A stretch of 64,000 nucleotides of DNA from Umbilicaria muhlenbergii (Eukaryota; Ascomycota; Lecanoromycetes; Umbilicariales; Umbilicariaceae). Where the stretch lies: contig KK106983.1 in assembly GCA_000611775.1 (NCBI GenBank), positions 2,910,808 through 2,974,807 of the forward strand, written 5' to 3'. The notes beneath the pieces are model-generated. The model was not told the origin of the DNA, ran no database searches, and saw only the letters and a list, made by a program, of their open reading frames with translations. This document shows positions 1-64,000 of the stretch, piece after piece. The stretch's first letter is position 1. Every line of letters starts with the position of its first letter. A program made the position numbers and the translations under genes.

Positions 1-222
1 AATGACTTGAGAAGGCACCTTTGGAACTGACTTTTTTGACTACCATAAAGACTACCATAACTATTTGTATGTACTGGGTTAACTCAGAATTTTCTGAGTT
101 TGAGTTAAATGAGTTGGGTTTTTTCTGAGTTGGGTTTCAGCATGTATAACTCACCTCAAAACCCAACTCAAACCCAACCCAAACCCAAACCCACTGGGTA
201 AAACCCAACTCATGATGCAGCG
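1..222 (+). mobile_element. TM element copy A, right end (non-autonomous TIR element)
   Basis: This is the right-hand end of a repeat family seen five times in the window (called TM here). It matches the last about 220 bases of the full copies at 24301-25240 and 61935-62886 and ends in AACTCATGATGCAGCG followed by TA at 223-224. Its left part lies before the window. It keeps many GGG/CCC runs (AACCCAACCC), so it is less C-to-T mutated than the other copies. TA target and inverted ends suggest a Tc1/mariner-superfamily MITE; no transposase is inside, so the superfamily is inferred. Confidence 0.7.
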
Positions 223-224
223 TA

Positions 225-261
225 GTCACTTTGAAAGCTGTTTTTCAAGGCTGTCATTGAA
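225..261. repeat. Minisatellite stub of TM copy C, left of the Copia insertion
   Basis: The bases between TM copy A and the Copia LTR are units of the TM internal minisatellite (CTTTGAAAGCTG, TTTTTCAAGGCTG). The same minisatellite resumes at 7605 on the far side of the Copia element, and TTGAA (257-261) pairs with TTAAA (7605-7609). The simplest reading is that the Copia element landed inside TM copy C. Confidence 0.65.
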
Positions 262-468
262 TAATAAATATGCTAAATAGATAGATAAATAAATAAAAGG
301 TATTTAAGCATATGATAAATGTCATGCAACTCTTACATGAGTAAGTGATGCAAACTCTGCATGCTATGTGACCTCATCAGTCATCATTAATGACAGCTTA
401 TTAAGCTGTTTTAGCTCTACACTTAAGCTCTTTAATTTTACACTTGAGTTTTAAATGTATATTTAACA
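262..468 (-). repeat. 3' LTR of Copia-1
   Basis: On the minus strand it starts TGTTAAATATAC next to a purine tract and ends at a (TAGA)n-rich tail and TTATTA. It is the same length as the LTR at 7398-7604 and aligns with the solo LTR at 46608-46803. It contains the partly palindromic motif GACAGCTTATTAAGCTG and a tandem TACACTTGAG-like unit. Confidence 0.8.
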
Positions 469-765
469 CTTCTCCTGCAGTTAGCCTCAAGCTGCTTTTT
501 AATTTATAATTGTAGACATAAAGTAATCATGTTTTTCATGAATCATGTTAATGAATAATGAGGGGTAACAATCTTATCTTGACATTCATACATCATTCAC
601 TTTTCCTCCTTAATCATACAATAATCATGATTGATGACATCAGTGTTGCCTCTTCAGAGGTCTTTATCTTGATTATCATGATCAGTAAGTGTTCTTGTTG
701 TAGTTGTAGTTGTATTATTGTCACTTTTAACTGATCTGTGATTTAGTTGAATAAGATCAACAGTA

Positions 766-1610
766 TGCTGCATCATGAGTTGAGTTTTACTCAGTGGGTT
801 TGAGTTTGAGTTGGGTTTGAGTTGGGTTTTGAGGTGGGTTATATATGTCAAAACTCAACTCAGAAAAAACTCAACTTATTTAACTCAAACTCAGAAAATT
901 CTGAGTTAACTCAGTACATACAAATAGTTATGATAATCTTTATGATAGTCAAGAAAGTCAGTTCAAAAGGTGCCTTCTTAAGTCATTTTCAAGGTCATTT
1001 TTTGAGGCTGTCATCAAAGCTGTTTTGAAAGCTGTTTTGATTTAACTCAAACTCAGAAAATTCTGAGTTAACTCAGTACATACAAATAGTTATGATAATC
1101 TTTATGATAGTCAAGAAAGTCAGTTCAAAAGGTGCCTTCTTAAGTCATTTTCAAGGTCATTTTTTGAGGCTGTCATCAAAGCTGTTTTGAAAGCTGTTTT
1201 TCAAGGCTGTTTTGAAAGCCACTTTTTGAGGCCGTCATTGAAGCCATTTTGAAAGCCATTTTGAAAGTCATTTTTTGAGGCTGTCATTGAAACTGTTTTG
1301 AAAGCTATCATCAAAGCTGTTTTAAAAGCTGTTTTTTAAGGCTGTTTTTCAAGGCCGTTTTGAAAGCTGTTTCTCAAGGCTGTTTTCCAAGGCTGTTTTT
1401 CAAGGCTGTCATCAAAGCTGTTTTGAAAGCTGTTTTGAAAGCTGTTTAAATGAGTCATATACATGAACTTGAACTGAGTTACTCAGTGAAAACTCAACCC
1501 AAACCCAAAAAAACTCAACTCAGTGTGACTCAACTTAAAAAAAACTCAACTCAGTCTGAGTTGAGTTACAATAGTCAAAACTCAACTCAAACTCAACTCA
1601 TGATGCAGTG
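766..1610 (-). mobile_element. TM element copy B, complete, inverted orientation
   Basis: Both ends are present: TGCTGCATCATGAG at 766 and CTCATGATGCAGTG ending at 1610, with TA at 764-765 and 1611-1612. The right-end domain comes first (766-1000), then a TM minisatellite (about 1190-1450), then the left-end domain. A 162-bp stretch (878-1039) is repeated directly and virtually identically at 1040-1201. No coding capacity. It lies within Copia-1, so it inserted after that element. Confidence 0.8.
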
Positions 1611-1612
1611 TA

Positions 1613-2708
1613 ATTAATAAACAGTTACTGTTGACATTCCTCTTCTCTTGATCAGAATTCTGATCAGTGATCACTCAACTGATCAACATGATTTAAAACT
1701 CATTCATCTCACTTGAGTGAGTTGTTTAAGTGTAAGTGATCTCAACATCATTCATTCTCAGGAAGTGCAGATGCTGTTTGTTCAAATTTACTCTGCTCTC
1801 ATTTTTATTACAATATTATCACAGTCTTACCGGGCTATAGTTGTTCTGCATGATGTTAGTGAGCATATATGCCACGTCACCCTTCTAGATAGTTAGATAA
1901 GATTTACACAACATACATATTATTTTAACAATTTTGATGTTTTTCATTTTGATGTTTTCACTTTCAACTGATGTGTTGACAGGATTATGAACATCAGGCA
2001 TGATCTCTCTGCATTTATTATATTTATAAGAAAGCTAAAGAAGCTTCTGACCTGATTTTTTAATTCTGCATCACTCAACATGAGGTCAGTCAGGGTGCAT
2101 GCAGAGATTACTTTTTTAAGCATGTTGCAATTGAGTGTTCCTTCTGTAGGTTTCATATGAATTCAAGTGTCACAATTGAGTGTTATTAACATTATTAAAT
2201 TCATTGCATTCAGTGAATCTTGCTGCTTCATTTAAGTTTATTTTTTTTTCTTTCTCTCCTTCTCCTCCTGCTCTGCCTGATGACTGTTGAGGCACTAAGG
2301 CCTTCATACATGTCAACATGAATGACACACTGATGTCAGGTGAGCACTTGATAATGTGAAAAAATCATGAGTTGAGGAGCTGCTCTGAATGAAGTCATTC
2401 TGAGTGAAGAAGCTGCTCCCTCACTCATTAACTCTTAACAGATGACAGGTCTCACTCTTTTATTCATCAGCCTTCAAGTGATAAGATTAAGGAGCCTGCT
2501 TATTAATTTAAAAAAAATAATGAGGCTGCATTTTCTGAGTGAATCTTTATAAATAGGTAGATAGTTACTTTCTGCATTCAGTGTTTTAATGTTCAGCATT
2601 TGATGTTCAGTGTTTAACATTCTTTATCAGTGATCATTTGTAGGCATGAGCAGCTTCATTATAATGATATTAAAAGTATTACTGTGAAGGGGTTTTTCCT
2701 TGTTTAAC
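1613..2708. other. 3' non-coding part of Copia-1, nothing recognised
   Basis: Together with 469-763 this is about 1.4 kb between the end of the RNase H region and the 3' LTR. I see no domain, RNA gene or convincing long frame. A purine run followed by TGTTAAAC (minus strand, near 2709) resembles an LTR start but has no partner. Confidence 0.4.
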
Positions 2709-5700
2709 ATTCTCCCTCAAGGTTTCAGCAAGTTGTATGAGCTTTAACTGTTGATGATGACCTCTGAATGTGTCTTTTGTCAACATCTTTATTAATTTAT
2801 CAGTCAACATTTCTCTTGTAAGCACTCAATCAACAATTAACTTCTTGTCATCAATTATGTTTTGAATGTAGTGATGTTGCACATTAATGTGTTTAATATG
2901 ACTGTGCTGCTCTGAGTTTTGCACAAGCTTTATGCTCAACTCATTGTCTCTCAACAGTGTGATATTGAGGGTTGCTTGATTGAGACTTAACTCATTAATA
3001 AATCTCTGCATTTAAACACTCTGCTTTACATCATGCTTTAACATTATATACTCTGCCTCAGTGATTAATGTTGACACAGTGTGTTGCTTTTTTGACATTC
3101 ATGCAACAACATCACTGTTTAGTATAAAAACATATCTCATAATTAACTTTCAGTTCATGATGTCTTTGACATAATTGCTGTCTGAATAACTGTACAGTAT
3201 CATCATGAATTAATTCATATGAATATTTTCTTTAACTCTGAACATTAAATCAAAGCTTGTAGTGCTTTTCAAGTATTACATAATTCACTTAACCGCCTTA
3301 ATGTGTTCAGCTCAAGGATTGATGATGTTTTAATTAAAACATTCTACTGTGAAAGTGATATTAAGGCATGTGTCACAGGCAATATACATTAACTTTTTAA
3401 TGATTCACTGTAAGTTTTTTTAACTGACTTCATCTGAGTCTCTTGATTCATTTAATGTAATGAATGATCTTGATTTCATTAATACTTTAATAAATGAACA
3501 GTCTTGCATCTCTTCTTCTTGAAGAACCTCTTCAATATATGAAGTTTAATCAAGAGTTAAAGTACTCTTATGTTGATTCTTAATGATTTTAAAATTAATA
3601 ATAACTCTTGCTTCTTCAAGGTCTGACATCTTAAATGCTTCATTAAGAACAACCTTCATACAGCTGACTTTCTGCATTGTTTAACTTATGATAAAAAGGT
3701 CATTCACATAAACACTGATAATGATGACAGTTTCATGAATCTTTTTAATTAATATGTTCAGGTTCATGTTCATGACCTGAAACCTTTAATCTTCATAAGA
3801 TCAGTTAACTTCTTATGTTAAAACCTCATTAATTACTTCAGCCTGTATAATTCTTTCACAATTCAGCAAGTCATTTTATCAGAGTCTTGAATGATCACAT
3901 TTTTTGAAACATGCACATAAATATTCTCCCCCTCATGATTTAATTCTTTTGATAAATAAGCTGCTTTGATGTTCATCTGATCAAGTTTCAAGTTGTATAA
4001 AGTTATTAAGGTTAAAAACATTCTTAATGACTTTTTATGAACAGTCAGAGCAAATATTTCTTGATAATTCACTTTATAAATTTGTGAAAATTCTTGAGTC
4101 ACAAGTTTAACTTTAAACCTTGATACTCTCTCCTTCTCATCATATTTGATCTTGAAAATTTATTTACACTTAACAGGCTTTCTGTCCTGCAGCAATGATT
4201 TAATGACTTAAACTGTATATGACTTCAAGTTTATTAATTCATCTTTAATGACCTCCTGTCACTGTCTTTTGAATGTCAGGTCATTCACAGCTGTTTTATA
4301 TGAACATGATTTCTTAATCTGTGCTGATCAATTACTTTTATCATGACTCTCACTTTCAGCCTCATGAATGTTTTCATCTTTAACAACATGCTGATCTCTT
4401 TCATTTTAATTCTTAATGATTGATCTTTTCTTGCTCTGACCCTTGACAGTTCATATAAGCTTCAGGGCATTAACTTCAGTCTTTTTTTTAATCTCACTGA
4501 CATTCATTCTGTCTCAGGTGTCTCAGTTACACCTTTTTTACTTAAAGATGCAACTTCATTTACACTTGCTTCATACATAACTCACTTATTACAGCTTGCC
4601 CTGATACTTAACTTCATAAGAGTGAATTAATTTAGTGCAGCAGGCAGCTCAGCTGCTCTGACATTCACTTTTAATGAGTGTTCACCACCTATCACTATAG
4701 TTTCAGACGCAGTGAAATTATCAGAGGTAGGAAAATCAACTGATTATGTATCAATCAACCTCCTTTCAGAAATATCAGTTGATAAAAAGTTCATGAGATG
4801 TTCTCTCTTTTGTAAAAACAGCATTGACATGTTCTTTTCAGCCTCTTTAAATGAATTTGAATCTTGATCATGATTCATATGATTTTGTTGAGCTTCATCA
4901 ATGTTGATATTCATAATTAATTTGTGTGAGTGATTATGTTTATGTGATGTATCAGGTGATTGCCTGTTTTGTAATCTTATTTATATAAACATGAGTAAAG
5001 ATGTTTCTATAAGGTTAAACCCCCTGCTGAACTCATCAATAGTATATGTGAAGATGAGGTGTATAAAATTAATCTTTGTGCTTCACACTTTAATTTACTT
5101 ATTAATGTTGATGTACCTGACAAAAAATTTTTTTCAGATTCAGTTTAAATCTGACTTGACTCACTGTTCAATCAATATGTGTATGTATGAAAGTGAACTG
5201 AATATTTGAACATGCTTAAAGTTTAATTATTATTCAGTTCAGGCTTCCTTTGAAGTTATAATCTTAACATGAGTTGATAGCTGATTCTTAAGGTAGTTTG
5301 CAGTATTCATGACTTCAGCTCAGAACTTATTAAGCAGTTTAACATTCAGTAACATGAAGTCCTTCATTATATGAATGATCTGTCAGCATCATTCAGCTAC
5401 TGAATTATGCTTCAAAGTGTACAGAGCAGAAAACACAAGAGTAACTCTGTGATCAGTAATATAAATGATCATTACTTAATTTACAAATTCTCCTCCCTCA
5501 TCAACATGTAAGTGTGTCATTTTAACATCAGCTTTATTCTCTGTCTGTTGTAATCAAATCTTCATCTTATCAAAGTATTAATCTTTTGTTTATAGAAATA
5601 AAACTCATGACTTTCTTATAAAATCATCAATCAGTATCTTCACATATAAACTATCTTTAAATGATGATGAATCATGCAGCTCTCAAAGATCAGAGTGAAT

Positions 5701-7385
5701 TCATTTAAGCTTGCATGTAATGAGCTGCATTAATTCAGTTGAATGATTCAAGTTTGTTTGCTGATGACATAAGATTCACACACTGCTTGTTGTGAGTTAT
5801 ATGAAGGGACTGAAGTTGTATGTTCATTTGAATTGTTGTTATCTGAATCATCATCACTTCACAAGGTTTCACTGTTATTTTACATCATGATGTTCATTTC
5901 AGTGATGATTCAGCTTGCATGTCTGACTCATATGATTTTTGAATGAGTTAATTATTAATGTCATAACTGCAGTTCCTTGGTTGATGCATATAAGAAACTG
6001 ATTCAGCCTCAAACAGTCATCATCATATTGTTGATAATATTCAAAATGTATAAATTGTTAATTTATTATGCATTAATTATCATGTTCTCTTTCTTCTTAA
6101 GAGTCATTTTAATGTTCTCATTATGATAAGTGATGCTGCTTTGTTGAAGCTGTTTCAGTGATATTAAATTTAACATCATCTGTGAAATAAAGGTTACATC
6201 TTTAATCTTGATAATTTCAGTTTTTGTATGAATCTCAACAACTTTTTTCTTAACAGTTGACATCATGTCTTCATTCATAATCTTAAATTTCTTATCATAT
6301 GATTTAATATTAAGGAATAAGTGTCACTGATTTATAATATGCTCTGAAGCTTTGAAATTAATATATCAGTCATATGAATTGCTCTTGATGTTTATAATTA
6401 TATTCACTTGTCCTTCATCAGGTGTGAATGACTTTATGTCACTGTTTTTATTATTATACTTTCTCATCCTTTGTACCTGATGCTTTAATTTTCAACTGAT
6501 ATTATAGTTAACAGTGCTGTATTATTTTGTAAGATCATTTATATGAACATTATTAAGATGAAGTTTTATGCAGTTTCTCATTAAGTGTTTTGATCTTCTG
6601 CAGTTGTAACATTTTATTTTTTTTATTTTTTATTTTATTCTTTATCCTGTTCTTCATATGATTAAGGTTGAGCTCAGTATAAGGTCAACTTCATGATTCA
6701 CTTTAATTCATACTTCTTCAGAGGTCAGAATTTGTTGAGCATCAATCATAATTATTTTTTTTAATTAAGTATATGATTTTTCCTTAAGTCATACTCCTCT
6801 GATAGGCTCTTAAGTAAGATAATTAAGATGATATCTTCTCACACATTTTATTTAGTAGTGACAGCAGCCTTGATTTTCTTTATCATGCTTATTATATTTA
6901 TAACTTGCATGTTAATTAATTTCTCATGCCCTTGAGTCTTTGTTGTGAAGGGGTATAACAACAAAAAGTGTAATTCAACATACATCACACTCTGCTCAAC
7001 TTGCATGCAAACAGTCTTCAAAATGCCTTAAATCTTAAATGAGTTATCTGTGTTTTTCATGTTTTTAAATAAGTCATCATTTATTCCTCTCTTGATGATT
7101 TCAGCTGCTTTAATGATTGCTGCTGCTGTGATCTTGATCATATAAACATTAATGATTATATCTCAATACCTCTTCTTCTTAAGATTCAGTGTTGTCATGT
7201 TAAATCATCTTGATTAATTTTTTACTTCTTTTAACTTCTCCTCTCATTGTGCTGAGTCTTGATGATGATTGTCATTGTTGATCATGATGGTTTAAAAGTA
7301 TGAGGAGTGAGCAGTTAAGCATAATTTTTGTATGATGAAGGTGATTCTTTTATGATTATGTTATTGCTTAACAGTAGTGCTCCCC

Positions 7386-7397
7386 GGGTTCATAATT
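7386..7397 (-). other. Probable primer-binding site of Copia-1
   Basis: Directly inside the 5' LTR, the minus strand reads AATTATGAACCC. It resembles GGTTATGAGCYC beside the other Copia-type LTRs here. That sequence is complementary to the anticodon arm of tRNA-Met, the internal (half-tRNA) priming used by Drosophila copia. The tRNA assignment is inference. Confidence 0.5.
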
Positions 7398-7604
7398 TAA
7401 TAAATATGCTAGATAGATAGATAGATAGATAAAAGATATTTAAGCATATGATAAATGTCATGTAACTTTTACATGAGTAAATGATGCAAACTCTGCATGT
7501 TATGTAACCTCATCAGTCATTATTAATGACAGCTTATTAAATTATTTTAACTTTATACTTGAGCTCTTTAGCCCTACACTTGAGCTTTAGATGCATATTC
7601 AACA
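7398..7604 (-). repeat. 5' LTR of Copia-1
   Basis: 207 bp, same length as the LTR at 262-468. It carries a (TAGA)n microsatellite at 7409-7432. The primer-binding site lies immediately inside it and TTAAA at 7605-7609 outside it, which shows that this 200-bp repeat is an LTR and not a free MITE. Confidence 0.8.
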
Positions 7605-8029
7605 TTAAAGTCATTTTGAAAACTGTTTTAAAAGTCATGCTTTGAAAGCTGTTTTTGAAGATTGTTTTAAAAGTCATTTTGAAAGCTGTTGTTTAAGGCT
7701 GTTTTTCAAGGCTGTTTTTCAAGATCATCATTGAAGCTTGTTTAAAAACTGTTTTGAAAGTTATTATTTGAGGTCATTATTGCAGTCATTTTGAAAGCTG
7801 TTTTTCAAGATCATTTTTCAAGATCCTCATTGAAGCCGTTTTAGAAGCTGTTTTAAACACTGTTTAAATGAGTCATATACATAAACTTGAACTGAGTTAC
7901 TCAGTGAAAAACTCAACTCAAACTCAAAAAAACTCAACTCAGTGTGACTCAACTTAAAAAAAACTCAACTTAGTTTGAGTTGAGTTACAATAGTCAAAAC
8001 TCAACTTAAACTCAACTCATGATGCAACA
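7605..8029 (-). mobile_element. TM element copy C, remainder
   Basis: Minisatellite units (about 7605-7860; AAAGCTGTTT-type, roughly 20 bp) are followed by the left-end domain in inverted orientation, ending CTCATGATGCAACA with TA at 8030-8031. The other part of its minisatellite is 225-261, on the other side of Copia-1. Its outer left end is not in the window. To the right it abuts a Gypsy RT fragment, its probable insertion target. Confidence 0.65.
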
Positions 8030-9175
8030 TAAACTAATCATTAATTATAAGCAGTTTAATAACATTATTATTAAGAACTGTTATTCTTTATTACTTATAT
8101 CAGATATGTTGAACTGTTTACAGAGAGTTAAGAAATTCATGAAGCTGAACTGCAAGAATGCATATAATTGAGTATAAATTAAAGTTGAAGATGAGTGAAA
8201 GATAGCTTTTTAAACACAGTTCAGACTGTATGAATATCTCATTATACTTTTTGATCTCATGAATGCTCCTGCTAGGTTTCAGGATTTTATTAATAAGATT
8301 TTTAATGAGTTCCTTGATATAACTTGTGTGATTTATTTAGATAATATTCTGATCTTCAGCAAAGATGAATCTGAGCATGAGAAGCATGTACAATAAGTAT
8401 TAATTACATTATGACATCATGATCTTCATCTTAAGATCAGCAAATACTCATTTAATACAATGAAAGTGAACTTCCTAGAGTTTAAGATTAATACTGAAGG
8501 CATACATATAAGTTCAGAAAGAATTCACATCATTGAAGAATAATTACTCTCAGAGAACATTCATGAACTGTAAGTTTTTTTAAGCTTTGTGAACTTCTTT
8601 TGAAGATTCATAAAAGATTATTTTTATATAACAGCACTGCTGTTAAATCTTTTAAAAACAGGAAAGAATAAAAAAAAGATTAAAAATACCTCATTCTCTT
8701 CTCTTCAATCTCAACAGATTGTTATTAAAAGAAAGTGAAATAACTTGACCTTATTATGAAGGTTCAGTACAAAGTATTTAGCATGTAATCTGCAAGTTAA
8801 AGGAAAATTATAATAAAAAAATGTTGTACCTGCAGTCATACCTGCCTCTTTTTCACTTTCAGAAGCTGCATTGAAAGCATTTAATGCTCTGAAGAAAACC
8901 TTCATGAGTGCTTCATTATTATATTACTTTGATGAAAACAAACTCATAAAGGTTGAAATAAACATCTCTGAATTCACAATTAATAAAATATTAACACAAC
9001 ACTTGAAGGTTGACGGTCAATTGCATTGATTATTAATCACATATTACAGCAAGAAGCTGCTAATTGCTGAAACTTAATATGATACAAATGAGCAAGAGCT
9101 TCTTGTCATCATGAAAGTCATACATCATTAATGTTATTACTGTTGAGGCGCTAAACACCTGATCATTATTGTCAG
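8030..9175 (+). mobile_element. Ty3/Gypsy fossil fragment: reverse transcriptase to RNase H (Gypsy-0)
   Basis: Closely matches 11775-12895 of the next element, starting at a shared motif (ACTAATCATTAATTATAA). RT is recognisable about 8030-8420 (DNILIFSKDESEHEKH) and RNase H about 8850-9170. The upstream part was presumably separated by TM copy C and Copia-1 and would lie left of the window. Similarity to its sister stops near 9175, where the next element seems to begin. Broken, many breaks. Confidence 0.65.
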
Positions 9176-12100
9176 AGTCATCATATAATAATATGACAAT
9201 ACAACATTAATACAACATTATAATATGAGATTATAATATGACATTATATAAACATGATGACTCAGCTTTTAACATCTTGACATCAAGTGAAAACTCTTCA
9301 TAAAAAGGTTTAAAAACCTGCTTTTTCAATGATCAGTTTTGTCATCAAAATAGAAGATGTATAATCATTATTACATTAACCTCATCATGATTATACTGCC
9401 TACAACACCCTGTTCAACACTTATATAATGACTGTTGTACACTCACTTTTTTACATACTGATCACTCAGTACCTTCAGGTGAACGGTTACATCAAAAGTA
9501 AAATAAAACATGATGACATCAACACTTCAATCTCATCAGATCAGTGAAACAGTCAATTAAGTTAAATTAAAACTTTTAATTAACAGATTTATATTATTAA
9601 CTGTTGACACTTCTGCTTCTGACATCATCAATGATAATAATGAACATGTTAATGCAGGTAACTTTAATGACTTCATTAATGATCTTGAAGCAATCACTGC
9701 TCATAATTAAGAAGTCATCAAGCGTCAGTGATTATAATTATGACATGTATGACAAGAAATTGAGTTTAAGGACAATAAAAAGAAGCTTCAGAAGCTTAAT
9801 CAACATTTATAAGAAAATTCTTCAACTACAATAAACTCAAGAAACAACACAGGTTCATCACATGAATTATAATATTAAATTATGATAAACATCACACCTC
9901 CTCCTTTTCAACATCTCATCAAGGCATGAGAGCCTCATCTTTACACAGGAGGCATCAAAGTCATTAAATAAAAACTTCAAGAATATTTAAATGAAATTAA
10001 TCAGAGCTGAAAGCTGATGCTGAAGCAATTTCTTACTGAATGAGATTTCATCATCTGAGCAGCCTTTCATCTCAAGAAAACAGTCATGAGTGATTAATGA
10101 AAGCAGAAGAAACAGCATGATCACACTTAAATCATTTACAACAACTTTTTAAAGATTTTAAAGAAGAACTTATCCTTTGATGAAGACATGAATGAATAAA
10201 ATATCATTACCTTCAATGCAGTTGAACTTTACAATCATGATATAATCATCTCTTGATATGATAAATTATCAGAACTCTACTGCTTCCTTTCAACTTCACA
10301 TAAGAAAATCAATGAAACACTCATTCAAGACTGCTGATGATCAAGACTTTCACATCACATTTTAACTGAATTATGATGTTGAGATCTGATGCAGGTTGCA
10401 AGACAGTCAATGCAGGAAATCTCAACACATTTTAATATTATCATCAATCATGAACTGTTCTAAAGCCGCTCAGACACTAAAAAGGATCATTAAAACAAAA
10501 CTGACAATAACAACAAAAGTACAAAACAAGTGTTGTATTATGACAGAAAAGAATTCCTCACTGAATAATAAACAATTTGCACTCAATTCACTCAACTCAG
10601 CTGTGAAAGAAAGAACAACTCATGAGGTTTTTACTGTGAAAGTGATTACAATCAAAGTCAGAATCTCAATCAAATATTAATCACTGAAGAAACAATTATA
10701 ATGATGACATGAATATTCACAATCTTCTCACACTGACAAGGAGACTTCATCTCAAGGAATAAAGTAAATGCATGAAGGTCAATAAGTCTCTGCATTAAAT
10801 GTGAAGTCATCAGTCACTGAATAAATGATTATATGATTAAATGATCTACAGCCGTCTTCACTGCAGTTAATGTGAATAAATGACTCATGAATCACCTTCA
10901 GTCTGTCTCATTACTGATTATTGATGATATCTCACATCTGATATCAGGGCAACTAGAGGTGAAACTGCATATAATGACAATGAGTGATATGATGAGCAAA
11001 TCCTCACAATATTTATATATTATCAACAACAGCAGTCAGGGCAATATAATCACATGAAATATTATAAATAAGCTGTTTCTACTGACTGAATCTTATGAGA
11101 CTCAAGACAATGCATGAGGTAATGTGATTAAACTATTAAAATCTATCATACTGATGATTACAGTGTATGACACTGACACTTAATCTTATCATTATAGCAA
11201 TTGCTTTTATGTCACATAAGACAACACATCAGCTCTTTTTATCCTCAGGCTATTATTTTTAATTCATGTAAACTCAAATCACTATTATGATACAGGTAAA
11301 TTCTTATGAAGGAAGTTAAAACATATTACTGCACATCATATATTCATCACTGATGAAAAGAATGCCTTGAAGAATGTTTTACATATAAGTAATCTCATCA
11401 TTACTGACTGCTTTATAAAGCTGACAGATTTAGTGACTGATATAAAAAAATATACCCTTCAGATGAACTCATTACAGTATGACAGAAGTAATGATGTGTA
11501 TGACACATTACTGCCTGAATATCATGAGTACACAGACATATTTTAAGTGACTGAGAAATAATCTCTGCCTGAGAGAGATTCACATAATCATGTCATTAAC
11601 TTAAAATCAGAGCATCAACCTTCATTCAGAAAGTTATACTTGATGTTTTCAGTTGAACTTAATATACTGAAGGTATATCTGAATAATGTTATGAAGGTAG
11701 AAATAATTTGTAAATTAATATCACCTGCAGCTTCACCTGTCATGTTCATGCTTAAATCAGACAGAAGCTTGTGACTAATCATTAATTATAAATGATTAAA
11801 TGATATTATCATTAAGAACTGTTATCTTTTATTACTTATATCAGATATGTTGAACCGTCTACAAGAAGTCAAGAAATTCATGAAGTTGAACTGCAAGAAT
11901 GCATATAATTGAGTATGAATTAAAACTGAAGATGAGTGAAAGACAACTTTTTAAATGTGATTCAATCTGTTTAAATATCTTATTATGTTTTCAGTCTCAT
12001 AAATGCTTCTATTACATTTCAGGCCTTCATTGATAAGGTTTTTAATAAGTTTCTTGATATAATCTGCATGATTTATTTAAATGATATCCTGATCTTCAGC

Positions 12101-15100
12101 AAAGATAAATCTGAGCATGAGAAGCATATATGACAAGTATTAATTATATTACAACATCACAATCTTCACTTTAAGATCAGCAAATGCTCATTTAATACAA
12201 TGAAAGTGAACTTTCTAGAGTTTAAGATTAATACTGAAGGCATATATATGAATTTAAAAAGAATTCATGCTGTTGAAGAATAATTACTCTTAAAGAATAT
12301 TCATGAATTATAAGTTTTTTTAAGCTTTGTGAACTTCTTCTGAAGATTTATAAAGAATTATTTCTGCATAATAATGCTGCTGTTAAATCTCCTGAAAACA
12401 GGAAAAAATAAAAAGAAGATTAAAAATACATCACTCTCTTCTCTTCTTAATGAATTGTTATTAAAAGAAAGTGAAACAGCCTGACCTCATTATGAAGATT
12501 TAGTACAAAGTATTCAGCATGTAATCTGCAAGTCAGAGGAGAGTTATAATAAGAAAACATCATACCTGCTTCTTTTTCACTTTCAGAAGCTGCATTAAAA
12601 GCATTTAATGCTTTAAAGAAGACCTTCATGAGTGCTTCATTGCTACATTATTTTAATAAAAATAAACTCATGAAGGTTGAAACAGACACCTCTGAATTCA
12701 CAATTAATGAAATCTTGACACAACACTTCAAGGTCAATGATTAATTACATTGATTATCAGTTACTTATTACAGCAAGAAGCTGCTAAATACTGAGACTTG
12801 ATATGATACAGGCAAGCAAGAGCTTCTTGTTATTATAAAAGTCATGCATCATTGACAGCACTACTGTCAAAGTATTAAACATTAAATTGTTGTACTGACT
12901 GATCATGCAAACCTCATTTGATTCATGATTACTTTAAACCTCACATGAAGGCAGCTCAAATGAGCTGAAAAGCTTACTGAATATAACTTCAAAGTCACAT
13001 ATCAAGAAGGCAAGAAGAACTCTGCTGATGATTTATTAAAACAACCTGATTATACCTCATTTGATTCATGATTACTTTAAACCTCACATGAAGGCAGCTC
13101 AAATGAGCTGAAAAGCTTACTGAATATAACTTTAAAGTCACATATCAAGAAGGCAAGAAGAATTCTGCTGATGACTTATCAAGATAACCTGATTATGAAA
13201 TGCTGAAAACTGTCAGTACCTCAACTGCTGCTGAAATAATGTAACAGTCCTTTTATTTAGGAAGCAAAGATTATAAGTCAGTGCAGAAGAAATTATACAC
13301 ACTTGCTGCAATGATGCTGCAGTCAAGATGTTCAGTATGACAGAAGCTACAACAAAAGAATGTCATACTTATCATAATGAATAATATCAGTATAATGAAT
13401 ACTGAAGCTGACAGCATAATTAAAACATCAGCAGTTCATGATCTACATGCTTGAGAAGCAAGCCGTGATGAATATGTTAATACAATATATACTGAAGTTG
13501 ATGACATAATTGAAACATCAGCAGTCCGTGACCTACATACTTAAGAAGCAAGTCATGACAAATATGTTAATATGATGAATACTGAAGCTGATGATATAAC
13601 TGAAACATCAGCAGTTCATGACTTATATGCTCAAGAAGCAAGTCATGACTGAATAAAAAAACTTAAATATGCAAAACTTGAGCAGCACTTAATTAAGAAT
13701 AATGCAGCAAGCACTGTAATTATGAATGATGATGCAAATCATGTTTTTATTAATCTTTAAATTAAGGATAACACTTCTTCTGCTGACATTATTAAAGTGC
13801 TTCAACTCATATCTACTCACTCACCCTTAAGTGAGGAGATAACAGCTTATATAAGAATATTTATTAAATAACTTAAATATATAATTCATACTGAACAGTT
13901 GAAAGACGGTTTAATATGATGAATATAACAAGAATTAACTACCCCTCTTGAGGATAAAAACAACTTGACTGAGTCAGAAATAACAAATATGATGATAATA
14001 CTCTCTGATATAATGAAATGTTGAGAGGAAATTGAGGATGTCATATATTATAATAATAAAGTTTACATTTCACAGAACTCTGCCCTTCACAATGCAGTAA
14101 TTAATCAATTTCATGATGATGTCTTTGCAGGTCATTTCAAGAAGTCAAGAATTATAAAGTTGATGTGATGATCTTATGACTGACTTAATGCTATCAGAGA
14201 CATATGATGTTACTGTCATGATTATATTGAATGTCAAAAGGTGAAGTCAGCTCATCACAAATCATACAAGTTATTAAACTCATTATCAGTCTCAAAAGTG
14301 TCATGACATATAATGATAATGAACTTTATTACAGACCTGTCACTGAGCAGCACATATGAAAGTATGATATGAGATTTAATCCTCATCATAATTAATAAAT
14401 TGATCAAAATAGCTCATTATATTTTTATACAAAAGACAATGTCAGTTGTTGACTTTATTGAAGTGTTTGTTTAGGACATTATTAAGCATCATGATGTGTC
14501 AAAAGTTTTAATCACAGACAAAGATAAGCTTTTTATGTCAGAGCAATAAATCAGCTTCTACTTTCACATGCAGTGTCATTATAACATGTTGATGACTTTT
14601 CACCTGCAAACTGACAGTTAAACAAAGAGGCAGAATCAGTCTCTGAAGATGTATTTACACATATTCATTAATAAGCAGTAAGAGGACTGAGTGAAGCTTT
14701 TACTCTGCATGAAGTTTTTATATAACAACTTTATACATGCTGCTACAGGAAAGAGCCTCTTTCAGCTTAACTTAAAATGAGACTCTCAGATGAGCTTAAG
14801 TAAGCTGTTTATACAGCACTCAAATGAACAAATAAGACTTTATGCAGACACACAGCAGCTTCAAGATCAAATTACAACAACTTAAAAGCAGTCATGACAA
14901 GTTAATAAAATGTATGCAAACTATTATAATCAGCACTGAACAGAGATAACATTCAAAGAAGGTAATTTAATACTGATTAATGAAAAAAATGTATCAATAA
15001 ACAAGCAGATGAAGAAACTGCATTAAAAAAAACTCAACTCATTCAAGATATGACATGTGATAAGTTAATCATCATATGAACTTGACCTCTCAGAGGATTA

Positions 15101-15430
15101 AAACATTTATAATATATTCAACATCACTTTATTAAAGTCATTTTGAAGCACATGTCATGTGATTTCTGCATTGACAGGAAAAGACCTACTACTTAATTAA
15201 GATGATGAGTGAGAAGTTGAGACAATTGTTGATAACTGCATTCATGACAGCAGGCTTCAATACCTCATTAAATGAAAGCTGACAGATCAAGTATGAGATG
15301 ACACATAAAAATCAACACATTTCATTCATAATGTAAAGATTAAAATGCAGAAATTTCATGCTGAGAACTTTAACAAGCTGAAATTCAGATAAGCTGTATG
15401 ATGTGAATGTAACTGAAGATCATTTTATTT
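9176..15430 (+). mobile_element. Ty3/Gypsy chromovirus fossil (Gypsy-1)
   Basis: Plus-strand Gypsy remnant with domain order gag-like (about 9880-10440), protease area (about 10900-11400), RT (about 11500-12130), RNase H (about 12600-13020), integrase zinc-binding and core (about 13900-14900) and chromodomain (about 15180-15360). The RT lead-in LPEYHEYTDIF is typical of fungal chromoviruses. A 105-bp duplication (about 12910-13015 repeated at about 13055-13160) and a threefold repeat with period about 115 bp (13390-13650) lie between RNase H and integrase. LTRs could not be fixed; AT-rich stretches at 9176-9480 and 15840-16060 share TATGACAT-like words but do not align convincingly. Heavily decayed. 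Confidence 0.7.
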
Positions 15431-16804
15431 ATATGAAAACTTTATCAACTTTATTCAGCTTGATCTTTTATAATAAAAATGTAGCTGTACTTTATAACAA
15501 AATTATAACAGGAGTTATGACAGTTATGTTACTTCTTATAAGAAACACTACAAGTCATATGTGCATGATATAAATGTTAAAATGAGAAAATAATTTCATT
15601 ATTAATTATTACTTCACTGTCTCATTCTCTTCTTCACTGTTTAATGAAGCCTTTGACCTCATCTTTTTAATGTGATGTTGTTCACAGAGTTCAATATACT
15701 TCTGATGATGATGAAATTGATGAGTGTTAAGGACATGAAGAACATGAGCAGTGTTTTTTAATAAAATAATAAAAGCCTGAATGAGCTCTTTAAAATTACT
15801 GAATTGACACATTTTAACTTTAAGAGAGTCAAGAAACTCATGTTAAGAAGCAGCTGTGAAAAGCATAAAAAGTGTTAATAATGATTAATAAAAGATGACA
15901 GCATGAGGATTTGATGATCAGTTGTTAAATGTTATAATTAATTAACAATGCAAAAGTACAACATAAAGTATGACAAATGTACAACATAAAGTATGACAAA
16001 AGTATGACATAAAGTATGACAATTAATATGACACTTTTTCATACTGAACAAAATAAAAGAGAATTAAGGAAAATAAACTTATGATGTGCTGTCACTCCTC
16101 TGATCATCATAAACATGTACATGCAGGACAACAACATCAGAGCTTTCAGAAATTAAGACAGTGATGATCAGAGACTTCATCATGCATTGATCATGAAAGT
16201 TGCAGAGTGACATGTAATAAATGCAGGCTGAATTAACTTAAGACATGAAGCACTGATTAACCTCAGCTCTTTTACAAGAGTCACAGTGAGTAATATTTAA
16301 TAATGTGTGACTGAGGTTCTTTTAAATTACACACTCATGATGATGAGCCTGCTGCACATGAACTGGCAGTGAGGTATCATCATAACATCATATAAAATGA
16401 TACTCTCTGTCAGAGATGTCATTTAAAGATAAACATTAAGTTTTTTTTAAATATTAAATAAATTATTTCTTCTTTCTGCTTTCTCATCTCTTTCTGAAGA
16501 TGTCAATCATCATGAGCTCACTTATTAATGATGATGCCTCAAAGCTTTTTTCATCACATTAAGCATGAAGACTGACAGGCTTATCTGATGAAGACAAATC
16601 TTCATAAAGTGACTGTTGAGATAAAAGTCTCAGTTCAGAATCATGAAACAGAATGAGATAAAATGAGACATGAAATTAAATAATAATTTTATTTTTTAAA
16701 ATTGAAATAAAAGTTCTGTCTCATTCTGTTTTGTAATTTCAGCAGAATCCTGATCATGTAACTTCTTATATATGACTGTCAGTGGTTTTGAGACACAGGA
16801 AAAG
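15431..16804. other. AT-rich stretch without a recognisable gene
   Basis: Follows the chromodomain and may contain the 3' end of Gypsy-1. It holds a 67-codon minus-strand open frame (15609-15812), rich in His/Lys/Glu (EENETVK end), without a family I recognise. It also holds about three imperfect 21-bp direct repeats built on GTACAACATAAAGTATGACA (15955-16030). Nothing else supported. Confidence 0.4.
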
Positions 16805-17048
16805 GAAAAATGACTTTCAAAATCACTTCAATGATAGCCTCAATGACAGCTTCAAAAAACAGCTTTTAAAACAACTTCAACAACAACCTCAAAAAACAGC
16901 TTTTAAAACAACTTCAACAACAGCCTTAAAAAATGACTTTTAAAACAACTTTAATGACAGTCTTGAAAAATGACTTTCAAAATGACTTCAACAACAGCCT
17001 TAAAAAACAGTTTTCAAAACAGCTTCAATGATGATCATGAAAAATGAT
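16805..17048. repeat. Orphan minisatellite related to the TM array
   Basis: Tandem compound units of about 37-41 bp made of AACAGCTTTTAAAACAACTT and CAACAACAGCCT words, the same vocabulary as the arrays inside TM copies. No TM inverted-repeat ends flank it. It may be a relic of a TM copy that lost its ends, or an independent array. Confidence 0.6.
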
Positions 17049-17275
17049 GTAACAGGTGATGTCATAATGACTGAAGTAATACTGTCATTTATTAAACTGT
17101 TCAGAGTAACTGTCTGAACATAAATCAAACAATTATAAACAGAATTAAAAAATAAAATTAATAGATTACTTTTAATACATGAGTTGAGCATGAGCTCTTA
17201 ATTATGAATCTATCTGTGATTATATAAACTCTAGAAGACTCATGTGATTGAGGTGATTATAATGATTGAATTCTT

Positions 17276-17355
17276 AATCACTTCAAACAGCTCAATCACC
17301 TTGATTGAAGTGATCAAGATGTTTGAGCTCTCATTGACCTTGATCACTTCAATCA
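17276..17355. repeat. Palindrome cluster
   Basis: TGATTGAAGTGATCAAG (17302-17318) and its exact reverse complement (17339-17355) flank a 20-base spacer that contains the palindrome GAGCTC. A related word AATCACTTCAA lies just upstream (17277-17287), so two alternative stems are possible. Function unknown. Confidence 0.6.
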
Positions 17356-17543
17356 GTATCAGCTGTTCACTGCAAGCATGTGTGAGCATTCAGTGTACAA
17401 AACTCATCAGGTGCTAGTTCAGCATAAGAAAAGTTATACTTAACAACAACATGATCTTATGAAGGTAACTTTCATTAGTGAATCAACCTCATAAAAGAGC
17501 TCAGTTAATGAACATCACTTCTGACACTTCATAAAAGTGATCA

Positions 17544-18660
17544 CATCTGCAATTTGACAGCCTGCTCAAAAATAAGATTTTAGTTAATAATACTTTATGT
17601 GCTCAGAGCACTCTCTGAGCAGTAAATGAGCTCATACAAATTTTACACTTTAAATAACTATTATACCTTCATGAATAATAAGAAACTTTTTATTGAAAAG
17701 TTTTAAATCTCTTTATTCTGTACACTTTACAAACTAAAAATTTCTTTATAAGTTTTAATTTACAATAGTTATGAATTAAAAAACTTTTAACTAATTATAA
17801 ATATATTAGCATATTGAATAACTATTGCGCTTTTATACTTATAATATAACTTTCAGTTTATAAGTTGTAGAGAATAAGCTGTTTAAGAGTTTTCTTATAC
17901 AAACTTTCTTTTTATGTGTTGTTGTTGTTGAGTTATTCAAAAAGTCATTAAAAGTCTGTTTATTAATGTTGTAATTTTCGTCACTGAAAGTTTGAAATCA
18001 ATGTAACTTTTAACAACAACAGTTATAAAAAAACTTTAAATTATAAAACTGTTTAATAGCTTCTTCTACAACTTATAAACTGAAAGTTATATCATAAGTA
18101 TAAAAGCGCAACAGTTATTTAAAGTATGTGACTTTTTTTAAAAGATTTCTCGCTATTGAAAACTTGAATTAAATATAACTTAACAACAACAGCAGTTATA
18201 AAGAAACTTTTAATTTAACATTAATAAAAAATACTATTCTTTATAACTTATGCATTGAAAGTTTCTTCATATCTGTTGAGATGCAAAAGTTATTAAAGTG
18301 TGTAAATTTTCAAGTGATGAAAATCTTGAAGTTCTTTAAATATTCAGAACTCAACACTTATACAGTGCTTTCAGACTCAACAAATCATGATTTTTTATTG
18401 CAGAAAAGTGAATTTTAGCAAAAGTTTACTTATTATAAGTTTTACTGTTATTATAACACTGTGTGTGTACTTGTTTAAACAATTGTTTTAATAATTGTTT
18501 TTTTATCACAAAATTTTGATGTTCTGCTCAAGATTTAAGGTTAAGCTCAAAGTGCTCAGAGGGTGCTAAGAGCAGCTGTTAACTGAGACATGAGATCAAA
18601 AGCTCAGAGCACTCAAAGTGCTAAAAATTAACTCAGAGTTAACTTGTTAAATTGCTGATG
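17544..18660. mobile_element. FB element copy 1: 1.1-kb non-autonomous inverted-repeat element
   Basis: Aligns end to end with 34067-35187. Termini are CATCTGCAATTTGACA and, read inward from the other end, CATCAGCAATTTAACA, i.e. imperfect terminal inverted repeats of about 16 bp. Inside are inverted arms of about 70 bp (about 17817-17886 and 18049-18124, with GCGCTTTTATACTTAT and its complement) and two direct copies of an AACAACAACAG/GTTATAAA block (about 18000-18040 and 18165-18220). No coding capacity. It lies just before the protease area of Gypsy-2. This copy has fewer CpG and more TpG/CpA than its sister, so it is the more mutated one. Class is uncertain: foldback-like or MITE. Confidence 0.75.
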
Positions 18661-21331
18661 ATCTGAAACCTGTTCCTCTTTTCAAGCTCAAGAAGATACA
18701 TGACTTTGATGATGAGTTCTTTAAGCTTAAAATAATTCACGTCATCTACTCAGGTCTGCTTGTGAAGGAGAAGTATAAAGAGATTATCATTCTTATGTTA
18801 ATAATTAACTTGAGGCAGCATGACATTATCTTGAGGAAGTCATGAATGAACTGAAATTAATTAATGTTAAATATGAAAGATGACTTCATCATCTTCTTGA
18901 ATAAACTCAAACAATTGAGATCATCATTAACAGAAGTTTCAGCTCCTTCACAGAATAATTCATCTTTTTATCAACATCTTTTCACTTCATCTTCTCTTCT
19001 TTAAACACTTCTTTAAACACCTCTTCAAACTGTTCATACAATATTTAAAATCCTGCTTCAACTTTTCTTGATTACTGATGATAACATGTTCTCTGTCTGC
19101 AGTGTGAGAGCAGCTTCATATGCAGTGTTAATTCATTAAGAGAAGGTACACATATTCATCATGTTAATGAAGAACATAAATAAACAACTAACATTAAATT
19201 GAGAGTGTTGTTCAGAGGAAATAAATCTTAAAGTGAATGTCTTTGAACATTTTAAGAAGATTCATCAACAGTTTTCTGCTGAATATCATGAGTACCTTGA
19301 TGTCTTTGACTGCTCTCAGGTCAGCAAGCTCTCACCTTAAAATTAAACTTATCATATGTCACTCTACAAGCTTCAGAAGGTTAAGAAATATCTTAATGAA
19401 AATCTCTTTAAAAACTTCATTATCTTCAGTAAAGCAGTCTACTCCTCTTCAGTGTTGTTCGCTTAAAAGGTTAATGAAGACCTCAGGTTTTATGTGAATT
19501 ATCAGAAGCTTAATGCTCTCACAAAATAAAACTGATCTTTTTCATTAATAAGAGAGGTTATTGAAAAGATTTTAAAATGCAAACATCTTATTAAGCTCAA
19601 CATTATCACCACCTTCAATAAGTTATATATGCATTCAGATAGTGAGGATTTTATGATCTTTATTACAGCTCTGAGCTTTTACACATATAAAGTGTTATCA
19701 TTTGAACTGATCAACAGGCTGAGCACTTTTCAGTAATACATTAATGACATTTTATAAGATTTTCTTAATGACTTCTGTTAAGCATACTTGAACAATATCT
19801 TGATCTATAGCAAGATTAAAAAGGAGCATTAAATTCATATTAAAAAAAGTTTTAAATGTCTTCATGAAACTGACTTACAAGTTGATATTAAGAAATGTAA
19901 ATTTAATGTCTCTGAGACAGTCTTCCTGAGTGTCATTGTCTCAGGAGAAGGACTTTGTATGAACTTTTAAAAAATAAAAGCAGTCATAAACTGAGTTAAG
20001 TTAATCAACCTCAAAGAGATTCAGGACTTCATTGACTTTGTTAATTTTTACTGTTGATTCATATCAAACTTCTTTAAAATCATCAAACCTCTCATTGCTC
20101 TTATTAAGAAAGAAGTTTCATTCACATGAATTAATGACTGCACAAAGGCTTTCAAAAGCCTCAAACAGGTCATGACAGAAGTCTCAGTATTAAGACATTT
20201 CAACTTTAACTGTCAAGTCATACTAAAGACAGATGCTTTCAACTTTATGATAAATAAAATCCTCTCTCAATATGATGATGAAGAAGTTCTTCACTCAGTG
20301 ATCTTCTACAACAAGAGCATGATCTCAGCAGAGTGCAATTATCACATTTATGATAAAAAACTTCTGATCATTATTCATTATTTCAAACACTGATGTCCTG
20401 AACTCAAACACACTGACTTACTCATACAAGTTTTCACTGATCATCAAGCTTTGAAGATCTTTATGAAAAACAAGAAGCTGACATGTCAACAAGCCTGTTA
20501 TTTAAACACACTTTTAAGGTTCAACTTTTAAGTTATCTTCTGATCTGACAAGATGAATGACAAGGCTGATGCTCTTACATGAATACTCAACATCAAGGAG
20601 AAGAATCATGCTTATTAATTCATTCTTACCTCAGATCATGTAGAAATAAGTGTGAGAGAAGTGAAAGAAAATCTTATTAAACAGGTATTCACTGTTACTC
20701 AGGAACAAGTTAATCAGAATGTTAAATAAGATCTTTAAATTAATAAGAACTTTCACTTTTCAGTGACTTCACTCTCACCTTTTTACCTTAATAAAGGCCT
20801 TCATCCTCACATTATTATCTATGAATTCACACGTGAGCAACTTCAGTCAGTGAAGGTGAAGAACATAACAACTCACATGCAAGAAATTCTGAATTTTGAT
20901 AAACAGCAGTTGAAAAAGAGCAAGGAATTTACAAAAGTGCAAGCAGATAAACATCAAAAGAGTGTCAACATGAAGAACATGATATGACTGTCAGGCTGTA
21001 ATATTAAGATCACATGATCAGACTGTGATTTGAAAGACAAGCAGCAGAGATCACTTCACATCAATTAACACATGAGAACATCATATCATTTGAAATTACA
21101 TGTTATCATGAGGATTCACAATCAAACATCTCCTTCAGCATCAATCATCATCAATGACAAGAAACACTGAGAGGTAGATAATACCTCAATAAGTCACATT
21201 AAATTTAAACTGTTCAGGAATCATTCAGAGTGACTGTTTGAACTGTTCAAAGCAGCTGAGCAAGAATGTCACATTTTGATGTTATTTTTACAGCAGTATC
21301 ATAAATGATACTTTTTTAGAAAGGGAGGTAA
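18661..21331 (+). mobile_element. Ty3/Gypsy fossil without integrase core (Gypsy-2)
   Basis: Plus-strand remnant. Protease area 18661-18850; RT about 19250-19850 (AYLNNILIYSKIKKEH); RNase H about 20040-20570, with a clear segment at 20172-20393 (SAECNYHIYDKKLLIIIH). The frame then passes at about 20760-20985 into the segment usually found C-terminal to the integrase core (PFYLNKGLHPH), so most of the integrase is absent. A purine tract (AAAGGGAGG, 21320-21328) precedes an LTR start at 21332. Gag is not seen; FB copy 1 lies directly upstream. Broken, with many breaks and an internal deletion. Confidence 0.7.
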
Positions 21332-21502
21332 TGTTAAAAGCATGATAAGATTAAATAACTTACATTAACTTCTGATTGAGTTTAGCGTGTTCAGTTAATT
21401 CTGCAACACTCACATATGTAGTTTTGCTCATCATTTAATGACTCTTTAAAATTAATCTCTTGATCATCATATCTGCATGATGAGCTCTGCATGATCCTGA
21501 TA
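21332..21502 (+). repeat. Probable 3' LTR start of Gypsy-2
   Basis: Begins TGTTAAAAGCATGA directly after the purine tract. Sequence from 21503 on belongs to the neighbouring minus-strand Gypsy, so the LTR end is unclear and may be cut off. No matching 5' copy was found. Confidence 0.45.
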
Positions 21503-24300
21503 TGTTGTAATATTAACATGTTAATCAGTTAGTTCTTTAGTTCATTAAAGGCTTGAAGACACTGTTTAATTTATATATTAAAAAGTATGTTCTTGCCTGT
21601 CAGTCTGATTAAGAGCTTTGTGATTTTGAAATATTTCTTTATGAATTGTCAGTAAAAGTTACAAAACTTAAGAATATCTGCAGCTGTTTTAAGTTAATTG
21701 ATACCTCTTAAGTCTTAATGACTGTGATTTTTTCAGGATTCACTTGAATGTCATGACATCTTATAATCAGTTTTAAGTATTGAGTTTTAATCTTGTGAAA
21801 TTCACACTTCTTGATTTCAGTTTATAAGTTTGTCTTTCTCAGTCATTCTAGAACAGTTCAGACATGAGTTTAATGTTCAGATAAAAACTTTAAATAAATG
21901 AGGATATCATTTAAATATGTTGTACAACATGTATTCAATAAATCAAATAATACATCATTAATGAAGTGCTGAAAGGTGACTGATTCATTAATAAGTCTGA
22001 AAGGCAAGATCTTATATTTATAAAAATCATGCTTTATTTGAAAGATTGTCAGGTCTTCAGATTCAAAATTCATTTATATATGATGAAATGCCTGTTATAT
22101 ATTAATCTTGATGAAGTATTTTGTTTTTAAAATCTGAGTCAGGATTTTCTTAATTAAAGATAATGAGTATCAGTCTTTCTTCATAATTGAATTCAGCTTT
22201 CAGTAGTTGATGCATAATCATAAAGACCTGTCTTTTTTTCATATAAACAAAATCAATGAAGTTACTGATGATTAACTGACTTCAATGAAATTTTTTTATA
22301 AGTTGTTTTTTATGTAGTTCTTCACTGCTATCAGTTCCTCATGTGACATATTATAAAAGAGTATATATTTAAGCTTTTACTCACCTTTTAAGATGATCTT
22401 GTGATCATAAAGTTAATGTGAAGGGAGTTCATTTGCAGTCTTTTTAAAAAAGACATTAATCAAGTCATGATATTCAGAAGAGAGAATCACCTTGATATTT
22501 AATTCATTTAATTTTAATTCAGAGTTCAATGCTTCCTCAATTTGTTAAATAAAGATAATAAAGATTTTATTACCTTTTTTCATATTTAATGTGAACAGTG
22601 CTGCATCAATCATCTTGATATTAACTGCATGTGAGGGGTTATTATCTTTTGATGCAGAGACTGATTCAGAATCTGCTTTTGTAATGAATTTCTTCAAGAT
22701 CTGATAAGTTTTCAGCAGTTCAAATTCAATTGTTCAATTCATTCATTCATTCAATGTTCAGTCCTTCAGTTCAGTTCATTCAATTAAATTAATTTATTTA
22801 TTCATTCAGTTCTTCAGTTCAGTTCATTCATTCATTCAGTTGTTCAGTTGTTTAATTTGTTTATTCAGTGAGAAAACCACTACTTAGTTTGCAGAGTTAA
22901 TTAAAATTCAGATGTGATTCATTCAAGAGAGTCTCAGTATAATGTTAAAATCTTTCATGTCTACAATCATCATGAGAGTGAGTCACTGAGAATGATCACA
23001 AATCTTTATAATTAAATAAATTACATGTGTAACTCATCTCACTGTCTTCTTCTGAAAATCATGTAAAGTTCAGAGCTTTGACAATGATACTGTCTTAATT
23101 TTAAATCATTCAATCAGAGTCTTTGCCAGGTTAACATTAATGAATGCATATTCAATTGATTCAATATTAAGTAGAGCTTTGACTTGTAACTTGACTTCAT
23201 TTAAAGTGAGCTTGCAATTCACTTTGAATGATGTTCAAGTGAACAGAATGTCTTCACTGATCATTAATACTGATATTATAAGAGAATTATCATCATTCTT
23301 TATCATGACTTTAATAGAGAAACGCCTTTTCCTGAGTTTAATTTAAAATCAGAATTGAAATTAAATATGATTTATTATATACATCTTGATGCTGAAGTCT
23401 CTTTCTTTTTATTTTTATTGAAACAGTTTAAGGTGAGGTGTTCTTGTTTATTATATTTAAAACATTATTCATTCTTCATCTGTTGTTCTTTGACAGCGTC
23501 TGAGTGTGATGTTCAGTTCAGTGTTCAGGGACTTGACTCAGTGATCATTCAAGTAGTTAATTTTAAGATCTTAATAAAACATTCAGTCCTTGTATGAGTT
23601 TAACTTGTGAAGAGGGGTGTTTAATTCAGTTAAAATCTGCTGATCTTCTTTGCATCAAGCAGTCATAAGGTTTAATCAATTCACTGACAGTGCTTAATGA
23701 GTTCATAAAGGTTTTCAAGTCTGTCATCATTAATGTTTAACTGTTGTTGAATTCTGTTGTTAACTTAGTTCAGAAGTTCTCCTATTCAGTATAAATTAAA
23801 AAACTCATTCAGTTCAGTAACATATCACTGAAAATCAGCTCAGAAGAATGAGAAGTCTTTGAATTCTTAATAAAGTTTACAGAATTCATTAATGATGATA
23901 TGTTTTCAATCTGAGTCTTCATAGATCTGTGTCAAATGTTTTAATAATTCAGTAACATTTAAATAAGCTGTTCAGGATGCTGAATTTATTTAAAGTCTTA
24001 TGTGTTTAACAGGATCACCTTCAACTCTTGTTTTCATGTATGTTATTTTCATCTGTTCAGTGAGGTATTATTCATTCATTGTTAATAAGTAGTTTCTGAT
24101 CTTCACTACTCATTCATCATATTTTGAACAGTCACTGAAGAACATTAATGAATTAAGAAGTTTTAATAATCTTGATGATCTTTCAACTGTGAGTTGAGGA
24201 AAATCAGGTCAGGAGGTGTTTATAAAAATGATTATAATTCTTTATTCAAGATATGTTATCACATCAGCTTGTTTAATAACTTTCTTCTTCAATTCCTTTA

Positions 24301-25240
24301 TGCTGCATCATGAGTTGAGTTTGGGTTGGGTTTTGACTATTGTAACTCAACTCAGACTTAGTTGGGTTTTTTTTAAGTTGAGTCACACTGAGTTGAGTTT
24401 TTTTGAGTTTGAGTTGAGTTTTCACTGAGTAACTCAGTTCAAGTTCATGTATATGACTCATTCAAACAGCTTTCAAAACAGCTTTTAAAACAGCTTTGAT
24501 GAGGGTCTTGAAAAACAGCCTTTTAAAACAGCCTTGAAAAATGACCTTGAAAAACAGCTTTCAAAACAGCTTCAATGACAGCCTCAAACAACAGCTTTTA
24601 AAACAACTTTCAAAACAGCTTTGAGGACAGCCTTGAAAAACAGTCTTAAAAAACAGCCTCAAACAACTGCTTTTAAAACATCTTTCAAAACAGCCTCAGA
24701 AAACAGCTTTCAAAGTGACTTTCAAAACAACTTTCAAAATGACTTCAACAACAGCCTTAAAAAACAGCTTTCAAAGTGACTTTCAAAACAACTTTCAAAA
24801 TGACTTCAACAACAGCCTTAAAAAACAGCTTTCAAAGTGACTTTCAAAACAACTTTCAAAATGACTTCAACAACAGCCTTAAAAAACAGCTTTCAAAGTG
24901 ACTTTCAAAACAACTTTCAAAATGACTTCAACAACAGCCTTAAAAAACAGCTTTCAAAGTGACTTTCAAAACAGCTTTCAAAATGACTTTGATGACAGCC
25001 TTGAAAAATGACCTTGAAAACAACTTAAGAAGACACCTTTTGAACTGACTTTCTTAATTATCATAAAGACTATTATAACTATTTGTATGTATTAAGTTAA
25101 CTCAGAATTTTCTGAGTTTAAGTTAAATGAGTTGAGTTTTTTCTGAGTTGAGTTTTGACATGTATAACTCACCTCAAAACTCAACTTAAACTCAACTTAA
25201 ACTCAAACTCACTGAGTAAAACTTAACTCATGATGCAGTG
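24301..25240 (+). mobile_element. TM element copy D, complete
   Basis: Starts TGCTGCATCATGAGTTGAG, ends AACTCATGATGCAGTG, and is flanked by TA at 24299-24300 and 25241-25242. Left-end domain about 24301-24470, minisatellite about 24470-25020, right-end domain about 25020-25240. Four near-identical 61-bp units occupy 24701-24944. The end domains carry many GAGTTGAGTTT repeats. No open frame of note. It is inserted in the gag region of Gypsy-3. Confidence 0.85.
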
Positions 25241-25692
25241 TAAATTTCTTGTTCTTATTCTTCATTTTTTCATAGTCTGCTTGAAGTTCTTCATGTGCTT
25301 TTATAATGATGTTGATTTCATTCAGGGACTGCTCATGATTGATGATTAATTATCAGAGAGTAATCATTGCTTCAAAGGAATGTTTTTATAAGAGATTAAT
25401 TAAAGTCTCTGCAGTCAAAGTAATCAAGATCTGATTAATCAGGTTTTTGTTTAAAATGAGTTATTTATCATTTGCAGAAGTCAACAAAGACTCTTTAATT
25501 CATGAGTAAACTTCACTACTAATTTCTCTGATCATCATGATTAATTTTTAAGTTTTTGTACCTGATTTTAATTTTGATTTTAATTTTAATTCTGATTCTG
25601 ATTCTGATTCTGATTCTGATTCAATTTCAATCTGATTCAGAATTCATTCAGGATGCCTTATGACAGAAGATAAAGAAAAAAAACTAAAATAA

Positions 25693-25954
25693 TATTAAGA
25701 TTATACAAATTATGAATCAATGCATGTGTTTTAACAGTTGACATTTAACTACAGAGAAGAATTCTAGTTTAAGAAGCAAAAGGAAGAAAGAGCATGAAGA
25801 TTAAAATCTTTATATGCATGTTAAACTCATTAATTTAATCACTGTTAACTCATTCAGTCATTCAGTGTTAACTCATTCAGTCATTTGATTCAGCACATTA
25901 TTCAGATCATTCAGATCATTTAGTTCAATTTAATGTTCAAGTGTAAACCTAATA
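25693..25954 (-). repeat. 5' LTR of Gypsy-3
   Basis: Reverse complement of the 252-bp LTRs at 40583-40834 and 33866-34066 plus 35190-35240, with a small extra CATTCAGT-type repeat that makes it 262 bp. Gag follows downstream on the minus strand after a (GATTCT)n low-complexity stretch at 25590-25621. Confidence 0.7.
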
Positions 25955-27422
25955 ATAATAAATTTCTGTTGATGTGCTTTTAATTTGTTATTAAATTATA
26001 TCTTCAATTCTTGTGAGATTATCTGAGAATGTGATAAAATTCTTTTATTAATAAAAAATATGAAATACTTTCTTATAAACTTTTATAAAGTTAATTTTAT
26101 ACTTCAGTGCTTACTTCTCTACTTGCTTAATTATTGTATTAATAGTAATTTTTAAGACTTTAAGTTCTTCTTAATACTTTAAAATATTTATCACTCACTG
26201 CAAAATCTTCTGCACTACTTGATAAATTTCATTAAAGATATTTAAGTCAGTGATAATTAAAATACTCATTGCTTAATTTATCTTTTTATTTTATTATTTG
26301 AGAAATTTTACTGATGATGTTGTTATGAACTTTTTTTTTATTTTAATCAATTTTTCAATTTTACTTCTAATGAAGTTTTTATTTTTTTTAAAATCTTTAT
26401 TATTTTTTTCCTCAATTAATATTATCTGTGTTGCACATAAAGTTTTTTCTTTAAGTGCATGTGAATATTATTTTAAGTCTTGTTTTTCACTCAGGTAAGT
26501 AAAGCATTCATCATTATAATAAACAATTTATAATATAATATTATGTAGTGTTTCTTTTAACTCACTGATTAATTATATAACTTGAAAGTGTTTTAATATA
26601 ATTTTAATATGCTTTCTTAAAAAACAATTATATTTGCTTTAACTTGTGATAATTCTCTGATAAAGTGTTTTATTTTATCATAATTATAACATTTTTTTTA
26701 TCTTTCTTGAAATTCTTCAATTGTGTCATGTCAATTTTTATCAGCTTTAAATTATAATATGATTTCTTAAAAGAGTGTTTTTTATGATAATATTTCTTAT
26801 AAATCTTTTTTATAATAATTACATTGAAATGTTTTTTCTTTTTTAATTATTACTTATACTGATAATTATTAATATGTATCACTTAATTAATTATTACTTT
26901 TAAATCTTTCAGTTACTTTAAGTATGTGACTTTATTTTTCACTTCTTCTTTTAATTTTTAATAAAATTAAGAGGTGAGGGTACTGTCTTTTTAATTAATT
27001 AACATGACAATATGACAAAACATCACTGCATATTTAATGATAAACTCTTTTTAAGTGAAATGATGTAACTGCCTTTTTATAATATGTTTTTTGTTGATGT
27101 TTTTAAATACTCTTATTATCATATTCTTGAAAGTTTTTAAAAATTTAAATATTTTATTAATTTCATCTTCTCATTCTGATAAGTCACTGTTGAGATAATT
27201 TTTCAAGTGTAATTTTATTCAGGTAAAAACTTTATTATAAAAATATATAATAACATAAAAAATCTTATCAGACTCTGCTGTAAATTAAGTATTATTAAAT
27301 TAAATATATAAATTAACTTAAAGGAAATATACTTGAAGCTTGATTTATTTTCTCTTAAAAAGATTAAGTAAGATTATCTTTAATAATTTTATAATAACTG
27401 TGTTAAAGATAAATATCAGCTG
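25955..27422. other. Very AT-rich spacer, nothing recognised
   Basis: Long T-rich and TTATTA-rich stretches with no domain, repeat partner in the window, or structured RNA that I can support. Short open frames here are composition artefacts. It is the original surroundings of the nested element that starts at 27428. Confidence 0.5.
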
Positions 27423-27427
27423 CTTTT

Positions 27428-27572
27428 TATTATGATTTTATCAGAGCCTCACCTCCTCTTATCTTACTTAATGTAGCTTAATGACTTATCTTAGCTTAAA
27501 GTAGCTTAATGAAGTCAGCATAAAAGCTGACTTCTTAATAAATAAAATATGACATCTTTATCACTCACAACA
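27428..27572 (+). repeat. 5' LTR of Gypsy-4
   Basis: 145 bp, ends TCACTCACAACA, mirrored at its start. Shares long exact blocks with 42949-43093, for example TCTTACTTAATGTAGCTTAA. CTTTT lies directly outside it. Confidence 0.85.
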
Positions 27573-30500
27573 AAAATGATAACAACATCATCATAAATGA
27601 TCATTAAGGCATCATAAACTGCTTTAACAGTTAAGTCTTCTTATTTAGCATCAGTTTTAATAAAGTTTTAACTTTATCATGTAAATCATTAATCTGATGT
27701 TCATGTCAGACACTAACTGACTGGCTTTAAATCAAGTTATGATAGCACTCAGTTATCAACTTCAAGACTTCATCAACTTAAATTATTATTAAGCTGAAGA
27801 TATCTCAATCATCAGAAAACAAGTCATAACCTGTGTTGTTCAAGAAAACACCAGATCAGCAGATGCTCAATTAAAGAAATTCAGTTAATTCATCAGAGCA
27901 GGATCTTGAGAATTTCTCATTTTATTATTTAAGTAAATCATAAATAAATCACAGTTAAATCATGATATCTGCAAGCTTTTAAAAGTTATTTTAGCTGCTG
28001 CATCCTCTCATACACAACATCAGAGCTCATGAGAATGTGAATGTCATTTTTTAATAAAACATCATCCTGACTCCTCTACTCATAACTCATTCATGTCAAG
28101 ATCATTCAATGAGCTTATCACTTAATAAATCATAAGTGAAACTGAGTCAATACATAATGAATGAAGGTTATTTCATGATTCAGGCATGATAAACAATGAT
28201 GAAGGAATCTCTTAAGAAGAGATGCAGCAACTTATTCAAGTTAACATTCAAGCAGCAGTAACAACAGTCATGATCAATATACAAGCAAGCTCACAAGACT
28301 CATCAGAATCATTAAGTGAAGCTGAACCTCTTAACTTTATTAATTCAGTAAGTGATGAAATCAGAAGTAACTCAGCATTCAGGCTCTGAGATATCAATTA
28401 CTTTGATCTTAATTCAAATGTTAAATCAGTTGAAGTCAAGGAGAATCATTAAATCTATCATAATGTGTTCAACTTCATCAATCATTTACATGTTAAAGCA
28501 CTCATCATGAATGCAGCTTTGTTTAAACAAAACCTGAATGCATGCCTGTTAAGAAAGATGAACATCTGATATATAAAGAAACTCACTCACCTTTTTCATA
28601 TAAGCTTGAGGAACAACAACAATGAGGTATTTGAATGATGTAATGCCTTGAAAGTCAGATTTTAAAATAACTTCAGTAGAGTCTTAACAGCTTTAAAGGC
28701 TTTACAGTACACTGTTCAGAATATTAAACATCATCAAGATTCAACCTTTTATATACAGTTCATCATTCTACATGAGAAGAATGCTGAAATCATCACAATA
28801 AAGGCAGCTTAGGTTTTAATCACTTATAAGCATTTAAATGCTGAGCTACACTTACACCTACCTCATCTTACATTAAACTTTATCATAGCGACCCTTATTG
28901 AGGACGTCAATTATCAGAAAGATATTTAATTTAACATGTACATCAAAGATTAAAAGTTTAGCCATGATAATATCTTCAATGATTGATGAGAACGCCGGCC
29001 AGTTAATTAACAAGATAAGCAACATTTTAATCATTCATCTCAATTTTAATTTCAAGGAAATAATTGTTCTCTGTTTTTTAATGCTGATTATTCTGTTAAT
29101 AACCTGTCCTTTCATAATGCTGAGTGATTTAATAAAGGATATGATCATTATCCTGCATATCAAGATCAGAGAAATTCTAACAATGCATAAGCACAAGATC
29201 AAACCACAGTCATACTTCAGCTTAAAAAGATACATCAATCACTCATGATCACAAATGAAAATGAAAAACCATTCACTGATGTAGATTAATCACTGAATTA
29301 AAACACTGAAAACAAGAACCTTTTTCAGCACTGACAGCTTAATCATTCTTGAGCTTATCATGAAGAGCCTGATGAAGATGATCAAGCAGCTTATCAAGAG
29401 TGAGAAGATGATTTTTATAAACAGACTTATCAGCAAGGTGCTGAGAATGCTTACATATTAAGTTTTCATGAATATAATAAGCAAGACAGTCAAGCCGTGA
29501 AAGAATTAAAAGGGGAATCAGAAAATTTAAATATAAATCATTATACATTCTTTTTCTTCTGCTGAAACTGTCATGAGGAATTCTGATTAAACAATAAACT
29601 GCATAAGCATATCTGAAAAGGCTGTCTATCAGCAGTCAATCATAAGTTTATTAAGAACTCACTCAATCATCTTATTATAATGAGCTCAATCAAGCTAAAG
29701 CAGCTTATGCAGGGATACACTTTTCAGGATTGATGATATATCACAGTAAAGATGAGATTCAGTGAAAAGCTGAATACACTCACAGAGTCAGTCTGCATTG
29801 ATAGTAGATACATTATGAGCATCATTAACAAGCAGTTCTTTCACAGATTAACCTTGAATGAGATTCACAAGATGAAGTGAACAGCATCATTAATCTTAAT
29901 TCACAGCCTTAAGATTGCAACTCATCAAGTAAATGAATATGTCACTCTGAATATTTACCTCTCAGGCACTGACAGCAGGACAGTTCACATCAGTGATGAA
30001 TTTCACTTAATTAACAACCTCAAAGCAAACATGCTTTTTGAGATGAATATACTGACAGCAGAGAAGATCACAGTCAAGCTGTGATTAAAAAACTTAATGA
30101 CTGTGATAAAAAACTGTCAAAATATCATCATTCTGCTACATGTAACAACTAAATTTAACGCTTGAATGAATAAAACAGTGACATTTAATGAGTACATTGT
30201 GATTTCATCACAGGCTCAAATTGCAGTACTCATTACACTGTTTCATGAAATTGAGCTCTTCAAGGACAGGGACCTCTTATTTAAACTGAATAATATCAAT
30301 ATTAAACTCATGATGTATGCTCACATCATCAATCATGTGATGTCTGAAGTACTGATTTACAATGAGTCTGAAAAGCCTGTAGTTCTACCTCAGAAGACTC
30401 ATCTAGATCAGGTAATAAAATATAAAGCAAACAGCTGTTACTCAGTTCACTTGAACATCTTAATGCTTGTTACTCAGAAGACCTGCTCAAGAGATAATGA

Positions 30501-33500
30501 GAACTGAGCATGCTGAAGTTTTTAAAACATTTTAACTGCAGTCACAGCATTCAATATAGTCATGAACAGCTTATTCACAGGAAACTTTTCATTTTCATCA
30601 TAATCATCTGCAGAGAGCCTGCTACTGAATGAAATCATTATGTGTGATGATGTGAGCATCATGTACTGAATTACTGAAGTCATCAATCAATACCTTCAGC
30701 TATGAGAAGATCAAGGCAACATCATTAATGTTTTAAAATTAAAGTGAATGAACATATTACTTCTTAATAACTGAAGAGAGCTTTACAAGGCTGAGTAAGT
30801 CAAGATATACTCATTAAGAAAGCAAGACAAGAAGTTTATTAATAAAATATTCAATATACTACATGTTGAAGATCATCTGAAATGAGTGTTAATCATCATC
30901 TCATTCACATACCCTTGTTTCATCATGTGAAGAGATACTCAAGAAGGCTGTAAAAAAAGAATGATCATGAATATATGAACTTTAAATAAAATAATGATGT
31001 CAGATGTTTACTCAGTGTCATCTCAAGCTGAAATCCTCACAGCAGTACATGAGTTCAATTACATATCAACAGTAGACTGCAGCAGCTTCTTTCATCAATG
31101 AAGGATAAAATTAAAGACATGTCACAAGCTTATCATGTCCTCTCACTGAGGCCAGGAAGTATTTAAAGTGATGATGATGAAATATAAAAACTCATCAGCT
31201 TATGTACAAAGAATGATAAACAAAGTTCTTTAAGAGCAACACAAATTCACATGAGTTTATGTAAATGACATTATTATATTCTTCAACATGTTAAATGAGC
31301 ACCTGCATCACCTAAATAATGTATTCAGGGTGTTAATGAAGAAGAATATTTATCTCTCTCTTAAGAAATCATTTCTTAATTATTCCTCAGTAAAGCTCCT
31401 TGATCAGAGAGTTAATGCTCTGAGACTGATCACAGCAGCAGAGAAACTTGCAGTCATAACATGTTTAAAATTCTTAAGATCACTGAGCGCTCTTGAGAAA
31501 TACCTTGATCTTATCAGGTATCTTCAATAGTATATATTAAAATATACAGTTATTTCAAAGTCACTTCAGGAACAGAAAACACTGCTAAATAAAATCATTA
31601 AAAAGTGATCAAGTAAGTTAATTAAAAGCATAATGAAAAAAAAGATCATTAAAAGAGTAAAGATAAACATGTCAACTTCATGAGAGCTTCAAGCATTCAA
31701 TTAATTGCAAATAATGTTCTTCAGATTAATTATATTAACACACTTTAACTTAACCTGTCAGCTGTATGTTGACTTAAATGTGTTAAAAGAATTCAGGTTC
31801 AGTGCTCACATGTATCACTGTTGAAGTAATGATGAAATCAAGGGAGAATCAGCTTCAGAGGTGAAATAAAAGAACATGAAGCTTATATGTTTCCTCAGCA
31901 GGCTGTTAACAGATGTGAAGATTAAGTACTGACTCACAGAACTGAAAGTGACAGGTTTAATATAAGTTGTTCAAAAAATATGACACATGATTGAATCAAC
32001 AGTCAAAGTGACAATCATATACACTGATCACTCAGTCATGATCAACATTGTATGTCAGTCAAGCTTATTAATGACTTCAACTGAGAAGATGAACCTACAC
32101 TTTATTTGAGCATTTAAATACTTTCAACACTTTCACCTCAACATTCACTACAAGCCTGATAAATTCAATGTTATACCAGACGCGTTGTCAAGATTAGCAG
32201 GGTAAAACTATCATCAAGAATCAGATACATCAACACTTAACACTTTTTATACAACTTTAATTTATAACAATGACCCGGCTGTGTACCTGATATCATTAAT
32301 GAAGCTGAATGCAGAGTTTCAAAAACACCTGATGAATAAATACACTCAGAACATTCAATGAATTAAAGTCAAGATCATGATAAAGGTGAACATTAAATTA
32401 AAAGAGAATGTCATGACTTTATCATATAAGTTGATAAACAGGCTAATATATTACAAGAACTTGAAATGCAGTCTTCAACTGAATATCTCAACAGTAAAAG
32501 ACTTGAAAAAAGAGTTATTTCAGCAAGCACATGATGAGTTAAGTCACTCAGAGTACATGAGAACACATGAGCATTTAACAGAAGAATTATACTTCTTTAA
32601 TCTTTCAAAGAAAGTTCATGAGTTTATTCATTCATACTCTTAATGTCAGCTCTGTCAAACACTCAAGCATAAATCATACAGTGCTCTTCAATTAATTCTG
32701 ATGCTTTCACATCTTTTTCATATCATTTTATTAAACTTTATACTGAGACTGCCTGTAACACCTCTGCTGAAAGAATATGACTGCATAATGTCTTTAACAG
32801 ACAAATTCAGCAAAGTGGTAAGCTTTATCCCCGGCAAAATCACATGAAAGAATACACAATGAGTCATAAAGTTTCTCAACTGTTTAACTCTTATGAACTA
32901 AAGCTTTTTCATGATAATCCTGACAGATAAGGACCTGAAATTCATGACAGAAATGTAAAAGAGCATCTTTAAGCAATTGAAAGTTAAATCATTACTTTCA
33001 ACAACATATCACCCTCAGACAGATGATAACTCTGAAATTATAAATTAAACAGCAGAAATCACTCTATAATATTTCCTGATGACATTAAAGAACATCAGCA
33101 GTTGAGTCATAATATTATCAAAAATGCAAGCAGCTCTGAACAACTTTATGAAGTATTTCAACATCATTAAAACCTCAACTGAAGTCCTTTATAAATTCTG
33201 AATCAGAGAAGCACTCAACCTTTTATAAGTTAATAAAAACAGTGAGCCTACAAATGAAACAACTTTAAGAGATATTCAAGATGTTAATCTCACAAACTTA
33301 ATGACAGTAATGATGAAATACAGATCAACAGCAGTTAATGTAAAAAACATCATTATCTTTACTGTCATACACATGAAGAAGTATTATGACAGCAGGCATA
33401 CATCAAAATTCTTTAAGATCAGTGACATGATCAACTTATAATTGCACTGAGGATATATTATATCAAGCATTCAGAACAAGAAGATTAAACAGCAGTTTAT

Positions 33501-34066
33501 GAACTCATTTAAAATCATCAAGAGAATTAAATGCTTGACTTATAAATTAAATCTCCCCTCTCATTGATGAATTCATGACATCATATCAATAGCTCACCTG
33601 AAAAGTGCAATCACAGTTGACTCATATAATCAGCTAAGGTCAAATCATCTGCTGTCAGTGATGATGAACAGTGATTTAAATCATTATGAAATTAAATGCC
33701 TGCTCAAGAAGAAAACAAGATGCTTTAAACATAATGACTGCAAAATAATCACTGAATACTTTATATGATGAAAAGGCTACAGCTCTGAACATGATGTATG
33801 ATACAATATTAAGAATCTGAGAAGTGCAAGAAATCTCATAAAAGCATATAATGATGCACACATGATGTCAGGTTTATGCTTGAATGTTAAACTGAACTGA
33901 ATGATCTAAATAATACTGAACTGAATGACTGAACAGGTTAGCATTGAATGACTGAACAGATTAACAGTGATTGAATTAATGAATTTAACATGCATATAAA
34001 AGCTTTGTTCTTCATGCTCTTTTTTTCTTTCACTTCTTAGATTAGAATTCTCTTCTGTAGTTAAAT

Positions 34067-35187
34067 CATCCGCAACTTGGCAGCCCGCTCAAAAATAAGG
34101 TTTTAGTTAATAGTACTTTATGCGCTCAGAGCACTCTCTGAGCAGTAAATGAGCTCATACAAATCTTACACTTTAAATGACTATTATACCTTCATGAATA
34201 ATAAAAAACTTTTTATTGAAAAGTTTTAGATCTCTTTATTCTGTACACTTTACAAACTAAAGATTTCTTCATAAGTTTTAATTTGCAATAGTTATGAATT
34301 AAAAAACTTTTAACTAATTATAAATATATTAGCATATTAAATAACTATTGCGCTTTTATACTTATGATATAACTTTCAATTTATAAGTTGTAGAGAATAA
34401 GCTGTTTAAGAGTTTTCTTATACAAAGTTTCTTTTTATGTGTTGTTGTGGTTGAGTTATTCAAAAAGTCATTAAAAGTCAGTTTATTAATGTTGTGATTT
34501 TCATCACTGAAAGCTTGAAATCAATGTAACTTTTTAACAACAACAGTTATAAAAAAACTTTAAGTTATAAAACTGTTAAATAGCTTCTTCTCTACAACTT
34601 ATAAACTAAAAGTTATATCATAAGTATAAAAGCGCAATAGTTATTCAAAGTATGTGACTTTTTTTAAAAGATTTCTCGCTATTGAAAACTTGAATTAAAT
34701 ATAACTTAACAACAACAGCAGTTATAAAGAAACTTTTAATTTAACATTAATAAAGAATACTATTTTTTATAATTTATGCATTGAAAGTTTCATCATATCT
34801 GTTGAGGTGCAAAAGTTATTAAAGTGTGTAAATTTTTAAGAGGCGAAAATCTTGAAGTTCTTTAAATATTCAGAACTCAACACTTATACAGTGCTTTCAG
34901 ACTCAACAAATCATGATTTTTGATTGCAGAAAAGTGAATTTTAGCAAAAGTTTACTTATTATAAGTTTTACTGTTATTATAACACTGTGTGTGTACTTGT
35001 TTAAACAATTGTTTTAATAATTGTTTTTTTTATCACAAAATTTTGATGTTCTGCTCAAGATTTAAGGTTGAGCTCAAAGCGCTCAGAGGCTGCTAAGAGC
35101 GGCTGTTAGCTGAGACATGAGATCAGAAGCTCAGAGCGCTCAAAGTGCTAAAAACTAACTCAGAGCTAACTTGCTAAATTGCTGATG
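34067..35187. mobile_element. FB element copy 2, inserted in the 5' LTR of Gypsy-5
   Basis: 1121 bp from CATCCGCAACTTGGCA to the inverted end TTGCTGATG. The undisturbed site is visible in the 3' LTR near 40773, so the insertion point and the 2-bp AT duplication (34065-34066 and 35188-35189) can be read directly. It has the same inverted arms and direct repeats as copy 1, but retains more CpG (AGAGCGCTC, AGAGCGGCTG), so it is less mutated or younger. No open frame of note. Confidence 0.85.
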
Positions 35188-38100
35188 ATGTCAGCCTGTT
35201 AAAACACATGCATTGATTCATAATCTGCATAATTTTAATATTATTTTAATCTCTTCTTTTATCTCCTGTTGCAAGGCACCCTGAACAAATTTGAAATTAA
35301 ATTGAAACTGAATCAGAATCAGAATCAGAATCAGAATTAAAAATTAATCATAATGATTAAAGAATCTGATAACATAATTTATTCATGAATTAAAGAGTCT
35401 TTATTAACTTCTGTGAATGATGAACAATTCTTCATCTTGAATGAAAATCTGATTGATCAGATCCTGACAGCTTCAACTGCAGAGACTTTAATTAATCTCT
35501 TACAGAAACATCTCTCTGAAGCAATGACTGCTCTTTAATAATTAATCACTGATCATGAGCAGTCTTTGAATAAAATCAACATCATTATAAAGGCACAAGA
35601 AGAACTTCAAGCAGATTATGAAGAAATGAAGAATAAGAATAAAAAACTGAAGAAGAAAGTTACTGAATAAGCTGATGTGATAATATACTTTAAATGAAGA
35701 ATCATAATCATCTTCATAAGCACTCTTCAACCTGATTTCCCTTAACTCATAATTGAAGGATTATTCAGCTTTAAATTATTAAAGCTCTCTGATTCACTGA
35801 TGTTCTTCAGTGATCATTTAAAATACAACAAATGAGTAGTGAAGATCAGAAACTACTTATTAACAATGAATGAATAATACCTCACTGAACAGATGAAAAT
35901 AACATATGTGAAAATCAGAGTTGAGGGTGACTCTGTCAAGCACATAAGGTTTTAAATGAATTCAGCATCTTAAACAGTTTATTTAAATGTTATTAAACTG
36001 CTAGAACATTTAACCTGAATCTACAGAAACTCTGATTAAAAATGTATCATCATAGATGAATTCTGTAAACTTTATTAAGAATTCAAAGACTTCTCATTCT
36101 TCTGAGCTGATTTTCAGTGATATGTTACTGAATTAAATGAGTTTCTTGATTCATACTGAATAGGAGAACTTCTGAACAAGGTGAACAACATTATTCAATG
36201 ATAATTAAACACTGACAATGATAAACCTGAAGATCTTTATGAACTCATCAAGCACTGTCAGTGAATTGATCAGACCTTATGACTGCTTGATGCAAAGAAA
36301 ATCATTAAATTGAATCAGACACCCCTCTCTGCAAGTTAAACTCATATAAGGATTGAATGTTTTATTGAGATCTCAAGATCAACTACTTGAACAATCACTG
36401 AGTCAATTCCCTGAACTGAATGAATGAACTGAACGTCACACTCAGACGTCATCAAAGAACAACAGATGAAGAAAGGATGTTGTTTTAAATATAATGAACA
36501 AAAGCACCTTGCCTTAAACTGTCTGAACAAAAAGAAAGAGACTTCAGCATCAAGATGCATGTAATAAATCATATCTGATTCTGATTCTGATTTTAAATCA
36601 GATTCAGGAAAAGGTGTTCTTTTATTAAAGTCATGATAAGAAATGATGATAATCCTCTTGTGATATCAACACTGATGATTAATGAAAACATGCTGTTCAT
36701 CTGAACACTGTTTGAAGTGAATTGTAAGCTCACTCTGAATGAGGTTAAGCTATGAGCCAAGGCTCTACTTGATATTGAGTCAATTGAATATGCATTCATT
36801 AATGCTAACCTGACAAAGACTCTGATTGAATGATCTGAAATTAAGGCAGTGTCATTGTCAAAGCCTTGAACTCTACATGATTTTCAAAAGAAGACAGTGA
36901 GATGAGTTACACATGTGATTTATTCAACATTAAAGATTTGCAGTCATTCTCAGTGACTCACCCTCATGATGATTGTAAACATGAAAAATTATAACATTAT
37001 ATTAAGACTTCTTTGAATGAATCACACCTGAATTTTAATTGATCCTGTAAACTGAGTAGTGGTTTTCTCACTGAATGAATGAACTGAACAACTGAAGAAC
37101 TGAATGAACAAATGAATGAAATTAAACAAACAAACTGAACTGAAAGACTGAACACTGAATGAATGAACAAACTGAATAATTGAATCTGAATCACTGAAAA
37201 ACTTATCAGATCTTGAAGAAATTCATTTTAAAAGCAGATCCTGAACCAGCAGTTAATATTAAAATGATTAATACAGCACTGTTCACATTAAATATGAAGA
37301 AACATAATGAAATCTTTGTTATTTCTATTTAACAGATTGAGGAAGCATTGAACTTTAAATTAAAATTAAGTGAATTAAATATCAAGGTGATTCTCCCTTT
37401 CAAATATCATGACTTGATTGACATCTTTTTTAAAAAAACTGTAAATGAACTCCCTCTGCATTGACTTTATGATCACAAGATTATCTTAAAAGGTGAGCAA
37501 AAACTTAAGTATACACCTCTTTACAATATGTCACATGAGGAACTGGTAGCGGTGAAGAACTACATAAAAGACAACTTATAAAAAAGTTTCATTGAAGTCA
37601 GTCAATCATCAGTAGCCTCACTGATTCTGTTCATACAAAAGAAAGACAAGTTGTTATGATTATGTGTCAACTACTGAAAGCTGAATTTAATTATGAAGAA
37701 AGACTGATACTCATTATCTTTAATTGAGGAGACCCTGACTCAGATTTTAAAGATAAAATACTTCATCAAGATCAATATACAACAAGCATTTCACTGCATA
37801 TGAATGAATCTTGAATCTGAAGACCTGATAACTTTTCAAACAAGGCATGATTTTTACAAATATAAGATCTTGCCTTTCAGACTCACAAATGAATCAGTCA
37901 CCTTTCAGCACTTCATTAATGATGTATTATTTAATTTATTGAACACATGCTGTACAGCATATTTAAATGATATTCTCATCTATTCAGAGTTCTTATCTGA
38001 ACACTGAACTCATGTCTGAATCATTTTAGAATGACTGAGAAAGGCAAACTTACAAGCTGAAATCAAGAAGTGTGAATTTCACAAGACTGAAACTCAATAC

Positions 38101-40582
38101 TTAAAACTGATCATAAGATGTCATGACATCTGAGTGAATCTTGAAAAGATCACAGTCATTAAGACTTAAGAGGTACTGATCAACTTAAAACAACTGTAAG
38201 TATTCTTAAGTTTTTGTAACTTCTACTGATGATTCATAAAGGAATATTTCAAAATCATGAAGCTTTTAATCAGACTGACAGGCAAGAATATACTTTTTAA
38301 TATGTAAATTAAACAGTGTCTTCAAGCCTTTAATGAACTAAAGAACTGATTGATTAACATGTTGATATTACAACACTTTAATCAAACCTGAACATGTTAT
38401 CTTAAATGTGATTCATCAGATCTGATGTCAGCGGGTGTTTTATCTTAAGAAGATGATTAAGAACTACTACATCCTGTAGCATTCTTTTTTAAGAAGCTTA
38501 TATCAGCTGAATGCAATTACAAGATTTATGACAAAGAATTGTTGATCATTATTTGAAGTTTAAAGAAATGATGTGCTGAATTAACAGAAACAGAGAATCT
38601 GATTTAAATCTTAACAGATTATAAAGCCTTGAAGTACTTTATGATGATCAAGAAATTGACTCACAGATAAGTCAGATGAGCTGAGTTTTTTTCATAATTC
38701 AACTTTATGATCACCTACTGAACAGGCAAGGAAAATGAAAAGGTGAATGCACTCATTAAATGCTCAGGTGATCAATTAAAGAAGAATGAAAATGATAAGT
38801 GATTATGATATCAATCTTAAATCATGCTACTGAGCTGCTGCTTAAACTCATGCATTATTGCTGAACAAAAGGAAAAGGCTTCTCAGCTTTTAAAATCAGT
38901 TAAATAAGTTTTGAATGATTCAAACAATGATCTGAACAATGTTTTGAATGAATCAACTCTGAATGAATCAACTGAACAGGCTTTGAATGAAACTTTAAAT
39001 GAGTTGATTATCTGTTACATGAAAGCAGATGATTTCTGTCAGGAAGTCATAAACTTACTATAAATTGAAGCAAGACATTTCATTAAAATCTCTCTCAGTG
39101 ACTGTACTGAAGATGCAAACAGTTGATTACTGTATCAGGAACAGGTATGAGTTTCAGGAATCAACAATGATTTAAATAAAAATGAGTTATGACTTCAACT
39201 AATTCAAGAAGCACATGAACAACCAGTTGCAGAACATATTAAACACTGAAAGACTCTGAAACTGCTTGCATGCTCTTACTATTGACTCTGAATGAACTGA
39301 ATGATCAGTCATTTTGTTCAAAATTGTCACATCTGCCGCTGAACAAAGAATATGAATGAGCAGTATCAAGGAGTCCTGAAATCACTTTTAATTTCAAGTC
39401 ATTCATGACAAGATATTTCACTCAACTTGATTATCAGACTACTTAAAAATGAAGGATTCAATGCAATCCTGATAATTATTTGCAGACTAATTAAGAAAAG
39501 ACATTATATCTCTTGCTCAACAGATAAAGAAGGGGGAACATCAGTTGAATACATTACTGAACTCTTGCTCTGAAATGTGTGAAGATTTCATGAATTATCA
39601 CAGACAATTACATCAGACTGAGGGTCACAGTTTGTAGCATTACTTTGAAAGCACTTATGTGAATGACTCTGAATCAGATTGAAACCTTCAACCGCTTTTC
39701 ATTCAGAGACAGACGGGCAGTCTGAAAATGCAAATGCAAATGTTGAACACTACCTCAGAGCGTTTGTGAACTATCAGCAAGATGACTGAACTAAATGATT
39801 ATTAATGACTGAGTTCACAGTCAACAATGCAGATTCAGACTTCATCAAAGTTTCATCATTTTTTGTGAATAAAGGTTATCACCTCTAAATGAGCTTCAAC
39901 CTTAAATGATTGATCACATCACTGCTGACAAGAGAATGAATTCTGAAGGAAAAAGCTGATTTCATAATGAATCATATGAAAGCTTTACATGTGATGTTAC
40001 AAGAGAACATGACAGCAGCACAACTTCAACAAGAAGACTTTATGAACAGAACTTAAACATTAACATTAACATATTAAGTAGAAGACCTGATATGATTGTT
40101 AATAAAAAATATTCAAACAACTCATTCATTCAAAAAGCTGAATCACAAGAATGAAGGATCTTTTCAAATCAAGAAGAAAGTTTCAACTTAAACATATGAA
40201 TTAAAACTGCTTAAGTCAATGAAAATACACCCTGTATTTCACACCTTTTTATTATGACTCACTGTGAATGATTTTTTGCTTGAATAAATTAAGTCACCTC
40301 CGTCACCTGTAATAACTGAACAGGCTGAATCAGAATGAGAAGTTGAACAAATTAATGACAGCTGTTGATGAAAGAATAAATTACAGTACAGAGTGACATG
40401 AAAAGATTATTCATCTGATAAGACCTGATACAATGCTGATGAATTTAAACACTCATCTGAACTGAAAGAGATGTTTCATAAAAGGTACTCAAATAAGCTG
40501 ATCAAGTCATCAAATACATCAATGACAAAGCAGAAAAGTAAATGATCAGCTCATGAAGCTCATTAAACAGAGAGAGAGGTAA

Positions 40583-40834
40583 TGTCAAGTTTACATCTGA
40601 ACATTAAATTGAACTGAATGATCTGAATGATACTGAACTGAATGACTAAACAGGTTAGCGTTAAATGACTGAACAGATTAACAGTGATTGAATTAATGAA
40701 TTTAATGTGCACATAAAGATTTTATTCTTCATGCTCTTTCTTTTTTTCACTTCTTAGATTAAAATTCTCTTCTGTAGCTAAATGTTAATCTGTTAAAACA
40801 CATGCATTAATTCATAATCTGCATAGTCTTGACA
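40583..40834 (+). repeat. 3' LTR of Gypsy-5 (also the empty site for FB)
   Basis: 252 bp, starts TGTCAAGTTTACATC after a purine tract and ends CATAGTCTTGACA. Its length equals that of the 5' LTR once the FB element is subtracted (201 + 51). Confidence 0.85.
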
Positions 40835-40839
40835 CATAA

Positions 40840-42948
40840 AAGCTCAGATTAAAGCACTGATGATCAGTAATGAAAGCTGACACCTTCAAGGAGAAACTAA
40901 TAAAAGATTTTTTAAAATCTTTTAAATTCTCATCATATGATTCTGATTGCTTCACATGTTATGAATAATACTTAGTGAAGCATACTTATTATATTATGAA
41001 GCATCATACATGACATGCTCAGAGAAATCCCTCATCAGATGATGTATGAAGTTAAAATAATTCACTGCTTCACTGTTGAATAAATGAACTCTACACTTCA
41101 CTTTCCTCACTGCTCAACAGATTATGTCAGAGAATCTCACTTTTTTCTTTATAATTACTGCAGTGAACCTTCTCTTATTTTTAAATGTTACATCATAAAA
41201 CCTTCTCTTGTTTTTAAACATTACATCAGAGAACCTTCTCTTAATTTTAAACATTACATCAAATCACTTTCTTTATTACAACTAGTTCAGTGAACCTTTC
41301 CTCATTCATGAATGATACAGCATCATCATATAATCATCACTCAACATTTTACAGTGAGCCTCAGATCAATCATCAGTTAATTATCATTACTCATCACTCA
41401 TAAGGAAGAAATAATCATGATGAAATCACATGATGTTGTGATGAGAGATCAACTCACAGCACACACTTATCACATGAGCACATTAAGCAGACATAACTTC
41501 AAGAACCTTTATTATAATGATGAAGACAAAGTGAATCCTGATAATAAAATTTAATATTATGCAGATGAAGATGAGGGCTCATGTAATCTTTATAATGAAG
41601 ATGATAAACTCATTGAGATTAACTGACCTGATGAAATCATGATTAATTCACAGAAAGCTATCATGAGTACTTTTATAAAAATAACAGCAGAGCTGATCAC
41701 AGCTGATTAAATCACAAAGAACATCAATGATGATAATGACAGCAACAAGTCTTTAAAATTAATTAAAATGTCACTCAACATCACCTGTGATAAAATTAAT
41801 CAGCGTAGAGCCTGATTGAGGGCAAATGAACACAGAGAGGAGAATTTCAGCATTAATGAAATAATACAAATAACAGATGAGGATATGAAGGAAGTCATTT
41901 AAACTTTAATAAATTCATTCTGAAGAATGAACTTGAAGGAAGGAGAATGATCACATATAAATATAAAAAAATATGAGCATGAGTGAATAATTCAGTATTT
42001 ATCTGATGTATATAAATTCATGATCATAACATTCTTTCTCCTGCTCAGTTTGTCATCAGTTGTAATGAAGAATGCTCTGAAGTCTCCTTTAATGAAATCA
42101 GAAAAAAATGTAGTGATCTTAAGAATTTCATGTGACATCATTCATGATAAGCAAACTCACAAGCAGTGAAAGGAACTGAAGAAAGAGAATAAGAGAATTA
42201 TAAAATATTAAATTCTCATCAATCATATAATTTACCTGATGATAAGAGATACAAGCTTTAAGATCATTAATGAATCTGAGGATTTAGCATGAGACTTGCA
42301 GATCACATGCAAGTATCATATATCAAACATGTCAGGATTTCATCATGAAGGATAAAGTCATCTGACTTATAAGCTTTCAAATCAAGAATATGCACATCAC
42401 TCATGCTGTACAAATGTGCAATAATCACTGCACATGACTTTATCAAGCTTATGTTAAGTGACAGAGAGACTGAATTACTTTTATTAAAATGTGAATGACC
42501 TGAGAATGAAACTTGATGTAAAGAGAATAAACTGCAAGCTCCTGTCAAGTAAAGTTTCTCAATGATGCAATCAACATCAATATCAACATCTGCACATCAG
42601 ATAAGCTTGACTACTGAAGCAGAGCAGTGAAGATCTTTGAGGAGAATAAGCATAAACTTAATAATCTGTTCTTGATTTAATCATGCAGTCATCAGTAATG
42701 ATGATCAGTGAAGAATGAAATCTGAGCACTGCTTAACATCATTGACTTTCTCTTTATTTACTTTTTTTATTCTTAAGACTTCTCTCTCTCTTCTGTTTCA
42801 AATTTTCTATGTAATCAGTGACTGCTTTACTAGCGGCATGATATTATCATGCATAACTCTCAGTGACACTCTTTTAAATAGAGTAGAACACGCTCTTAAG
42901 GAAGTGAAAAACTCATAAAGATTATAAGCATGTTTGAAAGAGAGCACT
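40840..42948 (+). other. Downstream part of Gypsy-4 with unknown content
   Basis: About 2.1 kb between the chromodomain side of the outer Gypsy and its 3' LTR. Chromoviruses normally end soon after the chromodomain. The stretch has long stretches of coding-like composition on the plus strand (about 41550-42300, rich in Glu/Asp/Lys/Asn codons) but no domain I recognise. Three 33-bp units built on CCTTCTCTT and TTACATCA stand in tandem at 41168-41266, in a multiple of three. It could be an extra gene carried by the element, a long 3' untranslated region, or another insertion. Confidence 0.4.
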
Positions 42949-43093
42949 TATTGTGACTTTATTAAAACTTTACCTCTTCTTATCTTACTTAATGTAGCTT
43001 AATGACTTACCTTAATTTAAAGTAGCTTAACAAAGTCAGCATAAAAACTGACTTCTTAATAAATAAAATATAACATCTTTATCACTCACAACA
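42949..43093 (+). repeat. 3' LTR of Gypsy-4
   Basis: 145 bp, partner of 27428-27572. A purine-rich stretch (GAAAGAGAG) lies just upstream and the CTTTT duplication (43094-43098) just downstream. Confidence 0.85.
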
Positions 43094-43098
43094 CTTTT

Positions 43099-43649
43099 CC
43101 TGTGAAATGATGAAGAAGTTTTATTATAAAGCAGTCATCATTACTGCTGTAAAGTAAATAACAAGCTGACTTTGATGCTTAAAGTGTAACAGCTAATCAT
43201 TAATTTTTAATCATATAAAGTTATTTAAATTGACTTTAAAGCCTGTTAAATACTTTATATATTGTTATTTAATAAAGCAGATTAAATCTAAAATTGTTAT
43301 TAATAATAATAATCAATTATTGTATTAAGTTAAGTATGAGCTTTTAACTACAGGTTTCTTTCTGATTATATATTTATATTGAAATTCTTACTTGCCCTAG
43401 GAGTAAGTTAATCAAATTCACTCAACTGACTCATGATTAAGGAGTTTAAACTCACTTGCATCACTTATTAAAATTACATGCTTCTTGATCAAGATGATTA
43501 AACTCACTCACTTTAATGATGAAACAAGTGTTGATCTATTCATGCTGACTAAGCTAATTATAACACTACAGTATTAAATAAAGCGGCTATTATATAATTT
43601 ATTACAGTTATAACATTGAATAACAAAATTGTGATTGATTTTATGTGAC
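43099..43649. other. AT-rich flank left of the gene island
   Basis: No gene or repeat partner seen. Composition shifts from AT-rich and CpG-free to GC-balanced between about 43640 and 43750. Confidence 0.5.
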
Positions 43650-44899
43650 TGTTGTGCCTTTATGACTTGAGATTTTGACATGAAGCGTTTTCTATGTACA
43701 GTCATAATGAGTGTGTGTACAACAAAATGAAGCGTTTTCTGGCCTGTTTTGAGATTTACGCCCTCAGACCCTCCGCGGAAAACGTACGTAGTAAGTAGTT
43801 TTCACTAAGCCATAGGCTAGCGAGGTGGGTGGTCTGAATGACTGAGGCAACAACAAAAGACCAAGGCACCGTAGATTATGTAATAATAATAAAGGCTATT
43901 TCAATCTTGTTTGAACTACTGGGTATAGCTTTTGGGAATCTCGCGCTAAGCAATGAATTATCTATCTATGGCTAGGCTAGAAATGTCCCCTGGACTGGCT
44001 GTAATCACGATTGCAGCCTTCGTGTCAAGAATAGTGGCAGTTGCAAACAGAGGAGGTCCAGGCCGGCCCTCAACAATCAATCAGCAGCGGATAGCAAAAT
44101 TCGGCCAATGACCGCCAAGTACCTTCCACCTCAAGTGCATGACCGCGGAGTATCCTCTACCATTAATGGAGGTCTCCGCTGAGCAACGTCCCTCCCTCCC
44201 CATCCCTCCCGCCGCCAAGCAAACTACCACTCCTCGAGATATAGGGCGTATAATCATTTACTACATATGGGCAGTCCGGTAGCAGCTTTCCGTGAGTACA
44301 GCTTTTGCTGCCGAGACGTCTCTTTCTTACGGAGCGCCAAGCGCTGCCATACAATCCTATGATCATAACTACTACAGCGGATCACAGCGGAAGTGACGAG
44401 AAAATAGGCTTTCATAGAACAGCAAGACCCCACATTGCCAAGGCTCTAATAATTATAACGCGTTATAAGTTAACACTCTCGGTTAAGTCTCATAAAATTT
44501 TATTAATTCAACCTTCACCTCTCATCGATTCACTCGACACTTACCTATACCTTCACCAGCAAACTTTGAGTTTCAGAGCTTGCCGTGTTGGAAGTTAAGA
44601 ATAGTGACGAATGCAGCGAGCGGTGGGGTAGTTTAGGTTAGAATTTGTTCATTTATAAATAGTTGGTGGTGTCATTCTCCGAGGACCCAAGAATAAGGTA
44701 GGCAGAACTGCACATCTATACTGACCTCTATGTCAACAGCGCTGACTCTTATGGTAGGGCCCTAGACGTTTGAAAGCAATACAAGGTCCAATCTTCATGG
44801 AACATATCGCGCTCGACTAGGGCTAAGTCAGGGTTTCACGCTCCTTGAACTCGCGGCTTGGACTAACCATGCCTAGAAACATCACTTCGCGATAAATCT
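43650..44899. other. GC-balanced upstream region of the kinase gene
   Basis: Normal CpG content (CCGCGGAAAACGTACGTAG at 43773-43791) contrasts with the surroundings. A direct repeat ATGAAGCGTTTTCT occurs at about 43680 and 43725. Pyrimidine-rich runs (44188-44210) and a TATA-like word (TTTATAAAT, 44652-44660) are candidate promoter elements of the kinase gene but are not decisive. A 97-codon open frame at 44305-44598 has no recognisable similarity and is not called as a gene. Confidence 0.45.
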
Positions 44900-46500
44900 A
44901 TGATGTCAGCTCCCATATCCTGGATCTCACGAGGCCTTAGACTTTTTCAACGAGTGCTTACTTCAACGCCCATCATCACAACCGCGACTTCACAATCATT
45001 GGCCAAGCCTACAATTCTCCCTTATGATGTACCAATCGAGGAAGAGCTGGACCCTCGTTACAATCCCAAGGACTACTACCCGGTGGATCCAGGGCATCTC
45101 TTTCACAATAGATATAGCACAATGGCGAAGATAGGATGGGGCAGTTATTCCACTATATGGCTAGCTCAAGACATCCAGCGGTATGTGTTATGTACGCTTC
45201 ACAGATCTGTGACCTAACATCATTACAGGTGGAGGTGGCAGTCTAAACGCTATGTGGCTCTGAAGGTCGGTACTTGCGGTTATACCAAGAAAAACGCGGC
45301 GGAACATGAGCTGAGAATCTCTCAAATCGTTGCGGAGACGAATCCATCACATGAAGGATTCCCATACGTAAGAACAATCATCGACAGTTTCAAAGCCCCG
45401 GGACCAGATGGCACGCACATGTGCTTGGTCTATGAGCCCATGAGGGAGCCCCTCTGGCTACTGCAACAGCGTTGCAAAGATCGTAGACTTACATCCGACC
45501 TTCTCAAGGCATACTTGGGAATGCTCTTGAGGGGGCTTGACTATCTTCATTCTGAGTGTCACATTATTCACACGGGTTAGTTTGAAGCACCTCCTGACAT
45601 CCACCTAAACGAGGGCTTACTCAATCATCACAGACCTTAAAGTGGACAATATTTTGGTCGGATTCGAAGACCCATCTGTGATCGAGGACTTTGCCTGTGC
45701 ACAAGCTGAAAATCCCATGCCTCGAAAGATTAAGGATGGCCGATCTATCTATCTATCACACAACAATTTTGGGCCGATTAGATCGTTCAATATATTGCCG
45801 AAGATAGTAGACTTTGGTCTAGCACAACGAGGAGATGGCCATGAACCCAAGGTACACCCTATCCAGCCCGACCACTACCGCGCGCCAGAAGTCATTTTAG
45901 GCGGAGGCTGGTCATACAGCGCAGACATTTGGAACCTCGGTGTATTGGTGCGTTTCCAATTCCATTGCGCCCACGGCGATTATCTGACGCGATGTAATAC
46001 AGATTTGGAATATGATAGAGAAGAGAGATTTGTTTACTAACGTCCATTCTAGCCGAGGGGAATACAATAGCCACGCACATCTTGCGGAAATGATTGCCTT
46101 GCTCGGTCTACCGCCGAAAGAACTTCTTGATCTGGAAAGAAAAGGGCGTAGGTGGAATTGGGAACAAGCAGTAGAAAATTCCGCAGGCAAGCTTTGCAAC
46201 AACACCAATGAGTACTTTGGAGGTCCTTTCTTTGACTCCGATGGTGAACGTTTTCGCAGGGTTGTACGGAAGAGCAACAGCTAACACTCAGTTTCAGGCG
46301 AGTTTATGTACAAAGATCTTATTCCGAGGAACCTTAATCTGGCCGACACGGTCACTTCTCTTGAAGGGGAAGATAAAAGGCTCTTCCTTATCTTCGTAAG
46401 GAAGATGCTCCAGTGGCTACCGAAAGATAGGAAGACCGCCAAGGAGTTGCTTGAAGAGCCGTGGCTTCAGATAGATCCTAAAGAAGAGTGGATGACGTAG
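44900..46500 (+). CDS. SRPK-type serine/threonine protein kinase, five exons
   Basis: Exons 44900-45180, 45229-45575, 45634-45947, 46003-46243 and 46298-46500 join in frame to 461 codons. Introns are 48, 58, 55 and 54 bp, all GT-AG; the fourth donor (GTGAAC) is weak. Kinase landmarks: glycine loop IGWGSYSTIWLA (about 78-89), VALK lysine at 106, IHTDLKVDNIL with catalytic Asp210 and Asn215, DFG at 269-271, APE at 293-295, SADIWNLGV (305-313), C-terminal SLEGEDKRLFL and MLQWLPKDRKTAKELLEEPW. The HTD in place of HRD and the roughly 50-residue insert between catalytic loop and DFG are typical of fungal SRPK/Sky1-like kinases, which phosphorylate SR-type splicing proteins; the substrate here is unknown. 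The first about 38 residues are basic and hydroxylated with no acidic residue, resembling a mitochondrial presequence, as in many fungal paralogues. Start is the first of two adjacent ATGs. Codon use is GC-balanced, unlike the flanks. The gene looks intact; it may be one of an expanded lineage-specific family. Confidence 0.9.
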
Positions 46501-46607
46501 CTAGACTGATCTTGTTGTCTTGGTTTCTTGGTCCCTGTATGGTAGTGGCGGCGGTATAAATAACAACCGGCAAACCGCTTTACCTTTCACACGCTGATAG
46601 TCTGACT
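46501..46607. other. 3' flank of the kinase gene
   Basis: Contains TATAAATAACAA (46553-46564), a plausible AT-rich polyadenylation-type element about 55 bases after the stop. The solo LTR begins at 46608. Confidence 0.35.
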
Positions 46608-46803
46608 TGTTAGATATGCGTCTAGGGCTCAAGTGTAGGGCTCAAGTGTAGGGCGTAGGACAGCTTAATAAGCTGTCACTAGTGGTGGCTGGCGAGGCCA
46701 CATAGCATGCAGAGTTTGCATCACTTACTCACGTACGAGTTGCACAACATCTATTATATGCTTAGATACCTTTTATCTATCTATCTATTTAGCATATCTA
46801 TTA
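46608..46803 (+). repeat. Solo LTR of the Copia-1 family, with target duplication
   Basis: Starts TGTTAGATATGCG, ends GCATATCTATTA, 196 bp, with perfect TGACT on both sides (46603-46607 and 46804-46808). It aligns over its whole length with the minus-strand LTRs 262-468 and 7398-7604, including GACAGCTTAATAAGCTGTC and the TAGA/CTAT microsatellite, but keeps CpG and CpC sites that those have lost. It lies 107 bases behind the kinase stop codon. A solo LTR means that the internal region was lost by LTR-LTR recombination. Confidence 0.85.
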
Positions 46804-46808
46804 TGACT

Positions 46809-47340
46809 GCGAATCTTAAGATTATCCGAACTGTCTATCATGTCTGGGGGGTCTTCTCCTAAGGTTGCTATACGGAGCTTTAAGAGGCGTCTATTAATCT
46901 TCTCCACCTTATACCGACTCTCTGAATCTGATACAAAGATGCTAGTATTAATAGAATCCGTATTGATCCATATGCTTGTCTCAACGGAGAACTTGTTTGT
47001 ATTTCTAGCAAGTGTAACATCAGGGTCCCCCCCTCACTGAGCCTTCGTTGAGTGTTAAGGCAGTGCACTATTTTGGATAGAAGCTGCATCTTGAGGCCTC
47101 CCGGCTTCATTGCCTCTGACAACAATAAAGCGGTAAACGAATGAGGCATAGATCTTTTACATCTATCGCAGTAGTTTTTTCGCCTATAAAGTCAGATAAG
47201 AGATTGTATATTATTTTGAAAGCATGTCGGGAAAAGTACGCCTGTTATTTTTGCCTGGTATTGGCCTCTGAAGCTCGTTGCGCTGCTTTTTGACTAAGGT
47301 TATGCAGCTTGAAGAAAGCTCAAGTCTGGCCTGATGGTAG
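46809..47340 (-). other. GC-balanced remnant of unknown identity
   Basis: Between the solo LTR and the AT-rich block. The minus strand is open over about 75 codons (about 47030-46810) with an ordinary-looking composition (SDSESRYKVEKINRRLLKLR), but there is no start context and no domain I recognise. It may be a decayed host gene or a transposon end. A second minus-strand frame (46880-47149) overlaps it. Confidence 0.3.
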
Positions 47341-47437
47341 TCTAAGCTTCTAGAAATGAGAAACTTATGAGGAGGATAATCACAGTGTGAAGATCATGAT
47401 GGCTTAACTCAGAGTCAGCAAACACCTTGAGGACCTC

Positions 47438-47496
47438 TGTTGAATTTATTTAATGAATTGATTAAAGTTCAATTGCTACAAAAAGTGATGTGAATA
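47438..47496 (-). repeat. LTR-like repeat 'a', lower copy, outer half
   Basis: TGTTGAATTTATT to GATGTGAA matches 55276-55340. The repeat continues at 49471-49517 after the Fot1-like insertion; together about 106 bp. On the minus strand it would be the 3' end of a Copia-type LTR. Confidence 0.65.
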
Positions 47497-49468
47497 TAAT
47501 GTATTCTACCCCTCAACACTGCACACTAGACAACACTGCACCCCCCTCAGTAGGAAAACATGAATACACATAAACATTGATAGAAAATAATAATTTCACC
47601 ACAATTGCATGCATTCAATGAAGAAAGAAGAGCATCTTTTAAAGATCATTGAGGTTTATAATGAGGCTCTTAAAGATTCAGAAAATGCACCTTCCTACTG
47701 TTGAATTGCCACTCAATACAACATATCAGACTGTACACTAAGAGTGAGAGTTCAGGGCACTCAACAGTTTAAATAAAAAGTCAGCAGTATTAAACAGTGA
47801 TTATTAACTATAGAAGAGAATTTTATAAAAAGAATTATTATTTTAACAGCCAGCTGAAGGTGGTCATTATGAATAAAAGATTTGCATTCAATAGTTAAAA
47901 ATCTTTTAATAATGAAAGGAGATATGACTGACTTAAGTGTTAATTAATATTTAAAATTTTTACAGTGTCATTCTGACCTGAAAAGCACCTTCTCATGAAA
48001 GTTAAATCAGTCATGATATTTAACAGGTTCTCAAGAAATTATTAAGCATTAATTTCAATTATACAACATCACAATTGAGAAGAACAGTATTGCTACTAAA
48101 GATATTTACAACATGAATGAGAAGAGGATAATGCCGTGCATAAAGTTTTAACATCTTTAAAGATTATTATACCCTGTATAATGAAGATTGAAAATATTCA
48201 ACTGTCAAGAAATAAAGAATGAATATCTTTAATGAAGTGTATATTTACACGTGATCAGCATCTTTCATCAATGATCATTTTTAAAGGGAAAAGACTCATG
48301 AAGGAGTGATTTAAAAAGGATATAATTAAAGATGCTGTGATAACTGTCTCAAAGAAGAGTTAAACAGACAATGAACTTAAATTGAAGTGATTAATAAAGA
48401 TATTTAAACTGTACATAATTTTATAAGCAGTTGAAAAATGACTCCTTCTTTTAAATGATCATAAGTCTCATTGCACAAGTCATTTCATTGACTTTTGTCA
48501 TGAGAAAGGCATTATTTTATTATGTTTATCTTCATTTCACACATCTACTACAGCTTCTTGATATATCTCTTTTTGAATCATTAGTGAAGACTTATAAGAA
48601 GTCAGTTGAAAATAACAACTGATTTGAAAACTGTTATTTTATTGATAAACAGAACTTCTTGAAGCATTATTTATAAATCAGTTCAGAAGTTATTATATAA
48701 GATAACATAATCTCTTCTTGAGCTGCTGCAGGATTATATTTTTTTAATCTTGCAGCAGTTATAATTAAGCTTTCTCTTCATTTCACAACTTCTTCAAGAC
48801 TGACAGTCACAGATTTTACAGAATGTACACTTGTCAATCTCATTAAAATTAATGAGGTTGTGAATAAGATTTTATACAGCACTTCACATATCAAGCAGCA
48901 TGTCATGCAGCTCAGTAAAGCTGCTATTAAAGTAATTACAGATCAAATCATACTGAAACATCAAAACAAAACTCTTGTTAAGATTAATCAATGAAAGCAG
49001 TCATGACAAACTTAATTAAAGAAGACATATACAGAGCTAAAAAAAGTCTTAATAAAGGAGAAAACAGAGAAGTTACATAAAACTGAAGAGAAGAAGAAAC
49101 AGAATTAATTAATTAATTAATAAATTAAAAAGAACTTAACAGAGCAGAGAAAGATGTTAAAGAAAATAAAACAATTAAAGACACAAGTCAAAAAGTTAAA
49201 GCAGCTGCAGGATAAGAAGAAGAAGCAAACAATGAAGATAATAATTATCACAGCAAAAGCAGCATTAAAAGTTTTAACATTTATAAATTCTACAGCTTTA
49301 TAATAAATTACAATGTAAAGTTTTAAAACTCTTTATTTAAACTGAAATCTACAGCTCAATTGATGAACTTTTAATTTTTAATTGATATTTTGATGTTCAG
49401 GCAGAGGTGAGGAGAGAGAGAGAGTGAAGTATTATTTAATGTGCAATGTTGAGAGGTAAAATATGTTA
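47497..49468 (+). mobile_element. Fot1/pogo-like DNA transposon, decayed
   Basis: About 1.97 kb with terminal inverted repeats of about 33 bp (TAATGTATTCTACCCCTCAA on the left; TAACATATTTTACCTCTCAA read inward from the right) and TA at both borders (47495-47496 and 49469-49470). The uninterrupted site is seen in the related repeat at 55276-55385. Size and ends fit Fot1/pogo elements of the Tc1/mariner superfamily. It is inserted in LTR-like repeat a. Confidence 0.8.
47609..49303 (+). pseudogene. Fot1/pogo-type transposase pseudogene
   Basis: About 565 codons, the usual length for the family. N-terminal helix-turn-helix region about 47609-47790 (TQYNISDCTLRVRVQ); CENP-B-type DNA-binding part about 47800-48010; DDE catalytic region from about 48090. 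The motif normally read NMDEKG appears as NMNEKR, so the first catalytic Asp is lost. The second catalytic region (NDHKSHCTSHFIDF, about 48455-48500, Asp likewise replaced by Asn) and the following HTHLLQLLDISLF match the family. The C-terminus is Lys-rich and coiled-coil-like (48990-49260). Several in-frame stops, e.g. TGA early in the N-terminal domain, show that it is dead. It would have cut and pasted the flanking inverted repeats. Confidence 0.8.
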
Positions 49469-49470
49469 TA

Positions 49471-49517
49471 AAGGGGGGATGTCAAGTCATTAAGTAAATG
49501 ATAATGAAAATTTAACA
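49471..49517 (-). repeat. LTR-like repeat 'a', lower copy, inner half
   Basis: ATGTCAAGTCATTAAG and following bases match 55346-55383. On the minus strand it starts TGTTAAATTTTC next to a purine-rich tract (GTGAAAAAGAG), as expected of a 3' LTR start. Confidence 0.65.
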
Positions 49518-49940
49518 CTCTTTTTCACTGTGACTGCTCTTTTACACTTCTTAAACCTGCAATCTCATTTTCTCACTTAAATTTTTATATTTTCAAAGGA
49601 ATGATCATTTTTATGAGCTTTCAATAAGTGTCTTGTAGACTTGTAATGCTTTTGCATGAAGAACTTTTATGATTGCCTTTTTATGAAGAACTTCTGTAGA
49701 TGTCTTTTTATGAAAAACTTTCATGAATGCTTTTCTGTGAAGAACTTTTATAACTGCCTCTCTGTGAAGAACTTCTGAAGTGAAATGATCACTTTTGTAA
49801 ACTTTTAATACTGAAATGTCATCTCTGTGAGCTGACTTTCATGACTGCTTTTGTAAAAAGCTTGTTTACATAATTTTTAACATTCTCTCATCATGAATGA
49901 AGTCAATCTGCAGCATCTTACACTAATCAAGCTCATAACC
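49518..49940. other. Segment between two LTR types with a 27-bp tandem repeat
   Basis: Contains five tandem 27-bp units starting TGAAGAACTT at 49657, 49684, 49711, 49738 and 49765; 27 is a multiple of three. At its upper border (49930-49940) lies a sequence that on the minus strand reads GGTTATGAGC, a Copia-type primer-binding site. No domain recognised. Confidence 0.5.
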
Positions 49941-50203
49941 TGTTGTAATGAGATGATTATTTAAAGGTTAAATAAATGTATTATTGCACTTGCTGAATAT
50001 CAGTTCAATATTGAATAAATAAACATAAGAAAGAAAGCAGAAACTTGAAACTTTTAAGTCATTAATATACATGTTTAAAAGCTTTTTCACTAAGTTTAAA
50101 TATATGTATACTCATGATGTGACTGCTTTTCTTGCTAAAAACCTCTGCTTTAAACCTCTGCTTTAATGATGTCTGCTTAACAGTGAATCAGTGAAATTCA
50201 ACA
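49941..50203 (-). repeat. LTR-like repeat 'b'
   Basis: On the minus strand it starts TGTTGAATTTCACTG directly after the purine tract GAAGAGGGAG and ends CATTACAACA, 263 bp. It follows the RNase H end of Copia-2 in the right position for a 3' LTR, yet its other side abuts a primer-binding-like motif. No second copy is in the window. Confidence 0.55.
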
Positions 50204-53200
50204 CTCCCTCTTCAGCTTCACTGTCAGCAGCTTTCAGAGGTAACTCTGAAACATAAAATGAATAAAATAATATTTAACAAGCGTTAAATTTGACCTCTGT
50301 AAGTGTTAAGTAAAATGACGGCCAAAATGACTCAACTAAAACTGAAATAAAAAACATGAATTAATAATCACATGCTCTGAAGATCTAAGGAGTTTATCAG
50401 AAGAAGATTTCAATATGTTATTTTAAATGATTATATTAATTAAGCTTGAAAAAGCAGTCCTGAAGAACCTTAAGTGTCAATGAGATCAAGTAGAGAAAGT
50501 TTAATTTAAAATTTCTCCCTTATAAGTGACTTCATCAAGCAGTCAGCAGGCATATCAGCAGCAGAAATGTAAATGAGTATAATAAAATCATCTTTTAAGA
50601 CTTTTCTTACATAATGATACTGCATGTTGATATGCTTGATCCTGATGTGAAATTCAGGATTTTTGATGAGCTTCATGCTCAACTGATTGTCCTCATATAA
50701 TTGAGCTGAAGAACAGTTTAAAAATCATGTTAATTTAACTTTTTTAAATCACTTCATGATTCAAGCTGCTGTCTTGATGATGTTGCATAATTCAACATAT
50801 TCAGTCTCAGTGATTAATGTGATGATGATCTTTTGTTTTCAGCTAGATCATGATATTGCTTCCTCAGTAAGAGTAAATACATATTCATATATGAACTTTT
50901 TATTCATGACATTTTTGACATAATCTGAGTCTGAATAACTTTTTATACTCATAAAAGTAGCTCTTAAAAATATAATCTTCAGGTTTTTCATGCCTTGCAG
51001 GTAACAAAACACACACTGTAAGTTTACTTAATTTCAAATAAACAGATTGTGACAAAATTAGCTGAATTTACTTACAGTGAAGATCAAGTCTGAGTGAGTG
51101 ACAGTTATGACATACATCAGGCTTCTGATCACCTTTTGATATTTCAATTAATTCATCATTGACTCATTATTTAAGGTTGATTTTATGTATTCATAATTAT
51201 CTATTGATGTAGAAATGATTTTTAAATGATTTATAAAAAACTTCTTAAGAACCTTGTTAACATAAATATGTTAATTTATTATAAGAGTTTATTTTTTTTA
51301 ATTTCAGTGTATTTAAATTCTGAGGCAGACATCTGACTTATTCAAATTCTTCATATTGTATGCCTTTTGAAGCTTTATTTTAACTTTCATAATTGCTTTC
51401 ATTTCCTTTGAGAAAATGAGCAAATCATTAATATAAAGAGTAATAATTACCTCTGAATTCTCATTTAAAAAAATAAAATTGTCTTCAGACAGTCTGACAA
51501 ACCTTAAGTCATGTAAAGTGACTCAGAAGATATTATTTCAAACTTATTTAAATTACTTTAAGTCATATAAACTCTTGATTAAGTGACAGATTATTTTCTT
51601 AAACCTTTTATATGACAACTCCTCTGAAGATTTCATATATATTTCCTCTTTGAGCTCACTGATGAGGTATGCGCTAATGATGTTCATTTAATGTATATGC
51701 ATGTCTTCATACACTGCAATAGTCAGAAGCATGTGTAGTGAGTTAAAAGATAAAGTTGAGGCAAAGGTTTCTTCATAATTGATCTTATATTGTTGAGAAA
51801 ATCCTCTGATGATTAGTTTAACTTTGAAGCACTTAATAAGATCACTGAAAGTGTATTTAATCTTAAATACTCATTTAAAAGTGATTAATTGATGCTTTTT
51901 AAATAATTCAATCAATTCTCATGTCTTGTTTACTGTTAAAGAATTTAATTCTTCTTCTATGACTTGTACTCATTAACATTAATAAATAAGGCTTCAGACA
52001 GCCTCCTTGTATATAAAAGGCTCATGTATATGCTTCTGCATTATCATGTTAACATAGTGAGGGTTTGATTTTGTTGTTCAATCATATCAAGTAATATATG
52101 ACTTTAAGACTTGTTGCTGCAGCAGCCTTAAATTCTGCTTTAAAATTTCAGCAGCTGATTCAGAGGTTAAATGTGTTTCTTCAGAAGTTTCTTTAAAGTT
52201 AAAAGAACCTTCCTCATTATCCTCAACTTATTTCAGTTGTGTATTATTATTGTTCAAATTTTCTTTAAAATTTTCAGTTTGATTTTCAGGTTTCTGAGTT
52301 GATGTCAGAGGCTCTGATAAATTCATCACTACTTTAAAGTTTTCAGAGCTTGAAGACATTACTTTCTCACTTTCAGTGCATTTTTAAGCAAGTTCCTGTG
52401 ATGTTAAAATCACTGAGTAATTATCATTATCTGTATATGAGTTCATGAAGTCCTCATTTGCTTTAAAATGTTTTAAATTTTTCAGTAAGCTTCCGCCTTT
52501 CTCTCTCTTGAGGAATAAAACATGTGTATGTATTTTCATCTGCTTTTTCACTTGATTTCAGACCTGAAATTACTGATTGCTTTTACAATAACTCATGAAA
52601 ACCCTTTTATAAGATGTGTTTTTAAGTTTCACCTGTTTTTCTTTTAATATATGACAATGAACAACACACCTGAATGAGTGTAGATATTCAATGAAGGGTT
52701 TAAACTTTTTATATAATTCATATAAAGTTCTTCCTTCATGATCATCTCTTAAAGGAAGGTGATTCTTTAAGTAGCAGGCAGTTTTGATGACTTCATTTTA
52801 AAATTTAATTAATAATTAAATGTTATAAAACATGCATTTAGTTGCTTCTGTAATTATATGATTTAAGTGTTCAGAGACACTGTTCTGCTCAGGTGTGTAA
52901 ATGATGATAAATTTAAATTTCACTCTCTCTGACTTTTATATACTTATCAATTTCATATATTCTCTGTCATTGTCAGCTTGTACAATTTTTAATTTCTCAT
53001 TGATTTCTTTCTCAGCTTTTATCTTTCAAGTTTTAAATATTTCATAGATATTCATCTTCTTTGTCATTAAGAAAATATTAGAATATCAAGCAAATTCATT
53101 TAAAAAGATAACAAAATACTGATTTTCATTTAAAGTATTAACATGATAGGCTCTTCAAATGTCTGAATAAACTCATTGCAGATGTTTTATAACTGTTGAC

Positions 53201-55275
53201 TTTAACTTCTTAACCTGTACCTGTATTATCTTGTTATGCAAGCATGTTGAGCAGGCTTTCTTCACCTCATTAAGATGTAAATCACGGGTTATACCCTTCA
53301 CACATGACTTGAGGTGTTGCATACAGCTTGCCTCAGCATGATTAAACCTCTGATGTCACTTCTAGTAGTCAGATTGAGCTTATGTGAAAAAATCAGAAAT
53401 TTCAGAGATTTTAAAGATAATGTGCTCTAAACCTGTTTTTAAATAAGAGGTGACAGAACTGATAATCATACTGCTTAATACTGCTTTCATTAACTTTGAA
53501 GTGAGCTTTAATGTAAGTAATTCTCCCTCTGCTGTCACTGAGGCTGTCAGGCTGCTCATTGATTTTTGATAAACTTGAACCTTAAAAGTCACTTTTGCAT
53601 TTGTTGACTCAACAACATAAATTGAACCATGTTGGTTTGCTGTGATTATGACGCTTTCATTATGCTTAAAAATTATGTTTTTAAGCTTAAATTCAATTAT
53701 TATTCTGTGCTTGCTTGCTGCTTCAATCAACAGCAAATTTCTGTTCAATTCAGAGACATAAAGAATGTTGTTTAAAGTGAGTTTTCTTTCTTTAAAATTA
53801 ACTTTCACCTTGCTCATTTCAGCTGCTTTTATTGAGTGCTCATTGATTAAACAAACTTTCATGTAATAGTCCTGAATTTCAACAAAAATTGCTCAATTTA
53901 AAGTCATGTGATGACTCACTCTGAAGTTCACAATTCAGCAGTCAGAGGTTAATTTTAGGTTGATTAAAGCTTTCATAATCATTACTTTTCATGCTCATTT
54001 ATCTGAGTTGAACTTGTTGTCCTGAATAGTCAGATTTTTTGAATTTTTTAAATTTTTTCAATCTTCCACCGGCTCTGAATTTTCATTGACTTGTCATGCA
54101 TTTGCCTTAAACTTTTGTGATGATTTAACTTCATTAAAAGATAGTTCTTCCCCGTCTTTCATCTTTAAAGTGTAATAATCAGAGGTGAAATGCTCTCTTT
54201 TTTGACATTGAAAACATATTTTTCTTATTTTATCATCTTTGCCTTTGCTTCCTGCTTGAGCTGTGTTTGTGATGACATTTTTAATCAATTTATTATTTGA
54301 TGCTTCTTTCATTTCTCACTCCTTCAATTGACATAGAACAGTCTCAATTTCAGAGTTCACAATTTCATTGTTTATTTAAAATATAATTAAGCTGTAAGGC
54401 TTCTTCTTTAAAGAGTCAAGAAACACTTCTTGAATCATGTCATCATTAATAAATGTCTTTGATTTAAGCATTATAACCTTCACTTGAATTTTCTTCAAGA
54501 TGTGATAAGTCTGCTTTATCATCTCCTTCAGTTTTTACTTATAATTGATGAAAGTTTTTAATTGTAATTAATAATATAACTTGCTTTTAAGTTTTTTAAT
54601 GTTCTCAAAGTGATCTTAAAGCTTTTTTATTATTTTTAATTTATAAAACATTTCATCCTCCTGAGAGCAAAGTGATAATATGTCATTTTAAGTTTTTTTA
54701 TCAGTTCTTCTTCACTTCTTATACTTCTTAATGAGAGGTTTTAATATTTTTTCATTCAAGCTCTTTTTCTCCTCTGATGCAGCATCAGTTCTGTTTATGA
54801 TGTTTCAATAGCTTCATGCTTTTAAATAACCTCTTATTTTTTCTGTTCATTAAGTGTAGTTCATCTCATTGAGTTTAACTAAACCTGAGGCCTTCAGAGA
54901 CTTATATTTCATGTTTTTTTAAAACTGTGTGACTGCCTTCTGCATACGCGGCGGCGTGAATAACAACTCAGAGGATGTGAGTATTTATTTAAAGTTTTAT
55001 TCATCAAGCCTTCATATATAAATGTTTCTATTCATTCAATATTTAAAGTGAAATTCATATGAAGAATTGATGTCTTTTTCAGTCAGTTTTTCAACTTTAT
55101 AACTGGCTGATATTGAAGGTTTATATCAAGGCAAACTTTGATTACTCAACTTGCTCAACAAAGGAGTAGTGATGATGAAGTTAATAATAACAGAAGTTAA
55201 AGCAGTGAGAGTTAAAATAAAGGCAGTAAACAACAGCAATAAGCAGTAATTTAAACATTAACTGAGCTCATAACC
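50204..55275 (-). mobile_element. Ty1/Copia fossil, internal region (Copia-2)
   Basis: Minus-strand gag-pol remnant: primer-binding-like GGTTATGAGCTC (55264-55275) beside LTR-like repeat a, gag about 53880-54900 with a CCHC zinc-knuckle relic (54094-54312; KICFQCQKREHF), protease/pre-integrase 53380-53862 (LTLNNILYVSELNRNLL, TANQHGSIYVVES), integrase about 52400-53350, RT about 51200-52000, RNase H about 50500-51150, ending near AADMPADCLMKSL. The order is Copia. It is a different family from Copia-1. A cluster of CpG (TACGCGGCGGCGTG, 54944-54957) survives near the gag start. Many breaks. Confidence 0.75.
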
Positions 55276-55385
55276 TGTTGAATTTATTCAACAGATTGAC
55301 TAAAGTTCAATTGTTATAAAAAGTGATGCAAATATATAAAGAGGAAATGTCAAGTCATTAAGCAGATGACAGTGAAAACTTAATC
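55276..55385 (-). repeat. LTR-like repeat 'a', upper copy (empty site for the Fot1-like element)
   Basis: About 110 bp. Matches 47438-47496 plus 49471-49517 without the DNA transposon. Position next to the primer-binding motif marks it as a candidate 5' LTR of Copia-2. Confidence 0.65.
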
Positions 55386-55796
55386 TTTAAAAATATTAAT
55401 ATATTCAGATACAGAGTAATATGAAGTTTAGTTTTTATCTGCTCACTTTGCAATGCAAAATCTTTCATCAAATCATATAAGGTCTGCATTCATAAAGTGA
55501 TTAATCATGATTGTTAAAAAAGTCATGCTTATATGAATGTGACACTGCTTTCAATTCTTTAATATATTTCACAAATGAGAGAGTTCTCTTCATGATATAT
55601 GAAGTTGCTTATATCATGATTAATGATAATTTATAAAGGTGATTGATAAGGTCCTGTGTCAAAAAGCAATGACTGAGTGAAGTTATGAGATGATTTTGTA
55701 TCTGAAATAACTTAATTGCTTTTGTACATTTAATTAAATGCATGACAAGAGCTTTTATGTTAATTGAAAAAATAATAAGTTGATCTGACTGTGCAT
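55386..55796. other. AT-rich spacer, nothing recognised
   Basis: No domain, repeat partner or RNA gene seen between the Copia region and the next Gypsy LTR. Confidence 0.5.
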
Positions 55797-55983
55797 TGTT
55801 ACAGCATCAGGCGCATTTACTTCATGTAATCATTATTACTTTATGTAGGTAGTCACTTATTGCTTGATTAAGCTTAATATCATTTTAGTTTAATGCTTCA
55901 CTTAAGTAGTATTTAAGTGACTTTTAGAAGCTTTTAAAGAAATTAATCCTTTTCACACACATGAGTTTAACTACAGCTTAACA
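55797..55983 (+). repeat. Candidate 5' LTR of Gypsy-6
   Basis: 187 bp between TGTTA and TAACA, directly before the primer-binding site. There is no second copy in the window to confirm the left border. Confidence 0.5.
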
Positions 55984-58900
55984 ATGATAACAACATCATA
56001 AATCTGTTGATTAAGCATTATAAATTACTGTCAATAATCAGGCTTCTGTTATTATCAGGTTTTTATTATTATTAAACTTTCTTTGTCACCTGTCCTTCTT
56101 GTATGAATCATGATGTCATAGCTTATGTCACTCACTACATTCATGATCAAGTGTACAGATCAGCCTTTTTAAACTGTTTAACTTTTTTACTCTCAAGCTG
56201 ACATCATTCACCTCAAGTTGTCAGGTTTTAAAACTGTTAAATGAGCTGATTCTTACTCTTGCTTATTAAATTTAAAATTTTCTAAAGTTCAGTCATTCTT
56301 GAGTTGAAGAAATCATCACCTCAAGAAAGCAAGCTCTTGCTCAGTATTTTATAAAAGTTATTAATTTAAAGTCATACCTTCCTTCAGGTCACTGAATTAA
56401 ATTTAAGTTAAAAGAAATCATTACTTGACTTAAAGTTTAAATTATAAACTTATCAAAGTTACAACTGAACATTGATTAAATTTATAAAGTGATTTGAAAC
56501 TTCACAAGCTCTGATAATGACAGTTTAATCACTTTCAGCATGATTCACCTACAGAACACTTCACTCAATCAGCAGTTAAATTTAAAAGAGTTTAATTAAA
56601 TTAAGTTTAAATTATCTTGAACACCCTCACCTCACTGACTCTCAACAATGAAAAGAAGAGAGCACTCAAGTGAAATAAATCAACTGCTGAACTGAGATTT
56701 CATTAAAGAGCAAAAAAATGAGCTTGCTGCTTTTATTACTCAAATAGTAGCCGCTACTTTAGCAGCTTAATCAGTCAACTGAGAGCAAGACTTAATGAGA
56801 TCATTAAGATAATAAAACTTTTCAAAGAAGTTAAGCATGACTGATGAAGACAGCATCAATGAATATATCACATTTCAGATTAAGAACATTAACTACTTTA
56901 AACCTCAGATTAATAACAATGAAGATGTTATTATTAAAGATTAAAATATAATGTATTAAAATGTTTTCTCCTTCACAAACTGAGTACAGGTCAAGGCAAC
57001 TATGATGAAATTAATTATAATTCATCAAAACCTTGATGCTTACTTATTAAAGCAGGCAGATAAGTGGTATACTGAAGAGCTTTCACACATTCAGTGAGTC
57101 AATTTACGTCTTGATATCAGCAGTGTTGAGGAGTGATGCAAGATGTTAAAGCAGCACTTTCAAGACCTCTTTGACAAGTCATTAATCATGCTGAAAATCA
57201 TTCATTATACAGTGAAGAATGCAAGAAAAAACTGTGAGCCTGCTTTTTACATTCAATTCATAATTATCAATGAACAGAACACAGGTATCATCATCACTGA
57301 TCATGTTTAAATGCTTTTAACTTATGAGCATCTGAATAATGAACTTTAACTTATCCTCACTGAGTTAACTCTTTAAACCATGGTGACTCAGTTCATTGAG
57401 CAATTAAACTTTAAAAAACATGCATGATTTAAGATTTATGAATGAAATCACAGTTACACTGTGATGCATGAATGAGAACATCAAGCTGAGGGCAGCAAAT
57501 ATCAAAATAAGTAAAAATTCAATTAATATTTAAATCAATTCAATTGATTCAATTTGAATTAATCATTTTTCTTAAACTTTTCTGTCAATGCATCTTACTT
57601 TTCTTATTTATTACTCAGCAGCAATTTCTTTCTTCCTGCTGAAAACAGTAATAATATCTTTCATTCACTTCTTTTTAATAATCAGCAGTTTGATCAAGCA
57701 AAGCTGTGAATTAACTGTGAACAGCAGAGCTCAAATTAAAATTAAAATGCTTTCAGATCAAGTTATCAACCACTGATGCAAAACTTTACATCAGTAATAA
57801 TAAATGCAAAGCAGTTGTATCTCAATTATATAAATGAGTCTCAACAACCTCTTATGCTTATCAGAGTCAATCACATGACGCTTAAACTTATCACTGAGCA
57901 TAATGAGCCTTATGAGCCTGATGAATGACATGTGTACTAAGCTTACATAAATAACTACTACAATATAAATAACATCTATTGACAGGAAAGAATGTACACT
58001 AATGAAGATTATAATAAGAAAGAGGATAAAAATGTTTAAAATAATAATGATCAAGTTATTAAAGAAGACATCAACATCAATTATGTCTCATTAATAAAGA
58101 ACATATAATGTCAGAACTGTTAAAACAGTTATCTTTTTAATAATCTTTTATATAAACACATTTGTCAAGGTTGTTTTAAAATACAGTTAAACAAGAAACT
58201 TCTTAAGAAAGAAGTATATATCATTATTATATTGAACATTAATAGCATGTTATCTGAAGTTTTTATACTTAACAGCAAAATCACCTCAGTTGAAATCATC
58301 AAATTAAATATCAGTGATCAGAAAATCAACAGCTACAGCTTCTGAGAATAACATTATATCATTATAATGATGAAGTTACACTCTGCTCAGAGTAATACAG
58401 CAGTCTGTCTCAACACAAGCTGCATGATGTCACTGATGAATCATGAGTATTTAAGAAAGAAAGTCTCAGACATATTAATTAAACAAATGACTTTACTTAT
58501 ATTAATCTGAAACATAAGCTTCATTATACACAAGTGTGAAAAGTTCATCATCATTGACCTCTACATACCTGAAAAAGACAGTCAGACTGTGAAGATTATT
58601 TATAAAGTTCATTTAATTAATAACCTCAAGGCTAAACTGCTTATAGAGGTGAATATAATGAGATCAGAGAGTATAATTATTAATATTTTTTATTAAATCA
58701 TAATCATACACTCCTGCAAGAGGCTTAAGATCAACCTCAGTGTCTCATCATGATTGAATCAAAGAATACAGGTTTTAGTGATCAGTTTAACAAAAGCCTT
58801 CATAATCTTATTTTTAATACAGTTAATATTAATATAAATACATAACAATTTTATAATTCTGCTCACTGATCAAGACCTCCTGTTTGAACTAAAGCATAAC

Positions 58901-61490
58901 ATGAAAGACATAAATGTCTTTACTTATGTCATTGACTGCTCAATGACTGACATAATGATTTGAAATAATACAAACAAAACAATCATGATTCAGTGAAACA
59001 GTCAGCAGAGCTCAATTACTGAGTATGATGAAGAAAAGTGCTTTCATGCTGAAGTTAATGATCTACCTTTAACTGCAATTCTTGTTAAGTCAAGAAGAAA
59101 TCAAGGTTCTTGAATTAAACACTTTATCAAGACTCTCATTACAGTAGGAGCATTATCAGCTGCTGTGAACATAAAATTCATTATGTTTAATCTGATTGAG
59201 AACGTCAACGCTGAATCAGTGACAACATTATTGAAGAACAGTGTTACAATACATGATGTTATAAATTCAGAAGTAGTTCAGCACTTGATTCAAGTTGTTC
59301 AAGCATACCTCAGGTTGTGAGAGAATCATGATAATATTATGAACATCTTAAAGTGAAATTGAATACTTATACTGCTCATCAACAACTAACAATCAAAGTA
59401 CATGTGCAAGGCAAAGGTTTACCCTCTGAGTAAAGCAGACAAAGATGAGATGAACAAGAAATTCAATAAACTTTAAGAGCAGAAAAAGCTGAAATAATTT
59501 AATTAACTTACTCTGTTTAACTATTTATACTTTATTATTTGAAGAATGATGTCTAACGGCTTTTAAAAAGATTAAGTAGTTGTTAGTATTAAGTTTTTAA
59601 ATCAGATAACAGTCCTTAACATATATCTCATGCTGTTACAGTCAAATGTTATAACAGCAGTTCATGATTCAATCATAATATCAACAGTGAACTGCTCTTC
59701 TTTCTTTTATTAATGATGTGTTAAGACTGAACACTGTCATCATTTAACTGTCATTAATCATCATAATCAGGAGATGTTCTGTGTTATTATCATGAATTAT
59801 CATAATAACTCTTTTTATGTTCAGCAAATAATTAATCAGATTCTGTGACCTCATCAGGCTTATTCAAGAGCTTACATGAATGACATAATAATTTACTTAA
59901 AATCACTACTGAAGTATGTTGATCACTTAAAAGTTATTTTCTGAACACTTTATGAGCTCAACATTACTTTAAAATTAACAAAGTCATTTATAAGCTACCT
60001 GTCAGTTCAGCTTTTAAATCAGAAGATGAACATGTTTAATTTATTTACTGTGACAGAGAAATTGCAGGTCATCTTTTAATTGAAATTCTTAAAATTGTTG
60101 AAGCAGTTAAAGATATATCTTGATATGATTAATTATCTCAGGCAGTATATATCTTTCTACACTCAGGTTTCAACTTCACTGCAGTCATGAAAAACTCTTC
60201 TTTTAAAAAGTATCTTTTCATCAGGTTGAGTCAGAAAGATTAAGTTAATTAAAATTAATATTCTCACTTCTACATTAACAGAATTAAGATCATTTCATCA
60301 GCTGTAATCACTATTCACTCATTCAATCATGTTGACTCATTATGATTATATTAAATTAATGTTCATAAATCTTGATGCTTTTTAACTGAGTATAAACATC
60401 ATGATCTATTATGTTAAAGATGACAGCATGATGAAATTACAGAAGAATTAAATTCAGCTTATTCTCTTCTTAAGCTGAGTCATTAATGAGGTTGAAAAGA
60501 ATTATTAGCTGACTGAGCTTGAGGTTGCAGGCTTAATATGAATAATTATAAAGATCAGGCATTTAATAAAATCCTCATTATGACAGGTAATCATTTATAC
60601 TGATCATGAAGCATTCATCAGCCTGATTAAATAAATCAACCTCTCAGTAATGTCAAGTGATCATTAAAATAAACACTTAATTCAAGCCTCTGAATATGTT
60701 CAACATTTTAACATTGAAGTACATCACAAGGAAGGTTGAATGAATTATGTTTTAAACATTTTATTTAAATTAAAGAGTCAGCAGTTCAATCAGAGTTCAC
60801 TCTTGCAAGATGAAATTCTTAACACCTTCTTCAAGAAAGTATATGTTTATGTCATAATTTTAATTAAAATGAATGATACCTTCAAGTCTCACCTACTGAC
60901 TGATTATACAGCAGATAAATTTTGAAGCAAAGTTTAATAAACTCTTTTAACAAATGACTGCCTTAATATAACTGATCAAGTCATCTTATCATTTGAACTG
61001 ACTGAAAGCTTACTTTATCATATTGATTCAGAAGATGTTCAAAGACTGTATATTTTAAAGCATGATGATTTCATAAGAGATATTCTACAGTTGACTCATG
61101 ATGAAATTGAACATTCAAGCTTTCATAAGTTTTATGAATGAATTGTCAGCTTATTATATATTCAGAAACTTTATATCATTCTTTAAGAGTTCATACAGCA
61201 CTGCTCAAGCTGTCAGGTAATGATTAACTCACAGTATAATTCTTATGAATCATTATAATCAATCACTACATCAGTGTCACTGCATCATATTATAATTATT
61301 AACTTTGTTGTAACTCTTCTTCAGTCATCATCCTTAGATGACTTTAACTCAGTCATGAGTGTAACTGATAAGTTCAGCAAGTGAATAGTGTTAATATCAG
61401 GAAAGACAATGCATACAGCAGAATAATGAGCTCATTTATTATTAAAACACCTGAACTTCACTGTTATGACTCTCACATTATAATATTAAT
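55797..61490 (+). mobile_element. Ty3/Gypsy fossil, 3'-truncated (Gypsy-6)
   Basis: Plus strand. Candidate 5' LTR 55797-55983 (TGTTACAGC to AGCTTAACA), then a primer-binding site TGATAACAACATCA (55985-55998) identical to that of Gypsy-4. Gag about 56640-57490 (VKNARKNCEPAFYIQF), a Cys/His finger about 58120-58180, protease about 58300-58680, a segment like Gypsy-4 30166-30507 at about 58800-59100, RT about 59350-60150, RNase H about 60500-60780 (ASEYVQHFNIEVHHKE), integrase zinc-binding part about 61000-61240 and start of the core to about 61490, where similarity ends. No 3' LTR found. Same clade as Gypsy-4 by primer site and domain order. Many breaks. Confidence 0.7.
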
Positions 61491-61934
61491 AAAGTACACA
61501 GTGCATATGTATATATGATATTACTCACCTTGCTCACCTTGCTCACCTGATGAGCAGAGGTGAGCATGAAGTGTTACATCATGTTACTCATCTTACTCAC
61601 TGAGGTGAGCGTGATGAGCACACAGAGCACATGAATCTCTTATAATTTATATAATTACAGGTAAATTCATAATTAAGAGTTCATGCTCAACTCATGTATT
61701 AAAAGTAATTTATTAGTTTTATCTTTTAATTCTATTCATGATTACTTGTGATATGAACAGTTCAATGAATGACAGTATTACTTTAATCATTATGACTTCA
61801 CCTGTTACACTTTGAGCATCAGTTAATGAGATATTAATCATGCAACAAACTGATTCACTTATTTCATGATGTCTATCACCTCTGAAAGAGACTGATCAGT
61901 CATAAGACAATCTTCTGACAAAGTAGTTTAAGTA
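61491..61934. other. Spacer with CTCACC repeats and palindromes
   Basis: ACTCACCTTGCTCACCTTGC (61533-61552) is a short tandem repeat, followed by inverted copies GAGGTGAGC near 61557 and 61603. Part of this spacer may be the 5' untranslated or gag N-terminal region of the element that continues at 62887, since TM copy E is inserted here. Confidence 0.4.
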
Positions 61935-62886
61935 CACTGCATCATGAGTTGAGTTTAAGTTGAGTTTTGACTATTGTAACTCAACTCAGACTGAGTTGAG
62001 TTTTTTTTAAGTTGAGTCACACTGAGTTGAGTTTTTTTAAGTTTGAGTTGAGTTTTCACTGAGTAACTCAGTTCAAGTTCATGTATATGACTCATTCAAA
62101 CAGCTTTCAAAACAGCTTTTAAAACAGCTTTGATGAGAGTCTTGAAAAACAGCCTTGAAAAACAGCCTTGAAAAACAGCCTTGAAAAACAGCCTTGAAAA
62201 ACAGCCTTGAAAAACAGCCTTGAAAAACAGCCTTGAAAAACAGCCTTGAAAAACAGCCTTGAAAAACAGCCTTGAAAAACAGCCTTGAAAAACAGCCTTG
62301 AAAAACAGCCTTGAAAAACAGCCTTGAAAAACAGCCTTGAAAAACAGCCTTGAAAAACAGCCTTGAAAAACAGCCTTGAAAAACAGCCTTGAAAAACAGC
62401 CTTGAAAAACAGCCTTGAAAAACAGCCTTGAAAAACAGCTTTTAAAACAGCTTTTAAAACAACCTTGAAAAACAGCTTTTAAAGTGACTTTCAAAATGCT
62501 TTTAAAATGACTTCAACAACAGCCTTAAAGAACAGCTTTCAAAGTGACTTTCAAAACAACTTTCAAAATGACTTTAATGACAGTCTTGAAAAACAGCTTT
62601 CAAAGTGACTTTTAAAACAGCTTTTAAAATGACTTTGATGACAGCCTTAAAAAATGATCTTGAAAATGACTTAAGAAGGCACCTTTTGAACTGACTTTTT
62701 TAACTATCATAAAGACTATCATAACTATTTGTATGTATTAAGTTAACTCAGAATTTTCTGAGTTGAAGTTAAATGAGTTGAGTTTTTTCTGAGTTGAGTT
62801 TTAACATGTATAACTCACCTCAAAACTCAACTCAAACTCAACTTAAACTCAAACTCACTGAGTAAAACTCAACTCATGATGCAGCA
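61935..62886 (+). mobile_element. TM element copy E, complete, with 13-bp array
   Basis: CACTGCATCATGAGTTGAG at the left, AACTCATGATGCAGCA at the right, TA at 61933-61934 and 62887-62888. The left-end domain runs to about 62100; 22 uniform units of GCCTTGAAAAACA occupy 62152-62437; older, more diverged minisatellite units run to about 62660; the right-end domain ends at 62886. The minus-strand 132-codon frame over the array is only a by-product of a period not divisible by three. Confidence 0.85.
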
Positions 62887-64000
62887 TAAGTTCAAGTCAA
62901 GATCCCTTTGCTGAATAAGTTTTTAAATGAGAGAAGAATGCTAAATTTGTTCTTCACTCAACTTGATATTTACCTGCAGTTCAACAGCTCTTTACTTGCA
63001 TCAAAAGCAGAGAAGATGCTGTTTATCTTTTCACATTTAAAATTAAATGCTTTAAACTGATTTAAATCTATTCTTTGAGATTATCTTGATAATGAAAAAA
63101 AAGATTAAAATAACTTGATTAATGAAATATTTCATGACCTGAAGGAATTCAAGAATAAATTAAGAATAATGTTCAAAACAGTTAATGAAAAGAGAATAAT
63201 AAAATGAAAAATTTATAACATCATGCAAAAAGAAGCAGCTGTTATTTACATCATTAATTTTCAAAAGCTCACTTCACATATGAATTAAGATGATATTGCT
63301 TTGACAGCACAATATTACAAGGGATTGAAAGATGTGATGAAAGATGAAATTTTAAGAGTGAAACACCCTGTCATGCTTTTAAAAATGATTGAATGATTAA
63401 TTATTATTAACAACTGAGCTTATGAATGAAGTTTTAAAAAAAGTCACAAGATTCTTGTTTCATGAAAGGCTGAGAAGAACTGTGAATGATAATATAATAA
63501 TAAATTTTACTACAGGCCTCAGCTCATGAAAATTAATTCAATGATTTAAAAGAATCATTTTCAGTGAAAAAATAACTTAAACAAGAAGAAAGAAATTCAC
63601 AGAAATAATTATTATAACTGTAAAAAGCTGAGACATTTTGCTTATGACTGTCAAGTCTCAGGAAAAACTGTTCAACTCAGAAAAACATATGCTGTCATGC
63701 AAGAGATGAAAAATAAAAATAAACATAATATTATATCTTAAACAGCATGCTATGATGATGTTTATCATATACATCAGAGTGACAAAGACGGCTCTGAATG
63801 ATTTTCATGTTAATTAAAGTAAATAAAAGAATACATAATGACTTTCTGAAAACACTCAACTGCAGACTTAAAGAAGCAATAAGTCTGATAAAATTAATTT
63901 AATCAAAAAGAAAATTATATTAACAGTGATAATGTCATGCTCTCATCAAGTGAAGAAGAAAACTTCATGAAAATAATAAACTTCAAAAATTCAAGAGTGT
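62887..64000 (+). mobile_element. Ty3/Gypsy fossil, gag region (Gypsy-7), continues past the window
   Basis: Plus-strand gag-like sequence: N-terminal part about 62890-63180, a well preserved segment about 63200-63400 (LTAQYYKGLKDVMKDEILRV) and a CCHC zinc-knuckle relic about 63610-63655 (KLRHFAYDC). This is the gag of fungal Gypsy elements, likely followed by protease outside the window. TM copy E interrupts its upstream side. Broken. Confidence 0.65.

Follow-up and report, generated by a model that had tools for sequence, protein, structure and literature searches.

Of the defences by which cells mutate repeats in their own genomes, RIP is the best known. How its methyltransferase-like protein converts C to T is, to our knowledge, still open. 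In Neurospora crassa, where the RID and DIM-2 pathways act, C is changed to T on both strands of repeats and AT-rich relics remain. Neurospora RIP favours CpA (PMC12543289, PMC4352252), while the Masc1-dependent MIP of Ascobolus immersus methylates without mutating (PMC4352252). The hypermutation of Microbotryum (Pucciniomycotina) has a trinucleotide target, TpCpG, instead of a dinucleotide (PMC5381629), and the three basidiomycetes of another study that show a CpG signature only are without a RID-class gene (PMC4352252). Among ascomycetes, CpG is the top dinucleotide of repeat decay in Tuber melanosporum (PMC4352252) and, as a remark, in Coccidioides (PMC4014442). For Tuber, RID, DIM-2 and DNMT5 are present (PMC4352252, PMC7862722) and MIP-like methylation is favoured (PMC4165359).

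Here, we study a stretch of 64,000 nucleotides from Umbilicaria muhlenbergii (the window; Table 1). As in Neurospora RIP, there are C-to-T changes on both strands, mutated repeats and AT-rich relics, an island that is mostly single-copy in the sample appears to be spared, and RID-, DIM-2- and Pre-SET (DIM-5-like) genes are found. In contrast to Neurospora, CpA and CpT are cold while CpG and CpC are hot, and the DNA goes unnoticed by the two dinucleotide indices. The target is a trinucleotide as in Microbotryum, but there a T at position -1 marks the mutated C, whereas here -1=T is coldest at CpG and an A at +2 marks it. CpG leads the dinucleotides as in Tuber and Coccidioides; the +2 rule and the CpC excess observed here are not mentioned in the excerpts of those accounts. 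Finally, a candidate gene points to a Masc1/RID-class enzyme that would act on repeats as in Ascobolus, but here the DNA is mutated. We consider it probable that the decay reflects active RIP-kind C-to-T mutagenesis of repeats whose target is set by the first and second base downstream of the cytosine.

Table 1: Features of the window (positions count from its first letter; contig positions where given).
Feature	Position	Strand	Remarks
Direct repeat	8033-9135	+	84% identity with 11774-12859
Direct repeat, second copy	11774-12859	+	second copy of 8033-9135
Two RVT_2 remnants	3489-4201	-	jointly 4 TGA, 6 TAA, 0 TAG; contig 2914296-2914616 and 2914568-2915008
AT-rich decayed DNA	1-43500		CpG obs/exp 0.06; CGA 0-0.1 per kb outside FB copies
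FB copy 1	17544-18660	+	repeat of ~1.1 kb with 25% GC; belongs to 36 counted close copies
Inverted-repeat arm	21663-24170	+	three blocks, 84-88% complementary to 35775-38214
FB copy 2	34067-35187	+	27% GC; vs. copy 1: 40 transitions, 8 transversions
Inverted-repeat arm	35775-38214	-	partner of 21663-24170
Undecayed island	43650-47340		GC ~46%, CpG obs/exp 0.8, CGA 20.8 per kb
Two short repeats	43650-47340 region		near the island ends
Protein-kinase pieces	45218-46037		inside the island
Right edge of the island	47400-48000		CpG and CGA 0; some CpC and CCA left (the latter 8.3 per kb)
AT-rich decayed DNA	48000-64000		CGA 0.0, CCA 0.6 per kb
Copia-type reverse transcriptase remnant (Pfam RVT_2)	51229-51930	-	in frame 5 TGA, 7 TAA, 0 TAG; contig 2962036-2962737
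Pol_BBD domain	53380-53892	-	in open stretch

The original prediction was built on the two FB copies, which agree in 1069/1117 bases. Their differences are indeed mainly transitions (40/48), but the claim that CpA words stay does not hold: the 40 C/T differences distribute over CpT (17), CpA (11), CpG (8) and CpC (4). Of the CpA contexts in the words CAGAGCAC and AACAACAACAG, quoted as kept, CAG and CAC are cold in the repeat pairs; CAA, likewise contained in them, is not. Among 36 FB copies (3 diverged copies of 39 were left out), C>T frequencies per cell are 14.1% for CpG (70/495), 10.3% for CpC (33/319), 3.3% for CpA (140/4191) and 2.7% for CpT (129/4816). That is, CpA and CpT are mutated at about equal frequency. 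The dominance of CpA-to-TpA changes, which the original prediction had named as refuting it, is present for FB in the raw counts, where CpA forms the largest class (140/372 C>T), but not per site. FB is an untypical family, having only one CGA and one CCA column. It shows 0.0069 transversions per base vs. 0.0009 in a 13-copy copia family, along with far fewer C>T changes, and CAT (6.5%) exceeds CAA (3.0%), contrary to the +2=A order. With a mean of 10.7 C>T per copy, these 1.1 kb repeats are only lightly mutated, which counts against a RIP-like reading.

With regard to composition, the predicted near-absence of CpG outside 43650-47340 was confirmed (obs/exp 0.06 on both sides, 0.80 inside), as was the abundance of CpA/TpG in the AT-rich DNA (1.45 left and 1.38 right of the island); CpC/GpG reaches 0.44 and 0.47, respectively. 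Of 70 candidates, 40 were scored, and the middle of the island found no match among them but itself. In the sample, the difference in CGA density (20.8 per kb in the island vs. 0-0.1 in AT-rich blocks) fits a sparing of single-copy DNA; the AT-rich DNA is shown to be repeated in part. The AT-rich DNA examined (135,175 bases) holds 5 CGA. Relative to a first-order Markov expectation, CGA is found at 0.03, CCA at 0.09, CTA at 0.27 and CAA at 0.66, while the remaining twelve CNN words all show values of at least 1.0. In a GC-normal control (31,276 bases), CNN words are at 0.91-1.10 of expectation. Nine random 2-kb places gave 7 that are GC-normal and 2 that are AT-rich and CpG-poor; the latter were left out of the control. 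The RIP indices that the original prediction proposed to compute were obtained and do not flag this DNA: of 59 kilobases of the window, 0 are called by one pair of cut-offs and 1 by another. The dinucleotide indices of index-based surveys, e.g., PMC7882544, can thus miss heavy RIP-like decay.

To relate composition to target choice, decay was simulated from GC-normal sequence and compared with the observed trinucleotides. The KL value is 0.1285 without context, 0.0818 with the +2 base only, 0.0453 with the +1 base only and 0.0051 with both, i.e., a dinucleotide-only model is inadequate. The ancestor composition is a guess here; using the island as ancestor results in a poorer four-rate fit (loss 0.094 vs. 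0.005). Within the composition fit, the word with +2=A is the hottest in all four CpN classes.

Direct comparison covered 35 non-overlapping repeat pairs outside FB, with 40,832 aligned bases in total (FB pairs and pairs below 78% identity were left out). These pairs differ by 5362 transitions vs. 718 transversions. The odds of C>T are raised when A is at +2 (stratified odds ratio 4.35, bootstrap 3.31-5.43). The direction is the same in 35/35 pairs, and for the 23 pairs without the window the odds ratio is 3.98. Again, +2=A provides the hottest word within CA, CC and CT. This does not hold within CG, where CGA (10/19) is no hotter than CGC (22/40) or CGT (15/27), since few CGA remain in these pairs. 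Regional mutation load inflates part of the +2 contrasts seen from copy to copy. For A vs. T at +2, which is less exposed to this effect, the contrast amounts to 1.8-2.3 fold at CA, CC and CT even so. Among dinucleotide classes, CpA is always below CpG and CpC per site, such that the canonical RIP preference for CpA is not seen. The coldest class is CpA in the 80-95% identity pair classes, the 35 pairs and two reference copies (L061, L074), and CpT in FB and two other reference copies (L058, L060). The originally predicted rule, i.e., CpG/CpC mutated and CpA spared, is a partial view of one in which the +2 base counts as well.

These data also bear on a mixture of RIP-type mutation of all CpN with a separate decay of methylated CpG that yields the CpG excess. 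While every CpN context is mutated to some degree and both enzyme sets are present (see below), we regard such a mixture as quite unlikely, given that +2=A is hottest in all four CpN of the composition fit and in CA, CC and CT (not CG) of the pairs, and that CpA-first rates predict the opposite composition (loss 2.32 vs. 0.005).

From a set of 20 reverse transcriptase pieces, 2 (L056, L062) were dropped as unrelated. For the young 13-copy copia family, the context was taken from the least-mutated copy. Here, C>T is found at 72-73% of CGA (122/167) and CCA (164/228) comparisons, followed by CGG (53/108), CCG (48/108) and CTA (63/204), while CAA (27/336), CAG (5/168) and CTT (3/275) are lower; 10 of the 14 C words other than CGA and CCA are mutated in 1-15%. 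For four reference copies from two families, the mean for +2=A is 0.33-0.40, compared to 0.04-0.21 for each other +2 base. The values for CCA and CGA are 0.72 and 0.73 in one family, and 0.46-0.50 and 0.61-0.65 in the other. The order after A disagrees: G is above T in the 13-copy family and T above G in an older 5-copy family. Single deviations are CAC (0.12) above CAA (0.08) for one reference of the 13-copy family, and 0/13 for CTA in one comparison.

Relative to reference L061, the 13-copy family shows 634 C>T/G>A changes, 34 reverse changes and 4 transversions when the 3-bp ends are left out. Including the ends, the transition to transversion ratio is 670:28, with 24/28 transversions in two end columns. 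All 78 pairs of this youngest family comprise 4083 transitions and only 48 transversions (85:1), while the 5-copy family holds many more transversions (557:98, i.e., 5.7:1). That is, C-to-T transitions are in great excess in the 35 pairs and the 13-copy family, and less so in the 5-copy family. The copies are mutated at different sites: in the 13-copy family, the number of the 12 other copies with T at a reference C site ranges from 0 to 12, and one codon position may be TGA in one sister copy and CAA in another, yet some stops are common to every copy. A strand-run test for mutation tracts gave nothing positive overall: for 142 tests of copies, z averages -0.53, exceeding 2 in 1 case and falling below -2 in 14. 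In-frame stops are mostly TGA, with 231 TGA, 97 TAA and 4 TAG in 55 RVT_2 matches and 89, 18 and 3, respectively, in 41 rve matches.

Since CGA and TCG are each other's complement, composition alone cannot separate them as targets at CpG. In direct comparisons, the CpG cytosine is mutated in 113/135 cases (0.84) with +2=A and -1 not T, but only in 11/131 (0.08) with -1=T and +2 not A, a contrast that is partly due to first-hit competition. By -1 base, the rate is 0.39 for A, 0.34 for C, 0.11 for G and 0.08 for T; -1=G is also cold (14/128) and the -1 base therefore has some effect. The mutated C is thus that of CGA and not that of TCG, and the TpCpG model is rejected. More generally, a CpG-biased RIP-like mutation without +2 rule, be it TpCpG as in Pucciniomycotina or CpG as in Tuber/Coccidioides, could draw on the leading position of CpG and on the complementarity that blurs composition there. 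We consider it highly improbable given this strand assignment, and +2=A also rules CCA, CTA and mostly CAA, where no such ambiguity exists.

A search for RID, DIM-2 and other C5-methyltransferases, as suggested beforehand, revealed RID-, DIM-2- and DNMT5-like genes. The candidate for RID (locus L010) is an open stretch of 662 aa that matches PF00145 (E 3.1e-28) with its residues 501-660; by its motif, we take it to be of the RID/Masc1 class. The match contains a TAA, and the local DNA resembles a short intron, which it may represent. A Pre-SET gene (DIM-5-like) and three SRA-domain loci are present as well; with regard to a sexual cycle, a mating-type alpha-box gene was the one find. No 5.8S rRNA was found in the assembly. 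A duplicated DNMT5-like fragment (L012 vs. L011, 947 bp, 79% identity) shows no clear RIP signature (68 C>T/G>A, 53 reverse).

The DNMT5-like gene, the SRA-domain loci and the DIM-2-like gene would also suit passive decay of 5-methylcytosine, i.e., slow deamination to T after methylation by DNMT5 with an SRA protein at CpG and by DIM-2 elsewhere. CpG is indeed the most depleted dinucleotide, fungal CpG signatures have been ascribed to methylation plus deamination (PMC4352252), and the ratio of the 5-copy family (557:98) might be reachable this way. On the other hand, the 4083:48 of the 13-copy family compares with a Ts/Tv of 0.93 in H3K9me3 domains of Neurospora mitotic lines (PMC10234303). 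Furthermore, symmetric CpG methylation predicts equally mutable strands, in contrast to the observed 0.84 vs. 0.08, and CCA, which is no CpG word, is mutated almost as often as CGA. Given the 85:1 of the youngest family, though only 5.7:1 in the older one, together with the unequal CpG strands, passive symmetric-CpG decay is a poor explanation, and we deem passive decay unlikely.

Of the options raised by the original prediction, mutation of methylated CpN is accordingly disfavoured as main cause, although methylation may play some part. Its RIP variant is supported by the copy-specific C-to-T excess in repeats and with the RID-, DIM-2- and DNMT5-like genes of the genome. Overall, the predicted transitions and the scarcity of CpG and CpC stand, while the sparing of CpA does not.

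Under RIP-kind mutagenesis, target choice would rank G or C at +1 above T and A, and A at +2 far above the other bases. CGA and CCA would be the preferred words, followed by the other CpG words, CCG and CTA, with CAG, CAT, CTC and CTT almost immune initially. Mutation would affect both strands and differ from copy to copy, up to the loss of CGA, CCA and the bulk of CpG. The residue would be AT-rich DNA with plentiful CAG, CAT, CTG and CTT, which is why a dinucleotide count reads as loss of CpG/CpC with CpA spared. The changes are presumably made by the RID/Masc1-like protein (or DIM-2), and the mutator would act before meiosis; we infer that the +2 preference is a property of that enzyme itself.

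Concerning fungal repeat mutation at CpGpA/CpCpA, the only paper among the literature matches listed is PMC5381629, whose CpGpA is TpCpG read on the opposite strand, and the excerpts of PMC10234303, PMC13207899 and PMC6180176 do not name a +2 trinucleotide rule for RIP. A natural variant with a sharp and different target rule provides a direct test of whether the +2 rule travels with the RID-like protein or its target-recognition part. On balance, we lean towards a RIP mutator of this lineage that reads C-[G/C]-A via contacts at the second base downstream of the cytosine. This would be a near-inverse of CpA RIP that makes TGA stops out of CGA and TGG codons and to which the common dinucleotide indices are blind. 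If so, fungi scored as RIP-poor may hide such decay, and part of the "CpG signatures" for which methylation decay is held responsible in other ascomycetes may be its product.

We studied which bases 3' of the mutated cytosine govern the C-to-T changes, where +1 and +2 denote the first and second base 3' of the C and -1 the base 5' of it. The window is G000:C3:2910808-2974807 of an assembly that comprises 34,788,950 bases in 7 contigs; about 0.3 Mb of its 34.8 Mb were examined, mostly loci picked around copies of the FB repeat family (about 1.1 kb) and around reverse-transcriptase (RT) matches. A search for copia RT gave 55 matches, 20 of which were fetched. The fetched loci L056 and L062 were left out as unrelated, and the other 18 copies fall into families of 13 and 5.

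For the 13-copy family, the context of each C word was taken from the least-mutated copy. The highest values are found for CGA (0.73) and CCA (0.72), followed by CGG (0.49), CCG (0.44), CTA (0.31) and CGT (0.20). Intermediate are CCT (0.15), CAC (0.12), CAA and CTG (0.08 each) as well as CCC and CGC (0.07 each), and the lowest are CAG and CAT (0.03 each), CTC (0.02) and CTT (0.01). Per-site means are 0.40 for +2=A (n=78) vs. 0.11 for all others (n=191; p=5e-11), while grouping by -1 yields means of 0.14-0.24; at CpG, both -1=G and -1=T are cold. In the 5-copy family, evaluated against two references, we observe CGA 0.61/0.65, CCA 0.46/0.50, CGT 0.40/0.35, CTA 0.21/0.22, CGG 0.20/0.12 and CAA 0.12/0.14. 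That is, +2=A is foremost in both families, and G and T at this position rank differently from one family to the other. CGA has the highest value in three of four single early-stage RT comparisons and the second highest in the fourth; one of these four has CTA hit at 0/13 sites.

We also compared the window and the fetched loci all-against-all for pairs other than FB. The ratio of transitions to transversions is 1.7-3.4 in the identity classes of 65-80%, lower than the 8.7 at 80-85%, 11.1 at 85-90% and 47 at 90-95% (94:2, two pairs); the sole pair at 95-100% has 15 transitions and 2 transversions. Within the 80-95% classes, the C/T fractions are 0.81-1.0 for CpG, 0.41-0.50 for CpC, 0.23-0.32 for CpT and 0.18-0.28 for CpA. 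The +2 tally used 35 non-overlapping pairs and sites whose flanking bases are the same in both copies. Here, CAA (0.41) exceeds CAG (0.05), CAC (0.12) and CAT (0.19), CTA (0.61) exceeds the remaining CTN words (0.21-0.26), and CCA (0.71) the remaining CCN words (0.20-0.39). CGA (0.53; 10/19) is not ahead of CGC (0.55) and CGT (0.56), since CpG words are nearly exhausted in these pairs. Stratified by +1, the odds ratio of +2=A is 4.35 (3.31-5.43), with the same direction in 35/35 pairs; the odds ratios of +1 relative to A are 4.54 for G, 2.86 for C and 2.04 for T.

The same preference is visible in composition. An AT-rich pool of 135,175 bases contains 5 CGA, 132 CCA and 2526 CCT, and each of the 16 CNN words stays within 0.91-1.10 of expectation in 31,276 bases of GC-normal control sequence. 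When mutation is simulated forward with 16 rates that depend on both +1 and +2, the trinucleotides of the AT-rich DNA are recovered (KL 0.0051), compared to KL 0.0453 with +1 alone and 0.0818 with +2 alone. Scaled to the average over non-A words, the fitted rates are 29 (CGA), 6.9 (CCA), 2.6 (CTA) and 0.67 (CAA), where CAG/CTG and CCG/CGG, being mutual complements, are inseparable by composition.

Aligned over 1117 columns, the two FB copies of the window show 48 differences. Of these, 40 are transitions, which fall on CpT (17), CpA (11), CpG (8) and CpC (4). The original claim that CpA words stay is thus wrong, given 11/40 transitions at CpA. FB is present in dozens of genome places, a lower bound with 40 of 311 candidates scored. 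We extracted 39 copies and tallied 36 of them, leaving out 3 diverged ones, with the commonest base as reference: the per-cell frequency of C>T amounts to 14.1% at CpG, 10.3% at CpC, 3.3% at CpA and 2.7% at CpT (reverse change 0.10-0.92%), such that CpA is first by raw count (140/372 C>T) and next to last by per-site rate. Since FB holds a single CGA and a single CCA column, it is a poor display of the +2 rule; within it, CAT (6.5%) exceeds CAA (3.0%). Transversions per base (FB 0.0069, 13-copy family 0.0009, 5-copy family 0.0160) place FB in age between the two RT families, of which the 13-copy one is the younger. Its C>T changes are nevertheless far fewer than those of both, for which its short length or the scarcity of CGA/CCA may be the reason.

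The ends of FB hint at a possible non-autonomous DNA element. In 24/39 copies, CATCnGCAAy or a close variant stands at the left end, which is inverse to the right one, ATTGCTGATG; a different left end is present in 14 of the 39 copies (the two in the window plus 37 more). Adjoining inverted FB pairs are found at five fetched loci (L016, L020, L026, L029, L039).

The composition claimed for the window, i.e., a near absence of CpG outside its undecayed island, is borne out: observed/expected CpG is 0.06 on both sides, with CpC at 0.44 to the left and 0.47 to the right. In the 600 bases adjoining the island on its right (47400-48000), CpG and CGA are gone and CpC and CCA partly kept, which fits some words going first. 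Further features are listed in the table.

Features of the window (positions within it) and PF00145 genes of the assembly; the class names of the latter are presumptive, from motifs
Feature	Location	Remarks
FB1	17544-18660	FB copy
FB2	34067-35187	FB copy
Island	43650-47340	undecayed
Short repeat in island	43700-43855	about 150-200 bp; there not AT-rich
Short repeat in island	46608-46803	about 150-200 bp; there not AT-rich; 35 other matches among those listed, 76-97% identity
Two matches of repeat 46608-46803	261-468, 7398-7604	in AT-rich part of the window
Protein-kinase pieces	45218-46037	distributed over two open stretches within the island
Lowest-GC 2-kb bin	26001-28000	21.8% GC, without CpG
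Minisatellite-like blocks	24300-25240, 61900-62890	mutually related, and both related to the first 1.6 kb of the window
61-bp spacing	24670-25152	in minisatellite-like block
Long repeated peptides	62079-62512	six-frame reading
DIM-2-like gene		PF00145; methylase and DUF7893; BAH match slightly below cut-off
RID/Masc1-like gene		PF00145; TAA within match, in apparent short intron
DNMT5-like gene	L011 (fetched locus)	PF00145
Second, broken DNMT5-like fragment	L012, G000:C1:6525876-6529178	PF00145; with stop

Passive decay of methylated cytosine would also produce C-to-T changes, but we consider it improbable as their main cause. Over the 78 pairs of the 13-copy RT family, 4083 transitions stand against 48 transversions, the latter within 4 columns; the 5-copy family has 557 and 98. 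Compared with copy L061 and excluding three end bases, the 13-copy family shows 634 C>T/G>A changes, 34 reverse changes and 4 transversions (670 transitions and 28 transversions with ends included, two end columns holding 24 of these 28). For Neurospora mitotic lines, PMC10234303 gives a Ts/Tv of 0.93 in H3K9me3 domains. Furthermore, CpG sites of both RT families pooled differ by strand: where -1 is not T, 113/135 comparisons show a hit at the C of CGA, but where +2 is not A, just 11/131 show one at the C of TCG, i.e., the other-strand situation. TCGA sites are hit in 47/94 cases. First-hit competition inflates this contrast but should not create it.

A mutator preferring CGA and CCA is expected to turn CGA and, via the other strand, TGG into TGA stops and to create few TAG, an expectation derived after the +2 effect and before the stop searches, not recorded in advance. 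Counting also stops common to related copies, the 55 matches of the copia-type RT domain RVT_2, all above the family cut-off, hold 231 TGA, 97 TAA and 4 TAG (2/55 are stop-free), and the 41 rve matches, just 3 reaching the cut-off, hold 89, 18 and 3. Distinct stop places in the 18 fetched RT copies number 16 TGA, 8 TAA and 2 TAG. Many TGA places read CGA, TGG or CAA in sister copies, and for 38/81 TGA cells of the 13-copy family the stop is present in every copy.

For known RIP, common index cut-offs are product > 1.1 and substrate < 0.9; none of the 59 one-kilobase windows scanned outside 43001-48000 combines both. Stricter values (1.15 and 0.75) appear in PMC7882544. With the limits of PMC6180176, a TpA/ApT no lower than 0.89 and a (CpA+TpG)/(ApC+GpT) no higher than 1.03, 1/59 windows qualifies, the medians being 0.73 and 1.59. 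A 2025 k-mer survey of 1,239 fungi describes CpA preference as common to RIP-like defences (PMC12543289). A three-base rule 3' of C was not found named among the papers listed from the literature searched, which left most subscription journals outside.

PF00145 matches lie at four places of the assembly. Between L012 and L011 (79% identity, 947 bases), we found no clear RIP-like signature. The assembly also holds a Pre-SET gene, three loci with an SRA domain and a mating-type alpha-box gene; together, these genes suggest that the organism is a filamentous ascomycete. We infer an enzyme that makes the C-to-T changes. According to the table in section 8 of PMC7862722, each of Cryphonectria, Uncinocarpus, Tuber and Ascobolus has all three of RID, DIM-2 and DNMT5, and the gene set found here is therefore not unusual in itself.
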